NCBI GenBank assembly: GCA_019916065.1
Contig: CM034233.1
Span: forward strand, 39,844,862 to 39,908,861
From: Vitellaria paradoxa
Lineage: Eukaryota > Streptophyta > Magnoliopsida > Ericales > Sapotaceae
Reading direction: 5' to 3'
Length of the DNA: 64,000 nucleotides
A program made the translations under genes and the position numbers. Positions 1 through 64,000 of this stretch are shown here, piece by piece. The notes below the pieces were generated by a model, which was not told the origin of the DNA, did no database searches, and worked only from the letters and a program-made list of their open reading frames with translations. How positions within the stretch are numbered: position 1 is the first letter of the stretch; each line of letters begins with the position of its first letter.

Positions 1-3000
1 AAATCTTGATTTTGTAGGTAATTTATCGATTTTAAAAATTAAACGATTTTTATATAATTTTGTCAAATAAAATAGACTTGCAGCAAATTGACTATCACAA
101 ATTAAATGTAGTAGTTAGGGTAGAAACTAAGAAACTTCTAATAAAAAATATTACAAATACATCTCAACTTAAACAAAAAATTAGGATATAATGAAGTCAA
201 TATTTTACTATCAACTGTATAGATCACACAAATCATTTTAACGGTCTCAATTGTGTAGTTGGGTAAAGAGAGTACAAAAGCAGATATAGAATCTTTTGTA
301 AACTTTGTTAAGGATTCATTTTATTAATATGAGTAAGTTTTTTTGTATGGCATTTTTCTTAATACATGTATTTTCTCTTTTTTCTTATTAATAAAATTAT
401 TAACTTATCAAAAAAATGAAAGCTCTAAATGAAAAATTATACCATAATAGACTACATTTTTATTTTATAGACATTTGGTAGAATCTTACGATTTTACGAT
501 TTGATTTTATGATTCGATTTTTGGACTCTTCACCAATTTTAAATAAAATCTCGATTTTAACAACATTGAGGGCATATATGGACCAGTGCTCACTCCCCTA
601 TAGTTGTGGTTGCAGGATCAAAGATGGATTTACCTATGGAGATGATTGACCGAGAAGCTTAGATTATACTCTATTTCAACCTTAGATGTCAATAAAATTT
701 TAGATTATCTTTATGTTCTAGTAGGTAGAGTGGCAAGTTGTATTACAAAACTTCGATTAGGTTGTAATTATGTTGAGGAGCATTATGCCCAGTTATGTTT
801 GTGGCTTAGTTTATATTATCTTATACAGTTATAATTTTATATATTTTTGCTCTAGTTGTGGTCTGACTCTGATTAGGATTTACAATTAGGGTATGGATAA
901 TGATCATGTATGTGAATATGGGTGATGATATATTCGGATTTTAGTGTTCATGTTCTCGGGTCTTGAGTCCTGGAGTGTGACAAAAAATAGATATATTTAA
1001 AATTATAAATTAAGAATATAAATTATAATGTTAGATTCATAAAATTATATTTAAAATATATATTTAAAAATAAAATATTCTATCTAAAATATAAAATTTA
1101 AAATAAATTCATAAGATTATATTTAATAAATTATATTTTAATAAGATTATAAAATTATCAATTAGTATTATAATTTTTATCAAAATTGAATTTTAATAAT
1201 TAATATAGGCATAATAATTTAAAGTTAGCCTACTAATCAATGTAGAATTCAATCGACAATGAAAGGGATAAAGATAAAAACATTAATTTATTAAATAGAA
1301 TTAGATTAATCATAGTCCATAATTAAATAAAATTCTATTAGATAATTATAAATTAAAATAAAATTTAAATATAGTTTGAATATTTAGCTTTTGAAAGCCA
1401 CATGTCACAGTCATAGTACGGGTTAGATCTTACATGACACAAAGGCGTTTTCAAACTCTATTATGTGTACATTTAACTAGTGAATAGTTCTATGAAATGC
1501 ACGAATTTTTCATATTATATATTTTTAAAATATAAAAATAGAATACTTTTAAGTTGAAATAAATAATAATCAATTGTATATTTGAATGAAATAACTTTAT
1601 AATCACATTAAAAAAATATAAAATGTAATGTTTCAATAAATATAAATAGTCAAATAAAATTGTATTAATTGTTAGAAGAAATCTTGTGTATGTAACCTAA
1701 CTTACATGTAAATTTTAATTAATTTATAATTTAATTTTAATAAAAATTATAATACTAAGTTATAAATAACAAAATAAATAAATAATTTTAAATTAGGACC
1801 ATGGATAAATATGCTTATTATTTATATAAAAAACATAAACATTGGGAGATTTAATTTTTAAATTTAGATAATAATCAAGGTGGATAGGTAGTCATTAATG
1901 TATAATTTAAATAGAAGCATGAAATATTAAATCCAAAAATATTTATTACATTATTATTATTATTATTATTATTATTTATTAAATTTATTAATTTTAGTTT
2001 TATTTATCTCAATTAGCAAAGTAGAATGAGAAAAGATTTTATTTGATAATACCTTTATTATGTAAATGTTTTAAGAAATAATAAAATAACTATTGATTTA
2101 TTATACAAATCATGAGAAATAATAAAAAATAATTTATGATAAAAATTTTGTTAAATTATAATTAGAATAAATGATAAAATTTTGACTAAATAATTATATG
2201 TTTTTGAATTTTATAATTTCTTTATGAAAATTAATAGTTTTAAATTTATTATATCTCATATGTTAAAAAAATTAAAAAATAAAGATAATATTAGAGTTGG
2301 GTTTGAGTTCAAAATTTAATAAGGGTTTATCTAATTAGATATGATTTAATTTTATTATCTTTTAAATAACAATTTATGAAAATATAAAAAAACATATAAA
2401 ACTTAAGAATAGAAGTGTAGGTTAAATAAAAATGGTTGATAAGTGATAATTACATACAATTCTAATTTCTTTCAATCATCAAATCAATATTTTCAATTGT
2501 GATAAATAGAATTCAATTTAGATAATAGTAATATTTAGAATTTAAATATTAAGTGATAAGTATAATTTATTTAGATAATTATAACATTAATAGATAAGTA
2601 GTATTTAAAATTAATATAATAGAATAAAATTTAATAGAAAAAATAAGAAATGTATATGCTGTGATTTAAAAGTTTGTAGAATTTAATTCTTTAACAATAG
2701 ATTAAAATAAGTTGATTGTAATTTATTATAAAATTAATAATTAGATATTATTCTAAGTTATAAAATAATATGACTGATAAATTAAAGACAAATTAAGATA
2801 AAAGTTGGTGCAATTTAATTTATGAATTAAGATAATGCTGATGTAAAATTTAAATAAAATAATAATAAATGTAAAATTTAATTATTACATAAAATAAATA
2901 ATTTTTTATTAATGTAAAATTTAATTAATATAAAAAATATAAAATTTTTTAACTAATTAAAATATAAAAAGTCCTATCCTTTTTTATAGAAATGTCACGT

Positions 3001-3030
3001 GTCATAAAAATATGTAACAATTATTTATTT
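1..3030. other. AT-rich intergenic DNA upstream of the gene
   Basis: No supported gene is seen here. The sequence is strongly AT-rich with many short A/T runs. The part around 570-985 is less AT-rich and ends in a GAGTGTGACA motif that looks like the edge of an old LTR, but no partner was found. An (ATT)n microsatellite sits at 1950-1976. The short open frames in this stretch look like chance. Confidence 0.6.
1950..1976. repeat. (ATT)n microsatellite
   Basis: About nine ATT units in a row are visible in AT-rich intergenic DNA. Confidence 0.9.
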
Positions 3031-3040
3031 TTTATTTTAT

Positions 3041-3048
3041 TATATAAA
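3041..3048 (+). promoter_or_regulatory. Candidate TATA box of the nucleotidyltransferase gene
   Basis: TATATAAA lies about 80-100 bp before a sudden change from AT-rich DNA to the pyrimidine-rich, GC-richer block at 3130-3364, which looks like a plant 5' leader. This is inferred from position and composition only. TATA-like strings are common in this AT-rich region. Confidence 0.3.
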
Positions 3049-3129
3049 TTATTAATTTTTAGGTTATTTCACTTTACTTTTTTTTATATGGCTCCAAATA
3101 CCAAGTTTTTAGGGATATTAGAAAAAAAA

Positions 3130-3364
3130 AGTCAGCACAACTACAGTAGGGCTCTTGCAGAGCAGAGGCACCTTTTCACCTTCCCTCCCTTTCCCGGATC
3201 TGATTTTCATTTTCAGCGGGACATATTAAACTCTGTCACTCAGGAATCGGCATCAGGAATCCAGCGTCTCTACCGTATCCATTCAATCTCGAAGAACGCA
3301 ACCAACCAAGATTAGGTGTTCTTCGCGGACCTATCTAATCCCTCACGGATGCTATCTTCATTGA
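3130..3364 (+). other. Candidate 5' UTR exon of the nucleotidyltransferase gene
   Basis: This block is much richer in G and C than its surroundings and has C/T-rich stretches typical of plant leaders. A possible donor, GAG followed by GTTAGC, ends it at 3364/3365. A 107-codon open frame covers part of it but matches nothing I recognise. I read it as the transcribed leader of the gene whose first coding exon is proposed at 3666. The exact splice pattern between here and 3651 is not resolved. Confidence 0.35.
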
Positions 3365-3665
3365 GGTTAGCTTTTATAATCATTGGTGTTATTCTTTTGC
3401 CTCTTCAGAACTTGTGTAGCACGGTCAAACTTAGAATGTATGTTTTTATATGTAATAGTTGTGTTATGTATTGCTATTTCTAGAATTACCAGATGTTAAT
3501 CTCAAGCGTTAATAATTCCTTTTTATAGCTTGCAGATTTGACTTGACAATCAAGTGACGATAGAGGTACTACCGGAGTCGCTTAGTAATCTAATATTTAC
3601 CCGAAAGCTTTTACTCCTAAAACATAACTTCTTATAATTAATCTTGTAGGTTCTAAACCCCGGCA

Positions 3666-3678
3666 ATGGGTGAGAGAG
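3666..3678 (+). CDS. Coding exon 1 (start, MGER): proposed
   Basis: ATG at 3666 encodes MGER plus one base. It is followed at once by a strong donor (GAGAG then GTGAGT, 3679). An acceptor-like TTGTAG ends at 3650. The one leftover G joins the two leading bases of exon 2 (acceptor GCAG at 10859) to make a Val codon and keeps the frame. The alternative is an ATG at 10826, right after another acceptor-like TAG, which opens the same frame. The fit of phase and donor favours 3666, but I cannot exclude 10826. Confidence 0.4.
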
Positions 3679-6600
3679 GTGAGTCATCGAAAAATATGGT
3701 TCCACCTGTCTATCATGTGTATCTCTTACAAACTAAGAAGTCACTATGGATATGCTCTTCAGTAACTCAAACTGGATGATCTGAACCTAGCTAGGTCAAG
3801 TATTCTTTCAGATGAATTAGGAATTGGGACTGACGAATGTATTTCAAAAGAAACATGCTTTACACATATAGTATAGTTGCTTAAATGGCTTATGCTCACA
3901 TTGTATGTGTCGGAACTTTATTTTTAAGATCTACTTATCATGTGATTTTCATTTTCATTTTTGTATATGGTGCTTTATTTTATTTGTTTTGTTTTTGTTT
4001 TGTTTTGGTGGTGGTGGTGGTGGGGGGAGGGGCAACTTTTTCAAAATAATCTGATAACTATCTCAATTCAGCAAACCCTTAGTCCCCCAAACTAGTTGGG
4101 GTTAGCTATATGAATCATTTTTTTTCTTTCATCTGTTTATATAACAGGTTATGTTTTTCGTGAGTTTATTGAAAATTAGACATTTTTTTAACAATCTTAG
4201 CCCAAATAATCTTACCCCTTTGTTTTTTTATACATTCTATTTGGATCCAATCACTTTTCTTTACTAGTGCATCTTTTTTTTGAAAAAGATAAGTAAATTT
4301 TATTAAAAGAAAGTAACTCTTATACAAGCAAAGATTGGATGCAAATACAACATCCAATCAAATAGGAAATCCAATCAAAACCAATTATCTCATCTGATCA
4401 AGGAAACTCAAGAAAGAAAATAAGTCCATCTCCCTTCCATCCCTCATCCAGTCATAAAGACACGTAAGAAAGTAGCTTTTAATCTTGAAAGATGGCCTAC
4501 TCTCGTTTTCAAAAATCCTCCTATTCCTCTCCTTCCAGGTCAGCCAGAACACACAAAATGGAATTACTTTCCATATGGTTTTCTTATTCCCCCTAAGGGG
4601 CTGCCCCCACCAAGCCAGTAAAAAATCCCTCAAACTCCATGGGAAGCACGTCTGCACATTAAAGCAAGAAGAAATCAAATTTCACATCTCAGCTGTCCAC
4701 TGGCAGTGTAGTAACATATGTGAAATAGACTCCTCCTGACTGAAGCATAATGGGCAACGATTAACTATGTAATAACCTCTGAGTTTGAGGTTGTCCATAG
4801 TTAGAATTTTCCCCCTAGCTGCACACCAAGAAAAGAATAGCACCCGAGGAGGGGCAGCAATCTTCCAAAGCTTCTGCCAAGGGAATGCATCGCTTGTGTG
4901 TCCTTGCAGTGAAGAATAATAGGACCTGACAGTAAAGAACTCCTCCTTTGATGTATTCCAAATCATGGAGTCCTCAATATCCTCCAAATAGACATCATTT
5001 AGGAGCTCAATAAGAGACAAGTAAGCATCCAAATCCCAATCATTCATGTTCCTGCGAAGGGTGACTACCCAGGTGCGGCTATGACCCATACCAATGCAGT
5101 AATTTCTGATAAAAGCATCTTTGTTAACAGCTAAACCATAAATTTCTGGGAAAAGATCAGCTAGACAGCCAACATTCATCCAAGTGTGTCTCCAAAATAG
5201 AATTTTGTCCCCTCTACCCAATCTCCACAAAATACATCTACCAAAATTCCTCCAGTTCTTCCTAATTTCACTCCATATACTTGCTCCAACAGAGTTTGAA
5301 CAAGGAGGTGTAATCTAACCACCCAGCTCCTCACCATATTTAATGGAAATGACTTTCTTCCAAAGTCTGCCATTATCCTTATGGAACCTCCATAGCCACT
5401 TACCCAATAGAGCTTCATTTTGCAGCTTTAAGTGTCTAATACCAATGCCTCCTGACTCAATTGGGGAACAAATTGTTTTCCAATTAACCAAGCTATGTTT
5501 GAAAACTCCATCTCCTTTGCCCCAAAGGAAATCTTTGGGTCTACATTGGATATGAGCAAACTGTCTTGACTTTCTCTCAACTTCTCTTCTATTGGTGTCT
5601 CATCAATTTTTTTTTTTTTGGGATATCTTCATTTCTTGCCCTATATTTTCTCAGACGACCTCACATTCATTTTAATATCATCATCTCTGCCACAGTTATC
5701 TTATCAGTGCCACTTCATCAAGTTGATTTTGAAAAATTAAATTAGAAACCAAGAAACTTCACATATTTCGTAGATTAGTTGAATCTGAAATATGATCAGT
5801 AAATGATTGGAAGTCATCCCATTTCCATTAAATTATTGAGTTATGGAAATTAGTATTATATTTTTTGATAAGTACAATTTTGTTATTTTTTTTTTCTAAT
5901 AAGTAAAAAATTATTGAGTTTTGAAAATAATGTGGGGAGGAATATAAATGTCAATGTTGTGGATGGTCAAGGCTGGATTGGAGGTTCTAGTCATTCAAGA
6001 ATAATGTTGACTGTTGTCAAAGGTGAGAGTTGCCTGAGACGAGTAGGGTGAGAGTTAGGGTCGTCTATGGCAAGAGAGAAAGAGATAGACCGCAAGATTG
6101 GAGGCTATGATTAAAGGCTGAAATCTTGTTTTGTAGGATTAGCAAAACAAGATTGTAGAAGCTAGTGCGGTGATGATTGCGCTAATTGAATGGCTGCACA
6201 ATTAGATGTTGCAAGAATTATGATCATTAATGAAGTGAGGATATTGTGGAGTTTATCTTATAACGTCTCTCCCTAGATCGATTGAGAGTTTTGAAGGATT
6301 TTCTACCTCTAGCCATCAATCCACTGTCCTTGATGATCTCGTGTGGAAGGAAAGACCATGAGACCCTTAAGGGTGCTCTTGGGTGGAAGGTGTCCTTATA
6401 GGAGGTCCTCAGGTCTTGCTCTGCGCCTAAGGTGGACCTCATAGAGGTTGAGATGGAGATACCGATGGAGATTAGGAGTTTATTTGATTGGAGGAAGCTT
6501 TCTTGAGGGAGCGTGTGGTGACACTAGGCATACCTTAGCTGAGTACTAAGTATGGCAGAATGATGTGCCTTTGTGTTGATGACTTGACCACCCACAAATG

Positions 6601-9600
6601 GTAAGAATGTTTATTTTATTTTATTTTTTTTTTGATTGGTGAAAACACATCTACACGCACATACATATTCATCAAGTGAATGGATCTATCTTCTACTTAT
6701 TTCTCTATAAAGGGAAATTAACTAGCTGCTTATTTTTTACTTAACTAATAATAATCAAACGCTTTTAAAATTCTAGAAGAGGTAATGGTCCATCCTGTGC
6801 TAGTCATGGTTCAAAGTATTGTCTGAGATGGTTGGTATCTCGGCGTTCTTGATCGGTGTCGAGGAAGGCCACGTTGAGATTTTAGTCTGCTTCGAAGAAA
6901 ATCGTGGATTGCATTCAACGGTGAGATATTGGCGATACACCGATACGCATAGATACAACGGCGAGATATTGGCACGAGGGATGATATCTCAGCGAGATAA
7001 AAAAAAGGACAATAGAGGTCAGATCTTTAATACTTTAGATCTGGACTCTCAAATCATAATCTCAACCTCAACTTACTTCAGATTTGAAGGAGAGATATCT
7101 AATATTTGCAATCACATCATTGGTGTGTATGGGTTCACAGATTGACCTTCTCAAACCATCATCACGGGCTCACAGCCTCGTCTTTTTGGTTCGCACATCG
7201 CAATGACGTTACAGGCTCGTTGTTGTTGTACCATCATCGCCATCGTAGCATCATCGCAGTGTTGCAGACTTGATACCTCAGACATTCTGAAGTTTCAAAA
7301 TAGAACCCCATATCTTGAATAGTGCACGTTGATTCTTTTTTTTTTTTTTCTCTCTCTCTCTAAATGGCTGAGATTTGAATGGATATACATTAAACCAAAC
7401 CAAATTAAGCCTTTTCCCATTAGGTGGGATCGGCTATATGGATTTGACGACACCAATCAAATCTGTTTAGAGCCATGTCCTCCATTAAATCCAGGTAGGT
7501 AAGGTCATATTTAATAGTTTCTTTCCAACATCTTTTGGGTCTTCCTCTTCCTCTCCTACTCCTGACAATCTCCATGCTTTTACACCTTCTAACAGGTGCT
7601 TCCGTTGGACGCCTTTTAACATGGCCGAATCATCTTAATCAATTTTCTGTCATTTTATCTTCAATCGGTGATATTCCTACTTTGTCCCTAATCTCTCCGT
7701 TCCTAATCCTATCTCTCCTTGTAATCCCGCACATCCCTCTTAGCATTCTCATCTCCGCAACTGCCATCTTCTGTACATGATTATGCTTTACTACCCAACA
7801 CTTTGATCCATATAGCAATACTGGTCTTACTGCCACCTTATAATACTTTTCTTTCACCTTGAGGGGGACTTTTTGATCACACAAGACTCCCAAAGCACTT
7901 CTCCATTTGGTCCACCTGGCCTGAATCTTGTGACTTATATCAGTATCAATCCCTCCATCTTGTTACACCATAAATCCCAAGTACCTAAAGTTTTCTTTCT
8001 CTATAATCTTTTGTGTGCCTAGACTTATTTCTACGCTACCAGTTACTCTACTTTGACTAAACTTGCATTTCATATATTTCGTTTTGCATCGACTTAGCCT
8101 AAACTTTTTTGTCTCTAATGTTTCCCGTCACAATTCTAGTTTAGCATTCACTCATTCTCTCGTCTCATCTACTAAAACAATATCATTTGCAAATAGCATA
8201 TACCACGGCACCTCATCTTGAATGTCTTGTAATTTCATCCATAACTAGAGCAAACAAGTACGGGCTTAACGCTGAGCTTTGGTGTAGACCAATCATGATA
8301 GGAAACTTTTTAGTGTATCTACCAGTCGTCCGTATAGATGTCATGGCTCTATCATACACGTTCTTTATCGCCTTAATATATGCGACATACGCTCATTTTT
8401 TTCCAATACTTTCCATAGAATCTTCCTAGGAACCCGGTCATAGGCCTTCTCTAAATCAATGAACACCATATGTAAATCTTTTTGACCTTTTCTATACTGT
8501 TCTATTAACCTTCTCAGGAGAAAGATAGCCTCCATAAAAAAACTCAGTATGCTTTAAGGAGTTCATTAAGTAATATACTTTTGGTATTAAACATAATTAG
8601 CATTATTTAGGAAAACAACATCAGCTATAGGCGGCCAGAGTTGGGAAGGATTGGATGGCAAGCATACAGTCAATGAAGTAGATTCGGCCCAGGGTTACCC
8701 TACAACTGGATGATGGATCGATGGGGGAAGCTGAGACGTCAGGAATATTTTTATGATTATATTTTTATGGAACATATTATGAAAATAGTGTTGTAATATT
8801 TTTTTATGAATCATATTCTTAAATAAAATGTATATATATTTATTTTCTTATATATTGTGACTAAAATTATAGAAAATATTGACCATATATGGTTTATAAA
8901 TAGTAGGATTAATTACACTGATGCCCCTTCAATTATGTCTCATTTTCAGTTTACCCCATTCATCAATTAATACTAACATTTTGACTCTCTCACCTATTTA
9001 AAAGGGGCTTTGTTTGAAAATAATTAAAAAAGTTCGTTAACTCTTTATTTATTTATTATTCCTTGATTATCTCAATCTGTTTCTAATGTGATTATTACTC
9101 ATATATTCAAATTTAGAACTTATCACTATAGATTTGCATGGGTTGATCAGATAAATCATTTGATTTTTTGTTACAAATTAAATAAATCGAATTTTTTCTT
9201 ATCCCATAAAAAAAAAAAACTAGACCCGAAAACAAAAATAAATTATATATTTATATATATATTTTGTTTTTGGTATAAAGAAAGTGGTGGACAAAATCAA
9301 ACGAAAATAAAAAAAATCAAATTAAACCTAATAATTTTGGCTTTTTAATCTTACAACATTTTCACTTGATTTAGTTCTTTTTAATTTAAATTTATCTTAA
9401 AATTTTAAACCAAATTTTGAGGATGCATTTTGTATTATTTATTATTTAAATTAAGTATATAATAAAGAAGTAAAAATATTTATTATTAAGATCCGAAAAT
9501 TGATTTGGTTGGATTCTTTATCGAAATTAGATTTGGGTCAGTTTTTTTTTTGTGGATTGGATAAAAAAATTCTATTTATTTAATTTATAACAAAAAATTG

Positions 9601-12600
9601 AATGATTTATCTAACCTAATCTATGTAAATCTCTAGTCATAAGTTCCAAATTTGAATATATATGAGTAATAATTACATTAGAAACAGATTGAGATAATTA
9701 AGGAATAATAAATAAATAAAAAGTTAACGGATTTTTTTAACGGTTTTCAAATGGAACCCTTTTAAATAGATTACAGGGTCAAAGTATGGGGTTAATAGAT
9801 AAAGGGGTAAATTGAAAATAAAGTATAGTTGATGGGGTGTCAATGTAATTAACCCTAAATAATATACTTTTGGTATTAAACATACTTAGCATTATTTAAT
9901 ATTTTTATAATTATATTTTTATGGAACATATTATGAAAAGTGTTGTAATATTCTTTTTTAATGAATCATATTCATATTTATTTTCTTAGACTAAAATTAA
10001 AGAAAATTTTAAGCTAGAAATACAAAAAATTACGTATTGCCCGATTCCGTGATGCAACACCGCAATCGCATAAAAAATTCTTCAGCCAATATGACGGCTG
10101 CAACCGCGACTTTGAACCATGATGCTGGTCCAACAAAGTGGGAGAACACATGTAGATAGATGCTAGTGAATGGTAGTGTCTGAGGTTGCCATGTCATTAC
10201 AATTATCAAATTTCCAGCTACTCCTTACTGTTTGTTAGTGTGAAGTTATCAACACATCCACGGTGTGATCCAAAATATTAGTCAAGCTGACTCATTGACA
10301 GTTTAATCTTGTTGCAACATTATTGCATGGAGACTTGGGAGCTACAATGTATATGATCTTTTGATTAGGTATAACATTTTAAACACATGGTTAGTTCATG
10401 GAGTCATTGTCCTTTGTCTGTGTATTCTTCTTATATCAAAGAAATTTCATTCTTTATTATAAACAAAGATTGCAATATTTCTTATTGAAAATAAATGGAA
10501 AAAGACAGCCTTGTTGGGGAAAAAAACCTCGTTGTGGAAAAGAAGTTTGTGGGTTGGCTATGAGATGAAATCATGTCTAACAGTCCTCGTTTTGGAAAAT
10601 ATGATTTGAGACCAGTTTGTTTTCTTGCTTGTTCCTTTTTTTTTTGGCTTGATTATGAATTAAACCTAATGTAGGTCTTTGTTAAGCTGTAATTTTGTGG
10701 AGTGACCACATTAACTTGAAGATGGGCAGTTACAATTTTATTTAGTTTTGGAGTTATAAGCTCATGAAATCAAGTTCATTTAAATTCATCCAGAATCATA
10801 TTATGTGTAAATGTATAATTTGTAGATGAATGCTTCTAATATTCCCATTTTGATTGCAGTACTGCGTAAGAAAGCAAAGAAACTCGAGTTGAACGCATTA
10901 CAGGGGAATAAAATCAACCATGAAAATATACCTGCACTTGAGGAACTACTTCATGATGTTTATGTCATTTCCCGTCCAAAAGAAATTGATTATTACAATC
11001 GCAAAGATTTGGTTCGAATCTTCAATGTGATAGCAAGGGAGATCTATGGTAATTGCTGTACTGTGCTTTTTTAAAATCTGTTCTCAAGCCACAAATGAAT
11101 AACATAATTGTAGTTCACATTGGTTTACCCTTTTTTTTTTTGGTTTGATGAGTTAAAAAACAAAAATGATAATTTGGTTTGCCTTATGCTTGGAAATGGC
11201 TTTAAATATAACTTTTGGTTAATTGACTTGCCCATTGGATTATGTTTTCAGCATTATTGAGCTTTTGTGGATAGTGGTATGGAAAATGTATTGAGGTTTC
11301 TAGGGTTATTGAGAATTTAGCGAACACGGCAAACTCATCAAAGACTATGAAGGAGGCTGGTTGATGGATGAAATAGTTTAACGAGAGAGAGAGAGAGCGA
11401 GAGAGAGAGAGAGGCGCATTCTTGCTATGTTGTTTGGTCTCAAATTTGTAAATCTTCTTTTTGGTATTTGGATAGAGAAGTTTAGCTCAATAAGATAGAG
11501 CTTATTAGTTAAAGGTAATGAGGTTCATCCTGAGAGACCTGTCCTTGTCGGTTAAGTAACTCTTTTGGAATATTGTCTCCCATCTCAGGGTCAAACTTGC
11601 CCAAAGCAGTTGTAACCTGTGAGATTGTTCTGACAGGATCTTAATCTTTAGCTATCAACCCACAAGGCCCCATAGCTGCGTCAGGTTGAAAAATTTTGGC
11701 ATCCGTATCCCTGCCTCTTGGTCTAAATGAACTTGTGGAATTGTCCTATACTTAGTTTATATGGACCATAAAGAAGTAAGCTTTATAGACTATCGAGAAA
11801 TGGTTCTGTTGACTACAATTGGTTCTATCGATGAAGACTGGAAAGGTTGTACAAGTGATGAGGTGGTGTGGTTCAGTAAGTGATTTAGTTTCCATGCAAT
11901 GGTGTTGAAGTGGTTCTTTACATTAAGCTGTTGTTTGGTTGTACCCATTTTTTGTTTGGTGAAGGTATCCAATGTCATTCAACTATTAGATATCTACACC
12001 AATATGGTAGAAGAATGATCTATGGTATATTTTAGAATAAGAATATAAATAGTGTTAAGACTACTAGCTCACACTTTGTAAGTGAGAATGTTACAAGTGC
12101 AATATAGAGATAAAACGAAACTATTTACCCATATGATTTATGTTGTTTTCCATGATCAAGTTTTAAGTAATTTGCTTGCAAATATGATTTTATTTTTCTC
12201 TGTACTTACTGTAAAAAAAGTTTTAGGTAATTTGCTCTTGGATTTTTAACAAGACAACCTTTTCTTTCGAAAAATGACTTCTATTATTTACTCTGGCTCT
12301 TAAAAACTTTGCATTTCTTGATGTAATTTGCATTCTTTAAAATGTTAATGTGAAAGCAAATTTCGATTTTGAGGGTACTTAAATGTTTTTTTTTTCTCTT
12401 ATAGTTAAATTTTTAGCCACCATTTCACTTAAAAGTTCAAATTATTAGAGAGGGACAACTTTATTATTTATGTTAAATCGTCCCTTGACATACGATCTTC
12501 ACAATATAGCAATACCATCAATCTTCCTAGTGCATAATCGGATAATTATGTAGTAATTTTGTGCCCATTGATTTGAGAAATTATTGCTGTATTATCAGTT

Positions 12601-15600
12601 CAGTATGACACCAATTATAGTTGTCCTTTTCTTTCTGCCATCATTTGTTGGCTAAAGACATTTAGAATGCTGTACCTCACCTGTAATTTATCTGTCGTGT
12701 TCTTCTAGAAAACCTGGCTACACACACTACTTGGTTCCTCTCTGGATTAATTGTTGTTTATAGTATGTTGGAAATTTTTGGTGTTTGAAAACAGGGGGGC
12801 TTATGTTTGGTTTCTTCATGTCAATCAACGTATTGCATGCTTTATGACTCTTTTTAATGAGAATTTAACATTTGTACAAGTGCATTTGATTGGTCATTGT
12901 GCAATGATTCATATGTTAGAAAATCTTTGCTTCGAAGCACATTTCTGTGGTTTTCACTTTTGGCACTGATAGTTTCTAAACATGATGCTGTGTGACGCAA
13001 ACTGAAGATTGTAATAATATTATATTAAGGAAGTTTCCTACTTGGTTTAGATATTTATCAAAAAAATTATATTTAGATATCAATTTTATTTAGAATTAGT
13101 TTTGGAATATTTACTCATATTTCTAAATATATCTTTTAGAATATATTATTTAGCATAGTGCTAAAGTTAGGAACTTTTTAGAGTTGATAGTTATTTTGTT
13201 TCCTTATTTTTCATTATTTTGTTCCCTAATTTTGGTTATGATTTATTAGGATTTTTGTCTATTTAAACTTTGTAAGCCTACAAGGCTCTGGGGTGATTTT
13301 TGATTAATAAAATTATTATTAGAGAATTATTTTCTACAAGAAATTTGTATATTTTCTGGGTATTCTTTGACTAAACAGAAAACCATAGTCCATCTGTTCA
13401 ATCTTTTGTTTTTGTCTGCTTCCGCTCCCTGCATCACAGTGCCACTGCTATATAGGTATGTGTAACTTTTGTTTGGGCTGAGGAGTCATATGCATCGATA
13501 TTTCCTGTTCATTCTAGAGCATTTCACATGTCTGATGTTAGTTGCACTGCTTCTTTGCACCATTTACTTATGATTATTTATTTTCTATTTTAGGAAAATC
13601 CGATGACATTCCTGTTGTGGAGGAATTTGGTTCCTTCTTAATGGATATCTTCAGTGCTAAAAGTGATTTGGATTTGTCCGTTAACTTTAGAAGTGCAGTT
13701 GATTTCCCTAGAGAGAAGAAGATTCGGTGTCTTCGAAAGTTTGGAAAAAAGTTATATGCACTTCAAAGTAATTTATATTATACCCTCATTATTTTTGTGC
13801 TTATTTCTAATTCAAAAGATCTTAAGTCTTGTAAATTTTTATTCACTGGTTGCATTCTAAAAATTTTTGTTTTGCTAGTTACGTGCCATCATATGTTTAT
13901 TATTTCTTGTAATTTAGTTGGTTACATCTGATAATACTTGGGCTTTAGCGGTAATCTATTGTACCTTTACATTGTTATGGTAACTAATCACTTTTTTAAC
14001 CTTGGTAAATAAAATGGTGAAAATATTATAGTAATTTAACTCCAAAAAGGGCTTCATCTGAATTATTTAGGTTGGGTCTTGAATGTTGTCCTGCCATATT
14101 ACATAATAATGAATTTTCTGTTTCACCTTGTACCACTATTATATTTCATGGTCCTCATTCACCTTTCTGTGTTATGATGGTTGTCTCTGTTAAATTTATA
14201 TTAAAGCAAAACTTCATATTGGTTAGTTCTGCAAGTGATTAGTTTGGTAAGTAGAACCTGCAGGTAAAAAGGTTGAACTGTGAGAATAAATAATTTGAAG
14301 CAATGCTAAATTATACTAGTGGTAATGGACGTTTATCTTTCCTTTGATAATTACAATTTTATCCAATGATATCAATCCTTAATGTCTAATACCATTAGTC
14401 TATGTTGTGGTGTTAAACTTTCACCTAGTATAACTTCACTTGTTTGCAATTTAACCTATCAACTCTTCTAGTTAAGAAAAAGTTTATTTGGCTTGTGTTG
14501 AGAAAAAAAGGTATCGAATGAATGTTTGATGCACCCAATTAGATGTCATGTACATGAATAAGGAAAAGAAATCAACTATATAATTCTATACCTAAACAAG
14601 AAAGAGTCAAATCTCTACACTAAAGACATTTTTATTTATAACACTCTCTCCCAAGTTGGAACATATATGTCCAAACTTGTTATAAATGTATTTCCCTCTA
14701 GACCCTCTCAAGGCTTTGGTGAACAAATCAACTAGTCGGTCTTCAGTCTAGATTTTATTTTGTAGAATTTTCTTTCTGTCAAAATGACAATCAATTTCAA
14801 TACATTTAGTCCTCTCACGAAATATTGTATTTCAGACAATGTGGATATCAACTTGATTATCACATAGTAAATCCATATATTGTGAATGATTAAGTCCCAA
14901 TTTCTCCTTATGTTTTATCTAGATCAACTCACATGAGGTGTGCGCCATGGCTCTATATTTGGACTTTGCACTCAACTGTGCTACCGCTGTTTATTTTTTA
15001 CTATTTCACAATACTAGATTACCTCTAACGAAGACGCGTTATCCATTAGTGGATCATTTATGTCATGGTGAACCAGTCTAGTCCACATTATGTGTATCAT
15101 TCAGTCCACATTCTGTGTATCCTTAGATAGGGTATGGCAATTGTCTTGATACAAGAAACCCCTTCCAAGTGCATCCTTTAAGTACCTCAAAATTGTGACC
15201 ACTAACTACATCCCCTTAACTAGTAGGAGGTGATTCAAGATTATTACTAATCATACTCGTGTTGAAAGATATGTTTGGTTTGGTGACTGTCAAATAATTT
15301 AGCTTGCAACCAACCTCCCATATTAATTTAGATTATCCAATAGCTTTCCCTAATATGCAACGAGTTTAGTACTTGGATCCATATGGGTGTCCACTAGTTT
15401 TGATCCTAGCATACTTGTTTCACACAATAAATTAGGAACATATTTTCTTTGGGAGAAGGCAATACTTGATGCAATCTCAATGCTTAGGAAGTGTTTTAAT
15501 GGACTCAAATCCTTGGTAATGAACTTTTTTTGGAGTTCAATCATGGACCTACATATTATCTCTTGCAGTGACAATGTTAACACTCACTAATAATCATGTC

Positions 15601-18600
15601 TTACTTTTGGAAGAATTGCAGTTGAATACTGAATGATTACCTCCATGCCTCTTTAATCCAAATTCGATGACAACTTCACTAAATCTATTGAACCAGGCCC
15701 AAGGATACTGTTTTGGGCAATGCAAGTATTTTTTTCATTTTACATACTAGCTTAGACTCTTCCTGAACAACAACCCTAGGAAGTTGCTTTATATAGACTC
15801 TGTCAGCAAGATCACTATGAAGAGAAGCATTTTTCACATCTAGTTGATGAAAATAAAACATAGTAGCCAAGGAGATACAGAGACGGAAATTTGTAGTTTT
15901 GGCCACAGGAAAAAGTGTTCTTGGGATAGAATTAGGGATAGAAATAGATGGCATGAAAATGACAAATGAATAATAAGATGGAGACAATTCATCAAAAGAG
16001 GCCAAATGAGATAGGATGTGAAGTACACTTTTCGCTTTTTTCTTTTTTTTTTTTGAAAAAGATAAGTAAGCTTTTATTATTTCGAAAAGTATAAATTAGC
16101 ATCAGAAGATGCTAATAGGACAATAAACTATACAATACTACCCAGACCCATGTTTAGCACAATTCATCAAGAAAATTCAAAAAGGAGCATAAGTCAAGAT
16201 CCTTTCCTTCTTTGACCCAACCATACAAACAACTAAGGAAGAAGCTCTTAATCCTTGAAGTAGTCTTTTTATCATCTTCAAAAATCCTCCTGTTGCGTTC
16301 TTTCCAGATTATCCAAAAAAGACAAAATGGGGCCAAATTCCACATGTGTCTCCTCCTTTTGGCCAAAGATTGACCCCACCAAAGCAATAGAAAACTCCTT
16401 AGATCTTTCGGGAAGCACAAATGGACTCCAAAACAACTCAGCAACAAGGCCCATAACTCCGCTGACCAAGAACAGTGTATCAGTAGATGATCAATAGATT
16501 CCTCTTGCTCTAGACACAGCTGGCAGCGATTAGCCAATCGATGACCACGTTTCTGTAAGTTATCCAATGTCAAAATCTTACCTTTGACTGCACACCAAGT
16601 GAAAAAAATCACTCTAGTGGGTATTGCCGCTTTCCATATCTTTATCCATGGGAAAAATTCTGCATTGCAGCCTTGTAGGGAGTTGTAATAAGACTTCACA
16701 GAAAAGACCTTGTTCGTTGTAGGCTGCCAGATCATGACATCTGAAGATAATGTTAACTTAATAGAACTAAGTAATTCCATTAACAACAGCAAGCTACCTA
16801 CCTCCTAGTCATTCACATTCTTTCGAAGCTGCACTGTCCAGCTGCCCTGAGAGCCAACACCTTTGCAGTAATCCGATATTCTAGCTTCTTTGTTAACTGC
16901 TATTGCATAAATTCCAGGAAACACTTCAGAGAAACATCCTACACCTAACCAGTCTTGCTTCCAAAAGAGTACTATGTCTCCTTTCCCAACCTGCCAAGAG
17001 ATACAGTAATTGAAGTTCTGCTAGTTTCTTCTAATTCCTCACCATAACCATAAGGGGTCGAAACCAGTGAGGAGGACCACCCTCCAAACTCTTTCCCATA
17101 TTTAACAGCAATCAACCTCTTCCAAAGTTTGTTGTCCTCTTGAGCATATCTCCAAAGCCATTTCCCTAATAAAGCTTCATTGCTCAGTTTTAAGGATCTA
17201 AATCCCACCCCACCAACCTCAATAGGTTTACAAATAGACTCCCAGCTTTCTAAACAATGCTTGTGCACCTCCTCTGTTCTTCCCCAAAGGAAATCTCTTT
17301 GCAACCTCTCCATCTCCTTGATTATCGAAGCTGGGGCTGTGAATAGAGAGAGGAAATAAATTGGTAGGTTAGCTAAAACATTCTTAATTAGTGTGACCCT
17401 TGCCCCAATCGATAAGTATTTGAGCTTCCATCTTGCCAACCTTCACCTACATTTCTCCAAAATTGGGTCTCAAATCTATTTTGATTTGTGATGAGCTCCC
17501 AACGGCAGACCAAGGTACGTAGTGGGAAAGGACCCAATTTTACAGCCCAATAAATTAGCTAAAGAGTCCAAATTGTCCACTGCACCGACTGCCATTATCG
17601 CAGTCTTTTGAAGGTTGACTTTAAGTCCAGTTACCACCTCAAATCCCAGCAGTGTGCAGCGAAGATGTCCCAGTTGCATCAAGTCTGCACCACAGAATAT
17701 AATTGCATCAAGTCTGCACCACAGAATATAATTGCATCGTCTGCAAATGGCAAATGGGATATGCTGAGGGGGTTTCTACCAGAGCCGATAGTAAAGCCTT
17801 CTATAAAACTTGCTGCTTCAACTTGCTATAACATCTTGCTTAGAACTTCCATCACTATGATAAATAGAAAAGGAGAAAGGGGATCTCCTTGCCTTAATCC
17901 TCTGGAAGAAGCAAAAAAGCCTTCAGGGGTACCATTAATCAAGATTGAGAAACTAGCAGTTGAAATGCACCATTCTATCCATTGACACTATCTGCTGCCG
18001 AAGCCCATTCTATCTAACATATAGATCAAAAATTTCCAATTGACATGGTTAAAGGCCTTCTCAATGTCCAACTTACATACAATGCCTGGCTCCTTGCTCT
18101 TTATCTTGGAATCTAAGACCTCATTAGCTACTAAAACAGCATCTAAAATCTGCCTTCCTCTCACAAAAGCATTCTGTGAAGGTGAAATCAGAAGATCCAA
18201 AATTTTTTTAAATCTGTTAGCAAGGGCCTTGGAAAGAAGTTTGTAAACAGCCCCTACCAAACTTATTGGCCTAAAATCTTTAATATCCACAGCACCAGAT
18301 TTCTTAGGGACAAGAGCAATGAATGTTGAGTTCATATTTTTAACAAACCTGCAGCTTTGATGAAACTCAATGAAAAGCTGCAACAGATCATTCTTAAAAA
18401 CACTCCAACAGGCTTGGAAAAAAGCAAGAGTCCATTCATTAAGTCCAGGGGCCTTTTCACTATTGAGATCATTAAGAGCCTAAAAAATTTCCTGCTCAGA
18501 AAAAGGCATTTCTAGAGTCTCTGAATCTGTGGAACTGAGCTGGGGGAATTCAAGTTCATCAACCTTTGGTCTCCAACCAGCCTCTTCTTGGAAAAGCTGC

Positions 18601-21600
18601 TGATAAAAATGCTGAATACCCTGCCTTATCTCCCTCGAGTCTTCAGTCATTGTGCCATTAATCCTTATTCTTTCAATCCAATTCCTTCTCTTATTTGCTG
18701 AGGCCATTTTATGGAAATATTTAGTGTTCCTGTCGCCTTCTTTAATCCACTTGACTCTGGACTTCTGTCTCCATCTAATTTCCTCCATTTTAAAAATTTT
18801 CTTCAACTCCCAGATCTTGCTTTCTCTGATGCTTCTGTCCAAGTCAGTCAGCTTTCCCTCATCATTCAATAAGTCCAGAGAATGAATGTCTTTTTCAAGT
18901 TGAGCCTTCTGATGAGTGATACTTCCAAAGACCTCTGCATTCCATTTTTTTAAATCTGCTTTAAGGCAATTCAGCGTTTGAGTCAAACTGTAGCTGGCAG
19001 ATCCAGTAATGGTGTAGCTTTGCCACCAAGTTGCTACCATATCCCTAAATCCTTCAACTTGCATTCACATGTTTTCAAACTTAAAAAGTTTTGGCCCACC
19101 ATGTAATCCTCCACCATCCAGTAAAACAGGGAAATGATCTGAGATGATTCTGGACAAGGTTTTTTGGGTAACTTCTGGAAGTAATTCCTCCCATTCATTA
19201 GACACCAGAAATCTGTCAATCCTAGATTTGCTTGTTTTATTGCTCCAGGTGTATTTACAACCTCCCAGAGGCAAGTCAATGCAGCTCAAGTCATCAATGA
19301 AATCAGAAAACATCTTCATATCCTTTGTTCTCCTTGTATAGTTCCATTTATCTTCACTGCTCTTAACTAGGTTGAAATGTCCCCCCATACACCAGGGAAC
19401 ACCCCATCGAAACACAGCAGCTCCTACCTCCTCCAAAAATGCAGTATTTGAGTTGTTATCAATTGGTCCATAAACCCCTGTAAAAGACCAAATGATATCC
19501 ACCTCAATTTGCTAGAACAAACAGGATAGGGAATAAGTACCAGCCCCTGAATCCAGCAATAGCAACTTCCTACTATCCCACATCACTAAAATACCACCTG
19601 ATGCTCCGAGAGAATTTATAGCTGCCCATTGCACCCAGTTACCACCCCACAGTGATCTGACGATATTATCATCTATAGAGCTTAGCTTTGTTTCCTGCAA
19701 ATAGACCACGTCTGGATGCCACTGTTTCAGAGCAGTTTTGATTACCATCCTTTCTCCGACCTACAGCAACCTCTTATATTCCAACTCAGAATTTTTGGCT
19801 TCATTACAAACACAGTGATAATGGTTGCCTACTCCTTCCTTCGCCACTAACAGCCAAATGAGATTCTTGCTGAGTTCCTTTCCCATAAGACAAAGACCAT
19901 TGCAGATTCTTGAGTTCACGGACCCCTCTGTTGTTTCCTTGGTGTTTTTTCTTTTCCCCACTTTGTTGGCTTCTTCTTTTCTCTTCTATCGATTGCAGCA
20001 AATCCATAAGTTTGTCTTCCAAATCCTCACTTGAGATTCCCAAAATTTCTTGAAAGACTTCATTCTTTTGATGACCCAATTAGAAATTTTTTGCTGGTTC
20101 TGTCCACAGTCCCCCAACAAAAGTACTTCAGAGTTCCAATCTTCAGGACTATAGGAAGCAAGGGGAGTACACTGGAGAGGCATAGATATATCTTCTGATT
20201 CTGAAACAACACTTGGCTGAATTCTTTCCCCATAAAAGGAGTCTTCTCCACACCAATCAGAATTCGAAGTTGGGCAGGTAGGAACTAAAGATAAAGATGA
20301 TCCGCCATCCATTTTAGTTTTGATGCCAAGCCTCCTTGAACAATATTTCTTCCCAAAGAGTCTTTCTTTGTCTGGACTAACCGCAGCCAACTAAGAGGAG
20401 ATTTGCATTTTCCTTAATGAATGTTTGTATGTAGCATTAATTGCTATGGGAACATCATTAATTTGGGTCTTCCTATCATTAATGGAATGCCTAAATTCCT
20501 GGTCCTCCAACTTTCCAAGAATTTCAAATTTGTTCATTAATAGACTACCATCCAGATTCATTGGATTGTGAAAATCCCTCTTTATTTCCTGTGACTTTCT
20601 ATCCACCTGGACCCATTTAGCTTTCCTGGCTTCGTTGGGGGGTCTTTTGGGTTTCTTGGCCTTCTTAATTAATTGGTCTTTCCGATTACCAAGATTGAAT
20701 TCCTTCATTGAATCTGCCACATTCTCACGCGCCTCCTTCAACTTCCCCCTCGGTGGCCGGAAAATTCCATTGATGGAGGATGCTTCTATCTAATCCACCC
20801 ATGGTTTCCTCTCAACCCAAATTGGACATTCATATTTAGATTGCCCAACAACAATTGGGACTGGCCTCGGGACTGATCTGCCATCTCCTTTAACTTTTAA
20901 TCTAATCCATTTGAAATGAGATGAACTGTTCCATCCCTCTTCAGTACCTTGAAAACCCCCACAGAAATTCCCTATGCTTTGAAATACATTCATGTTCCAA
21001 AGATAAACTGGTATGCCTATTACTTTTATCCAAACAGAACTAATATTCCATCATCTTCTAGAACAGCATATCCAACTATGCCAAGGATCAAAGAATAGAT
21101 AGTTTTCTTCTATGAAATGATCTTTCTGCAAAGTATGAGAAGCTAACTCTTTGGAGGGAAAAATAAAGAGATATCTTCCTTCCTCTAATTCTTTAACAGC
21201 AACTCCCCCAGGAAAATTCCATTTCCGATGAACCCAGTTTTGGATTTTATTGGTACCAGGCAAACCAAGACCTGTGTCCCTGAAACTCCCGACCAAGCAT
21301 CTAGCCATACTGTGGTTGCTTATTACAGCATCATCGAAATTGACTGTAACTTGCTGTTCATTAAAGGAATTGCGGATTTTATGTTCATTCCAATCTGGAA
21401 TGGCAGCAGCTTGTAGATAAGATCTTGTATTCATATTGTGCTGCACCGAACTACCAGCTGCCTGAACATGAGATCTCCAGTCCATATTATGCTGCACTGA
21501 GTTGCCAGCATTCTGGCCCAAATAACCTTTATGAAAAGCATTATTTGAGACCGTGGGACTCTTAGAGAGGAATGAATCAATAAGTTTGGCAAAGAAATCC

Positions 21601-24600
21601 CAACCTACGTCTTCCACCAACTCTGGAATCATGACCAACCTTCTCCTAAAAGGGGCAAATAAACGTAGTTCAAGCAATCTGCCTAAACCATCAGATATTA
21701 AAGAGCATACCACTGTTCTGGCACCACCTTTGATGCTTCCCAACTACACTTTGTTGTCATTCCTTCCCTAAGTTTTCCAGCACATTTCCTGCAGCTACCG
21801 TATTTCCTCCTCATATAAAACCATTACTCGGACATAACCTCTTCCTTTTTCCACTATTCTGGTTCCTCCTTTAATCTTAGAATCCTCGTCGACATCGATA
21901 GTGACCTGATCAACTTGAAAAGATTTCCTAATGCATCCCCTCAGTGAAGAGGGGTGCCGCTTCTGGTATTCCTCATCGCCTTCTTTCTCTAGTCGCTAAG
22001 ATCACCTCTATTCTTGAAACTTTTGGCATGCAAGAGAAGCAAAGGCCTTTTCGCCTTTTTCATAGTGCGATTCTAACTCATTTTCGAGAGTTGAAGGCAC
22101 GGGAGGAGCTAGTGGAGTGCAAGAGTTTGTTGGAGAGTGTGTTGCTATTTGACGGCGAGCATGTACCAGTAAATTAGGATGAGATAGACGAGTAGAGAGA
22201 CTAAAAAACGAAGGGTAAGGAACAACTGTTAAGGGGAGATTCATTAAGATAGACCTGATGCTGAGATGTAGATAAGAAGGGAGTAAACTAGAAAAAGATG
22301 ATATCATTGGCATATTTATTAAGTGAAGGACTATAACAACAATATTCCTTTTCTAATCGAGAGTACCATAAGGGCACACTTATGAGCATGGGGATCTAAT
22401 TTGTCAATTCTAGGATTAAGTTGATGGACAAAGGAAAACACAAAACAAAAATGAATGGTGGAAGAGAGAGAGGTTGTATACGTGGAAATATGACAAAATA
22501 AGGAGTTTTACCCTGAATAACAGATGGAGGCATCGTGTTGATTAGAAACAACTAAATAAAACTATGTTACCCCCAATCAACTTAGGTACATTCATTTGGA
22601 AGAGAAGACATATGGTAGTCAATATAAGTTCTTTTTTTATGTATATATATTTTAATATACATAAAGAAATTGTAAGTATTTGCTTTTTGCAACTTTATTT
22701 TGTTTTAGGGTATGTGGACAAGGGATTGTTGCTGCATATGCAAGAAGATATCCTAAAATCATTCAATGGTTTGGAGAAATACTTTTTGGCATTATCACTG
22801 TGGAGAATTTCGTGGACAGATTTAACTGAGTCTTAATTTTAGAATAAAAGGCTTCGAATATGGAAAACAACTTTAAGTTAACTTCACTAACTGAAGCCAT
22901 GTAAGTTTGGAATAGTGAAAAGTAACAAAATAGCTAAGCTCTAGTTTTGAAGTAACACGAGTAGGACACCAAACATCTGAATGAAATAAAGAAACATGAC
23001 TTGTTGACCTATGATTGGTTCAGGACACAAAAGGCACATGGTAGTGTTTTCCAAATTGACAAAACTCACAATTGAAAGACTTTAAGTAACAAGCATTAGG
23101 AACCATGGACTTCAACTTGTTTAATAACACATGACCAAGGCAACAATAACTCTCCTTTGGTGATGCAATGGCAGGACAAGCTCTGGGTGCTAATGTGTTA
23201 TGGTCCCACTTGTTTCATTTTTTTTCCCAATCTTCTCCCTTGTCTTCATATCTTGTATAATGACCGAATTAGGAAACAATGTCACTAGACATCTAGGGGT
23301 TTTTGTAATCTTACTAAAAGCCAATAGGTTAAAGAAAAAGAGGGAATGCATATCACATAAGAAAGGTTAAGTCACGAAAAAGGTGCTATTGTACCAATAC
23401 CAACAATGGAAATAGTATAGCAGTTGGCTAGTGTAATAGTTGGATGTGACGTGGAATATTGAATATCAGAAAACAATTTAGAAGGCCTAAATATATGATT
23501 AGAAGCACTAGAATCGATAATCTAATGAGTAGGAGAGTGGACATAAAAACATGCAAGGGATTTACCTTGATGGGCAAGGGAAGCAGTTGGAAAAAAAGCT
23601 CGATGGGCTCCCTGAATCTATAGATGCCTTCAATATTTCTGTCCAAAAAAAATTAATGATTGTGGTTGTTTGCTAGTAGTACATACCTTTGCAGTGGGCA
23701 TTCCTGGTTAACTGCATGGGCTATAGATTTGCAAATAGATCCCAACACTGGTTTCAATAATGCTCATCTTTACCACAATTGGGACATTTCGATCGGCCTT
23801 TACCACGACCATCTCATCCTCGACCACCATGATTGCCACGATTGCTATGGCTGTCAGAATAATATGATATATGACTTACCAAACCCTTATTATCATTATT
23901 CTGATTTAATATTGCTGAACGAGTTGAATTAGTCTCTAAAGAAGGATTTTTTTTAATACAACTTGCATAATTCTAGAATAAGCATTAGTTAATGAATGAA
24001 TCGACTCTCTGCTAGTGTGAGCCTTGATAGGTTGAACTTTAGGGTCAAGGCTTGTAAGAAATTGATGGCAATCATTTGATCTCGTTACTTCATTTTACTA
24101 ATATCCATCGATAGTGGTTGAAGGGCGTTGTTCTTTTGAGACTTGCTTTAACAAAGAGAAGTTTTTGGTGATTGGCTTCTTGGACTGTTGTAACTAAAAG
24201 AACTCCAGGGACGCATCATACGTATAGGTGATGTTGTTGGAGAATAACAAACAAATGTAATCCAATATGTCCTTCCTTGCATGTATGCAGATGAGTGCAT
24301 GAAATGCAGTTCCTGGTTCCATAGAACTCCATAGAGGACTGATGATGGCATTCGCTTGAATTGATTCCTCATAGTTTGCATTAGTTGAAACAGGGGCGGA
24401 TTTTGTCAGATGTTTATATTTACCATACCAAGTTAAGGAAAATCTAAATGTTGTAGCCTACTTATTGTAGTTGTTGCTATTCAATTTCCAAATCGTTAAC
24501 CAAGTACGAATAGTGGTGGTATTAATAGGCTTTTGCGCAATCATGGTTGATGAGAAAAATTATAAAGTGTTTGAAAAACAATTTGGAGGGTTGTACAGAT

Positions 24601-27600
24601 GTTATCATTTTGTAGTGTCATCGGAGTGTCAAATGCTACTAGAAAAGGAATGAAATTGATAGTTGTATAAGGGCAAATGCGATGGTGGGTCACTAATGAC
24701 AGGGTTTACTAGGATGAATTGTCACGCGTCACAAAATGAGTCAGAGTAGATCTCACTCTCCCAATGGCTGATGGCATGTGGAGGCACGCGGCTGAATGCC
24801 TAGTCATCTGGTTTTGTTGGTGGAGGTCATTGACACCCACCAATACCTCCTGATGGTGTTAGATGGACTCTCTGATGATATTGATAAGAAAAAAAGCAAT
24901 GAATAGCCACAATTTCTTTCTTTGGCTTCAGTGGTTTGTGCTATGTCTGAGAATGAGAGATTGATTTTCCCTTGGGTTTTGATTGTGAATCATTCAGATG
25001 ATGACACAAACGGATTGGCTTCTCCTTTTTTGGATTTGATTGTGAATCCTTTAGACGATAATGGTTGGGGTTTCTCTAGTGTCCTTGCTTTAATTAGGGT
25101 TGTCCCATTTTAAATGAATATTTGACACACTCAATTAGGGGGGTTTTATATTTTACACTAGGAGTTTTATATATGAATAAGGAAAGGAAATCAACCACAC
25201 AATCCTATATCTAAACGATAAAGAATCAAATCGATACACTAAAGACATTTATATATCTAAAAGTATTGACGGAGAATAAGTCAATGTAAATAATAAAATT
25301 GGCCCCCTCCTATGTAATATCTTACGTTTTTAGCTAAGATGGTTGTTAAATTATTAGCCATCATCTCACCTAAAAGCTTAAGCTGTTAGGGAGAGGGGGG
25401 AATTTATTATTTTTGTTGTCCTTTTGTACTCTCAACACGCCTCTTCACCTATGCAAAGATTGAATTTTTTAACATGGCTAAACACATGCAATAATTGACT
25501 ATTAGGTGGCCATGAGGTTTGAACTCATGAGCTTGGCTTACTTTGATACCATGTTAAATTATTAGTCACCATTTCACCTGAAAGATTAAATTGTTATTAT
25601 TTATATTGTTTCTTTATACAGTCAACAATGATGACTAGCATTCTAATATGGTATTATAGCAAGTAAAGGTCTTAAATGCAAACTTCACTGTCATCGAAAA
25701 AAGTCACTAGTCCCATTTGTTTGGCCTTTTTTAAAAGTGAATTGGACCTCACGTGGGGAGAGGGGGGCATGTTGAGGGAAATAAGTCAATGTAAATAATA
25801 AAGTTGTCTCCCTCCTAACAAATTAAGTTTTTAGGTGAGATGGTAGTTAACATCTAACTACTAGTATTTGATTCACTTTTTTAAGTTATTAAATGTTTAT
25901 CTCTTTTTCTAAAATAAGTGTTCATTATTATTAGTTCATAGTCTATTGCATCGTGTAAATGAAATAAAAGTGTAATGTTCAAAAGTTGTGGAATGTGCCC
26001 CTTTCTCACTAGTCAATGCAATGAATTTTTAGGTTTGAAATTGAAATATAAAACTCATTGAGCATTTGAATTGTGCAGGATGTTTATTGGTTTATCATAC
26101 TTGTACATGTTTTGGGGCTTTTGAGGCTCTCGGTGTAATTCTTATTATTACAAGACTAGTGGATGCTTCTAATCTATGTGTGTTTGTCATGCAGGAAATG
26201 GGCATGTCTCTAGTGTCCATCCAATCTTGACGGCTAAGGTGCCTATTTTGAAAGTTGTAGATCGTGGAACTGGAATTGAATGTGACATTTCAGTTGAGAA
26301 CAGGGATGGAATTTTGAAATCTCAGATTGTCCACATGATTTCTTCAATTGATCAAAGATTTCGTATGCTAAGTTTTCTGGTAATAAATATCCTATTTCTA
26401 TTCTTAGCCTTATTAGATGTCAGCTTCATAATACTCATCACTGGTTTGCATTTACCTCACTGATTTCCTTGCCGCTGTTGGTTCGACGACTTTTAACAGA
26501 CATCGCTTGATGTAGACAGGCACTATTTTACTCTTGTTCGATGCCTTAGAAGTCGTTATGCTAATTGTTTGAGTTTGAGCACATCCTCCTTTGCTTATCT
26601 ACTTCGTTGTTGATTACAACCACTTGGTTTGGCTTAATCTAGGGAATCCTACTTGTAATGCTTTGATTGTTGTCAAAAGAGAAGAATTAATAACAGACTC
26701 ACAAGTGACAATTGAAACCATAGGGATGCTAGGTTTGGGAGGTAGACGGTGCAATTCAATGGTTTGTTTGCAGCCCTTTGACTCTGAAATGCATGACAGT
26801 ATGGAAGTATGACAAGTAACCTTAAGAGTGTCTCTAGATGGAGCGGATGTAGAAGAGCCTGCTATAGAAGTAGGATATGAAGCCTCAAAATGGTTATTTG
26901 GTCGATGAACATATGGAGTCAGATGAAAAGAATGTGGAGTACTAGACACTTGGAAAGGTATATATTGAGTACTAGGGGAGCCATTCTATGACATAAACTC
27001 ATGAGACTCAAATTCATAGTATTTTTCAATCTTGAAAGCTTTGGAGTAAGTTTCATTGATGGTCTTAGAAGTGTGTCGCTTAGCCTTCTCACAGATACAA
27101 GGCCTTAACCCATGGACAAATCTACTGATGACACAGTGCTCATTTCGAAAATCAAACCACTTCTTAAGAGTTTTAAATTGATATAAATACTCATCAATAG
27201 AAGAATGCTCCTGTTTAAGGCACATCAAGTGAGACCATGCGTCATCCCTAAAACTTTTAGGAACAAATTGATTACTCAAAATTTATTTCATTATGGCCCG
27301 TAGAGTAATAGGTCTATTATTTGTCCTGTCATAATATAATTCGACTGTTTGCCAAAACTCTCTAGCATAATTGTCAACCTTGTTTTGGCCAAACGAATGC
27401 ACTGGTTATCAGACAGGTCGTGGTAGTAAAAAATGTACTCAATATCATTCATCCAAACAAGGAACTCATTAGGATCGAAAATGCCACTAAAATAACGAGG
27501 ATCTTTGACATAAGTTTGACAAATAGAATGAAGTCTTACCTTATTAGGAAAATATGATTGAGTTTCAAAATTCATGGTAAGAGGACCCAAGCAATATATA

Positions 27601-30600
27601 TATATATTTTCAAATGCTGATATTAAAGTAAAATGGAAAAGAGTAATAAAAATATAAGATCCTAATATGTTTAGAGTAGGAATTACGAATCTAATAAATG
27701 AAACTCAACAAATAATTTAGACAAGCAATGGTGGTTTTTTTTTTTTTTTCTCTCGCTCTCTCCCTTCTTTTTCAAGATGGGAAGCAGCAATTAAACGATA
27801 TAAAGGGAACTAAGATAATTGAAACAAATGGGTAAGATTTAATATCAACTCCATGCAATTCACATTGCCATATTATATAAGCTTTTATCATAATTAACAG
27901 TGAGAGAAGTGTACCTTAATTCAAATCTTTGCTCCAAACTATGTGAAATGCCCCATATTGAAATTATAAAATTCAACTCTTTTATATATATATTTTTTAT
28001 TTTTTAAATCAGAACATTGCTGAGCTACTGGAGAATAACTGGAGCTTCGCCAAAGGGTTGTCGGAGCTTCGTCGTCTGGTCGCAGAGGTTGCTGGGTCAT
28101 TGGTGACGTTTCCTGACGGTGGCAATGACGGTGGGAGGTTCACCAGAGTTGATTTTGGGTGGAAAGGAGGATGTGATATGGAGGACCTTTGGAGAGTAGG
28201 TCTCACTCTCTGAGCTGTTGGGGCGTGTGGGCTTGCAGGAGGAGCTTTGCTTGGGTTCGTGAGACTTGCCAGAGCAATGCAAAGGTGGTGCTATAGTTGG
28301 ACAGTAGCGGGAAGAAGGCTCTTGATTGATTTTTTAGCTTTGATACCAATTGACGCAACACAAGAGAGCAAGAAAACGAAAGTAACAAAATATTAATAAC
28401 TAAAAAACTAATTTAAAATTCTGGATTCAATTTCATTCAAAACTATCTTTCTTACAGTTCCTAGCCTTTATATAGGCTAGGGCTGAAAATCAAATGAAAT
28501 AAAATTTTTTTATCTAAGGTAAGTAAATAACATAAATTAAGGAAAGTAAATCAGTCGTTGAAATAGATTGATATACATTATTGGACCTATTTCCTAATAG
28601 TTTAAGCTCTTGGGGCAATTGATGACTTAACATGGTATCAGAGCTCTGGTTTCGAGAAGTCCTGGGTTCGAATCTTGTTATTCCCCATTTATTGTTGTGC
28701 ACTTTGTTTACTTTTGTTTGTGCCCCTTATTTGATTTGGTTTGCTTGTCTCTACTTTACGTTCAAATTGGGGTTGCATGTGAGGGGGAGTGTTGAAATAA
28801 CTTGATATACGTTTTTTTTTTTTTTTTTTTTTGTTAGGTAAGCGGGGGAAGGGGAGACTCGAACCCGAGCCGGGTGGGCGGGCGCAGATACTCTCAACCA
28901 ACCGAGCTAAGGCCACGCTCAAATAACTTGATATACGTTGTTGGGCCTATTTCCTAATAGTTTAAGCTTTTGGGACAATTGGTGACTTAACATAAATCAA
29001 TTCCAAAAATTCTCAATGCCTAAATAATCCTATCCAATTTATTATGAAACATCCAACATGATCCCCATCACGTTTACATCATTAGATAGACCCATTTCCC
29101 AACAAATTTAGACTCCTATTTTAACTAAGACTCCTATTTAACTAAGGAAATACATTCAAATCAAAAGCAAATATAGCAAATGCATATTAAAAGGACAAAA
29201 GCAAATATTTAGCAAATCTCTAAGCAATTCAGTCTTAGCTTGTTACGTAGCGCCACAATATGGAGTTCAATCAATTTTATTTTATAGGGTTTGTATGGCT
29301 TAGGCTTCCTTCAGCGGAGCTTGACGTGCTCATTTGTAAGCATTCTTCAGTGGCTGCCCTTGGCCTTCATCATTCACCTCCCCTTGAAGAACGAGTTTGT
29401 CCCCAAACTCAAAATTTGGAATATCCTAACCCAACATAATTTTATACTCCCAAGTGGCATCTTCGATTGGTAATGATTCCCACTGAACCAAAATTTCCTT
29501 CTTGATCGTTCACCTTTCCTAACTTGACGATGATCCAACACTTTCACCGGCTGCATAACCACATTACCACCATCATCTATACGAGGAGGGCGAGAAATAA
29601 CAAAACTAGGATTGCCGACCTACTTTTTCAGCAAGGACGTGTGAAAAAGGGGATGAATATGAGCCTCCCTTGGTAATTCGAGCTTGTAAGCAACCTCACC
29701 AATTTTTTCCATCAACAAATATTGCTCATAAAAGCGATTACCAAGCTTGTACAGTGCCTATACGATTAAATAGCTCCTCTTGATTGCCTTTGTCATAATA
29801 ACTTTTCATGCAAATGTTTAACATTTAAGATTGGCCTTCAATTCTTTAATAAGTTCTTCCCTATCCAACAATTCTCGGTCAACCTTGTCGTTACGCGAAT
29901 CTCCAATGGAATAACTTACCTCCCTCATACATACTCAAAAGGGGTCCTATTTATGGAGGCTTGGTGAGCTGTATTGTACCAATACTCAACCCATGCTAGA
30001 TAGTCCTCCCGCCTCTTAAGATTTTGTATACATAGCATCTCAATTTGGTTTCATGCCTAGGTGATCAACCATGGAGGTTATCTTTCTCCTGAGAAGGTTA
30101 ATGAAACAGTATAGAGAAGGTCAAAAAGATTTACATATGGTGTTCATTGATTTAGAGAAGGCTTATGACCGGGTTCATAGGGAGATTCTATGGAGAGTAT
30201 TAGAAAAGAAAGAAGCGTGTGTCGCATATATTTAGGCGATAAAGGACATGAATGATAGAGTCATGACATCTATACGGATGACTGGTGGAGACACCAAAGA
30301 GTTTCCTATCATGATTGGTCTACACCAAGGCTCAACGTTAAGCCCATACTTGTTTGCTCTAGTTATGGATGAAATTACAAGACATATTCAGAATGAGGTG
30401 CCGTGGTGTATACTATTTGCAGATAATATTGTTTTAGTAGATGAGATGAGAGAAGGAGTGAATGCTAAGCTAGAATTGTGGCGGGAACGTTAGAGACAAA
30501 AGGGTTTAGGCCAAGTCGATACAAACGGAATATATGGAATGCAAGTTTAGTCAAAGTAGAGTAACTGGTAGCGTAGAAATAAGTTTAGGCACACAAAAGA

Positions 30601-33600
30601 TTATAGAGAAAGAAAACTTTAGGTACCTTGGATCTATGGTGCAACAAGATGGAGGGATTGATACTGATGTGAGTCACAGGATTCAGGCCGGGTAGACCAA
30701 ATGGAGGAGTGCTTTGAGGGTCTTATGCGATCAAAAAGTTCCCCTCAAGGTGAAAGGAAAGTATTATGATGTGGCAGTAAGACCAGCGTTGCTATGTGGA
30801 TCAGAGTGTTGGGTAGTAAAGCATAATCATGTTCAGAAGATGGCAGTTGCGGAGATGAGAATGCTAAGATGGATGTGCGGGATTACAAGGAGAGAGAGGA
30901 TTAGGAACGAGGAGATTATGGACAAAGTAGGAATATCACTGATTGAAGATAAAGTGAGAGAAAATCGATTAAGATGGTTCGGTTATATTAGAAGGCGTCC
31001 AATGGAGGCACCTGTTAAAAGATGTGAAAGTATGGAGATTGCGAGGAGTAGGAGAGAAAGAGGAAGACTCAAGAGATGTTGGAAATAAACTATTAAATAT
31101 GACCTTGTCTACCTGGATTTAACGGAGGACATGGCCCTAAACAGATTTAATTGGCGTTGTCAAATCCATATAGCCGATCCCACCTAATGAGAAAAGGCTT
31201 AGTTTGGTTTGGTTTAGCATCTCAAATACTGTTGAGGGAAAATGCTGTTGAGGGTGCGATTGGTGACCTTCGTTTGCCTCTACGTTTGGGGATGATACGA
31301 AGAACTCATGGCCAATTAGGTCCTTGCAGTTTAACTTTCCAGATATTACTAATAAAGATTCAATTTCTATCCGTTATGGATCCCATGAAGCTTTACAATG
31401 TTATCAACAAACATCCTTGCAATTGACTTGGCAGTATACAGGTGCACTATGGCAATGAAATGCACGTATTTAGTTTGTCTGTCAACTATGACCAAGATTC
31501 CATTAAACCCATTAGATATAGGCAGCCCCTAAATAAAATTAGGATTAATATATTCCCACACTTGCTTTGGGATGGATAGTGGCTGCAAGAGACCACTCAG
31601 TTTGTGAGTCACTTTTTACCCACTGGCATGTATCACACTTAGCTACAAACTTCCGTACATCTTGCTTTATTCGTTTCAATGTGAACAATTTAGCAAGTCT
31701 CACCCATGTACTATAAACATCGGAATGCCCAGCTTCATTGGACTCATGAAAGTGTTTTAAGAAGTTTCCTTCGAAGCTGACCCATATTTGGAATACAAGC
31801 GTGTCCATGAAAAAGAAGGTGTTGCCTCTTAATTCATGGTCTACCATCCCTTCATCTTTAGTTATCATTTTGATTGACTCCTAGCACTTTTGATTTGAAA
31901 AGTACTTCATTCTTCAATTCTTGCCATGTCGCCCACTCTGGCCCGTAATATAGCTAATAACTCCCTTGTGTTGCTTCTCCTTGACAGTGTGTCTGCAAAT
32001 AAAATTTCCTGGTTGACTCTTAGTGCTTTTGATTTGAATGTACTTCATCCTTCAATTCTTGCCATATCGCCCACTGGGGCCCCGCAATGGCTAATAACTC
32101 CCTCACATTGCTTCTCCCCGACAATGCATTTGCAAATAAAATATTCCTAGCTTGGCCCGTGCAGAATGTCGTACTCGAATTGCATCAACTTGGCCACCCA
32201 CTTTTGCTATTTTGGAGTGATAATACGCTGCTCAAGCAAATACCATAATGACTGTTGGTTGGTTACAATTAATAATTTCTTCCTTAGTAAATAGGGTCTC
32301 CAAACCTGAGCAGCTTCCACAATAGTCAGTATCTCCTTTGCCTATACACTCCAGCCCTTTTCTATAGTCCCTAATGCCTTACTTGGGTATACTAAAGGCT
32401 GTCGTCCCTTCGGAGTCAATTCTGTCCCAATTCCTACATTGTTTGCATCCATATGTACCTTGAAAGTTTCTTGAAAATTTGGCATTACGAACGTTGGTGT
32501 AGAAGTTGTTGCTTCTTTCAACTGTTCAAAATCTTTCACTTTCCTTGGACCAACCAAATCCACCCTTTTTCCATATATCAGTCAATTGCTTGGCGATTGA
32601 TCCATAGTGCTCTGCAAATTTCCTTTAGTATCCTGTCAACTCCTGGTACCCTCCTAGTTTTGAAATATTTCTTGGTTTTGGCCAATTTTCCGCTTCGATC
32701 TTGTGTGCATTAACCTTTACACCCCAGTGGGAGATCATATGCTCGAGGTACTCAATCTCTTTTTGTGCAAATGCACACTTTGAGAACTTAATGTAAAATT
32801 GATGCAGGTCCTCACAGTGACCACCATGGGGTCGAAAGGCAGTTTTCTGCAAGTCATTTTCATGGACTTGTATCTGATTATGGGCAGCTCTTAGATCAAG
32901 TTTTGTAAAGTATTTGGAGCTTTCCAAGTTTATCGAGCATATCATCAATTGTTGGGATGGGAAATCGATCTTAACTGTCACCTCATTGAGAGCTCGATAG
33001 TCAGTGCACAACCCCTGGCCCCATTTTTTTTCTTGACCAGAAGCACGTGTGACGGGAAAGGACATAAGCTTGGTCTAATAAGCTCATTGGAAAGCATCTC
33101 ATTAACCTGTATCTCAATGTTCGTTTTCTGAAAATAGGCATTTGGGTATGGGGTAGCATTATCTGGTTGTTGCTCTGGCTTCAATGTGATCCAGCGATCA
33201 AAGTCTCTCTTTGGTGGAAGCATCTTGGGCTCCTTCAGAACTTCAGAAAATTCTGTAAAAATTTCTCGTACTTCCTTTGGCAATTCTGATGTCAATTCTT
33301 GGCCTTTTTGCAGTCTCATTCATCTTAACTGGTGTGTCCATTATGTAAATAGCATAGCATTGTGACCCAATCTGCCATAACCTATTCAGCTTATTAATCT
33401 CCATAGCTTTGGTGCTGGAAGGTCCCTGCATTATCAACTGAACCCACTGTTCTCCTTTTTAAAATTCCATAATTGGGCTTTGTAATTGGATACAATGTTG
33501 CCACTGAACACCAAAAACTATATCCAATCCCACAAGCAACAGTGCATAGAAGTTGGTACATGCTCTGTTCAAATCACTACAAATCATTTTTTCTCCACTT

Positions 33601-36600
33601 GCTACCTTGACCTCAAATTGTTTGATGGTTGTCACCAGCAAATTAAGTTTCTTGATGACCCGGGTGTTGATAAAATTATGGGATGATCCCTTGTCAATTA
33701 ACAGGGAATTTCCCAAGGAATTTCTTTATTGCTGATCCAAGCAACGGTGCGCAAGATATTTGGGCCTAGCTAGCCCAGCTAGTGCATGAATGGAAATTTC
33801 ATGATTAGCCCCCTTCATTCGTGGCCTTATCATCGCCACCAACCGCGGCTTGATCTGTTTATCCAGTGTCAACTTCACCTTCCTTGAGGGGTTCAATCAT
33901 GAATGCTTGTGACAGTTTGCATTTGTGGCTTCCAGCAAAGAGTTCATTACAATTAAAGCACAACATCCTCTGTCGTCATTGTTACATCTCTTCCTATGAT
34001 AATTTCTGTACTCCAGCTGGTATGGGTTTGCTTGGCGTCGTCCCAACTAATGGTAGTTTTGGCTAGCTTGTTTGATTGTTACTACTTGCCTGTATAGCCT
34101 TCCTTTGTTCTGGTCAAGCATTTCCATGCAAGTCCTTGTGGTGATCATCTTGTGTTGTTGTCAGTTGGATGGCTTGCCCGAGTGTGCAAGGCCGTGAGAC
34201 TCTATGCTCCTTGGAAAGTTTGGGTTTTAAGCCTCTTATAAATGACCCAATCACCAAATTAGCCAACTTCTCAATCTCCTCTAGGGGTGGAAACGAGTTG
34301 AGCCGAGCTAAATATCTACACGCTTGAACTCAACTTGAAGATTTGGTAGTAGGCTCAAGCTCGGCTTGCTAAAAGAAATATAGTATTTGAGATTGGCTCG
34401 CGAATAAGTCGTTTAAGCATTGAGCTCGAGATAAGCTCGAGTTTGAGCTTGAAAAGCTCAAATTCGAGCTCAAAATAAGCTCGTTAAGAGCAGGATGCAC
34501 TGAAGTAAAATATTTTTTTATCTTTCATTTTTTGGTGATAAATGAGCCTTTAAAAAAAAAAAAAAGCAAAAACAATTGTGCGCATAATACAGTTCGAAAA
34601 GTAAAATAGCACAAATGCACAATGTCCACCCCATTGCATCAATTCCTTCATTTCAGGTGACTACTCCATCACACTAAATTCCTGCTGAACCAACAACAAT
34701 GCATCATGCTAAACCGAATTGATTTCTCATTGAATAGTAACACTAAGTCTCCCACTGGAATCTGGATGATAGCTATATAAATGTCAAGCTTTCAAATCAT
34801 ACTAAGAACTTTTCCTGCCAGTTGGGTATTGTCTTTAATAGAAGATGTAGACCCTGTATATGTCAAGTTATAGGAATAGGATTTCCACATGGTAAACAAA
34901 GACTTGCATAAAAACATATTGCTTTGCATAAAAACATATTGCTTTTCTCTATCTCAAAATAAGATCCTAAAATTGCATTATGTCAAGATCCGAAAGTTGC
35001 ATTCTATCTCAAAACAAAGACTTGCATCACTAAAATCGCAGAGCCTAGAATGAAAATTTTCTGAATATTGCTTTTCTCCATCTCAAAATAAGATCCTAGC
35101 TCGCAAATTGGGGTGGGAAAAAAGAAAAGAAAAAAGGATATCAACATTCCCAACAACACTCCTATGTAACAGGAGCACTTGTTTCAGGCTGCTGCATGGT
35201 CTCTAGTGGCGTTCTTAAAAATCAGAAATTCATCATTCCTTCTCCTTCCTTGATGCAAACATAGTATATACCAAGAGAACTTCCGGGCCAGGCTTCTCCG
35301 GTAAATACCAATGAACAAATAGAAAGATAAGGCTGCACACAACAATAATGGCAACGAGCATCTCTGCTAAAGAAAGAAATTACAATTCTACCACAAATAA
35401 GAGCACCATATATTCATGAGAAGTCAACTAATTCAGTGAAACTTTTTCCCTTCTCTAATTACCATGAGCGCAGCTGCCTTTCTGCTCAAACATGAGAGGG
35501 AGAGTTGGAAGCAGAAATTATTATTAGTTGACTTTTGATTCTGCAGAATTTGTTGGCTTTGTATCAATTCACATTTCTAATTGGAAGTTTGATAATTATA
35601 TTCACCTGAATAATTCTCGTAGCCAATGATGTTATGACTTGTCAGTATATTAGTTGGTCAGGGACTGAAATTAAAAAAAAAAAAAAGAAAAAAAACTATC
35701 TATCGAAAAGTAAATACAAATAAAGATGGTACTTGAGTAATGTATTCATTGATTTTCAAGCCAATGAAATCAAGTTGATGTAATGAGGAAAAAATATAGG
35801 TAATAGAAAAAGGCTAGGATGGTGAGGAAGTTGTACAGATAGTGGAGCTTTGTCATGTTTTCGAGCTCTTGGGGAATGGGACCAGTCAACTTGTCACTAA
35901 AAACCATCAGTAGCTCTAAAACTAACCTGCAAACCTTTTAAACCTGAATCATCAAGAAAAATCAAATAATTTAAAGTATAACAAAGCATGTACTCACAGT
36001 TTCTCTATGTAAGACAATTTCTACAATAGGAGGGATGGGTCCACTCAGCATATTGTAGTTTAAACTCCGGATGAAATTCATTTATGACAACATACTAGTA
36101 TAAATTCACTTTTTTGAAAAGAATCAAATTGAGATAGTAGAAAATTTAGAACACTTACAACACAACAAAAGCAAACGACCAATCACCGATGGGATTTTCC
36201 CTGAGGGCTGATTTGCTTAAAAGTTAACCAAATGTACATCATGGCTCATATCTAAAAGACCCAACCAAATGTACATCAGACTCCTGAATTTGAACAATTC
36301 TGTTCTGCATATTTTGGAAAGCAGGCATTCCAAATGTTGTAGAAATTCTATCCCACATCAATGTATCTTCTGCAAAACTGACAAGAGCTTCTGCAAAAGA
36401 ATGATGCGTTTTTTCGCTTGATATAGCTAGAACCATTTCCATTTTCTGTAACTGTCCAGACCAACAAAATTTAATCCCTAATGGAGCAATTTGAAGAGAG
36501 TCATTGAAAACACAAGAAACTTTAAAAAGAGAATTTTTAACATTCCATGGGTTTACTAGTACTCAAAATACATCATGAATACAAGAAACACAAACCTGCA

Positions 36601-39600
36601 GATGAGTTTACTAGTGCTCAAAACACAGGAAACAAAAAATATACTCTAATCAATCCACATTACAAATACAATTTTTAGCATTTCATGAGTCAATAAAAAC
36701 GAAAATAAAATGACATTAAAAACAGCAGCATCACATTAACTTTGTGGCATCTTTCACAGAGTCACAAGTCCCTTAATTCACTATGTCAAAATCTAGAACT
36801 GCAAAACAGTGAAAAAAATATCATATAATTGGATGTAATTAAATACATTACTAATGAACATAAATACAAAATATGCTTACCATGTATGTAGCGTCACGTT
36901 GTTCTCAAGGAATGCGTTGTTCTCAAGGAATGCGCAAAGTCTTGCGGTTGTTTTTTCATCTACCCAAACACAAAATATCCAAATAAAAAATTTTAATAGG
37001 TACATCATTCTCTATAAATACAACTAAATAGTTAAAATAACACAAAAAATAATATTACTACCTTGGGCTTTTTCCTGACACCATGATGTGCATGAATCCA
37101 ATTGCCCCCACACATCGAAGCTTCAACAGTTTTAGTAGCCAAAATAGATTCTGAGGCTATAATGGAGATCAAAATTGCAAGAACTCAATTTTTATTTTTT
37201 CAACTTCCATAAAATTTCTTTTGAGACCCTATCATATACTTTCTCTAAGTTTTATTAAGTCATGTGAAAATCTATTTTTCTTCTTTTTTTCTCTTTCTAT
37301 ATTTCTCATCAATATTTTTATTAGGAAAATAGCCTTCATATACATAAATAAAGACAAAAAAAAGGTACAGTGGTACACTGTACATGCACAAGATAAGCAG
37401 TAGATGGTAATATAGAAGAGGGACAGTCATATAGAAGAGCCTTATTCATATAGAAGATACTCAGATGTGTTTTCGGTAAGTTCAAATCTAAATGACTTTC
37501 TTGTGATTGGTTCCCTTGTGTGAGGGCACAAAAATAAAGACAAAAAAGGGCACACATGTCAAATATTCAATAGAAGGTCATATAGAGGAGAGTCAAATTT
37601 ATTTTGTATTAAGTTAAGATCTTGAGTAAATTTCTTGGGATTTGTGTGCACCTCTAATTCAAGAGAAATGAATAGCCAAAATCATGAATGTTACGCCAAA
37701 CGTTTCACCATGAGGCTGCTTGTTCATTGACATCTGATTAATGCATGTGCATTTGTTTGTGGATTTGTGCACATAAATTATTGAAATACATGTCCGTCTT
37801 TTTGTCATTATTTCCACTCTGCTTTTTTTGTTATTTATCAAGCCTAATGTTTCAGAGGCATTATAAGTTACTAATGCTGTGTTTTTTTAATATATTATAG
37901 ATGAAAGCTTGGGCAAAAGCACATGATATCAATAGTTCAAAAGAACGAACTCTGAACTCGTTATCCATAATATCGTTGGTTGCTTTCCATCTCCAGGTAT
38001 GATTATTTAACCATATGTCATATGCTCTTAGATGAGGAAACATGTTATCTGTCACAGGGTAGAAATGGAGTGAATGAGGGTTATTAGGATTTGTGAAAAT
38101 TCAGAATAGATAACATTTTGTGCATACAATGTACAAGGTTGCTTGCCTTTTCTTTCTCAAAACGTCATCCAATTAGATGCTATCGTTGTTTGATAGTTAA
38201 TTGGTTTCCTTCTAGAATTTATATTTTATAGAGATACTGATGCACTTGTAAGGAATGGTTTTGATCCACTTGAAGGGTGATTAAAGAAATAGAGGCAGGC
38301 CAAGGAGCGCACATGTTGAGATTATAAGAAATGAAATTATTACCTCGAACTTTATTGAGGGCATGATTTGAATGGAACTAATTGGAGAATATGGTTCCTT
38401 GAAGTCTGTCCTAAGTAAATGGCACAAATGCCTGTTAAGTTGAGCATGGTTATACATGTTGTTCGACGTTACATTGAGACCTTCAAGTTTTTGGTTCATT
38501 TGAGTTTGGGAGTTTTCGTACCTCTATTACTTGAAAGTAGAGTCCTATCTTAATCTTCATTTATAGAATAATATTTTATGACTTAGGGAAGTTGGGGGGG
38601 GGGGGAGGGAGAGTTCCATGGATGATGGGGCTTTGGATGAGGTCCTTAAAAGGGTTTCAGCCCCAACTGACCCACCATCTTCGTGGACATTTTTCATATA
38701 ATTGATATTTGGCATGCATGACGACTATACCCATATCTAGTTCATATATGCTTGCAATGAAACATGAGTCATAATTTTTTGAAAGAGCTTGTAAATATAG
38801 AAATTCTTACAGGAAATGCAATTTAATATTGGGCTTATATAGACATGCAAAATTTTAAATTTGTTTACAGTTACAATTTGCACTAGCATGTTAGGTAAGT
38901 AGCTATTATCTAAAATGTGTCGTCAAATAGTTCAAGTAGTGGTGTCAACACAAATTTTGATCTTGGAAATATTTCTCGGTTTCTGTCGAAACTTGTGTTT
39001 ACAAATTTCCACCGCCTTGCTGGTAGTGTTGATTGTTTTGTTACTGGATTCATGTTTTTGATTTTGTTTGTTTGATTAATAAAGAAATAAAACCAAACCA
39101 AATCAAACCAAACCAAACCAAGCCTTTTCCCACTAGGTGGGGTCGGCTATATGGATTTGACGACGCCAATCAAATCTGTTTAGGGCCATATCCTTCGTTA
39201 AATCCAGGTAGGCAAGGTTATGTCTAATAGTCTATGAAACACGGATACTTCAAATTAGGCGCCGCACTCGTATCAGATATTTCGGGGATACGGATACGGC
39301 CGAATACGTATCGTGGCATATCCTAATTTTTTATTTTAAATTTTTTGCATAGGATACGGCTAGGATATTTCCAGGATACGGGAATGATACTTCCAGGATA
39401 CGGCGGGGGTCCAAATGTAATATTTTAAACCTTTTTGGGGGTGCAATTGATATGATAAAATTTTAGTAGTGGCCAAACTATAATTAACTAAAATAGATTG
39501 ATATGATTGAAGTTTGATCTAACTAAAATTTAGGAAATGAAAAAACTATTTTTATTTTGGGATATATGAAATTGTATTTGATACTTTTTGTTATATTTGT

Positions 39601-42536
39601 GTTTTGTGTATTAATGATATTGGTAGTTTCGAGTATGAATGATGTTAATTTATGGATTGAATAGTATTTTTTAAGTTATATAATTGTTATTTATAAAATG
39701 TTTAGTAGTATATACATGCTATCTTCAAAATTATTTTAATTAAAATATATATTTTATTTTATTTTTTTGCCGTATCCGTATCCGTATCCTCATTTTTTGA
39801 AAATTATCGTATCCTATTTCCGTACCCGTACCCGTACGCGTACCTGCTCCCGTATCCGTATCCGTGCTTCATAGCTAATAGTTTCTTTCCAACTTCTCTT
39901 TGGTCTTCCTCTTCCTCTCCTACTCCTAGCAATTTTCATACTTTCACACCTTCTAACAGGTGCCTTCATTGGACGCCTTCTAACATGGCTGAACTATCTT
40001 AATCGATTTTCTCTCATTTTATCTTCAATTGGTGATATTCCTATTTTATCCCTAATCTTCTCGTTCCTAATCCTATCTCTCCTTGTAATCCCGCACATCC
40101 ATCTTAGCATTCTCATCTCCGCAACTGCCATCTTCTGAACATGATTATACTTTACTGCTTAATACTCTGATTCATATAGTAACGCTAGTCTTACTACCAG
40201 CTTATAATACTTTCCTTTCACCTTGAGGGGGACTTTTTGATCGCTTAAAACCCCCGAAACACTTCTCCATTTGGTCCACCTTGCCTGAATCCTATGACTT
40301 ACATCAGTATCAATCCTTCCATTTTGTTGTACCATAGATCCAAGCTACCTAAAGTTTTCTTTCTGCACCTTATAATAAAGAAAATAAAAATAATGCAAAA
40401 ATTAAAGACACAGTGAGTGCAAAAGGAACTTAGAGAGAATTCGTATTTTATTGAAACATTTGGTGTTTAGTGACTCCTTAGATGACACAGAAATTTAAAT
40501 AAATCTACATCACAAAATTTATATGAAACCTTTTACCTAAAGCCATCCTCAGAGGGTTGTTGCAGATCTTCAACTATGAGTCTTATGTGCCTCTCTCTCT
40601 CTCTCTCTCTTCAGTCTTTCCTTCTTCATGTAAGTTGCATATGGGTCTTGGATAACAATCTACCAACTCTCCATATTTTCAGGTTTGCCATTTGAACTTG
40701 TCAGGATCATTTGAATTTGGGCGCTAAGCTTCTTTTAGACTGGGTCATTGATTTTTAGACTACAACCTTCAGATGTTTTGGATGTATTATTTGAATTTGG
40801 GTGCTATTTTGTCTGCCAGAGTGATTTCGAAATTTTGAACTTCTTTCGGATATGGATGTATCCAAATTTTTTAGCATGTACTTTTGATTAATTTTTGAAT
40901 TTCAAATTTAGGGGTTAAAGTTTAAGTGCAAAGAAGTGGTAAGATGGTCAATTATCCAGACAATAATCTTTGTGTAATATGAAAGTCTTACATCAGCTTT
41001 CCACTGGATTGTCATTAACACACCTGCCATTTTTGACCACTATGGACATGGACATGAGACAGAGATATGACATGCCACGGACATGCTGACGTAATTTTTT
41101 TTTTTTAACAGGATGACATAGCTTGGACTCGACAAATAAATATATACATTTTATGTTCAACATGCATACATATGTGAACATAACAACTGTTTCTTCATGT
41201 TTTGCATTATTAATTGTTAATGTGTCTATATTATATTTTTTGATGAATAAATGTGTATGTTATGTTAAAATAATATGAAATAGTTTTGACATCCTACATA
41301 TTGAAGAAATTTATATCAACATAAATTCATAATTTCTATCTTAGAAAGTTTTGCGTATGAATAACACAAAATTTTGGGGTTTCACCCATCAAAGAAAAAA
41401 AATTTGTAGTTTTACGATCCCTAAAATTAAAAGTTTGAAGAATGAGGTATTAATAGCTATAAAAACTAGTGAGCTTTTATTTTTTATCATTAGATTCCAA
41501 CTTATTCATATTTTTAATATGTTTCATGTGTGAAGGACCGGTGTGCCCCCAAGTATCTAGTTCTAAAAGGTATGAAATAGTAGAACACGTTTGGATACAC
41601 ATCCATGGAGTGTACAAGTAATGTTTTGTTAAACATGAATACAGTACCTTTGCTATTGCTTGTTAGAAAATAAATCATTTGCACAAGTGTTAATGCTTCT
41701 TAGCATGTCGTCATAATTTAGATTTCATGTTACATTATTAAACCTCAAATTATAGATTTTCATGTTATCTAGCGCTGGTGCAAGCATGAAATCTTCTGTA
41801 AATTCATGGATGGACATGGAAAGTGTCTATAGTGACTGGCGTGACACTTCCTAAAATCAAAACATGGGGAACATGGCGTTTTACGAATGTTGTATGAATA
41901 ATGTTTCTTCTCCCCTCCTGTTTTTAACTTTGAAAACACTTAAAGAATGTTTTTTTTCATGTATTCCATTTCCATGTGTCCCCTGCATGTTATTTTAATA
42001 GTTGACACCGGGTACAATGGGATACCATGTGTATATTTGCTCACTTATTAAAAAGTTAAAAGAAAAAGAAGAAAACTGTATCCATTTGCTAAATATCTTT
42101 TCCTCAGTTTCCAATTAAATACGAAGTGTTAACTTGGTACTAACTTGGTACTCGATTGGTTAAATGAGCTTAAGTTTATTGTTTCTCTGTTCATGACAAG
42201 GTAAACATGAGATTAGTTGATATGGGACAAAATATGAGAATATTAGTGGGGGCTTAATTAAAACAACAATATATAATGGTACAGATGAAAGTCAGGTTAC
42301 CAAGTAGGAAATCTGTGATTTTCCATTCCCTGCGAAGTTTGGATGACACAAACAGGCATGTGCTCTCTATCTCTAGTTGAACAAAAGACTTGGAGAATGC
42401 TCATGTTTTGAAGGGGACAGCCTCAAATATGGTATGGGGTTCTAGCTAAAAATTTAAGAATATAGCAGAGAAAGACACAATTGAAGCTTGCTAGCTGTGG
42501 TAATGCTGCAAAGATTCACTTTCTTATTCTTCATCT

Positions 42537-42599
<63 letters not shown>

Positions 42600-45500
42600 T
42601 TATTATAATGGAATAAGAGTTTGTTCTATTCCCCTTTCCCATTTGATTGTCCACCAAAGATGTTTTTAAGAATAAAAAATTATATTGACATGCATTTCTA
42701 TGTCAACAGGTCTTGCCTTGTGTTGCTCCTTTAGTAGGGTTGCATTGGATGAATTAAAGGGAAGCCATTTAATCCAAACATGGTTTGATGCTTCTAGGCC
42801 AATAGTTTGCTTCAATTAAGATTAGATGTGATAAGATTATTCCAAATTCTACACGTGTTCTTTGCAATTAATAGGGATTATTATGCATAAGAAATTTTCT
42901 GTTAAAATTGATATATCTAGTTGTAAGACAGTACATAAAGGTGACAACAATAACAAGAAATAATTTAAAAGTAGAAAGAAAAATATATATGTTAAATTGT
43001 AAGCCACCATCTCATCTAAAAGCTCAAGTTGTTAGAGTGACTTAACTTTAGTATTTATATTGTTACTTTATATTCTTATTTTTGGATGGTATTATTATTT
43101 TATATTTTTAACATTCCCTCTCATGTGTCTTTAGGCTTATTTCCTTGAGAGAGCGAAACATGTCAAACTATTGACTATGACCAAGTCTGTGAGGTTGGCT
43201 ATGAGATGCCATATTAATTGTTAGCTATTTTTTCACCTAAAAGTTCAACTAATCAGAGGGAGGGGCATATACTTGTAAAGAGAAGGTGTATCTATGTATT
43301 TGCCTTGCAAAAATGGAAATCTCCACAATACGTGGTACAGAGAATTTGACTGTTTTAACACTGTTTGCCCCACGACATTCTTCCTTATTATATACCTAAA
43401 AATGTACTCTTGAGATAGCATTTGGTCTTAGGATTGGTACTGACCAAATGATCAGAGGGCTCAAGATTGCAACGTGCTAGAATTAAGACTTCAACAAGAG
43501 TTCTTTTCAGAAAAAAAAAAAAAAGACTTCAACAAGAGTGATTTTTTTTTTTCCTAATCTTTTGGGAAAAATTTGACCGTCTCGCTTTCTTTCTTTACTG
43601 CACAATGGCATAAGTGAAATCAAGGGATTTCCTTTGCGAAGATGCTCTTATGCTGTGACCTTCATGCAGGGCTCGTTCCAAGATAAACTAAAAACTGTCT
43701 TGTGTTCTATTGTGCTTCTTTCATTCTCTTATCTACATTTTCCGCATTGCTGCTATTTCTGGTTACATTGATTCCACCAGTCCAAGAATAAACCCCACCC
43801 CAAAGGCCCGAGATTATCTGTGGCTTTCTTTTTATGGTGCTTTTTTCCCCGCTTTGCTGATGTTATATTGTTATCTTGCAGACCCGAAGTCCTCCTATAT
43901 TACCTCCATTCTCTGCAATATTCAAAGGTAATAACCCTCCACAACAAATAGGTAGATATTGAACCTATATTATTATTAGTATATTTTTTTAAATGAATGT
44001 AAAAAGGAATTCTATTGTAGATTTCTTAGACTAGAACTTCTATTTGTTATATGTTGGAAGGAACAGTTTCACTAGTTTGAGACAATAATAAAATGTTATC
44101 GAAGAAATTTAGTTGGTTTTGTTGATGGCTATAACATTTTTATGAATGCAATTGGAAATTATGATTTCTGAAAAGAATTGGAAACTATTAATAATCTGGA
44201 GGAACAAATTTCTAAACAGATTGAATGTGTCACGTCCTAAATTCCATAACTCAAGGCGCGATCTAATAATCGCATGCAAATCACATTTAAGCATAGTAAA
44301 CCCAATTATAGCCATACAACCACCCTGGAGCATACATTGAAATATAATAATATAAGATAAACCGTGATTCATGATGGGGGGAACAAACTCTTAACAATAT
44401 AACATAACTATAGGCTTAGCTAGCTTTTACAACCACATCGAATATTAAAGTAAATATTCGTTACAAAATATATCCTCAAAGATCAAAAGAATAATAGATA
44501 GCCAAAAATAAAGTCTGAATATTACAAAATAACATCAATGATCTTGAACTTGGGATCCCACAAAATATTAGGTTCAACATTTGAATAAAGTCTGTAAAGA
44601 AGTGAGTATAGGTCAACTTATACCCACTATTCAAATAAACACATTATTTGTGATAAGATGGCCTAGCATGCTCCTATCATGCACAGCATAGGACTCATCA
44701 TATTAGGTGTTCAAACATTAATATACATATCATTTCCATAATAATCATCATATCATCACACACACACGTGGGGTTGGTACTCTACAAGACTGAACCGTGT
44801 CGCGATATCAGTCTTAATCACACCTTCATCTGGTGTTTGTGTTGTTTCGTGGATTACTCGCTTGCTAGATACTATAACCAATATATCAAGCTACCCTTAG
44901 GCATCTACGTCGTTTCATGGGACACTCGTCCACTTGATTTGATAACCAATATTTTATATCACCCTTAGGCATCTATGTCGTTTCTTGGGACACGCTCATT
45001 AGATAAGATAGCCAAATTAGTGTTGTTATGTAGGCTACTAATATACTGGAATGATAATTAAACCTCGTGCAAGTTGAAGAATTTTCAACCCATAGGTCCG
45101 TATATTCTCTATTTTCTAGTACCTTTTATCCCCAAAATCAATATCAAATCCACTACAAACTCATTATCCATTTCCACGGTACTAACATTATCATAGTCAT
45201 CTCATTACTTTAGTAACACATGCTATCTAGTCTCATCATATCAATTCATAGTAGTGCAATGATAAATTACTCGTGTTGACCCGTGTGATGCACAAAATTG
45301 TATAATATTTTTTTATGGATAAAATATAATTTTTAAATATATTGTAAAATATTTTAATAAAGTTACATAATTTCATAAAGTAGTTATTAAGTTAATTTTT
45401 TTATAATTATATTTTTTATTTGTGTTGATGTTAATGAGCCGATGGAGTTGATCAAAGTTAGGTTTCCATATAATACTAAAAGCTTATGTTTTACTAAATC

Positions 45501-48500
45501 TTGATCTATTCCCATCTTAAAAATTAAAATTTATTCTATTATATAGATTAAATTATAAACTTACCTAATCGACTTGATCTCTTTTTTATTTCAAATTGTT
45601 TGTTAATTTTAATACACATTTTTGTTTTTTTTTTTTTAATTCTTGATTCATTTTGCAAAATTAGCTTGAGTTAGAAATACTATCAATCTTAATTATATTA
45701 AAATAATTTTTTGACTGGTTTTATAAAAATGACTCAAGTTAAAAATATATTTTTATTAATTGTATGTTGTACTTTACAAAAATAACTCAAATATTGGGTA
45801 TTATTAATAAGGTTTTTGACCGATGGTCAACATGACTAATTTAACTTTAAAATTGAACATTAAAAAAAAATTATTCTCTAGCCTAATTAATATTTAGGCA
45901 CTTCTAAGCCTAATTAACAGTAGGCATTTTTTCTTTGTATTTTAAATTTAAAATATACTGAGAGTTGTTATTATGAGAGGACTTAAATTTTTGTTAAATT
46001 TAATTAATATTGAATCAGTTTTAAATCATTTTTCAATCCTAATTATTATTTAAATATTTTTATTTGTGTTTTTAAATTTAATTTCAAATATGTTTGAAAT
46101 ATGAAATTTTACAACAATAGTTTAGTGAACCAGTAGGAAAGTGGTTCGATTTTGGAAACCCATTAACTCACTTCTTATTACTTACAATTACATAATACAA
46201 CCCTAGTGGCTATACAGACGAGAAAAATGTAGCTATAGTCATGTAATGATATGGAACAAAAAGAAGTAGAAAGAGAAAAAAGAGTGCTGAAGAATAAAAA
46301 AAGAAAGAGAGAGTTCCATTAAAAAAAAAAAAATGAAAAGTAGAATGATAATAAGCAAGGTGTTCGTATGGTTTATATTTGTGCTATAAAGGATACGTAT
46401 GAGGGAGCAACAACAAGTGTTAGAACTCCTGGAGGTATGACTGAAGATTTTCCCATAAAGATAGGGTTGCATCAGGGGTCATCCTTAAGCCCATACCTTT
46501 TCACTTTAGTTTTGGATGTACTTATTAGACATATTCAAGAGGCAGTGCCTAAATGTATGCTTTTTGCGGATGATATAGTTTTAGTAGAGGGGTTGAGAGA
46601 GGAAGTTAGTGATAAACTTGAGGTGTGGAGAGAAACCTTAGAATCAAAGGGTTTCCGTTTAAGTAGGAGCAAGGCAGAGTATATGGAATGTAAGTTTAAC
46701 AAGAGACGAGCTAGTAATAATTTAGAGGTAAAAATTGAAGAGCACAGCATGCCAAAAGTGTCAAGGTTTCGATATCTTGGATCGATTTTGCAAAGTGACG
46801 GAGAAATTGATGGGGATATCGTACATATGATACAAGCTGGGTGGTTAAAATGGAGAAATGCATCGAGATTCATTTGTGACCGTAAGGTACCTAATAAACT
46901 TAAAAGGAAAGTTTTATCGAACTGCTAAAAGACTAGTTATACTCTATGGAAGCGAGTGCTGGGCACTAAAGGGACAACAAGAGCAAAGAATTGGTGTAGC
47001 AGAGTTTAGAATGTTGAGATGGATGAGTGGACATACAAGAGAAGATAAGATTCGGAATGATTGTATTACGGAGAAGATTAGGGTTGCACCTATTAAGGAG
47101 AAAATGATAGAAATCTGGTTAAGGTGATTTGGTCATGTGCAAAGAAGACTGCTAGAGGTTCCAGTGAGGAGAGTTGATCGAATGGTTTTTAGTCCAATAA
47201 AAAGAAGTAGAGGCCCCACCCAGTGGGAAAAGGCTTGGTTTGGTTTGGCTTGGTTTGGTAAAAAGTAGATGAAGACCTAAAAGAACACTTGGAGAAGTTA
47301 TCAAAAGAGACCTTATTATAAATGATTTCCATCAACATATGATTTTTGATAGAACACAGTGGTGTCGTGATCTATGTAGCCGACTCCACCTAGTGGGATA
47401 AGGCTTATGTTGTTGTTGTTGTTGTTGTAGAATGATAATAAGGAGAGTGCACATAAGATTTGTTTTAATGAGAAAAAAGAAATAATTACACAACTTTGAT
47501 ATATGTATATATGGATAATATAGATTTATAAAAATCCTTTTCATATCAGAATTAATTTTTTTTGTAAATTTTACAACAAATCAATAGGTAGATTCGGTTT
47601 AAGGTTACCATGAGTTCACTTTACATTAATGAAGATCACATGTCATAACCATGTTGGAGTTGTGGTCATCTACTGATGTGGGTCAAAGGAGAGTAAATGT
47701 TTTGTGAATAAAAAAAAAAATATAAAAAAAATTGTTATTTGATTCAAAGTTTTGTAAAAATAGAGAAAATAGAATGGTGAATTTAGATAATGCCACACAG
47801 GATTTAGTAATAATTTTTCAATTAGTTTTATAAAAATAACTTAAATTAAAAATATTATCATTAATTGTACATTGTGCTTTATAAAAAAAATATGATGAAG
47901 CTGACCAATTTAAATATAATATTAGAATTTCAAAAAAAAAAAAAAAAATCACTCTTAGGACTAATTTTATTCAAAAAATTGTGAAAATAATATTAAAAAA
48001 AAGTAGAATGATGAATATAAAGTGCCATACAGGATTTGATAATAATTTTTTGATTGGTTTTATAAAAATAACTCAAATAAAAAATATTATCAATTGTATG
48101 TGTTTTATAAATAAAACAAATATAGTAAATGTGATCAATTTAAATTTAAAATTAAAATTTAGAGAAATAATACTCGAACTTTTTTTTTTTTGATCGGTAA
48201 GTGGGATCGGGGTCGAACCCGGGTGGATAAGTGGGCAATGGGACAGATCGCCAACTGAGCTAAAGCCGCACTTAATAATACTCTCGAACTTAGTTAATAT
48301 TTTGTTATTTTTTGTATTTTTAAATTTTAAAAATACTAAGAGTTATTGGAGAGAAATAACCTAGTTATTATTTAAGCATTTTGTATTTGTATTCTTTAAT
48401 TTAATTCCTAATGTATTTGAAATATGTAAATTTTACAACTATATTGAATTTATAAGCAAGTGAAATTTCACAACTATATTGAATTTATGAAAATGTGGGT

Positions 48501-51500
48501 TCCTTTTAAAACCTATGAATTCATTCATATTGGATTTATAAGCAAATGGGTTTCTTTTTCGAACTCAAACAAGTGGGTCTTTTTTTGGAACTCATGAGTT
48601 CATTCACATTTATTGAAATTATATGCCACAATATATAATTTTTGAACTTAACTCACTAAACATATATATAGATACACAATCTTTCACCATGAAGGAAGAG
48701 TGAAAGGAGAGAGTGAGGTTACATGGATGCGTAGGTGTAGGCTTGGGCAGCAAAATTAAAAACGGAAACAGACTTTAGTTGAAAAACCAAAGAAAGTAGG
48801 CAACTTACAAGTGACATAACCTGGACATGGCGTGTGCATCGGGAAGAGAATGGCGTACACATGTGAACACTCGAGCAGAGTCATGTGCACGGGAAAAGAG
48901 ATGTTATGCACAAGGGAAGCCCCCTGAGGGTTTGCATGACCGACATTATGACCTGTACTGAGCTTCCAAACCCAAATATGACAAAGCCTGAATTGAAAAC
49001 CAAGTAACTGAGTCAACTCTTGCATCAATCAATGACATCAAAATAAAATAATAAGCCAAAACACAGTGCATTATAAATAAAATAATACATGTAAAAGTAT
49101 AGGTCCTTAGAGGATGGCTTTGGATTCTTGATTAATGAAACATTTTTGTGCTTCTATTGATGTCATAAAGTGATCTATCGGAGGACATGGCCCTAAATAG
49201 ATCTAATTGGTGTTGACAAATCTATATAGTCGACCCCACCTAGTGGGAAAATGCTTGGTTTGGTTTGGTTTGGTCTATTGATGTCATAAAGCAATAAAAT
49301 ATATTTGGGGTGAGGTGTGTGCATAAAATGTTCTTTCATAAAGCAAGCCAAGCATAAAGCAATCATAGCTAGTGGTTGTAACTTGCTTCACGGGGAAGTT
49401 CATATCCTACATGCTTTGCCAAAGTTGATGCCTCTAAAGGCCACATATGAACATGGTCATCCAATTATTTTTTATCTTATCTAGGTAAGGTACTAGGCTG
49501 AAGAAATAACTAAATATCTTATCCGCTTATGTTTTTTTTCATGGCCGGTCCCAAGCCCGGATAAAGGAGGAGGGTTGTCTTAGGTAGTCGACAGACAGCG
49601 TAAAACTTTGTCGAATTTTTTTATGGATTTTCTGACACTTAATGAGATTTCGTGGGGGCGTTCCCTACTTAGTGACGCGCTGTATGGTCCGAGTACAGTG
49701 TTAAATAAGTAAGGACCGCTGCATCGGCGCCCGGGTGCGGTGTTAAATAGGTAAGGGTTCTCGCACTTTCCTGGACGAGTGGGGGGGCAAGGAAGCTAGT
49801 CGAAAATAGAAGGCTGAGATTAGGTACTTGGAATATTGGGAGCTTAATTGGGAAACTTATGGAAGTGGTGGATTCAATGGAAAGGAGAAGAATCGCAATT
49901 GCTGCAAGAGACGAAGTGGGTGGGACAGAAAGCTAAAGAGATTGAGAGGACTGGGTATAAGTTATGGTATACGGAACTTAATAGATCGAGAAATGGGGTC
50001 GGCATAGTAGTAAGCAAGGACCTAAAGGAAGATATAGTCAATGTGAAACGCTGTGGAGATAGGATTATTGCAATTAAGTTAGTCTTAGGAGAAGAGATAG
50101 TAAACATAATTAGTGCTTATGCCCCCCAGGTGGGCTTAGGAGATGTACATAAGGAGAAGTTTTGGGAAGACTTGGAAGGAATGCTATTAGAGATACCTCA
50201 AGGAGAGATGGTCTTCATAGGAGGAGATTTGAACAGTCATATAGGACGCGACATAGATGGATACATAGGAGTACACGGGGGATATGGTTACGGTGATAGA
50301 AATGAAGAAGGGAAGGATATTTTGGAGTTTGCAGTGGCTTATGATCTTATGGTGACGAACACCTTTTTTAGGAAGAGAGAGGAACATTTGGTGACTTATA
50401 AGAGTGGCTCCTCAAAGACACAGATTGACTTCTTCTTAACTAGGAAAAGAGACCGTGTAGCTTGTAAAGATTGTAAAGTTATACTAGGGGAGAGCTTGAC
50501 TACCCAACATAGGTTGTTGGTAATAGATGTGCAGCTTCAAAGGTGGGCTAGAAAAAAGAAGTCGCATAGATGCTCAAAGACTAAATAGTGGAACTTAAAA
50601 GGTGATAAGCAAGCAGCATTCAGGGAAAGAGTACTCGAGGAAAACATTTGGACGGTAAATGAGAGTGCAAATATTATGTGGGATAAGGTAGCAAAGTGTA
50701 TTAGGAGGGTAGGGAAAGAAGTCTTAGGAGAATCCAAAGAGAGTGCTCCGGCACAGAAAGAGGCATGGTGGTGGAATGAGGCCGTCAAAGACAAGATAAG
50801 AGTTAAAAGAGAGTGTTTTAAATCTTGGCAAAACGACCGAAATGAAGCGAACTTGGAGAGGTATAGAGAAGCTAGAAGAGAAACCAAAAAGGCAGTTAGT
50901 GAGGCTAAGGCAAAGACATTTGAGGATTTATATAGGCGACTTGACACTAAGGAGGGCGAAAGAGAGATATTCAAGCTTGCTAAATCTAGAGATAGACGGA
51001 CCAAGGATTTAAACCAAGTTAAATGCATTAAGGATGAGGATGAAAAGGTATTAGTAAAGGAAGAGGAGATAAAGGAGCGTTGGAAGAGCTACTTCTACAA
51101 GTTATTTAACGAAAGCAGTAGTAGTGACATATATTTGGGGCAGTTTACCACTTTTAGGGAAGAATTAAATTTTATGTTCTGTAGGAGAATCAGTAGGGAA
51201 GAAGTAAAAGAAGTATTAAAAAGGATGAAGAATGGGAAAGCGGTTGGGCCAGATGGTATCCCTATTGAGGTTTGGAGGTGCTTAGGAGAGGATGGTATAA
51301 GTTGGTTGACAAAACTTTTTAATGTAGTGCTAAAGAGCAAAAAGATGCCTGATGCATGGAGGAAAAGTATCCTTATACCCATATACAAGAACAAAGGAGA
51401 TATTCAGAACTGTGCGAACTACTGCGGGATTAAATTGATGAGCCATACGATGAAATTATGGGAGAGAGTTATTGAGAGAAGACTAAGAAGGACAACAAAC

Positions 51501-54500
51501 GTTTCTGAGAACCAATTTGGTTTCATGCCTGAAAGATCAACTATGGAGGCTATCTTTCTCTTGAGGAGGTTAATGGAACAGTATAGAGAAGGTAAAAAAG
51601 ATTTACATATGGTGTTCATCGATTTAGAGAAGGCATATGATCAGGTTCCTAGGGAGATTCTATGGAGAGTATTGGAAAAGAAAGGAGCGTGTGTCGCATA
51701 TATTGAGGCGATAAATGACATGTATGATAGAGCCATAACATCTATACGGACAACTGGTGGAGAGACTAATGAGTTCCCAATCACGATTGGTTTACATAAA
51801 GGCTCAGCGTTAAGCCCGTACTTGTTTGCTTTAGTTATTGCTGAGATTATAAGACATATTCAGGATGAGGTGCCGTGGTGTATACTATTTGCAGATGATA
51901 TTGTTTTAGTAGATAAGACGAGAGAAGGAGTGAATGTTAAGTTAGAATTGTGGCGGGATACGTTAGAGACAAAAGGGTTTAGGCTAAGCCGATGCAAGAC
52001 GGAATATATGGAATGTAAGTTTAGTCAAAATAGAATAACGGGTAGTATAGAAGTAAGTTTAGGCACACAAAAGATTGTAGAGAAAGATAAATTTAGGTAC
52101 TTTGGATCTATGGTGCAACAAGATGGAGGGATTGATACTGATGTAAGTCACAGATCTAATTGGCGTCGAAAAATCCATATAGCTGACCCCACCTAGTGGA
52201 AAAAGGCTTGGCTTGGTTTGGTTTGTCTTATATTCATTAGGCTCACTATAGTTCAGATGGAAATCATCGAGGTTTGAACAATTTGAGGAACTGGCATTGT
52301 TGTCGATATGATGGCCCAAGGCATAGACCATCCAGATAGTTGGAGTCTTGATCATGATGGGATTTGTTAGAAAACTAATGAGGTGCTAGTCAAGCGAATT
52401 GTTTCCATGCTTCCTTTGTCTTTTGTCTGTCCTTCTAAATTGAGTGCTTCGTGGTTCAAAAATGTGGAATCGATGGTGAATCCGTCTAGACCTGTGGCCT
52501 TGTCTCCATGCCTCCCCCAGAACCTTGAAAACCCCATCTTCCTCAAAAGGCCTTTGGGTGGGCTGTTCACCTATTAGAGTAGTATGTGAGTTGGGTTCAG
52601 AACGTTTTGAGACAGTTCGGTCCATGCTTGGATTTGAGTTTGCCCATTAAAGCGATATGTGAGCTTGGTTCAGAATGTTTTGAGACAATTCTGTCCATTT
52701 TGGCTTGGATTTAACTCTCTCTCTGTAATCCCAAGGTTCCTAATACACAAAGGGATGTGTAGGGATTCGGGTTGGTTCTTCATGGTTCTTGAAGAGAGAA
52801 ACACAATATCTTTGTAACCCTCGCTCCATCCTGGATAGAAATTCAGATTTACCATATACATAGACATTGGTGCGTTGTCGAAGAAGACAAACCTATGTTC
52901 TTGTGTGTTTGTTTGCTGATTTCTTTTTTGTTCTTTTTGCATATTTCACAGCATAATCCAAAGAGTCATGTGCTCAAAATTTTAGAATATTGAGCATGAT
53001 CATAGTGGCATGGTTTGCACAATATCATTTCCAAGCTAAGAATATCTCCTGACCCACCCAATCACACCTCCATATAATCCATTGGTGTGAGAAATATGTC
53101 AAATGGCTACCCACAAGAATGGTGCCTAAATAAGGCCATCCATGTTGAGATAGCTCTCCCTTTTAAGAGCATTCTTTATGGTGGTGCTTAGGACGACTTT
53201 TCGTTTAAGTGATTTTGTTGCTAGTTCAAGATACCTCCAAATCGTGCTTCCAGCTTTGTAACCCTTGCTGGTTCTTTCTTATACCTGGAAATTTTTTTTT
53301 TTTTTCGGTGGTGTTCTTTGTTCGCTATGTAGGTGACATGATTATAGCTATTAGGAGTTGGGTTTTGGTCTCTTCATTTCATCGTCGATTCTTGTATTTT
53401 ACTTGCCTACAGAAAGTAAAACGTACTTGTCCATGCTTGTGGGTTGAACCATACGGAAAGAAAGAAATGCTTAAAGTACGTAACTGGAGTATGATATGAT
53501 GATCCACAATGCCCTTCTAGAAAGTTGTATTGTTTTGTTTTGACCTGAACATAGTTTTGTCTGCATTTTTCTAACGTTGCTTCTAGATGATTTATATACT
53601 TGGCTTTTTAATGCAAGAATTGCTTCCCTGCATGGGCAGCCAAGAAAGTCTACAGGAAATTGCTTCTTTCTCTCTTATTGGTGTTACTATTTCTTGGCTC
53701 TTGAGCTTTCTAGCTGTTACTGGGTGACTACTGTCACATTTGTTAAATAGGCCATTCGTGAGATTTAAGTGGTCTTGGCATGTTCTAGATGGGACGGATC
53801 CTGCACCGGTTTTGAAGATAGTTAATAACTTTTCAAACTATGGAAAAAGGAACGAAGAATCCCTGGGTGAGCTCTTTGTTACCCTACTAATCAAGGTAAT
53901 GATAGTACCCTGGTCAGATATTGAGTTAAGAAAGGGTAGAATTCATGCAGGCAATGATCTTCACTCCATTTAAGGTTTAATGCGTGATTGATGGCTATAT
54001 TTCTTGCAGCTAGCATCTGTTGAAGCACTTTGGCCCAAAGGTCTTTGTGCCAGCACATATAAAGGATCTTGGATACTGAAAACTTGGGACTCCAAATTCG
54101 GCTGTATAAGTGTAATTTTATTTGTCTTCCCCCCCCCCCCCCCCCCGCGGGGAATATCGGAGGCTTTGGCTATGCTTTAAAACATGCTCATTGTGTGCTA
54201 ATTCTCATTTTTGCCAGGTTGAGGATTTCACTGACCGCTCTCAAAATATTGCTAGAGCAGTAGGAACAACAGAAGTAAAGAAGATCTACAAGTGTATCCA
54301 TTTTTCTATTCATTATGTTTTTTCCTTCATGAACGGAAAGATTCAAGGAACTGAGTTAACGGAAATTTTATTTGGCCGGGGACTTACACCTGTCGCAGTT
54401 GACAAAGGCACCAAAAATTTGGACAAAGGAACATTAGAGGCCGGTGTCAACCCTTTTCAGACGAAAAAGAGACGATTTAATGGATGTTGGGGGGGAAAAG

Positions 54501-54646
54501 AGCTAGCTATCCCTATGACCCCTATTCAGACAAAAAATATATCTAGCGGTTGGAATGGAAATCCTACGGCAAGTTGGCGAGGAACACCAACAGTGAGTTG
54601 GGGTGAAAATTCTACCGAATGTTGGGGAGGAACACCTAAAGCTTGA
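3666..54646 (+). CDS. HESO1-like: HESO1-like non-canonical RNA nucleotidyltransferase (terminal uridylyl/adenylyl transferase), nine coding exons
   Basis: This is a split gene of nine coding exons, listed separately, that join into 446 codons plus a TGA stop. All phases fit. The product is a DNA-polymerase-beta-like transferase that adds untemplated nucleotides, probably U, to RNA 3' ends. Visible parts are the GS motif at residues 80-81 (EEFGSF), the DLDLS catalytic pair D92 and D94, the third Asp D156 in ECDIS, the MKAWAKAH helix at 188, a PAP-associated domain around 252-300 (LGELF...WPKG), a basic KKRR patch at 387-390, and a WG/GW-rich tail at 394-446. Arabidopsis HESO1 tails unmethylated small RNAs and RISC cleavage fragments and works with AGO1; the same role here is inference. 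Eight introns include five of 5.9-12.4 kb, all full of retroelements. Substrate base (U or A) cannot be read from the sequence. If translation starts at 10826 instead, the protein has 453 residues. Confidence 0.85.
4268..5537 (-). mobile_element. L1-type LINE, 5'-truncated, in intron 1
   Basis: This is the 3' part of a plant L1 on the - strand. The poly(A) end shows as a T run near 4268. The frame at 5230-4682 carries the zinc-binding RVT region with NRCPLC and HMLLHC, preceded by [18 protein letters not shown]. The frame at 5418-5176 belongs to the region just before it, and 4678-4385 is the end. Stops and frameshifts break the frame. The 3' end, GAAAAAGATAAGTAA, is the same as in the 6 kb L1 at 16-22 kb, so both are one family. 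Similarity to that copy ends near 5537. Confidence 0.85.
4385..5418 (-). pseudogene. L1 ORF2 C-terminal remnant (zf-RVT region)
   Basis: Only the C-terminal part of the L1 ORF2 protein remains: the stretch after the reverse transcriptase and the zf-RVT Cys/His region. There are at least two breaks, near 5200 and 4680. No endonuclease or RT active site is present, so it is dead. Confidence 0.85.
7333..7361. repeat. T run and (CT)n tract
   Basis: A T run followed by CT repeats lies just before the 3' end of the RTE copy at 7384. It has no evident function. Confidence 0.8.
7384..8538 (-). mobile_element. RTE-type LINE, 5'-truncated, in intron 1
   Basis: The - strand copy ends in the family tail, AAACCAAACCAAATTAAGCC on the + strand, next to the conserved CCCATTAGGTGGGATCGGCTA block. 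It carries the C-terminal RT region ([20 protein letters not shown] and [18 protein letters not shown] at 7893-7639). Its 5' border is at CTCCAT near 8538. It is related to the copies at 30044, 39093 and 49540. Several frameshifts make it a pseudo-copy. Confidence 0.88.
8571..10010. repeat. Direct repeat of about 150 bp flanking the fold-back element
   Basis: The sequence at 8571-8603 plus 8741-8880 (with ATACTTTTGGTATTAAACAT and TATTTTTATGGAACATATTA) recurs at 9859-10010 in the same direction. In the first copy it is split by about 137 bp of other DNA (8604-8740). This marks an older duplicated element around the fold-back insertion. Confidence 0.6.
8904..9856. mobile_element. Fold-back/MITE-like element with TIRs of about 300 bp
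   Basis: The left end (AGGATTAATTACACTGATGC from 8904) and the right end (reading inward from 9856, AGGGTTAATTACATTGACAC) are inverted copies. The match continues, with gaps, to about 9235 on the left and about 9530 on the right. The centre is AT-rich and codes for nothing. Flanks AAATAGT and AAATAAT are a possible decayed target-site duplication. It could be a Mutator-like non-autonomous element; the superfamily is not settled. Confidence 0.75.
10860..11048 (+). CDS. Coding exon 2 of the nucleotidyltransferase
   Basis: The acceptor is TTGATTGCAG ending at 10859 and the donor is GTAATT at 11049. It encodes the N-terminal helical part, with [10 protein letters not shown] and [12 protein letters not shown], the region before the GS motif in this family. 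It leaves one base (G) that joins GA of exon 3 as Gly. The open frame extends back to an ATG at 10826, so this exon could instead be 10826-11048 and hold the start codon. Confidence 0.8.
11049..13593 (+). other. Intron 2, with a possible solo LTR at about 13020-13330
   Basis: No second gene is seen. A (GA)n microsatellite lies at 11382-11413. A short copy of the AAAAGTTCAAATTATTAGAG repeat family lies at about 12403-12485. The stretch 13020-13330 has a TATTTAAA box, then AAGCC and AATAAA signals in the order expected in a plant LTR, but I found no clear ends. Confidence 0.4.
11382..11413. repeat. (GA)n microsatellite
   Basis: About 15 GA units with one interruption lie in intron 2. Confidence 0.9.
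13594..13767 (+). CDS. Coding exon 3: GS motif and catalytic DxD
   Basis: The acceptor is CTATTTTAG ending at 13593 and the donor is GTAATT at 13768. It encodes EEFGSF, the GS motif that holds the nucleotide triphosphate, and SDLDLSV, the two metal-binding Asp residues. Both are intact. It leaves one base, A, which joins GA of exon 4 as Arg. Confidence 0.9.
14515..14643 (-). repeat. Copia 3' LTR (candidate)
   Basis: It matches 25120-25262 at several blocks, including CATGAATAAGGAAAAGAAAT-like sequence and ACACTAAAGACATTT. It adjoins a polypurine tract of the - strand element at 14644-14660. Exact ends are uncertain because the two copies have diverged. Confidence 0.6.
15350..16027 (-). pseudogene. 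Copia reverse transcriptase remnant
   Basis: The - strand frame at 16005-15685 has [20 protein letters not shown] then ASLHSDL and VYIKQLP, the copia RT core ([14 protein letters not shown] in active members). The frame at 15583-15350 has [13 protein letters not shown] and [10 protein letters not shown], the RT C-terminal part. The YVDD region between them is lost or shifted. The N-terminal continuation lies at 22047-22313, beyond the inserted L1. Confidence 0.85.
16154..19804 (-). pseudogene. L1 ORF2 (endonuclease, reverse transcriptase, zf-RVT) remnant
   Basis: It starts at 19804 with [12 protein letters not shown]. Then come the endonuclease blocks YLQETK (19748 frame), GGHFN, SRIDRF and SDHFPVLL (19502-19065). 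The usual GGDFN has become GGHFN, so a catalytic Asp is lost. The reverse transcriptase lies at 18383-17476 with [18 protein letters not shown] and [13 protein letters not shown]. The FADD box lies near 17740, next to a 29-base tandem duplication (17674-17702 and 17703-17731) that shifts the frame. The thumb region is 17439-16972, and the zf-RVT region at 16792-16154 has NRCQLC and HLLIHC. It is dead. Confidence 0.9.
17674..17731. repeat. 29-base tandem duplication in the L1 RT
   Basis: Two identical 29-base copies (starting TTGCATCAAGTCTGCACCAC) lie head to tail at 17674-17702 and 17703-17731. They sit just after the FADD codons on the - strand and cause a frameshift. Confidence 0.9.
19986..21930 (-). 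pseudogene. L1 ORF1 (DUF4283-type RNA-binding protein) remnant
   Basis: The protein would bind LINE RNA. The N-terminal part (about 21930-21790) reads [20 protein letters not shown], then comes a break, then the frame at 21743-21051 with [18 protein letters not shown] and [20 protein letters not shown], the DUF4283 fold. The frame at 20993-20790 has IGNFCGGF and [13 protein letters not shown], the region before the zinc knuckle. A basic linker follows (20741-20391, [18 protein letters not shown]), then 20390-19986. At least four frame breaks are present. Confidence 0.8.
22047..24900 (-). pseudogene. Copia gag/integrase remnant
   Basis: The - strand frame 22313-22008 reads [13 protein letters not shown] then proline-rich [13 protein letters not shown] and ESHYEKGEK, the linker before the copia RT. 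Around 22560-22500 a sequence like the integrase end is visible but broken. The block at 24480-24060 reads, in pieces, like copia gag ([15 protein letters not shown], then [13 protein letters not shown]). Stops are frequent. No intact domain remains. Confidence 0.65.
25120..25262 (-). repeat. Copia 5' LTR (candidate)
   Basis: This is the second copy of the 14515-14643 sequence in the same orientation, at the other end of the copia element. The two copies differ at many positions, so the insertion is old. Confidence 0.6.
25264..25850. repeat. Cluster of inverted-repeat elements
   Basis: The motif ATCTCACCTAAAAGCTTAAG (25360s) recurs in degenerate form at about 25565, and in reverse at about 25810 (TTTTTAGGTGAGATGGTAGT) and 25335. 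GTCAATGTAAATAATAAA occurs twice in the same direction (about 25281 and 25784). Two arms around 25345 can pair, so this is a fold-back type repeat family. Further members are at about 12405 and 42990. Confidence 0.65.
26195..26379 (+). CDS. Coding exon 4: third catalytic Asp
   Basis: The acceptor is GTCATGCAG ending at 26194 and the donor is GTAATA at 26380. It encodes AKVPILKVV followed by [14 protein letters not shown], where the D of CDIS is the third catalytic carboxylate of the transferase fold. It ends in phase 0. A 12.4 kb intron with a copia element and a nested L1 separates it from exon 3. Confidence 0.9.
26620..27590 (-). pseudogene. Ty3/gypsy gag remnant (first family)
   Basis: The frame at 27590-27291 reads [20 protein letters not shown], and the frame at 27279-26986 reads [20 protein letters not shown] then [13 protein letters not shown] and SRFVHGLRP, the retrotransposon gag domain. 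A further frame, 26949-26614, is low complexity. A stop and shift separate the parts. No pol is present to its left, where the host exon 4 follows within 240 bp. It lies just downstream, on the - strand, of the LTR and primer-binding site at 28337-29376. Confidence 0.8.
27591..28336 (-). other. Gypsy leader region between primer-binding site and gag
   Basis: About 750 bp lie between the primer-binding site and gag. It has a T run and CT tract (27734-27770) and a GC-richer block at 28010-28340 that holds several short - strand frames without a recognisable domain. It is probably untranslated or part of a decayed leader. Confidence 0.5.
28337..28348 (-). promoter_or_regulatory. Gypsy primer-binding site (tRNA-iMet type)
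   Basis: On the - strand TGGTATCAAAGC begins two bases after the LTR end (TGTTGCGTCA). It differs by one base from TGGTATCAGAGC, the standard complement of the initiator methionine tRNA 3' end used by plant LTR elements. Confidence 0.75.
28351..29376 (-). repeat. Gypsy LTR with nested insertions, between a pol end and a gag
   Basis: The ends are TG...CA on either strand (left TGACGCAACA, right CATCATTCA). On its left is a primer-binding site, and on its right the purine tract AAGGGGAGG that follows the pol frame. A TATA box for - strand transcription lies near 28470 (CTATATAAAGG). It contains a foreign stretch at about 28557-29000 with TGGTATCAGAGC, and within that the SINE at 28814-28920. 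One LTR thus serves as the 3' LTR of the element to the right and as the 5' LTR of the material to the left. Confidence 0.65.
28814..28920 (-). mobile_element. tRNA-derived SINE with 19 bp target duplication
   Basis: On the - strand it begins GAGCGTGGCCTTAGCTCGG, an A box (TTAGCTCGGTTGG). A B box (GGTTCGAGTCT) follows about 50 bases later, and it ends in an A run of about 20. The duplication AAATAACTTGATATACGTT flanks it at 28795-28813 and 28921-28939. There is no coding part. It resembles a tRNA head but lacks the rest of a tRNA fold, so it is not a tRNA gene. Confidence 0.88.
29377..30032 (-). pseudogene. Gypsy integrase C-terminus with chromodomain-like end
   Basis: Conceptual - strand reading gives [20 protein letters not shown] then [19 protein letters not shown], the integrase C-terminal region. 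It is followed by [18 protein letters not shown], in the place of the chromodomain, and ends ...NSFFKGR and stop at the purine tract. Its link to the rest of the integrase is split by the RTE insertion. Confidence 0.8.
30044..31214 (+). mobile_element. RTE-type LINE, 5'-truncated, nested in gypsy
   Basis: It is flanked by TAGCATCTCAA at 30033-30043 and 31215-31225. The RT carries [32 protein letters not shown], and [10 protein letters not shown] where the active box is FADD, so a catalytic Asp has become Asn. The C-terminal part (30714-31088) has [20 protein letters not shown] and [12 protein letters not shown]. It ends with CCCACCTAATGAGAAAAGGC and a GGTTTGGTTT tail. Frames are broken at about 30494 and between the two parts. 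Confidence 0.92.
31545..31868 (-). pseudogene. Gypsy integrase zinc-binding region
   Basis: The - strand frame has [20 protein letters not shown], then [16 protein letters not shown]. This is the HHCC zinc finger of a Ty3/gypsy integrase. The catalytic core that should follow is lost or unreadable between this point and the RTE insertion. Confidence 0.85.
32342..33450 (-). pseudogene. Gypsy reverse transcriptase and RNase H remnant
   Basis: The frame 33319-32978 holds [19 protein letters not shown] then [20 protein letters not shown], and 33065-32625 has [11 protein letters not shown] and [16 protein letters not shown]. After KTAFRPHGG it jumps to [20 protein letters not shown], so the segment with the YVDD box is deleted. 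RNase H begins at 32563 with [20 protein letters not shown]. Confidence 0.88.
33459..34285 (-). pseudogene. Gypsy protease and gag C-terminal remnant
   Basis: The frame 33716-33459 has [20 protein letters not shown]; the aspartic protease D-T/S-G triad reads DKG. Further right, pieces read [15 protein letters not shown], a decayed CCHC zinc knuckle, and [19 protein letters not shown] of gag near 34200-34285. This gag differs from the one at 26.6-27.6 kb, so two gypsy families are present. Confidence 0.75.
34286..34492. mobile_element. Fragment of a possible hAT-like repeat
   Basis: It begins TAGGGGTGGAAACGAGTTGA and is full of GAGCTCGAG/AAGCTCG variants, a pattern common at the ends of plant hAT-type repeats. 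It abuts and cuts the gypsy gag. The other end was not found, so it is probably truncated. Confidence 0.4.
35830..36075 (-). pseudogene. Leucine-rich-repeat receptor exon fragments (possible)
   Basis: On the - strand, 35930-35830 reads [20 protein letters not shown] followed by TKLHYL. The piece at about 36070-36005 reads [19 protein letters not shown]. Both fit the plant LRR pattern LxxNxLxGPIPxxL. They are bounded by AG and GT dinucleotides like the small LRR exons of plant receptor kinases. No kinase domain is visible. The leftover stretch 35150-35400 contains an open piece with a hydrophobic segment that I do not recognise. Confidence 0.4.
36500..37900 (+). other. Rest of intron 4, no supported gene
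   Basis: There is AT-rich DNA with short frames only. A 17-base local duplication (TTCTCAAGGAATGCG) sits at about 36901-36932. A - strand piece near 37150-37070 reads like a short exon but could not be assigned. Exon 5 of the host gene follows at 37901. Confidence 0.5.
37901..37996 (+). CDS. Coding exon 5: central helical domain
   Basis: The acceptor is ATATTATAG ending at 37900 and the donor is GTATGA at 37997. Its 32 codons begin [11 protein letters not shown] and end VAFHLQ, matching the VKEWAKAHNIN...FHFQ region of HESO1-type enzymes. It is in phase 0 at both ends. It is too short and too isolated to be found by open-frame length. Confidence 0.9.
39093..40372 (-). mobile_element. RTE-type LINE, 5'-truncated, split by a TIR element
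   Basis: The - strand copy has the AAACCAAACCAAGCC tail at its left end and the CCCACTAGGTGGGGTCGGCTA block beside it. Flanking AATAAAGAAATAAAA and AATAAAGAAAATAAAA (39077-39092 and 40373-40389) are a near-perfect target-site duplication. The RT C-terminal region is readable only in pieces. A 643 bp element at 39232-39874 interrupts it. Confidence 0.9.
39232..39874. mobile_element. 643 bp hAT-like non-autonomous TIR element
   Basis: The ends CTATGAAACACGGATAC and, inverted, CTATGAAGCACGGATAC match at 16 of 17 bases. The 8 bp host sequence CTAATAGT is present on both sides (39224-39231 and 39875-39882) and only once in the related RTE copies. Subterminal GTATCCGTATCCG-type repeats fill both ends. 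There is no coding capacity. Eight-base duplications are the hAT hallmark. Confidence 0.9.
40591..40611. repeat. (CT)n microsatellite
   Basis: About ten CT units lie in intron 5. Confidence 0.9.
42538..42598. repeat. T run followed by (CTT)n
   Basis: About 30 T bases are followed by ten CTT units. Open frames across it (poly-F or poly-K/R) are low-complexity artefacts. Confidence 0.9.
43882..43927 (+). CDS. Coding exon 6: 46-base micro-exon
   Basis: The acceptor is TTATCTTGCAG ending at 43881 and the donor is GTAATA at 43928. It encodes [15 protein letters not shown] plus one G. The G joins AT of exon 7 to give Asp. The proline-rich PPILPP string matches the family at this place (PAILPP in HESO1). 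It was found by looking for the peptide expected between exons 5 and 7. Confidence 0.88.
44228..45260. repeat. Unclassified repeat with three internal units of about 75 bp
   Basis: It starts with TGTCACGTCCTAAATTCC, which looks like an LTR start. At about 44830-45000 the block GGCATCTACGTCGTTTCATG (then GGGACACTCG) occurs twice clearly and once in degenerate form, always near ATAACCAATAT. No protein region or second LTR was found. It may be a non-autonomous LTR element. Confidence 0.45.
46356..47426 (+). mobile_element. RTE-type LINE, 5'-truncated, with (TTG)n tail
   Basis: It is flanked by GTAGAATGATAATAAG at 46340-46355 and 47427-47442. The RT has [20 protein letters not shown] and an intact [10 protein letters not shown] box. 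After a frameshift near 46920 the end reads [20 protein letters not shown]. It ends in GTTGTTGTTGTT, unlike the GGTTTGG tail of the other copies, so it is a second RTE subfamily. Within it, 47211-47258 is a stray fragment of the first subfamily's tail. Confidence 0.92.
47211..47258 (+). mobile_element. RTE tail fragment of about 48 bp inside another RTE
   Basis: GCCCCACCCAGTGGGAAAAG followed by GCTTGGTTTGG repeats is the 3' end of the other RTE subfamily. The flanks AAAAAGAAGTAGA and AAAAAGTAGA are a possible imperfect duplication, so it looks like an extreme 5'-truncated insertion. Confidence 0.55.
47690..48180. repeat. Two tandem AT-rich units of about 235 bp
   Basis: The block GAATGGTGAATTTAGATAATG, with CCACACAGGATTT after it, at about 47772 recurs in degenerate form at about 48007, each followed by TTGGTTTTATAAAAATAACT-like sequence. 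A related stretch lies at 45700-45790. It is a local repeat family of unknown kind. Confidence 0.6.
48181..48273 (-). mobile_element. tRNA-derived SINE, second copy
   Basis: On the - strand it has an A box (TTAGCTCAGTTGG), a B box (GGTTCGACCCC) and an A-run end. It is flanked by AATAATACTCGAACT (48166-48180) and AATAATACTCTCGAACT (48274-48290). Its A- and B-box surroundings match the SINE at 28814-28920, so they are one family. Confidence 0.88.
49171..49273 (+). mobile_element. 103 bp RTE tail insertion with 18 bp target duplication
   Basis: Only the last 103 bp of an RTE element are present: GGAGGACATGGCCCTAAATA, then the CCCACCTAGTGGGAAAATGC block and a GGTTTGGTTT tail. TCTATTGATGTCATAAAG stands on both sides (49153-49170 and 49274-49291) without a mismatch, so the insertion is recent. 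Confidence 0.92.
49540..52231 (+). mobile_element. RTE-type LINE with 5' end, internal 3' deletion
   Basis: The most complete RTE here starts near GGCCGGTCCCAAGCCCGGAT and ends in GGCTTGGCTTGGTTTGGTTT. It contains an apurinic-type endonuclease and a reverse transcriptase. Compared with the copy at 30669-31140, about 450 bp between GATGTAAGTCACAG and ATCTAATTGG are missing (junction near 52154), which removes the RT C-terminus. No clear target duplication was found. Confidence 0.9.
49810..52196 (+). pseudogene. RTE endonuclease-reverse transcriptase, one frameshift, one stop, 3' deletion
   Basis: The single RTE protein begins about 49810 with [11 protein letters not shown] frameshift lies just before LLQETK (49900). 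The endonuclease then reads on to 50588 with [28 protein letters not shown] and a final TTQHRLLV, all catalytic positions present. One TAG at 50586-50588 separates it from the same-frame RT (50676-52196), with [41 protein letters not shown] and [10 protein letters not shown] intact. The deletion at 52154 throws it into 3' tail sequence. Only these three changes separate it from an open frame, so it is fairly young. Confidence 0.9.
52579..52715. repeat. Tandem duplication of about 85 bp
   Basis: TATGTGAGTTGGGTTCAGAA at 52583 and TATGTGAGCTTGGTTCAGAA at about 52658 begin two similar blocks (each with GTTTTGAGACA and GTCCAT) head to tail in intron 6. Confidence 0.65.
53789..53895 (+). CDS. Coding exon 7: start of the PAP-associated domain
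   Basis: The acceptor is TGTTCTAG ending at 53788 and the donor is GTAATG at 53896. It encodes [14 protein letters not shown], then [16 protein letters not shown], the start of the PAP-associated domain. Its last 55 bases or so, from 53841, are the first part of the 1.75 kb unit that is repeated downstream. Confidence 0.88.
54010..54111 (+). CDS. Coding exon 8: PAP-associated domain
   Basis: The acceptor is TTTCTTGCAG ending at 54009 and the donor is GTAATT at 54112. Its 34 codons run from [15 protein letters not shown] to KFGCIS, in phase 0 at both ends. Copies of this exon lie at 55773, 57558 and 59279. Those in units B and C carry stops, and the one in unit D is open. Confidence 0.9.
54129..54146. 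repeat. 18-base C run in intron 8
   Basis: Eighteen C bases are followed by GCGGGG, where the other units have T-rich or mixed pyrimidines (TTCTTTTTTCTCCCC in B). It sits in the short intron between exons 8 and 9. Confidence 0.85.
54218..54646 (+). CDS. Coding exon 9: domain end and WG-repeat tail, stop
   Basis: The acceptor is TTTTGCCAG ending at 54217. It encodes [17 protein letters not shown], which closes the transferase body, then a basic TKKRR patch, then a tail of 8-residue repeats ([24 protein letters not shown]) that hold tryptophans next to glycines. It stops at TGA 54644-54646. Past the stop the frame goes on with SGNSTGNWGQIPKA, and the other units read TGG where this unit has TGA. 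The tail has therefore been shortened in this unit. Confidence 0.88.
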   Translation, partial: VEDFTDRSQNIARAVGTTEVKKIYKCIHFSIHYVFSFMNGKIQGTELTEILFGRGLTPVAVDKGTKNLDKGTLEAGVNPFQTKKRRFNGCWGGKELAIPMTPIQTKNISSGWNGNPTASWRGTPTVSWGENSTECWGGTPKA

Positions 54647-55603
54647 AGCGGAAATTCTACCGGAAATTGGGGACAAATACCTAAAGCTTAGTATTGAAAA
54701 ATAAGGTGGATCATTTACATTCCTCTAGGGGTCCTGTGGTGGTGGTGGCATTTGTGATGGATTAGATTACAAATGAGTTGGTTAGTGCTTCATGCACATA
54801 ACGACCAATTCGTGATGATTCTCATGGTCTGTACATGCTTCTATGTTTTTCCATGCAGTGCAGCCTTTCCTACATGGAATATCATAGTAATTTTATGAAG
54901 CAAACTCAGTTGTATATTGTTGCTATAAATTGGTGCCATATACTTGTAACCAAAAGAATCACAGGGCTGCAAGTGCAACAATTAGTACAGTTGCTCCATT
55001 TTTAGGAACTAGAAATTATATTACCAAGTTGAAGTAACGGTGGGGCATTTGACAAGATCGTTTTTTAGTATTACGAGTTGTTTTTGAATCCGCGAGGACG
55101 TAATATTAAATTCACAATAAATAAACAAAAAGGTGAAAGTTATAAGAAAAGTTTAATTTGATGCTTAACTTGAATGGATAAAAAGTGTTTGCAAATGCTT
55201 CTATTTATAGGAAATATTAATCAGTTTAACTCTAATTAAGGTAAGTTTTTCTAAAAATTTTTATATTCAAATTATAAAAAGAAATATAATCGAAAGGGTG
55301 AGCGTATTTTCATTCCGTAAATAATCTATTACACTCCACGTTATCTTTTCTTTAAATGGAATTATAAAATTATTATTTTTTGACTAACTATTTTTGTGTC
55401 TAATTTAAAATGAATTGTCCTTCATAATTAAGAACATTTACAAATTTAAATAAACACACTTAGATCTACAAGAGAATATAGTTGAATTATTTTTAAAGAT
55501 TAAAATAATTTATATTTTAAAAAAATCATATAAAAATAAATTATTTTATTTTATTTCATAATTTAATTAAATAAAAAATTAATTTTGGAGTATCAAAAAT
55601 CAG

Positions 55604-57363
55604 TGGAAAAAGGAATAAAGAATCCCCGGGTGAGTTCTTTGTTACCCTACCAATCAAGGTAATGATTGCATCCTGGTCAGATATTGAGTTGAGAAGGGGT
55701 CGAATTCATGCAAGCAATCATCTTCACTCCGTTTAAGGTTTAATGCGTGATTGATGGCTATATTTCTTGCAGCTAGCATCTGTTGAAACATGTTGGCTCA
55801 CAGGTCTTTGTGCCAGCACATATGAAGGATCTTGGATATTGAAAACTTAGGACTCTAAATTTGGCTGCATAAGTGTAATTTTATTTGTCTTCTTTTTTCT
55901 CCCCTGGAATATTGGAGGCTTTGGTTACGCTTTAAAGCATGCTCATTGTGTGCTAATTCTCATTTTTGATAGGTTGAGGATTTTACTGACCGCTCTCAAA
56001 ATATTGTTCGAGTAGTAGGAACAATAGAGGTAAAGAAGATTTACAAGTGTATCCATTTTTCTATTCATTATGTTTTTTTCCTTCATGAATGGAAAGATTC
56101 AAGGAACTGAGTTAATGGAAATTTTATTTAGCTGGGGACTTACACCTGTTGCAGTTGACAAAGGCACCAAAAATTTGGACAAAGGAACATTAGGAGTTGG
56201 TGTCAGCCCTATTCAGATGAAGAAGAGACGACTTAATGGATGTTGGGGGGGGGGGAAGTGCTAGCTATCCGTGTGACCCCTATCCAAACAAAAAATATAT
56301 CCAGCGGTTGGGGTGGAAATCCTACGGCAAGTTTGGAAGGAGCACAACAGTGAGTTGAGGAGAAAATTCTATTGGATGTTGGGTAGGAACACCTAAAGCT
56401 TGGGGTAGAAATTCTACCGAAAATTGGGGACAAATACCTAAAGTTTGGTATTAAAAAATCAGGTGGAACATTTGCATTCCTCCGAGGGTCCTACGATGAC
56501 AGAGGCGTCTATGATGGATTAGATTACAAATGAGTTGGTTAGTGTTTCATGCACATAGCAACCAGTTCATGTTGATTCTCATTGTCTGTACATACTTCTA
56601 TGTTTTTCCTTGTAGTGCAGCCTTTCCTACATGGAATATTATAGTAATTTTATGAATCAAACTCAGTTGTATATTGTTGGTATAAACTGGTGCCATATAC
56701 TTGTAACCAAAAGGATCATAGAGCTGCAAGTGCAACAATTAGTACAATTGCTCCATTTTTAGAAACTGAAAATTATATTATCAAGTTCAAGTAACAGTGG
56801 GGCATCTGACAAGATCGTTTTTGAGTACGACGAATTGTTTTTGAATCCACAAGAATGTAATATTAAATTTACAAAAAATAGACGAAAACACGAAGTTATA
56901 ATAAAATTTTAATTTTATTCTTAACTTGAATGGATAAAGAGTATCTACAAATACTTCTATTTATGGGAAATATTAATCAGTTTAACTCTAATTAAGATAA
57001 GTTTTTCTAAAAATTTTCGTATTCAAATTATAAAAAGAAATATAATTGAAAGGTGAGTCTATTTGCATTCTACAAATAATCTAATGCACTCGACGTTATT
57101 TTTTCTTTAAATGGAATTATAAAACTATCATTCTTTGACTAATTATTTTTGTGTCTAATTTAAAATGAACGTAATTGTCCTTCATAATTAAGAACATTTA
57201 CAAATTTGAACAAACATAGTTAGACCTATAAGAGAGTATAAAAGAATTATTTTTAAAGATTAAAATAATTTAAATTTTAAAATAATCATATAAAAATAAA
57301 TTATTTTATTTTATTTCATAATTTAATTAAATAAAAAATTAATTTTCGAGTATCAAAAATCAG
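55604..57363 (+). pseudogene. Unit B: pseudogene copy of exons 7 (part), 8 and 9
   Basis: The partial exon 7 copy ends at 55658 with its donor. The exon 8 copy (55773-55874) has TGG to TAG in the KTW codon. The exon 9 copy (55973-56454) has an extra T in the VFSF stretch near 56072, shifting frame, and a G run near 56246. Beyond the place where unit A stops, this copy reads GCTTGGGGT, showing the tail once continued. Confidence 0.9.
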
Positions 57364-59109
57364 TGGAAAAAGGAATGAAGAATCCCCCGGTGAGCTCTTT
57401 GTTACCTTACTAATCAAGATAATGATTGTACCCTTTTTTTTAGGTAATGATTGTACCTTGGTTAGATATTGAGTTAAGAAGGGGTAGAATTCATGCAAGC
57501 AATGATCTTCACTCCATTTAAGGTTTAATGTGTGATTAATGGCTATATTTCTTGCAGCTAGCATCAGTTGAAACACTTTGGCCCAGAGGTCTTTGTGCCA
57601 CCACATATGAAGGATCTTGGATACTGTAATCTTGAGACTCTAAATTTGACTGTATATGTGTAATTTTGTTTGTCTTTTTTTTTTTTTTGGAATATTGGAG
57701 GTCTTGGCTACGCTTTAAAGCATGCTTATTGTGTGCTAATTCTCATTTTTGCCAGGTTGAAGATTTCATTGACCACTCTTAAAATATTGCTAGAGCAGTA
57801 GGAACAACAGAAGTAAAGAAGATCAACAAGTGTATCCATTTTCTGTTCATTATGTGTTTTCCTTCATGAATGGAAAAATTCAAGGAACTGAGTTACTGGA
57901 AATTTTATTTGGCCGGGGACTTGCACTTGTTGCAGTTGACAAAGGCACCAAAAATTTGGACAAAGGAACATTAGGGGTCGGTGTCAACCCTATTCAGACG
58001 AAAAAGAGACGACTAAATGGATGTTGGAGGGAAAAGAGCTAGCTATCCCTGTGATCCCTATTCAGGCAAAAAATATATCCAACGGTTGGGGTGGAAATCC
58101 TACGACAAGTTTGGGAGGAACACCAACAGTGAGTTTGTGGTGAAAATTCTACCGGATGTTGGGGAGGAATACCTAAAGCTTGGGGTGGAAATTTGACCGG
58201 AAATTGGAGACAAATACCTAAAGCTTGGTATTGAAAAATCAGGTGGATCATTTGCATTCCTCTAGGGGTCCTACAATGGTGGTGGCGTCTGTGATGGATT
58301 AGATTACAAATGAGTTGGTTAGTGCTTCATGCACATAACGACCAGTGCATGTTGATTCTCATGGTCTGTACATACTTCTATGTTTTTCCTTACGGTGTAT
58401 CCTTTCCTACATGGAATGTTATAGTAATTTTATGAATCAAACTCAGTTGTATATTGTTGCTATAAATTGGTGCCATATACTTGTAACCAAAAGGATCATA
58501 GAGCTGCAAGTGCAACAATCAGTATAGTTGCTCCATTTTTAGGAACTAAAAATTATATTACCAAGTTGAAGTGACGGTGGGGCACTTAACAAGATTGTTT
58601 TTTAGTACTACAAGTTGTTTTTGAATCCGCAAGGATGTAATATTAAATTCACAATAAATAAACAAAAAGGCTAATGTTATAAGAAAAGTTTAATTTGATA
58701 CTTAACTTTAATGGATAGGGAATGTTTACAAATGCTTTTATTTGTAGGAAATATTAATCAATTTTTTTTTTGGTAAGTAATATTAATCAGTTTAACTCTA
58801 ATCAGTATTTTCACTCCGTAAATAATCTATTACACTTCATCTTATCTTTTCTTTAAATGGAATTATAAAATTATCATTTTTTGAGTAACTATTTTTGTGT
58901 CTAATTTAAAATGAACGTAATTGGCCTTCATAATTAAGAACATTTACAAATTTAAACAAACACACTTAAACCTACAAGTGAATATAAAAGAATTATTTTT
59001 AAAGATTAAAATAATTTATATTTTAAAAAAATCATATAAAAATAGATTATTTTATTTTATTTTATAATTTAGTTAAATAAAAAATTAATTTTAGAGTAAC
59101 ATAAATAAG
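57364..59109 (+). pseudogene. Unit C: pseudogene copy of exons 7 (part), 8 and 9
   Basis: The exon 8 copy (from 57558) has a TAA after WIL. The exon 9 copy (from 57756) has a TAA in place of the Gln codon of DRSQN and a one-base deletion near 57840. The donor after partial exon 7 is damaged, with a small duplication of GTAATGATTGTACC around 57420-57455. It cannot make the domain. Confidence 0.9.
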
Positions 59110-60867
59110 TGGAAAAAGGAATAAAGAATTCCCAAGTGAGCTCTTTGTTACCCTACCAATCAAGGTAATGATTGCACCCTAGTCAGATATTGAGTTAAGA
59201 AGGGATAGAATTCATGCAAGCAATCATCTTCACTCCATTTAAGGTTTAATGTGTGATTGATGGCTATAGTTCTTGCAGCTAGCATCTGTTGAAACACGTT
59301 GGCCCAAAGGTCTTTGTGCGAGCATATATGAAGGATCTTGGATATTGAAAACTTGGGACTCTAAATTTGGCTGTGTAAGTGTAATTTTATTTGTCTTCTT
59401 TTTTCTCACCTGGAATATTGGAGGTTTTGGCTACGCTTTAAAGCATGCTCATTGTGTGCTAATTCTCATTTTTGATAGGCTAAGGATTTCACTGACCGCT
59501 CTCAAAATATTGTTCGAGCAATAGGAACAATAGAAGTAAAGAAGATCTACAAGTGTGTCCATTTTTCTATTCATTATGTTTTTTCCTTCATGAACGGAAA
59601 GATTTAAGGAATTGAGTTAATGGAAATTTTATTTGGCCGGGGATTTGCACCTGTTGCTTTTGACAAAGGCACCAAAAATTTGGACAAAGGAACATTAGGG
59701 GCCGGTGTCAACCCTATTTAGACGAAAAAGAGACGACTAAATGGATGTTGGAGGGAAAAGAGCTAGCTATCCCTATGACCCCTATTTAGGCAAAAAATAT
59801 ATCCAGCGGTTGGGGTGAAAATCCTATGGCAAGTTGGGGGGGAGCACCAACAGTGAGTTTGTGGTGAAAATTCTATCGGATGTTGGGGAGGAATACCTAA
59901 AGCTTGGGGTGAATATTTGACCAGAAATTGGGGACAAATACCCAATGCTTGGTATTGAAAAATCAGGTGGATCATTTGCATTCATCCAGGGGTCTTGCAG
60001 CGGTGGTGGCGTCTGTGATGGATTAGATTACAAATGAGTTGGTTAGTCATGCACATAACGACTAGGTCGTGTTGATTCTCATGGTTTGTACATACTTCTA
60101 TGTTTTTCCTTGCAGTGCAGCCTTTCCTACATGGAATATTATAGTAAATTTATGAATCAAACTTAGTTGTATATTGTTGCTATAAATTGGTGCCATATAC
60201 TTGTAACCAAAAGGATCATAGAGCTATAAGTGCAACAATTAGTACAGTTGCTCCATTTTTAGGAACTAAAAATTATATTACTAAGTTGAAGTAACGGTGG
60301 GGCATTTGACAAGATTGTTTTTGAGTACTACGAGTTGTTTTTGAATCTGTAGGGACGTAATATTAAATTCACAAGCAATAAACAAAAACACGAAAGTTAT
60401 AAGAAAAGTTTAATTTGATTCTTAACTTGAATGGATAGAGAGTGTTTACAAATGTTTCTATTTATATGAAATATTAATCAGTATAAACTCTAATTATGAT
60501 AAGTTTTTCTAAAAATTTTCGTATTCAAATTATAAGAAGAAATATAATTGGAGGGGTGGGCTTATTTGTACTCCACAAATAATCTATTGCACTCCACGTT
60601 ATCTTTTTTTTTTTTTAAATGGAATTATAAAATATCATTCTTTGACTAAGTATTTTTGTGTCTAATTTAAAATGAACATAATTGGCCTTCATAATTAAGA
60701 ACATTTACAAATTTAAACAAGCACACTTAAACCAACAAGTGAATATAAAAGAATTATTTTTAAAGATTAAAATTTATATTTTAAAAAAATCATATAAAAA
60801 TAAATTATTTTATTTTATTTTATAATTTAGTTAAATAAAAAATTAATTTTGGAGTATCAAAAATCGG
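59110..60867 (+). pseudogene. Unit D: pseudogene copy of exons 7 (part), 8 and 9
   Basis: The exon 8 copy (59279-59380) is open and keeps both splice sites. The exon 9 copy (from 59479) stays open until CAA to TAA in the KIQG stretch near 59606, which removes the WG tail. The unit's own tail ends near 60867, where the sequence leaves the repeat, so four units are present in all. Confidence 0.9.
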
Positions 60868-61700
60868 TGAGATCCTCTGCTGCTATGTTCAACCAATTGG
60901 AAGGGTTCGTGTGATGAGGTCGGACATACAGTCCTGATGACAATGATGTTTCGGGCTTCTTAACTCCTTGCTTAAACCCTAAAGTAAAGCTACCGGTTGG
61001 GCAGTGTTCTGTCAAATGTTGCTTTGACGGTCAAGTTAGATAGTGGATAGAGACAAGAGAAGATCAGAATTAATTTTGGCTGAGTCTTTGTATGATGAAT
61101 AGTGTTAACTTCCATCCCTCACTCGTCTCTTATATATAGCTTTTTAGAGACGTGTGGTCCTTTCGTAAAAGATAGTACACACCATGATCTGGGTATCGTG
61201 GGTAGTGGGGCAGGTTGAATTAGAGTTGTAGTATGTCGTGCAGCAGGTTGCGTCAGAATTATAGTGCGTAATGGAGAAAGGGTACTGCCTAAATTTTTAT
61301 CAGATGTGGCAGGGATAGGTGGCGACTTAGATGGTAGCCAGGTGTCCTTTTTGTGGATGTGGTCCACGTGTTCGAGCATCCCTTCTGACCATCTCCTACA
61401 ATTGCCCCCAGCTCTTGCACTTGTGGAGTGTTTAGCATATGTGGACGAGCTCGATGCAATGTTTGTATATATATGTTCAGGCAACACGGACCTGGATTAG
61501 CATATCCCGTATACCCTATAATGTGTGCATACAGATCGTCTTCGTATGCCATGCATGCTAGGAAATATGGTGGTTGGGGATGTTAGCAGGCCATAAATGG
61601 GAAAGTTCAATCGCCGCTGACATCGGTGTCAGGCCCTAGGCACGCATAGTGTAAGGCACGCCAAGGGTCTTCTCGCTATAAATATTGCATGTTCGCACTT
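60868..61700 (+). promoter_or_regulatory. Possible LTR/promoter of the downstream retroelement
   Basis: This is non-coding DNA after the tandem array. CTATAAATATTGCATG at about 61675 is a good TATA box about 30 bp before a C/T-rich stretch, followed by the decayed frame from 61.9 kb. It may be the U3/R part of an LTR. No second copy lies in the window to prove it. Confidence 0.35.
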
Positions 61701-61899
61701 CGTCTTCTGTCTCTTCATATTTTTTCTCTACAAATACATTTTCTTCGCATCTATGGAGGTTTTTCGCATATTCACGCTTCCAAAGCTCCCATAGATCCAC
61801 TATCTCAACTCTCCATTCTCACTGCTTTGTCCCTATCAATGTATTTCATTTGGGTGAGAGTTCAATTGGGCCTTTTCTCCTTCCTTCTAAATTTTGTAG

Positions 61900-63940
61900 A
61901 AATGGGAAAATTCCTAAATACCCTCTGGAAGGCTAAGGGGATGGAGGCCCTTAGGGTAAGGCATCAAATCCCCGATTCTGTGCGATTAGCTCTTTCGGCA
62001 GTCAGTGACATAAGTATCGCTGAAACCAAAGGCTCACAATGGACTCCATGGCCGAGAGGAATGTGGGGTTACTCTTCCTCTTCAATCGTTTATTCAGCTA
62101 TTCCTATCGATAGTTGGGATTTGCCTCAGGCAATTAGCCCCCAACGGGTATAGGATCTTGGTGGGTGTCATAGAGCTTACTAGGATCCTTTGGGTGAATC
62201 TAGGTGTTCAGGAGATCCTCCACTGCTATGCTGTCACTTCATCCAAAAATGGGAGGTATTACCTAAAATGTCGAATAGAGGATAACCTTGTACACATCCT
62301 CCCCGATTCAAGCTAGAATCTTATGGATGACCACATTTTGGTTGGAGGTGAACGGCATTGGTTTCCAGGAGAGGACAGGGATGATGGGGTAATTAATTTC
62401 ATGATGGATATAGGTAGTTATTTCCTCTACATTTTTCACATATCTGCCTTCTTTTTTTTTTTCGTTATTTGGTTAGATCTTGACCATCTTTTTCTTCTAG
62501 CCCCAAGCTCAACAAGAGGTTTGTGAATGGAAGGAGTGTTGAGATCGAGCAAATAATTGAAGTCCTTTCATACATCGGAGAGGGAAGGCTAAAAGTGCTT
62601 GGTCGGACCACTCTAGTATTGCTCGGCTACTGACCAACGCACTGAAGTTATACTGCACTTCCTCCTGATGTTGACGACCAACAAATCAATCAGCTGGTTG
62701 ACTCTAAAGATTTCCCTTTCAAAGTTCCCCAAACTATGACGGTTGCCATCCCTCCCACTTTTGACCAACAAACCACTGAAATGCCTTCGAGTAAAATTGG
62801 TCACTGCTATGAAGAAAGGCACGAGAAAGAAAAATACTGGCAAGAAGTGCAAAGCCCTTACGCCTCCTCCTCTTCCTCCTCTTTCTGTTGCTCAAGGTGG
62901 ATTAGTGATTAGAGAGCGATTATCCATAATCGGCTCTTAAAAGAATGGGAGCAATGCTCCAAGTAGCAGTCATCTGATCGTCCTCGATGATGAGCCAGCG
63001 ACTAAGCACATGGGGGAGGACTTCATCATCAACCCGATGATTAGTACTCGACCGATCACCATGAAGGACTCTGCGATCTCTGACCAGGATGTCACTATGT
63101 TAGTTGCCAATGTCACGACACTTCCCACCAATCAGGAGCATATTATGGCCCTTCCCGACCACTTGTGGTTCTTTCAGTTAGTCCAGTATTTGCTCCTGGC
63201 ATGTTCAAGCACTTCTTTCTTTTGGTATCATTTCTTCTTGTAGTAAACTGTTCATACTCTAATCTTCCTTCTTTTTCCCTCTCTTTTATTAGTAGGCAAC
63301 TGAGTTCTTTAGAGACGCTGGTTGATGTTTTAAGCACTTTTCTGAAAGCTTACAAAATGTTGAAAAGGTGGCAGACACTCAACGTGTTCAGGTTGAAAAG
63401 GCCGAAGAGAATGTGAAGGAGGTCTATGTCCGAAATGACGAGCTTATGGAATAGAATGGGCACATTATAGCCAACTTTGAAGGAATAAAGGAGGGCTTTG
63501 AAATTGTGAGTAGAAGGTTTGCCAAAATGGAGGCCAAAATGCAAGAAGAGCAGAAGAAAGCCTAGGCGGAAGGCTATGAGAAAGCTAGTGATTACTATGT
63601 GAAATAGGTGTTCGTCATAGCTAACACCTGTTATCGCAATAGCTGGGTTGATGCCCTCAATAAGGCTAGCCAGCCTTTTGACTCTAAACTTTTTACTTCC
63701 TTTGAATGGCCGAAGAATGACGTTGAATTTCTCCCTTAAGACGATGAAGAGGAAGAGGAGAAACCACCTCCTATGATCGAGGGAGAGTTTGCTAGTGGTG
63801 CCGAACAGTTGGCTGAGGCCACTGGGGGTTAGGAAGAAGTTCTTGGAGGCAAGCCCGTGGTTGAGAAGGAGGCCCCCCAAGGCGCTAAGGAAACCAGTAT
63901 TGGCGTCGATGATCAGGAGGTTGGAGAAAAAGATGCATAA
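61900..63940 (+). pseudogene. Retroelement gag-like protein remnant with coiled coil and acidic tail
   Basis: This is a + strand frame broken by many stops. Near 61970 it reads ALRVRHQIPDSVRLALS; near 62150-62310 VGVIELTRILWVNLGVQEIL, then NGRYYLKCRI. This resembles the N-terminal domain of plant gypsy-type transposon proteins (Transposase_28 family). From 63360 it reads VQVEKAEENVKEVYVRNDEL, then FAKMEAKMQEEQKKA, a coiled coil, and WVDALNKASQPFDS. It ends with acidic DDEEEEEKPP. It continues as low-complexity sequence to near the window end. Family assignment is from memory of typical patterns. Confidence 0.55.
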
Positions 63941-64000
63941 TTCGATCGTCTTTCTGTTATGTCCTTTTGTAAATTTTCATTTATGTAACTTCAGGGCGTT

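Follow-up and report, generated by a model that had tools for sequence, protein, structure and literature searches.

Introduction

Argonaute (AGO) proteins have Trp pockets, and to our knowledge it is an open question how tailing enzymes find RNAs inside Argonaute. AGO hooks are described as disordered regions of variable repeats in which Trp stands mostly in a GW/WG context; they are annotated from three motifs upwards, two or three Trp residues are reported to be sufficient for one AGO, and the hook of SDE3 is reported only in Asteraceae and Brassicaceae (PMC10991848). HESO1 and URT1 of plants both interact with AGO1 (PMC4415790), and the C-terminus of Arabidopsis HESO1 has been called disordered (PMC6191825). 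In a 2026 review, HESO1, NTP4 and NTP5 of Arabidopsis form one of three groups, and NTP4 is presented as a nuclear enzyme that monouridylates miRNA* strands and acts on miRNA/miRNA* duplexes (PMC13030794). For URT1, residue Y599 is reported to stack on uracil and an Ala mutant almost abolished activity, and URT1 Y592 has been equated with K175 of HESO1 (PMC9561377). In animals NOT9 binds GW182, and a 2021 study raised the speculation that a GW-repeat protein yet to be identified joins plant NOT9B (CCR4-NOT) to AGO1 (PMC8009681).

Here, we describe a gene of Vitellaria paradoxa whose predicted protein ends in repeats with Trp beside Gly. The stretch of DNA that was analysed, called the window below, comprises 64,000 nt of contig CM034233.1, and all coordinates are relative to it. 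By sequence, the product of the window gene is a plant terminal nucleotidyltransferase; it belongs to a sister family of HESO1, here called HESO1-like. The reading we lean towards, with some reserve, is that its core is intact and that the tail has been built up in asterids into a multivalent disordered WG/GW domain of the AGO-hook type.

Gene Model and Surrounding Sequence

Exons were sought by tblastn with a HESO1 probe, which gave mostly noise at low thresholds and was informative at higher scores. In addition, the three plus-strand frames over 10300-49900 and 54100-64000 were scanned against Pfam, which located the palm domain in two pieces. Exons 2 to 9 (10860-54646; Table 1), joined by inspection of their borders, give a single open frame of 441 residues, and every inner border of these eight exons has AG before and GT after it. 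The joined protein matches PF22600 with an E value of 2.5e-25 and 89.6 bits (cut-off 27), its sequence matches in the PDB are TUT4, TUT7, GLD2 and URT1, and it has the palm residues of terminal nucleotidyltransferases (TENT/ncPAP), namely GS, D87, D89 and D151. The candidate for exon 1 is a single pattern match with two mismatches; 0.63 such matches are expected by chance and 47 of 100 shuffles give one, so that this exon is not established. The initial annotation had numbered the last exon as the ninth, and nine is a plausible count, with eight exons established.

The introns and flanks hold further sequence elements. Intron 6 contains a LINE-like element (49848-52196) in which, as judged by eye, an endonuclease-like ORF (49848-50588) is followed by a reverse-transcriptase-like ORF (50589-52196). 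Retroelement pieces are also marked by RVT_1 matches on the plus strand at about 46440-46790 (intron 6) and about 30110-30510 (intron 4), and 51513-52153 is 90% identical to 30041-30679, which adjoins an RVT_1 match. Two copies of a sequence of about 1.26 kb (4274-5534 and 16047-17296) share 64% identity. In intron 8 a run of 18 C (54129-54146) is missing from copy 2 of the tandem array described below and may be a length error of sequencing or assembly.

Table 1. Features of the HESO1-like gene and its tandem 3' copies, in coordinates of the window.
Feature	Position	Strand	Basis or remark
Candidate exon 1 (ATGGGTGAGAGAG, then GTGAGT donor; reads MGER)	3666-3678	+	Pattern built from Camellia start MAMGEK
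Exon 2, nucleotidyltransferase core begins	10860-11048	+	AG/GT borders, open frame
Exon 3, palm with G-S and D-L-D catalytic motif	13594-13767	+	PF22600, E 0.00087 (piece alone)
Exon 4, palm with third catalytic Asp (ECDIS)	26195-26379	+	PF22600, E 5.8e-11
Exon 5, carries Leu at presumed base-stacking site (HESO1 Y182 position)	37901-37996	+	Borders, frame, alignment
Exon 6	43882-43927	+	Borders, frame
Exon 7	53789-53895	+	Borders, frame
Exon 8	54010-54111	+	Borders, frame
Exon 9, core end, C-terminal tail and stop	54218-54646	+	Frame, borders
QTKKRR basic motif	54458-54475	+	Loose K/R pattern in 133/176 relatives' tails of at least 60 residues
CWGG, first WG of the tail	54485-54496	+	In-frame translation
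Four hook-like octads GWNGNPTA, SWRGTPTV, SWGENSTE, CWGGTPKA	54548-54643 (54548-54571, 54572-54595, 54596-54619, 54620-54643)	+	In-frame translation
TGA stop	54644-54646	+	Aligned codon is TGG in the three other tandem copies
Three further tandem copies (copies 2 to 4)	55604-57365, 57364-59106, 59110-60869	+	Each interrupted in exon 8 or 9 (stops or frameshifts)

A Family Sister to HESO1

Among the matches listed, the closest relatives of the window protein come from Camellia lanceoleosa (75%, whole query covered), Actinidia eriantha (72%) and Bertholletia (70%). Over 331 core columns it is 84% identical to the Camellia relative and 33% to Arabidopsis HESO1, which we take to be AT2G39740. A tree of 58 rows splits the window protein and 41 HESO1-like rows from 16 HESO1 rows with an SH-aLRT value of 100. 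The window protein groups with seven rows from Ericales (SH-aLRT 94, below the 95 mark), and a set of Ericales plus Cornales that contains it is supported (SH-aLRT 95), with the assignment of rows to orders presumed. Among the matches listed, all 182 HESO1-like rows are closer to the window protein (51-84%) than to Arabidopsis HESO1, and all 120 HESO1 rows are closer to Arabidopsis HESO1 (58-100%) than to the window protein. Both families are found together in Camellia, Actinidia, Rhododendron, Vaccinium, Cornus, Bertholletia and other genera. Because of the core identity, the position outside the HESO1 clade and these row-by-row identities, the protein is not HESO1. The first description of the gene as a HESO1-like nucleotidyltransferase therefore stands as far as a terminal nucleotidyltransferase with a WG/GW tail is concerned, and HESO1 itself is ruled out as its identity.

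An approximate probe for NTP4 gave no Arabidopsis record among the 120 matches listed, the best being 63% to rice. The Arabidopsis counterparts are probably of the NTP4/NTP5 type (AT3G45750/AT3G45760), since the 2026 review groups these two with HESO1 (PMC13030794).

Fold and Active Site

In an AlphaFold model of the Camellia relative (alignment of 47 rows), the core up to about residue 362 mostly has pLDDT values of at least 90, and nearly all of residues 369-725 are below 50. The Camellia tail is predicted to be disordered, and by extension from this relative the window tail would be disordered as well. The model has the TUT/PAP fold, with CutA, TUT7, GLD-2 and URT1 as its best fold matches in the PDB. 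A sequence match of the Camellia tail in the PDB, the WD40-like 9hcj_V0 (E 4.9e-10; sole chain), was taken for low-complexity similarity.

The catalytic Asp residues are kept in 180, 181 and 181 of the 182 relatives, and the HESO1-like family is probably active. A further trait of the family concerns its presumed base-stacking site. Position Y182 of HESO1, which by the offset from the K175/Y592 pair would be the site of URT1 Y599, is Tyr in 115 and Phe in five of the 120 HESO1 rows; the 182 HESO1-like relatives have Leu (136), Met (42), Phe (3) or a gap (1), and the window protein has Leu 203. The base-stacking Tyr occurs in none of the 181 HESO1-like relatives with a letter at this site. Since Leu or Met mostly replaces it, the nucleotide preference of the HESO1-like family should not be assumed from HESO1, and with Leu at this position tailing activity is not to be taken for granted.

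The Window Tail and Its Broken Copies

The tail after the end of the core (EILFG) has 89 residues with five Trp, four of them beside Gly, and four WG/GW pairs. Read in frame, exon 9 runs through QTKKRRFNGCWGGKELAIPMTPIQTKNISS into the four octads in the order of Table 1 and the stop. The repeats with Trp beside Gly that had been noticed at first sight are thus present, in frame and at the place given, in three of the four octads, the exception being SWRGTPTV with its W-R-G. Composition-keeping shuffles of the tail contain 1.44 pairs on average, and because 21 of 500 shuffles reach four, the window tail taken alone has a marginal excess of WG/GW. The tail DNA carries a diverged direct repeat of about 24 nt with start-to-start spacings of 24, 24 and 45, too diverged for Tandem Repeats Finder, which reported no array in the tail DNA at score 30. 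The basic motif QTKKRR is a possible nuclear signal. The relatives from Camellia and Actinidia continue through matching TKKRR/TKRMR, AIP and W-G blocks and share the present frame, which makes it unlikely that exon 9 is read in another frame, one of the refutations foreseen in the initial annotation.

Exon 9 is part of a tandem array. The region 53841-60869 consists of four head-to-tail units of about 1.76 kb, each comprising the last part of exon 7, the two exons after it and 3' flank. Copy 1 lies inside the gene, and copies 2 to 4 are 88.0-89.5% identical to it over the 3' part; since all three are broken, the gene runs out into a small array of pseudogenes. Private changes over 112 core codons (silent/amino-acid-changing/stop) number 4/4/0 in copy 1, 4/6/1 in copy 2, 5/10/3 in copy 3 and 2/11/1 in copy 4, and over 80 tail codons 2/6/1, 9/7/0, 0/3/0 and 1/2/2, respectively. 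On these small numbers, copy 1 seems to have preserved its core, though not its tail, better than the broken copies have. Beyond the stop of copy 1 there is more repeat-like sequence with a further W-G, and a private change of GGT to AAT after GW has turned GWG into GWN. Because of this change and the private TGG-to-TGA stop, the window tail looks like a hook that is being lost, or in other words like a short and partly eroded version of the asterid domain.

The gene in this genome might accordingly be a paralogue in decay or have abandoned its hook, with an intact core and a tail whose role is lost; a working hook elsewhere in asterids would be compatible with this. The length of the tail, 89 residues against 365 in Camellia, fits such a fate, as do the stop codon private to copy 1, the three broken 3' copies and the retroelement pieces in the introns. 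However, none of the 78 near-invariant core positions (columns in which 97% or more of 41 relatives agree) is altered in the window, so that a pseudogene of the core is unsupported, the borders and frame of all eight exons are intact, and copy 1 is the sole unbroken unit of the four. We regard decay of this gene as a possibility to be taken seriously, if on the unlikely side.

WG/GW Pairs Across the Two Families

The number of WG/GW pairs was counted in tails delimited by alignment, in 182 HESO1-like and 120 HESO1 rows. Each row is a database cluster, and one genus can contribute several; since the searches were also weighted towards asterids and grasses, the counts per group are not rates per species; the grouping of named rows into taxa is our own. 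At least four pairs are found in 75 of the 182 HESO1-like rows, and 75 have none. HESO1 tails are nearly free of pairs (none in 117 of 120 rows, one in three rows, two or more in no row), and a plain cut after residue 310 gives six HESO1 rows with one pair and none with two. The median tail length is 116 residues in HESO1 versus 188 in HESO1-like rows, and 92 of the 120 HESO1 tails have at least 80 residues.

Asterids hold most of the pair-rich tails. At least four pairs occur in 64 of 75 asterid rows, with a median of 10 (72 tails of at least 80 residues) and a maximum of 46; the other 11 rows have fewer than four, some of them being short. Examples are Camellia (46 pairs), Erythranthe (monkeyflower, 41), pepper (28), Cornus (23), wild tomato (10) and tobacco species (9 to 11). 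That orthologues might lack the WG repeats had been put forward initially as a finding that would overturn the hook; the asterid relatives have them, and far more strongly than the window protein. Elsewhere, at least four pairs are found in one of 26 rosid rows (Tripterygium, 26), one of the two rows from Liquidambar and Malania (Malania, 9), one of five basal eudicot rows (Thalictrum, with 4, no more than shuffles), none of three magnoliid and none of 48 monocot rows, and eight of 23 rows without a species name. Among the rows examined, the hook-like tail thus appears largely confined to asterids. The tail of Tripterygium wilfordii (P0106), with its 26 pairs, is built differently and is apparently an independent gain. 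On the 58-row quick tree, in which many forks are weak, the state of at least four pairs requires at least six changes, or eight under a stricter definition, with Tripterygium, Thalictrum and a pair-poor Diospyros row contributing to the count.

The repeats differ between lineages in spacing and in the residues between the Trp motifs. The distance between Trp residues is mostly 9 in Camellia and Tripterygium, 8 in Cornus and Nyssa, and 11 in Erythranthe, Paulownia and Handroanthus; Rhododendron has 8 and 23, Nicotiana 5 and 14, Capsicum 8 and 17, and Malania 19. Spacers vary between orders, some being common within one (GTQQP in several Lamiales), while W with G is retained. In 41 chosen asterid tails Gly is enriched 3.4-fold beside Trp. 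Solanaceae also have many Trp without adjacent Gly, those beside Gly being 9 of 25 in Nicotiana P0041 and 17 of 37 in P0062. Within single proteins, Trp is the best-kept repeat position in Erythranthe (14/14) and Cornus (8/9), and is kept no better than Gly, Thr or Pro in Camellia (21/27 distinct units) and Olea (5/7) and no better than Gly in Tripterygium (8/11); the units of Capsicum are too similar to judge. Because within-protein Trp is not clearly better kept in three of these six species, it is the comparison between lineages that carries the case for selection on Trp.

Such repeats could also arise as a neutral minisatellite, in which G-rich DNA around an old EGWGG-like motif expands by slippage in an unconstrained disordered tail and yields WG repeats without function. 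The lineage-specific spacing and spacers are as this would predict, as are the limited conservation of Trp relative to Gly in three of six species and the private changes of the window tail, two silent, six amino-acid-changing and one stop in 80 codons. On the other hand, the same W-G context recurs at different spacings in many asterid lineages and in the rosid Tripterygium, and in 52 of the 75 asterid rows at most five of 500 shuffles match the pair count. Moreover, not one of the 120 HESO1 tails has accumulated two pairs, long as most of them are and although the HESO1 C-terminus has also been called disordered. Neutral expansion therefore seems to us an unlikely source of these tails.

A Putative Handle for Argonaute Complexes

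Against the published description of AGO hooks, the window tail has four WG/GW pairs (a pair count and not the published Wsearch scoring), disorder is predicted for the tail of its Camellia relative and would extend to its own, and variable repeats with conserved Trp are found at the level of the family, with the limits within single proteins in three of six species given above. An AGO-hook-like domain on the asterid tails is likely, which suggests that the enzyme may carry its own handle for small-RNA complexes. The asterid tails fit published hooks, HESO1 and URT1 interact with AGO1, and NTP4 acts on miRNA/miRNA* duplexes; taken together, these points lead us to infer that the enzyme is tethered to AGO complexes through its tail. 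Trp residues of this tail would place their side chains in the Trp pockets of an Argonaute, and the docked tail would hold the catalytic core beside the 3' end of an AGO-associated RNA. The core would then tail this RNA, which might be a sliced 5' fragment, the small RNA itself or the passenger strand of the latter. In this scheme we infer AGO binding, the RNA substrate and the added nucleotide.

The original suggestion that the hook explains how HESO1 reaches RISC and AGO1 does not hold, as the gene belongs to the sister family and none of the 120 HESO1 tails has two pairs. Arabidopsis HESO1 is reported to interact with AGO1 though its tail is without any pair, and a WG/GW tail is thus not needed for that interaction. 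It is quite improbable that the Trp motifs instead, or besides AGO, bind CCR4-NOT at the NOT9 site for GW182 and couple the enzyme to deadenylation, a proposal based on the binding of GW182 by NOT9 in animals (PMC8009681), as nothing in this analysis ties the family to NOT9 and Gly is strongly preferred beside Trp, as described for AGO hooks.

Building on the AGO-hook reading, a bolder and rather speculative proposal, which we would not expect to hold in full, is that a hook-bearing tailing enzyme arose from a sister of HESO1 in asterids and, independently, in the rosid Tripterygium. Such an enzyme would be a multivalent binder of AGO (and perhaps of NOT9) that brings a nucleotidyltransferase whose base pocket is altered to AGO-bound RNAs, and it might be the GW-repeat protein that is still missing in plants as a link between AGO1 and CCR4-NOT. 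If true, AGO complexes in asterids would be served by a tailing route that is absent from the HESO1 biology of Arabidopsis.

Comparison With Known Systems

An AGO hook on a plant nucleotidyltransferase was found in none of the titles and abstract starts of the open papers listed. In a word search, two reviews of the enzyme family contained neither "hook" nor "tryptophan", and three open papers naming both HESO1 and hooks treat them apart in the passages that name them. What is new is a known type of tail on an enzyme for which no description of a hook was found in the open literature. WG/GW-rich nucleotidyltransferases in monkeyflower, pepper, a wild tomato and tobacco species make both the finding of RNAs by tailing enzymes and the link between NOT9B and AGO1 testable in transformable plants.

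The window protein shares with HESO1 the terminal nucleotidyltransferase core, the catalytic Asp triad and a Lys at the K175 site; it differs in its low core identity of 33%, its separate clade and its WG tail, which HESO1 is without, and it has Leu in place of Tyr182. URT1 is both a sequence match of the window protein and a fold match of the Camellia model, but its large disordered region is N-terminal (PMC6191825). URT1 also retains Y599, where the window protein would have Leu at the equivalent site. GW182/TNRC6 of animals is a scaffold without enzyme activity. It resembles the asterid tails in having GW repeats, which are bound by AGO (PMC8009681). Comparable in plants are the AGO hooks of NRPE1, SPT5L, SPT6L, NERD, SDE3 and SUO, which are likewise disordered, with variable repeats, Trp in WG/GW context and gain or loss by lineage (PMC10991848). 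Those hooks sit on a polymerase subunit, elongation factors and other proteins, whereas here the carrier is a nucleotidyltransferase and the hook is predicted from sequence.
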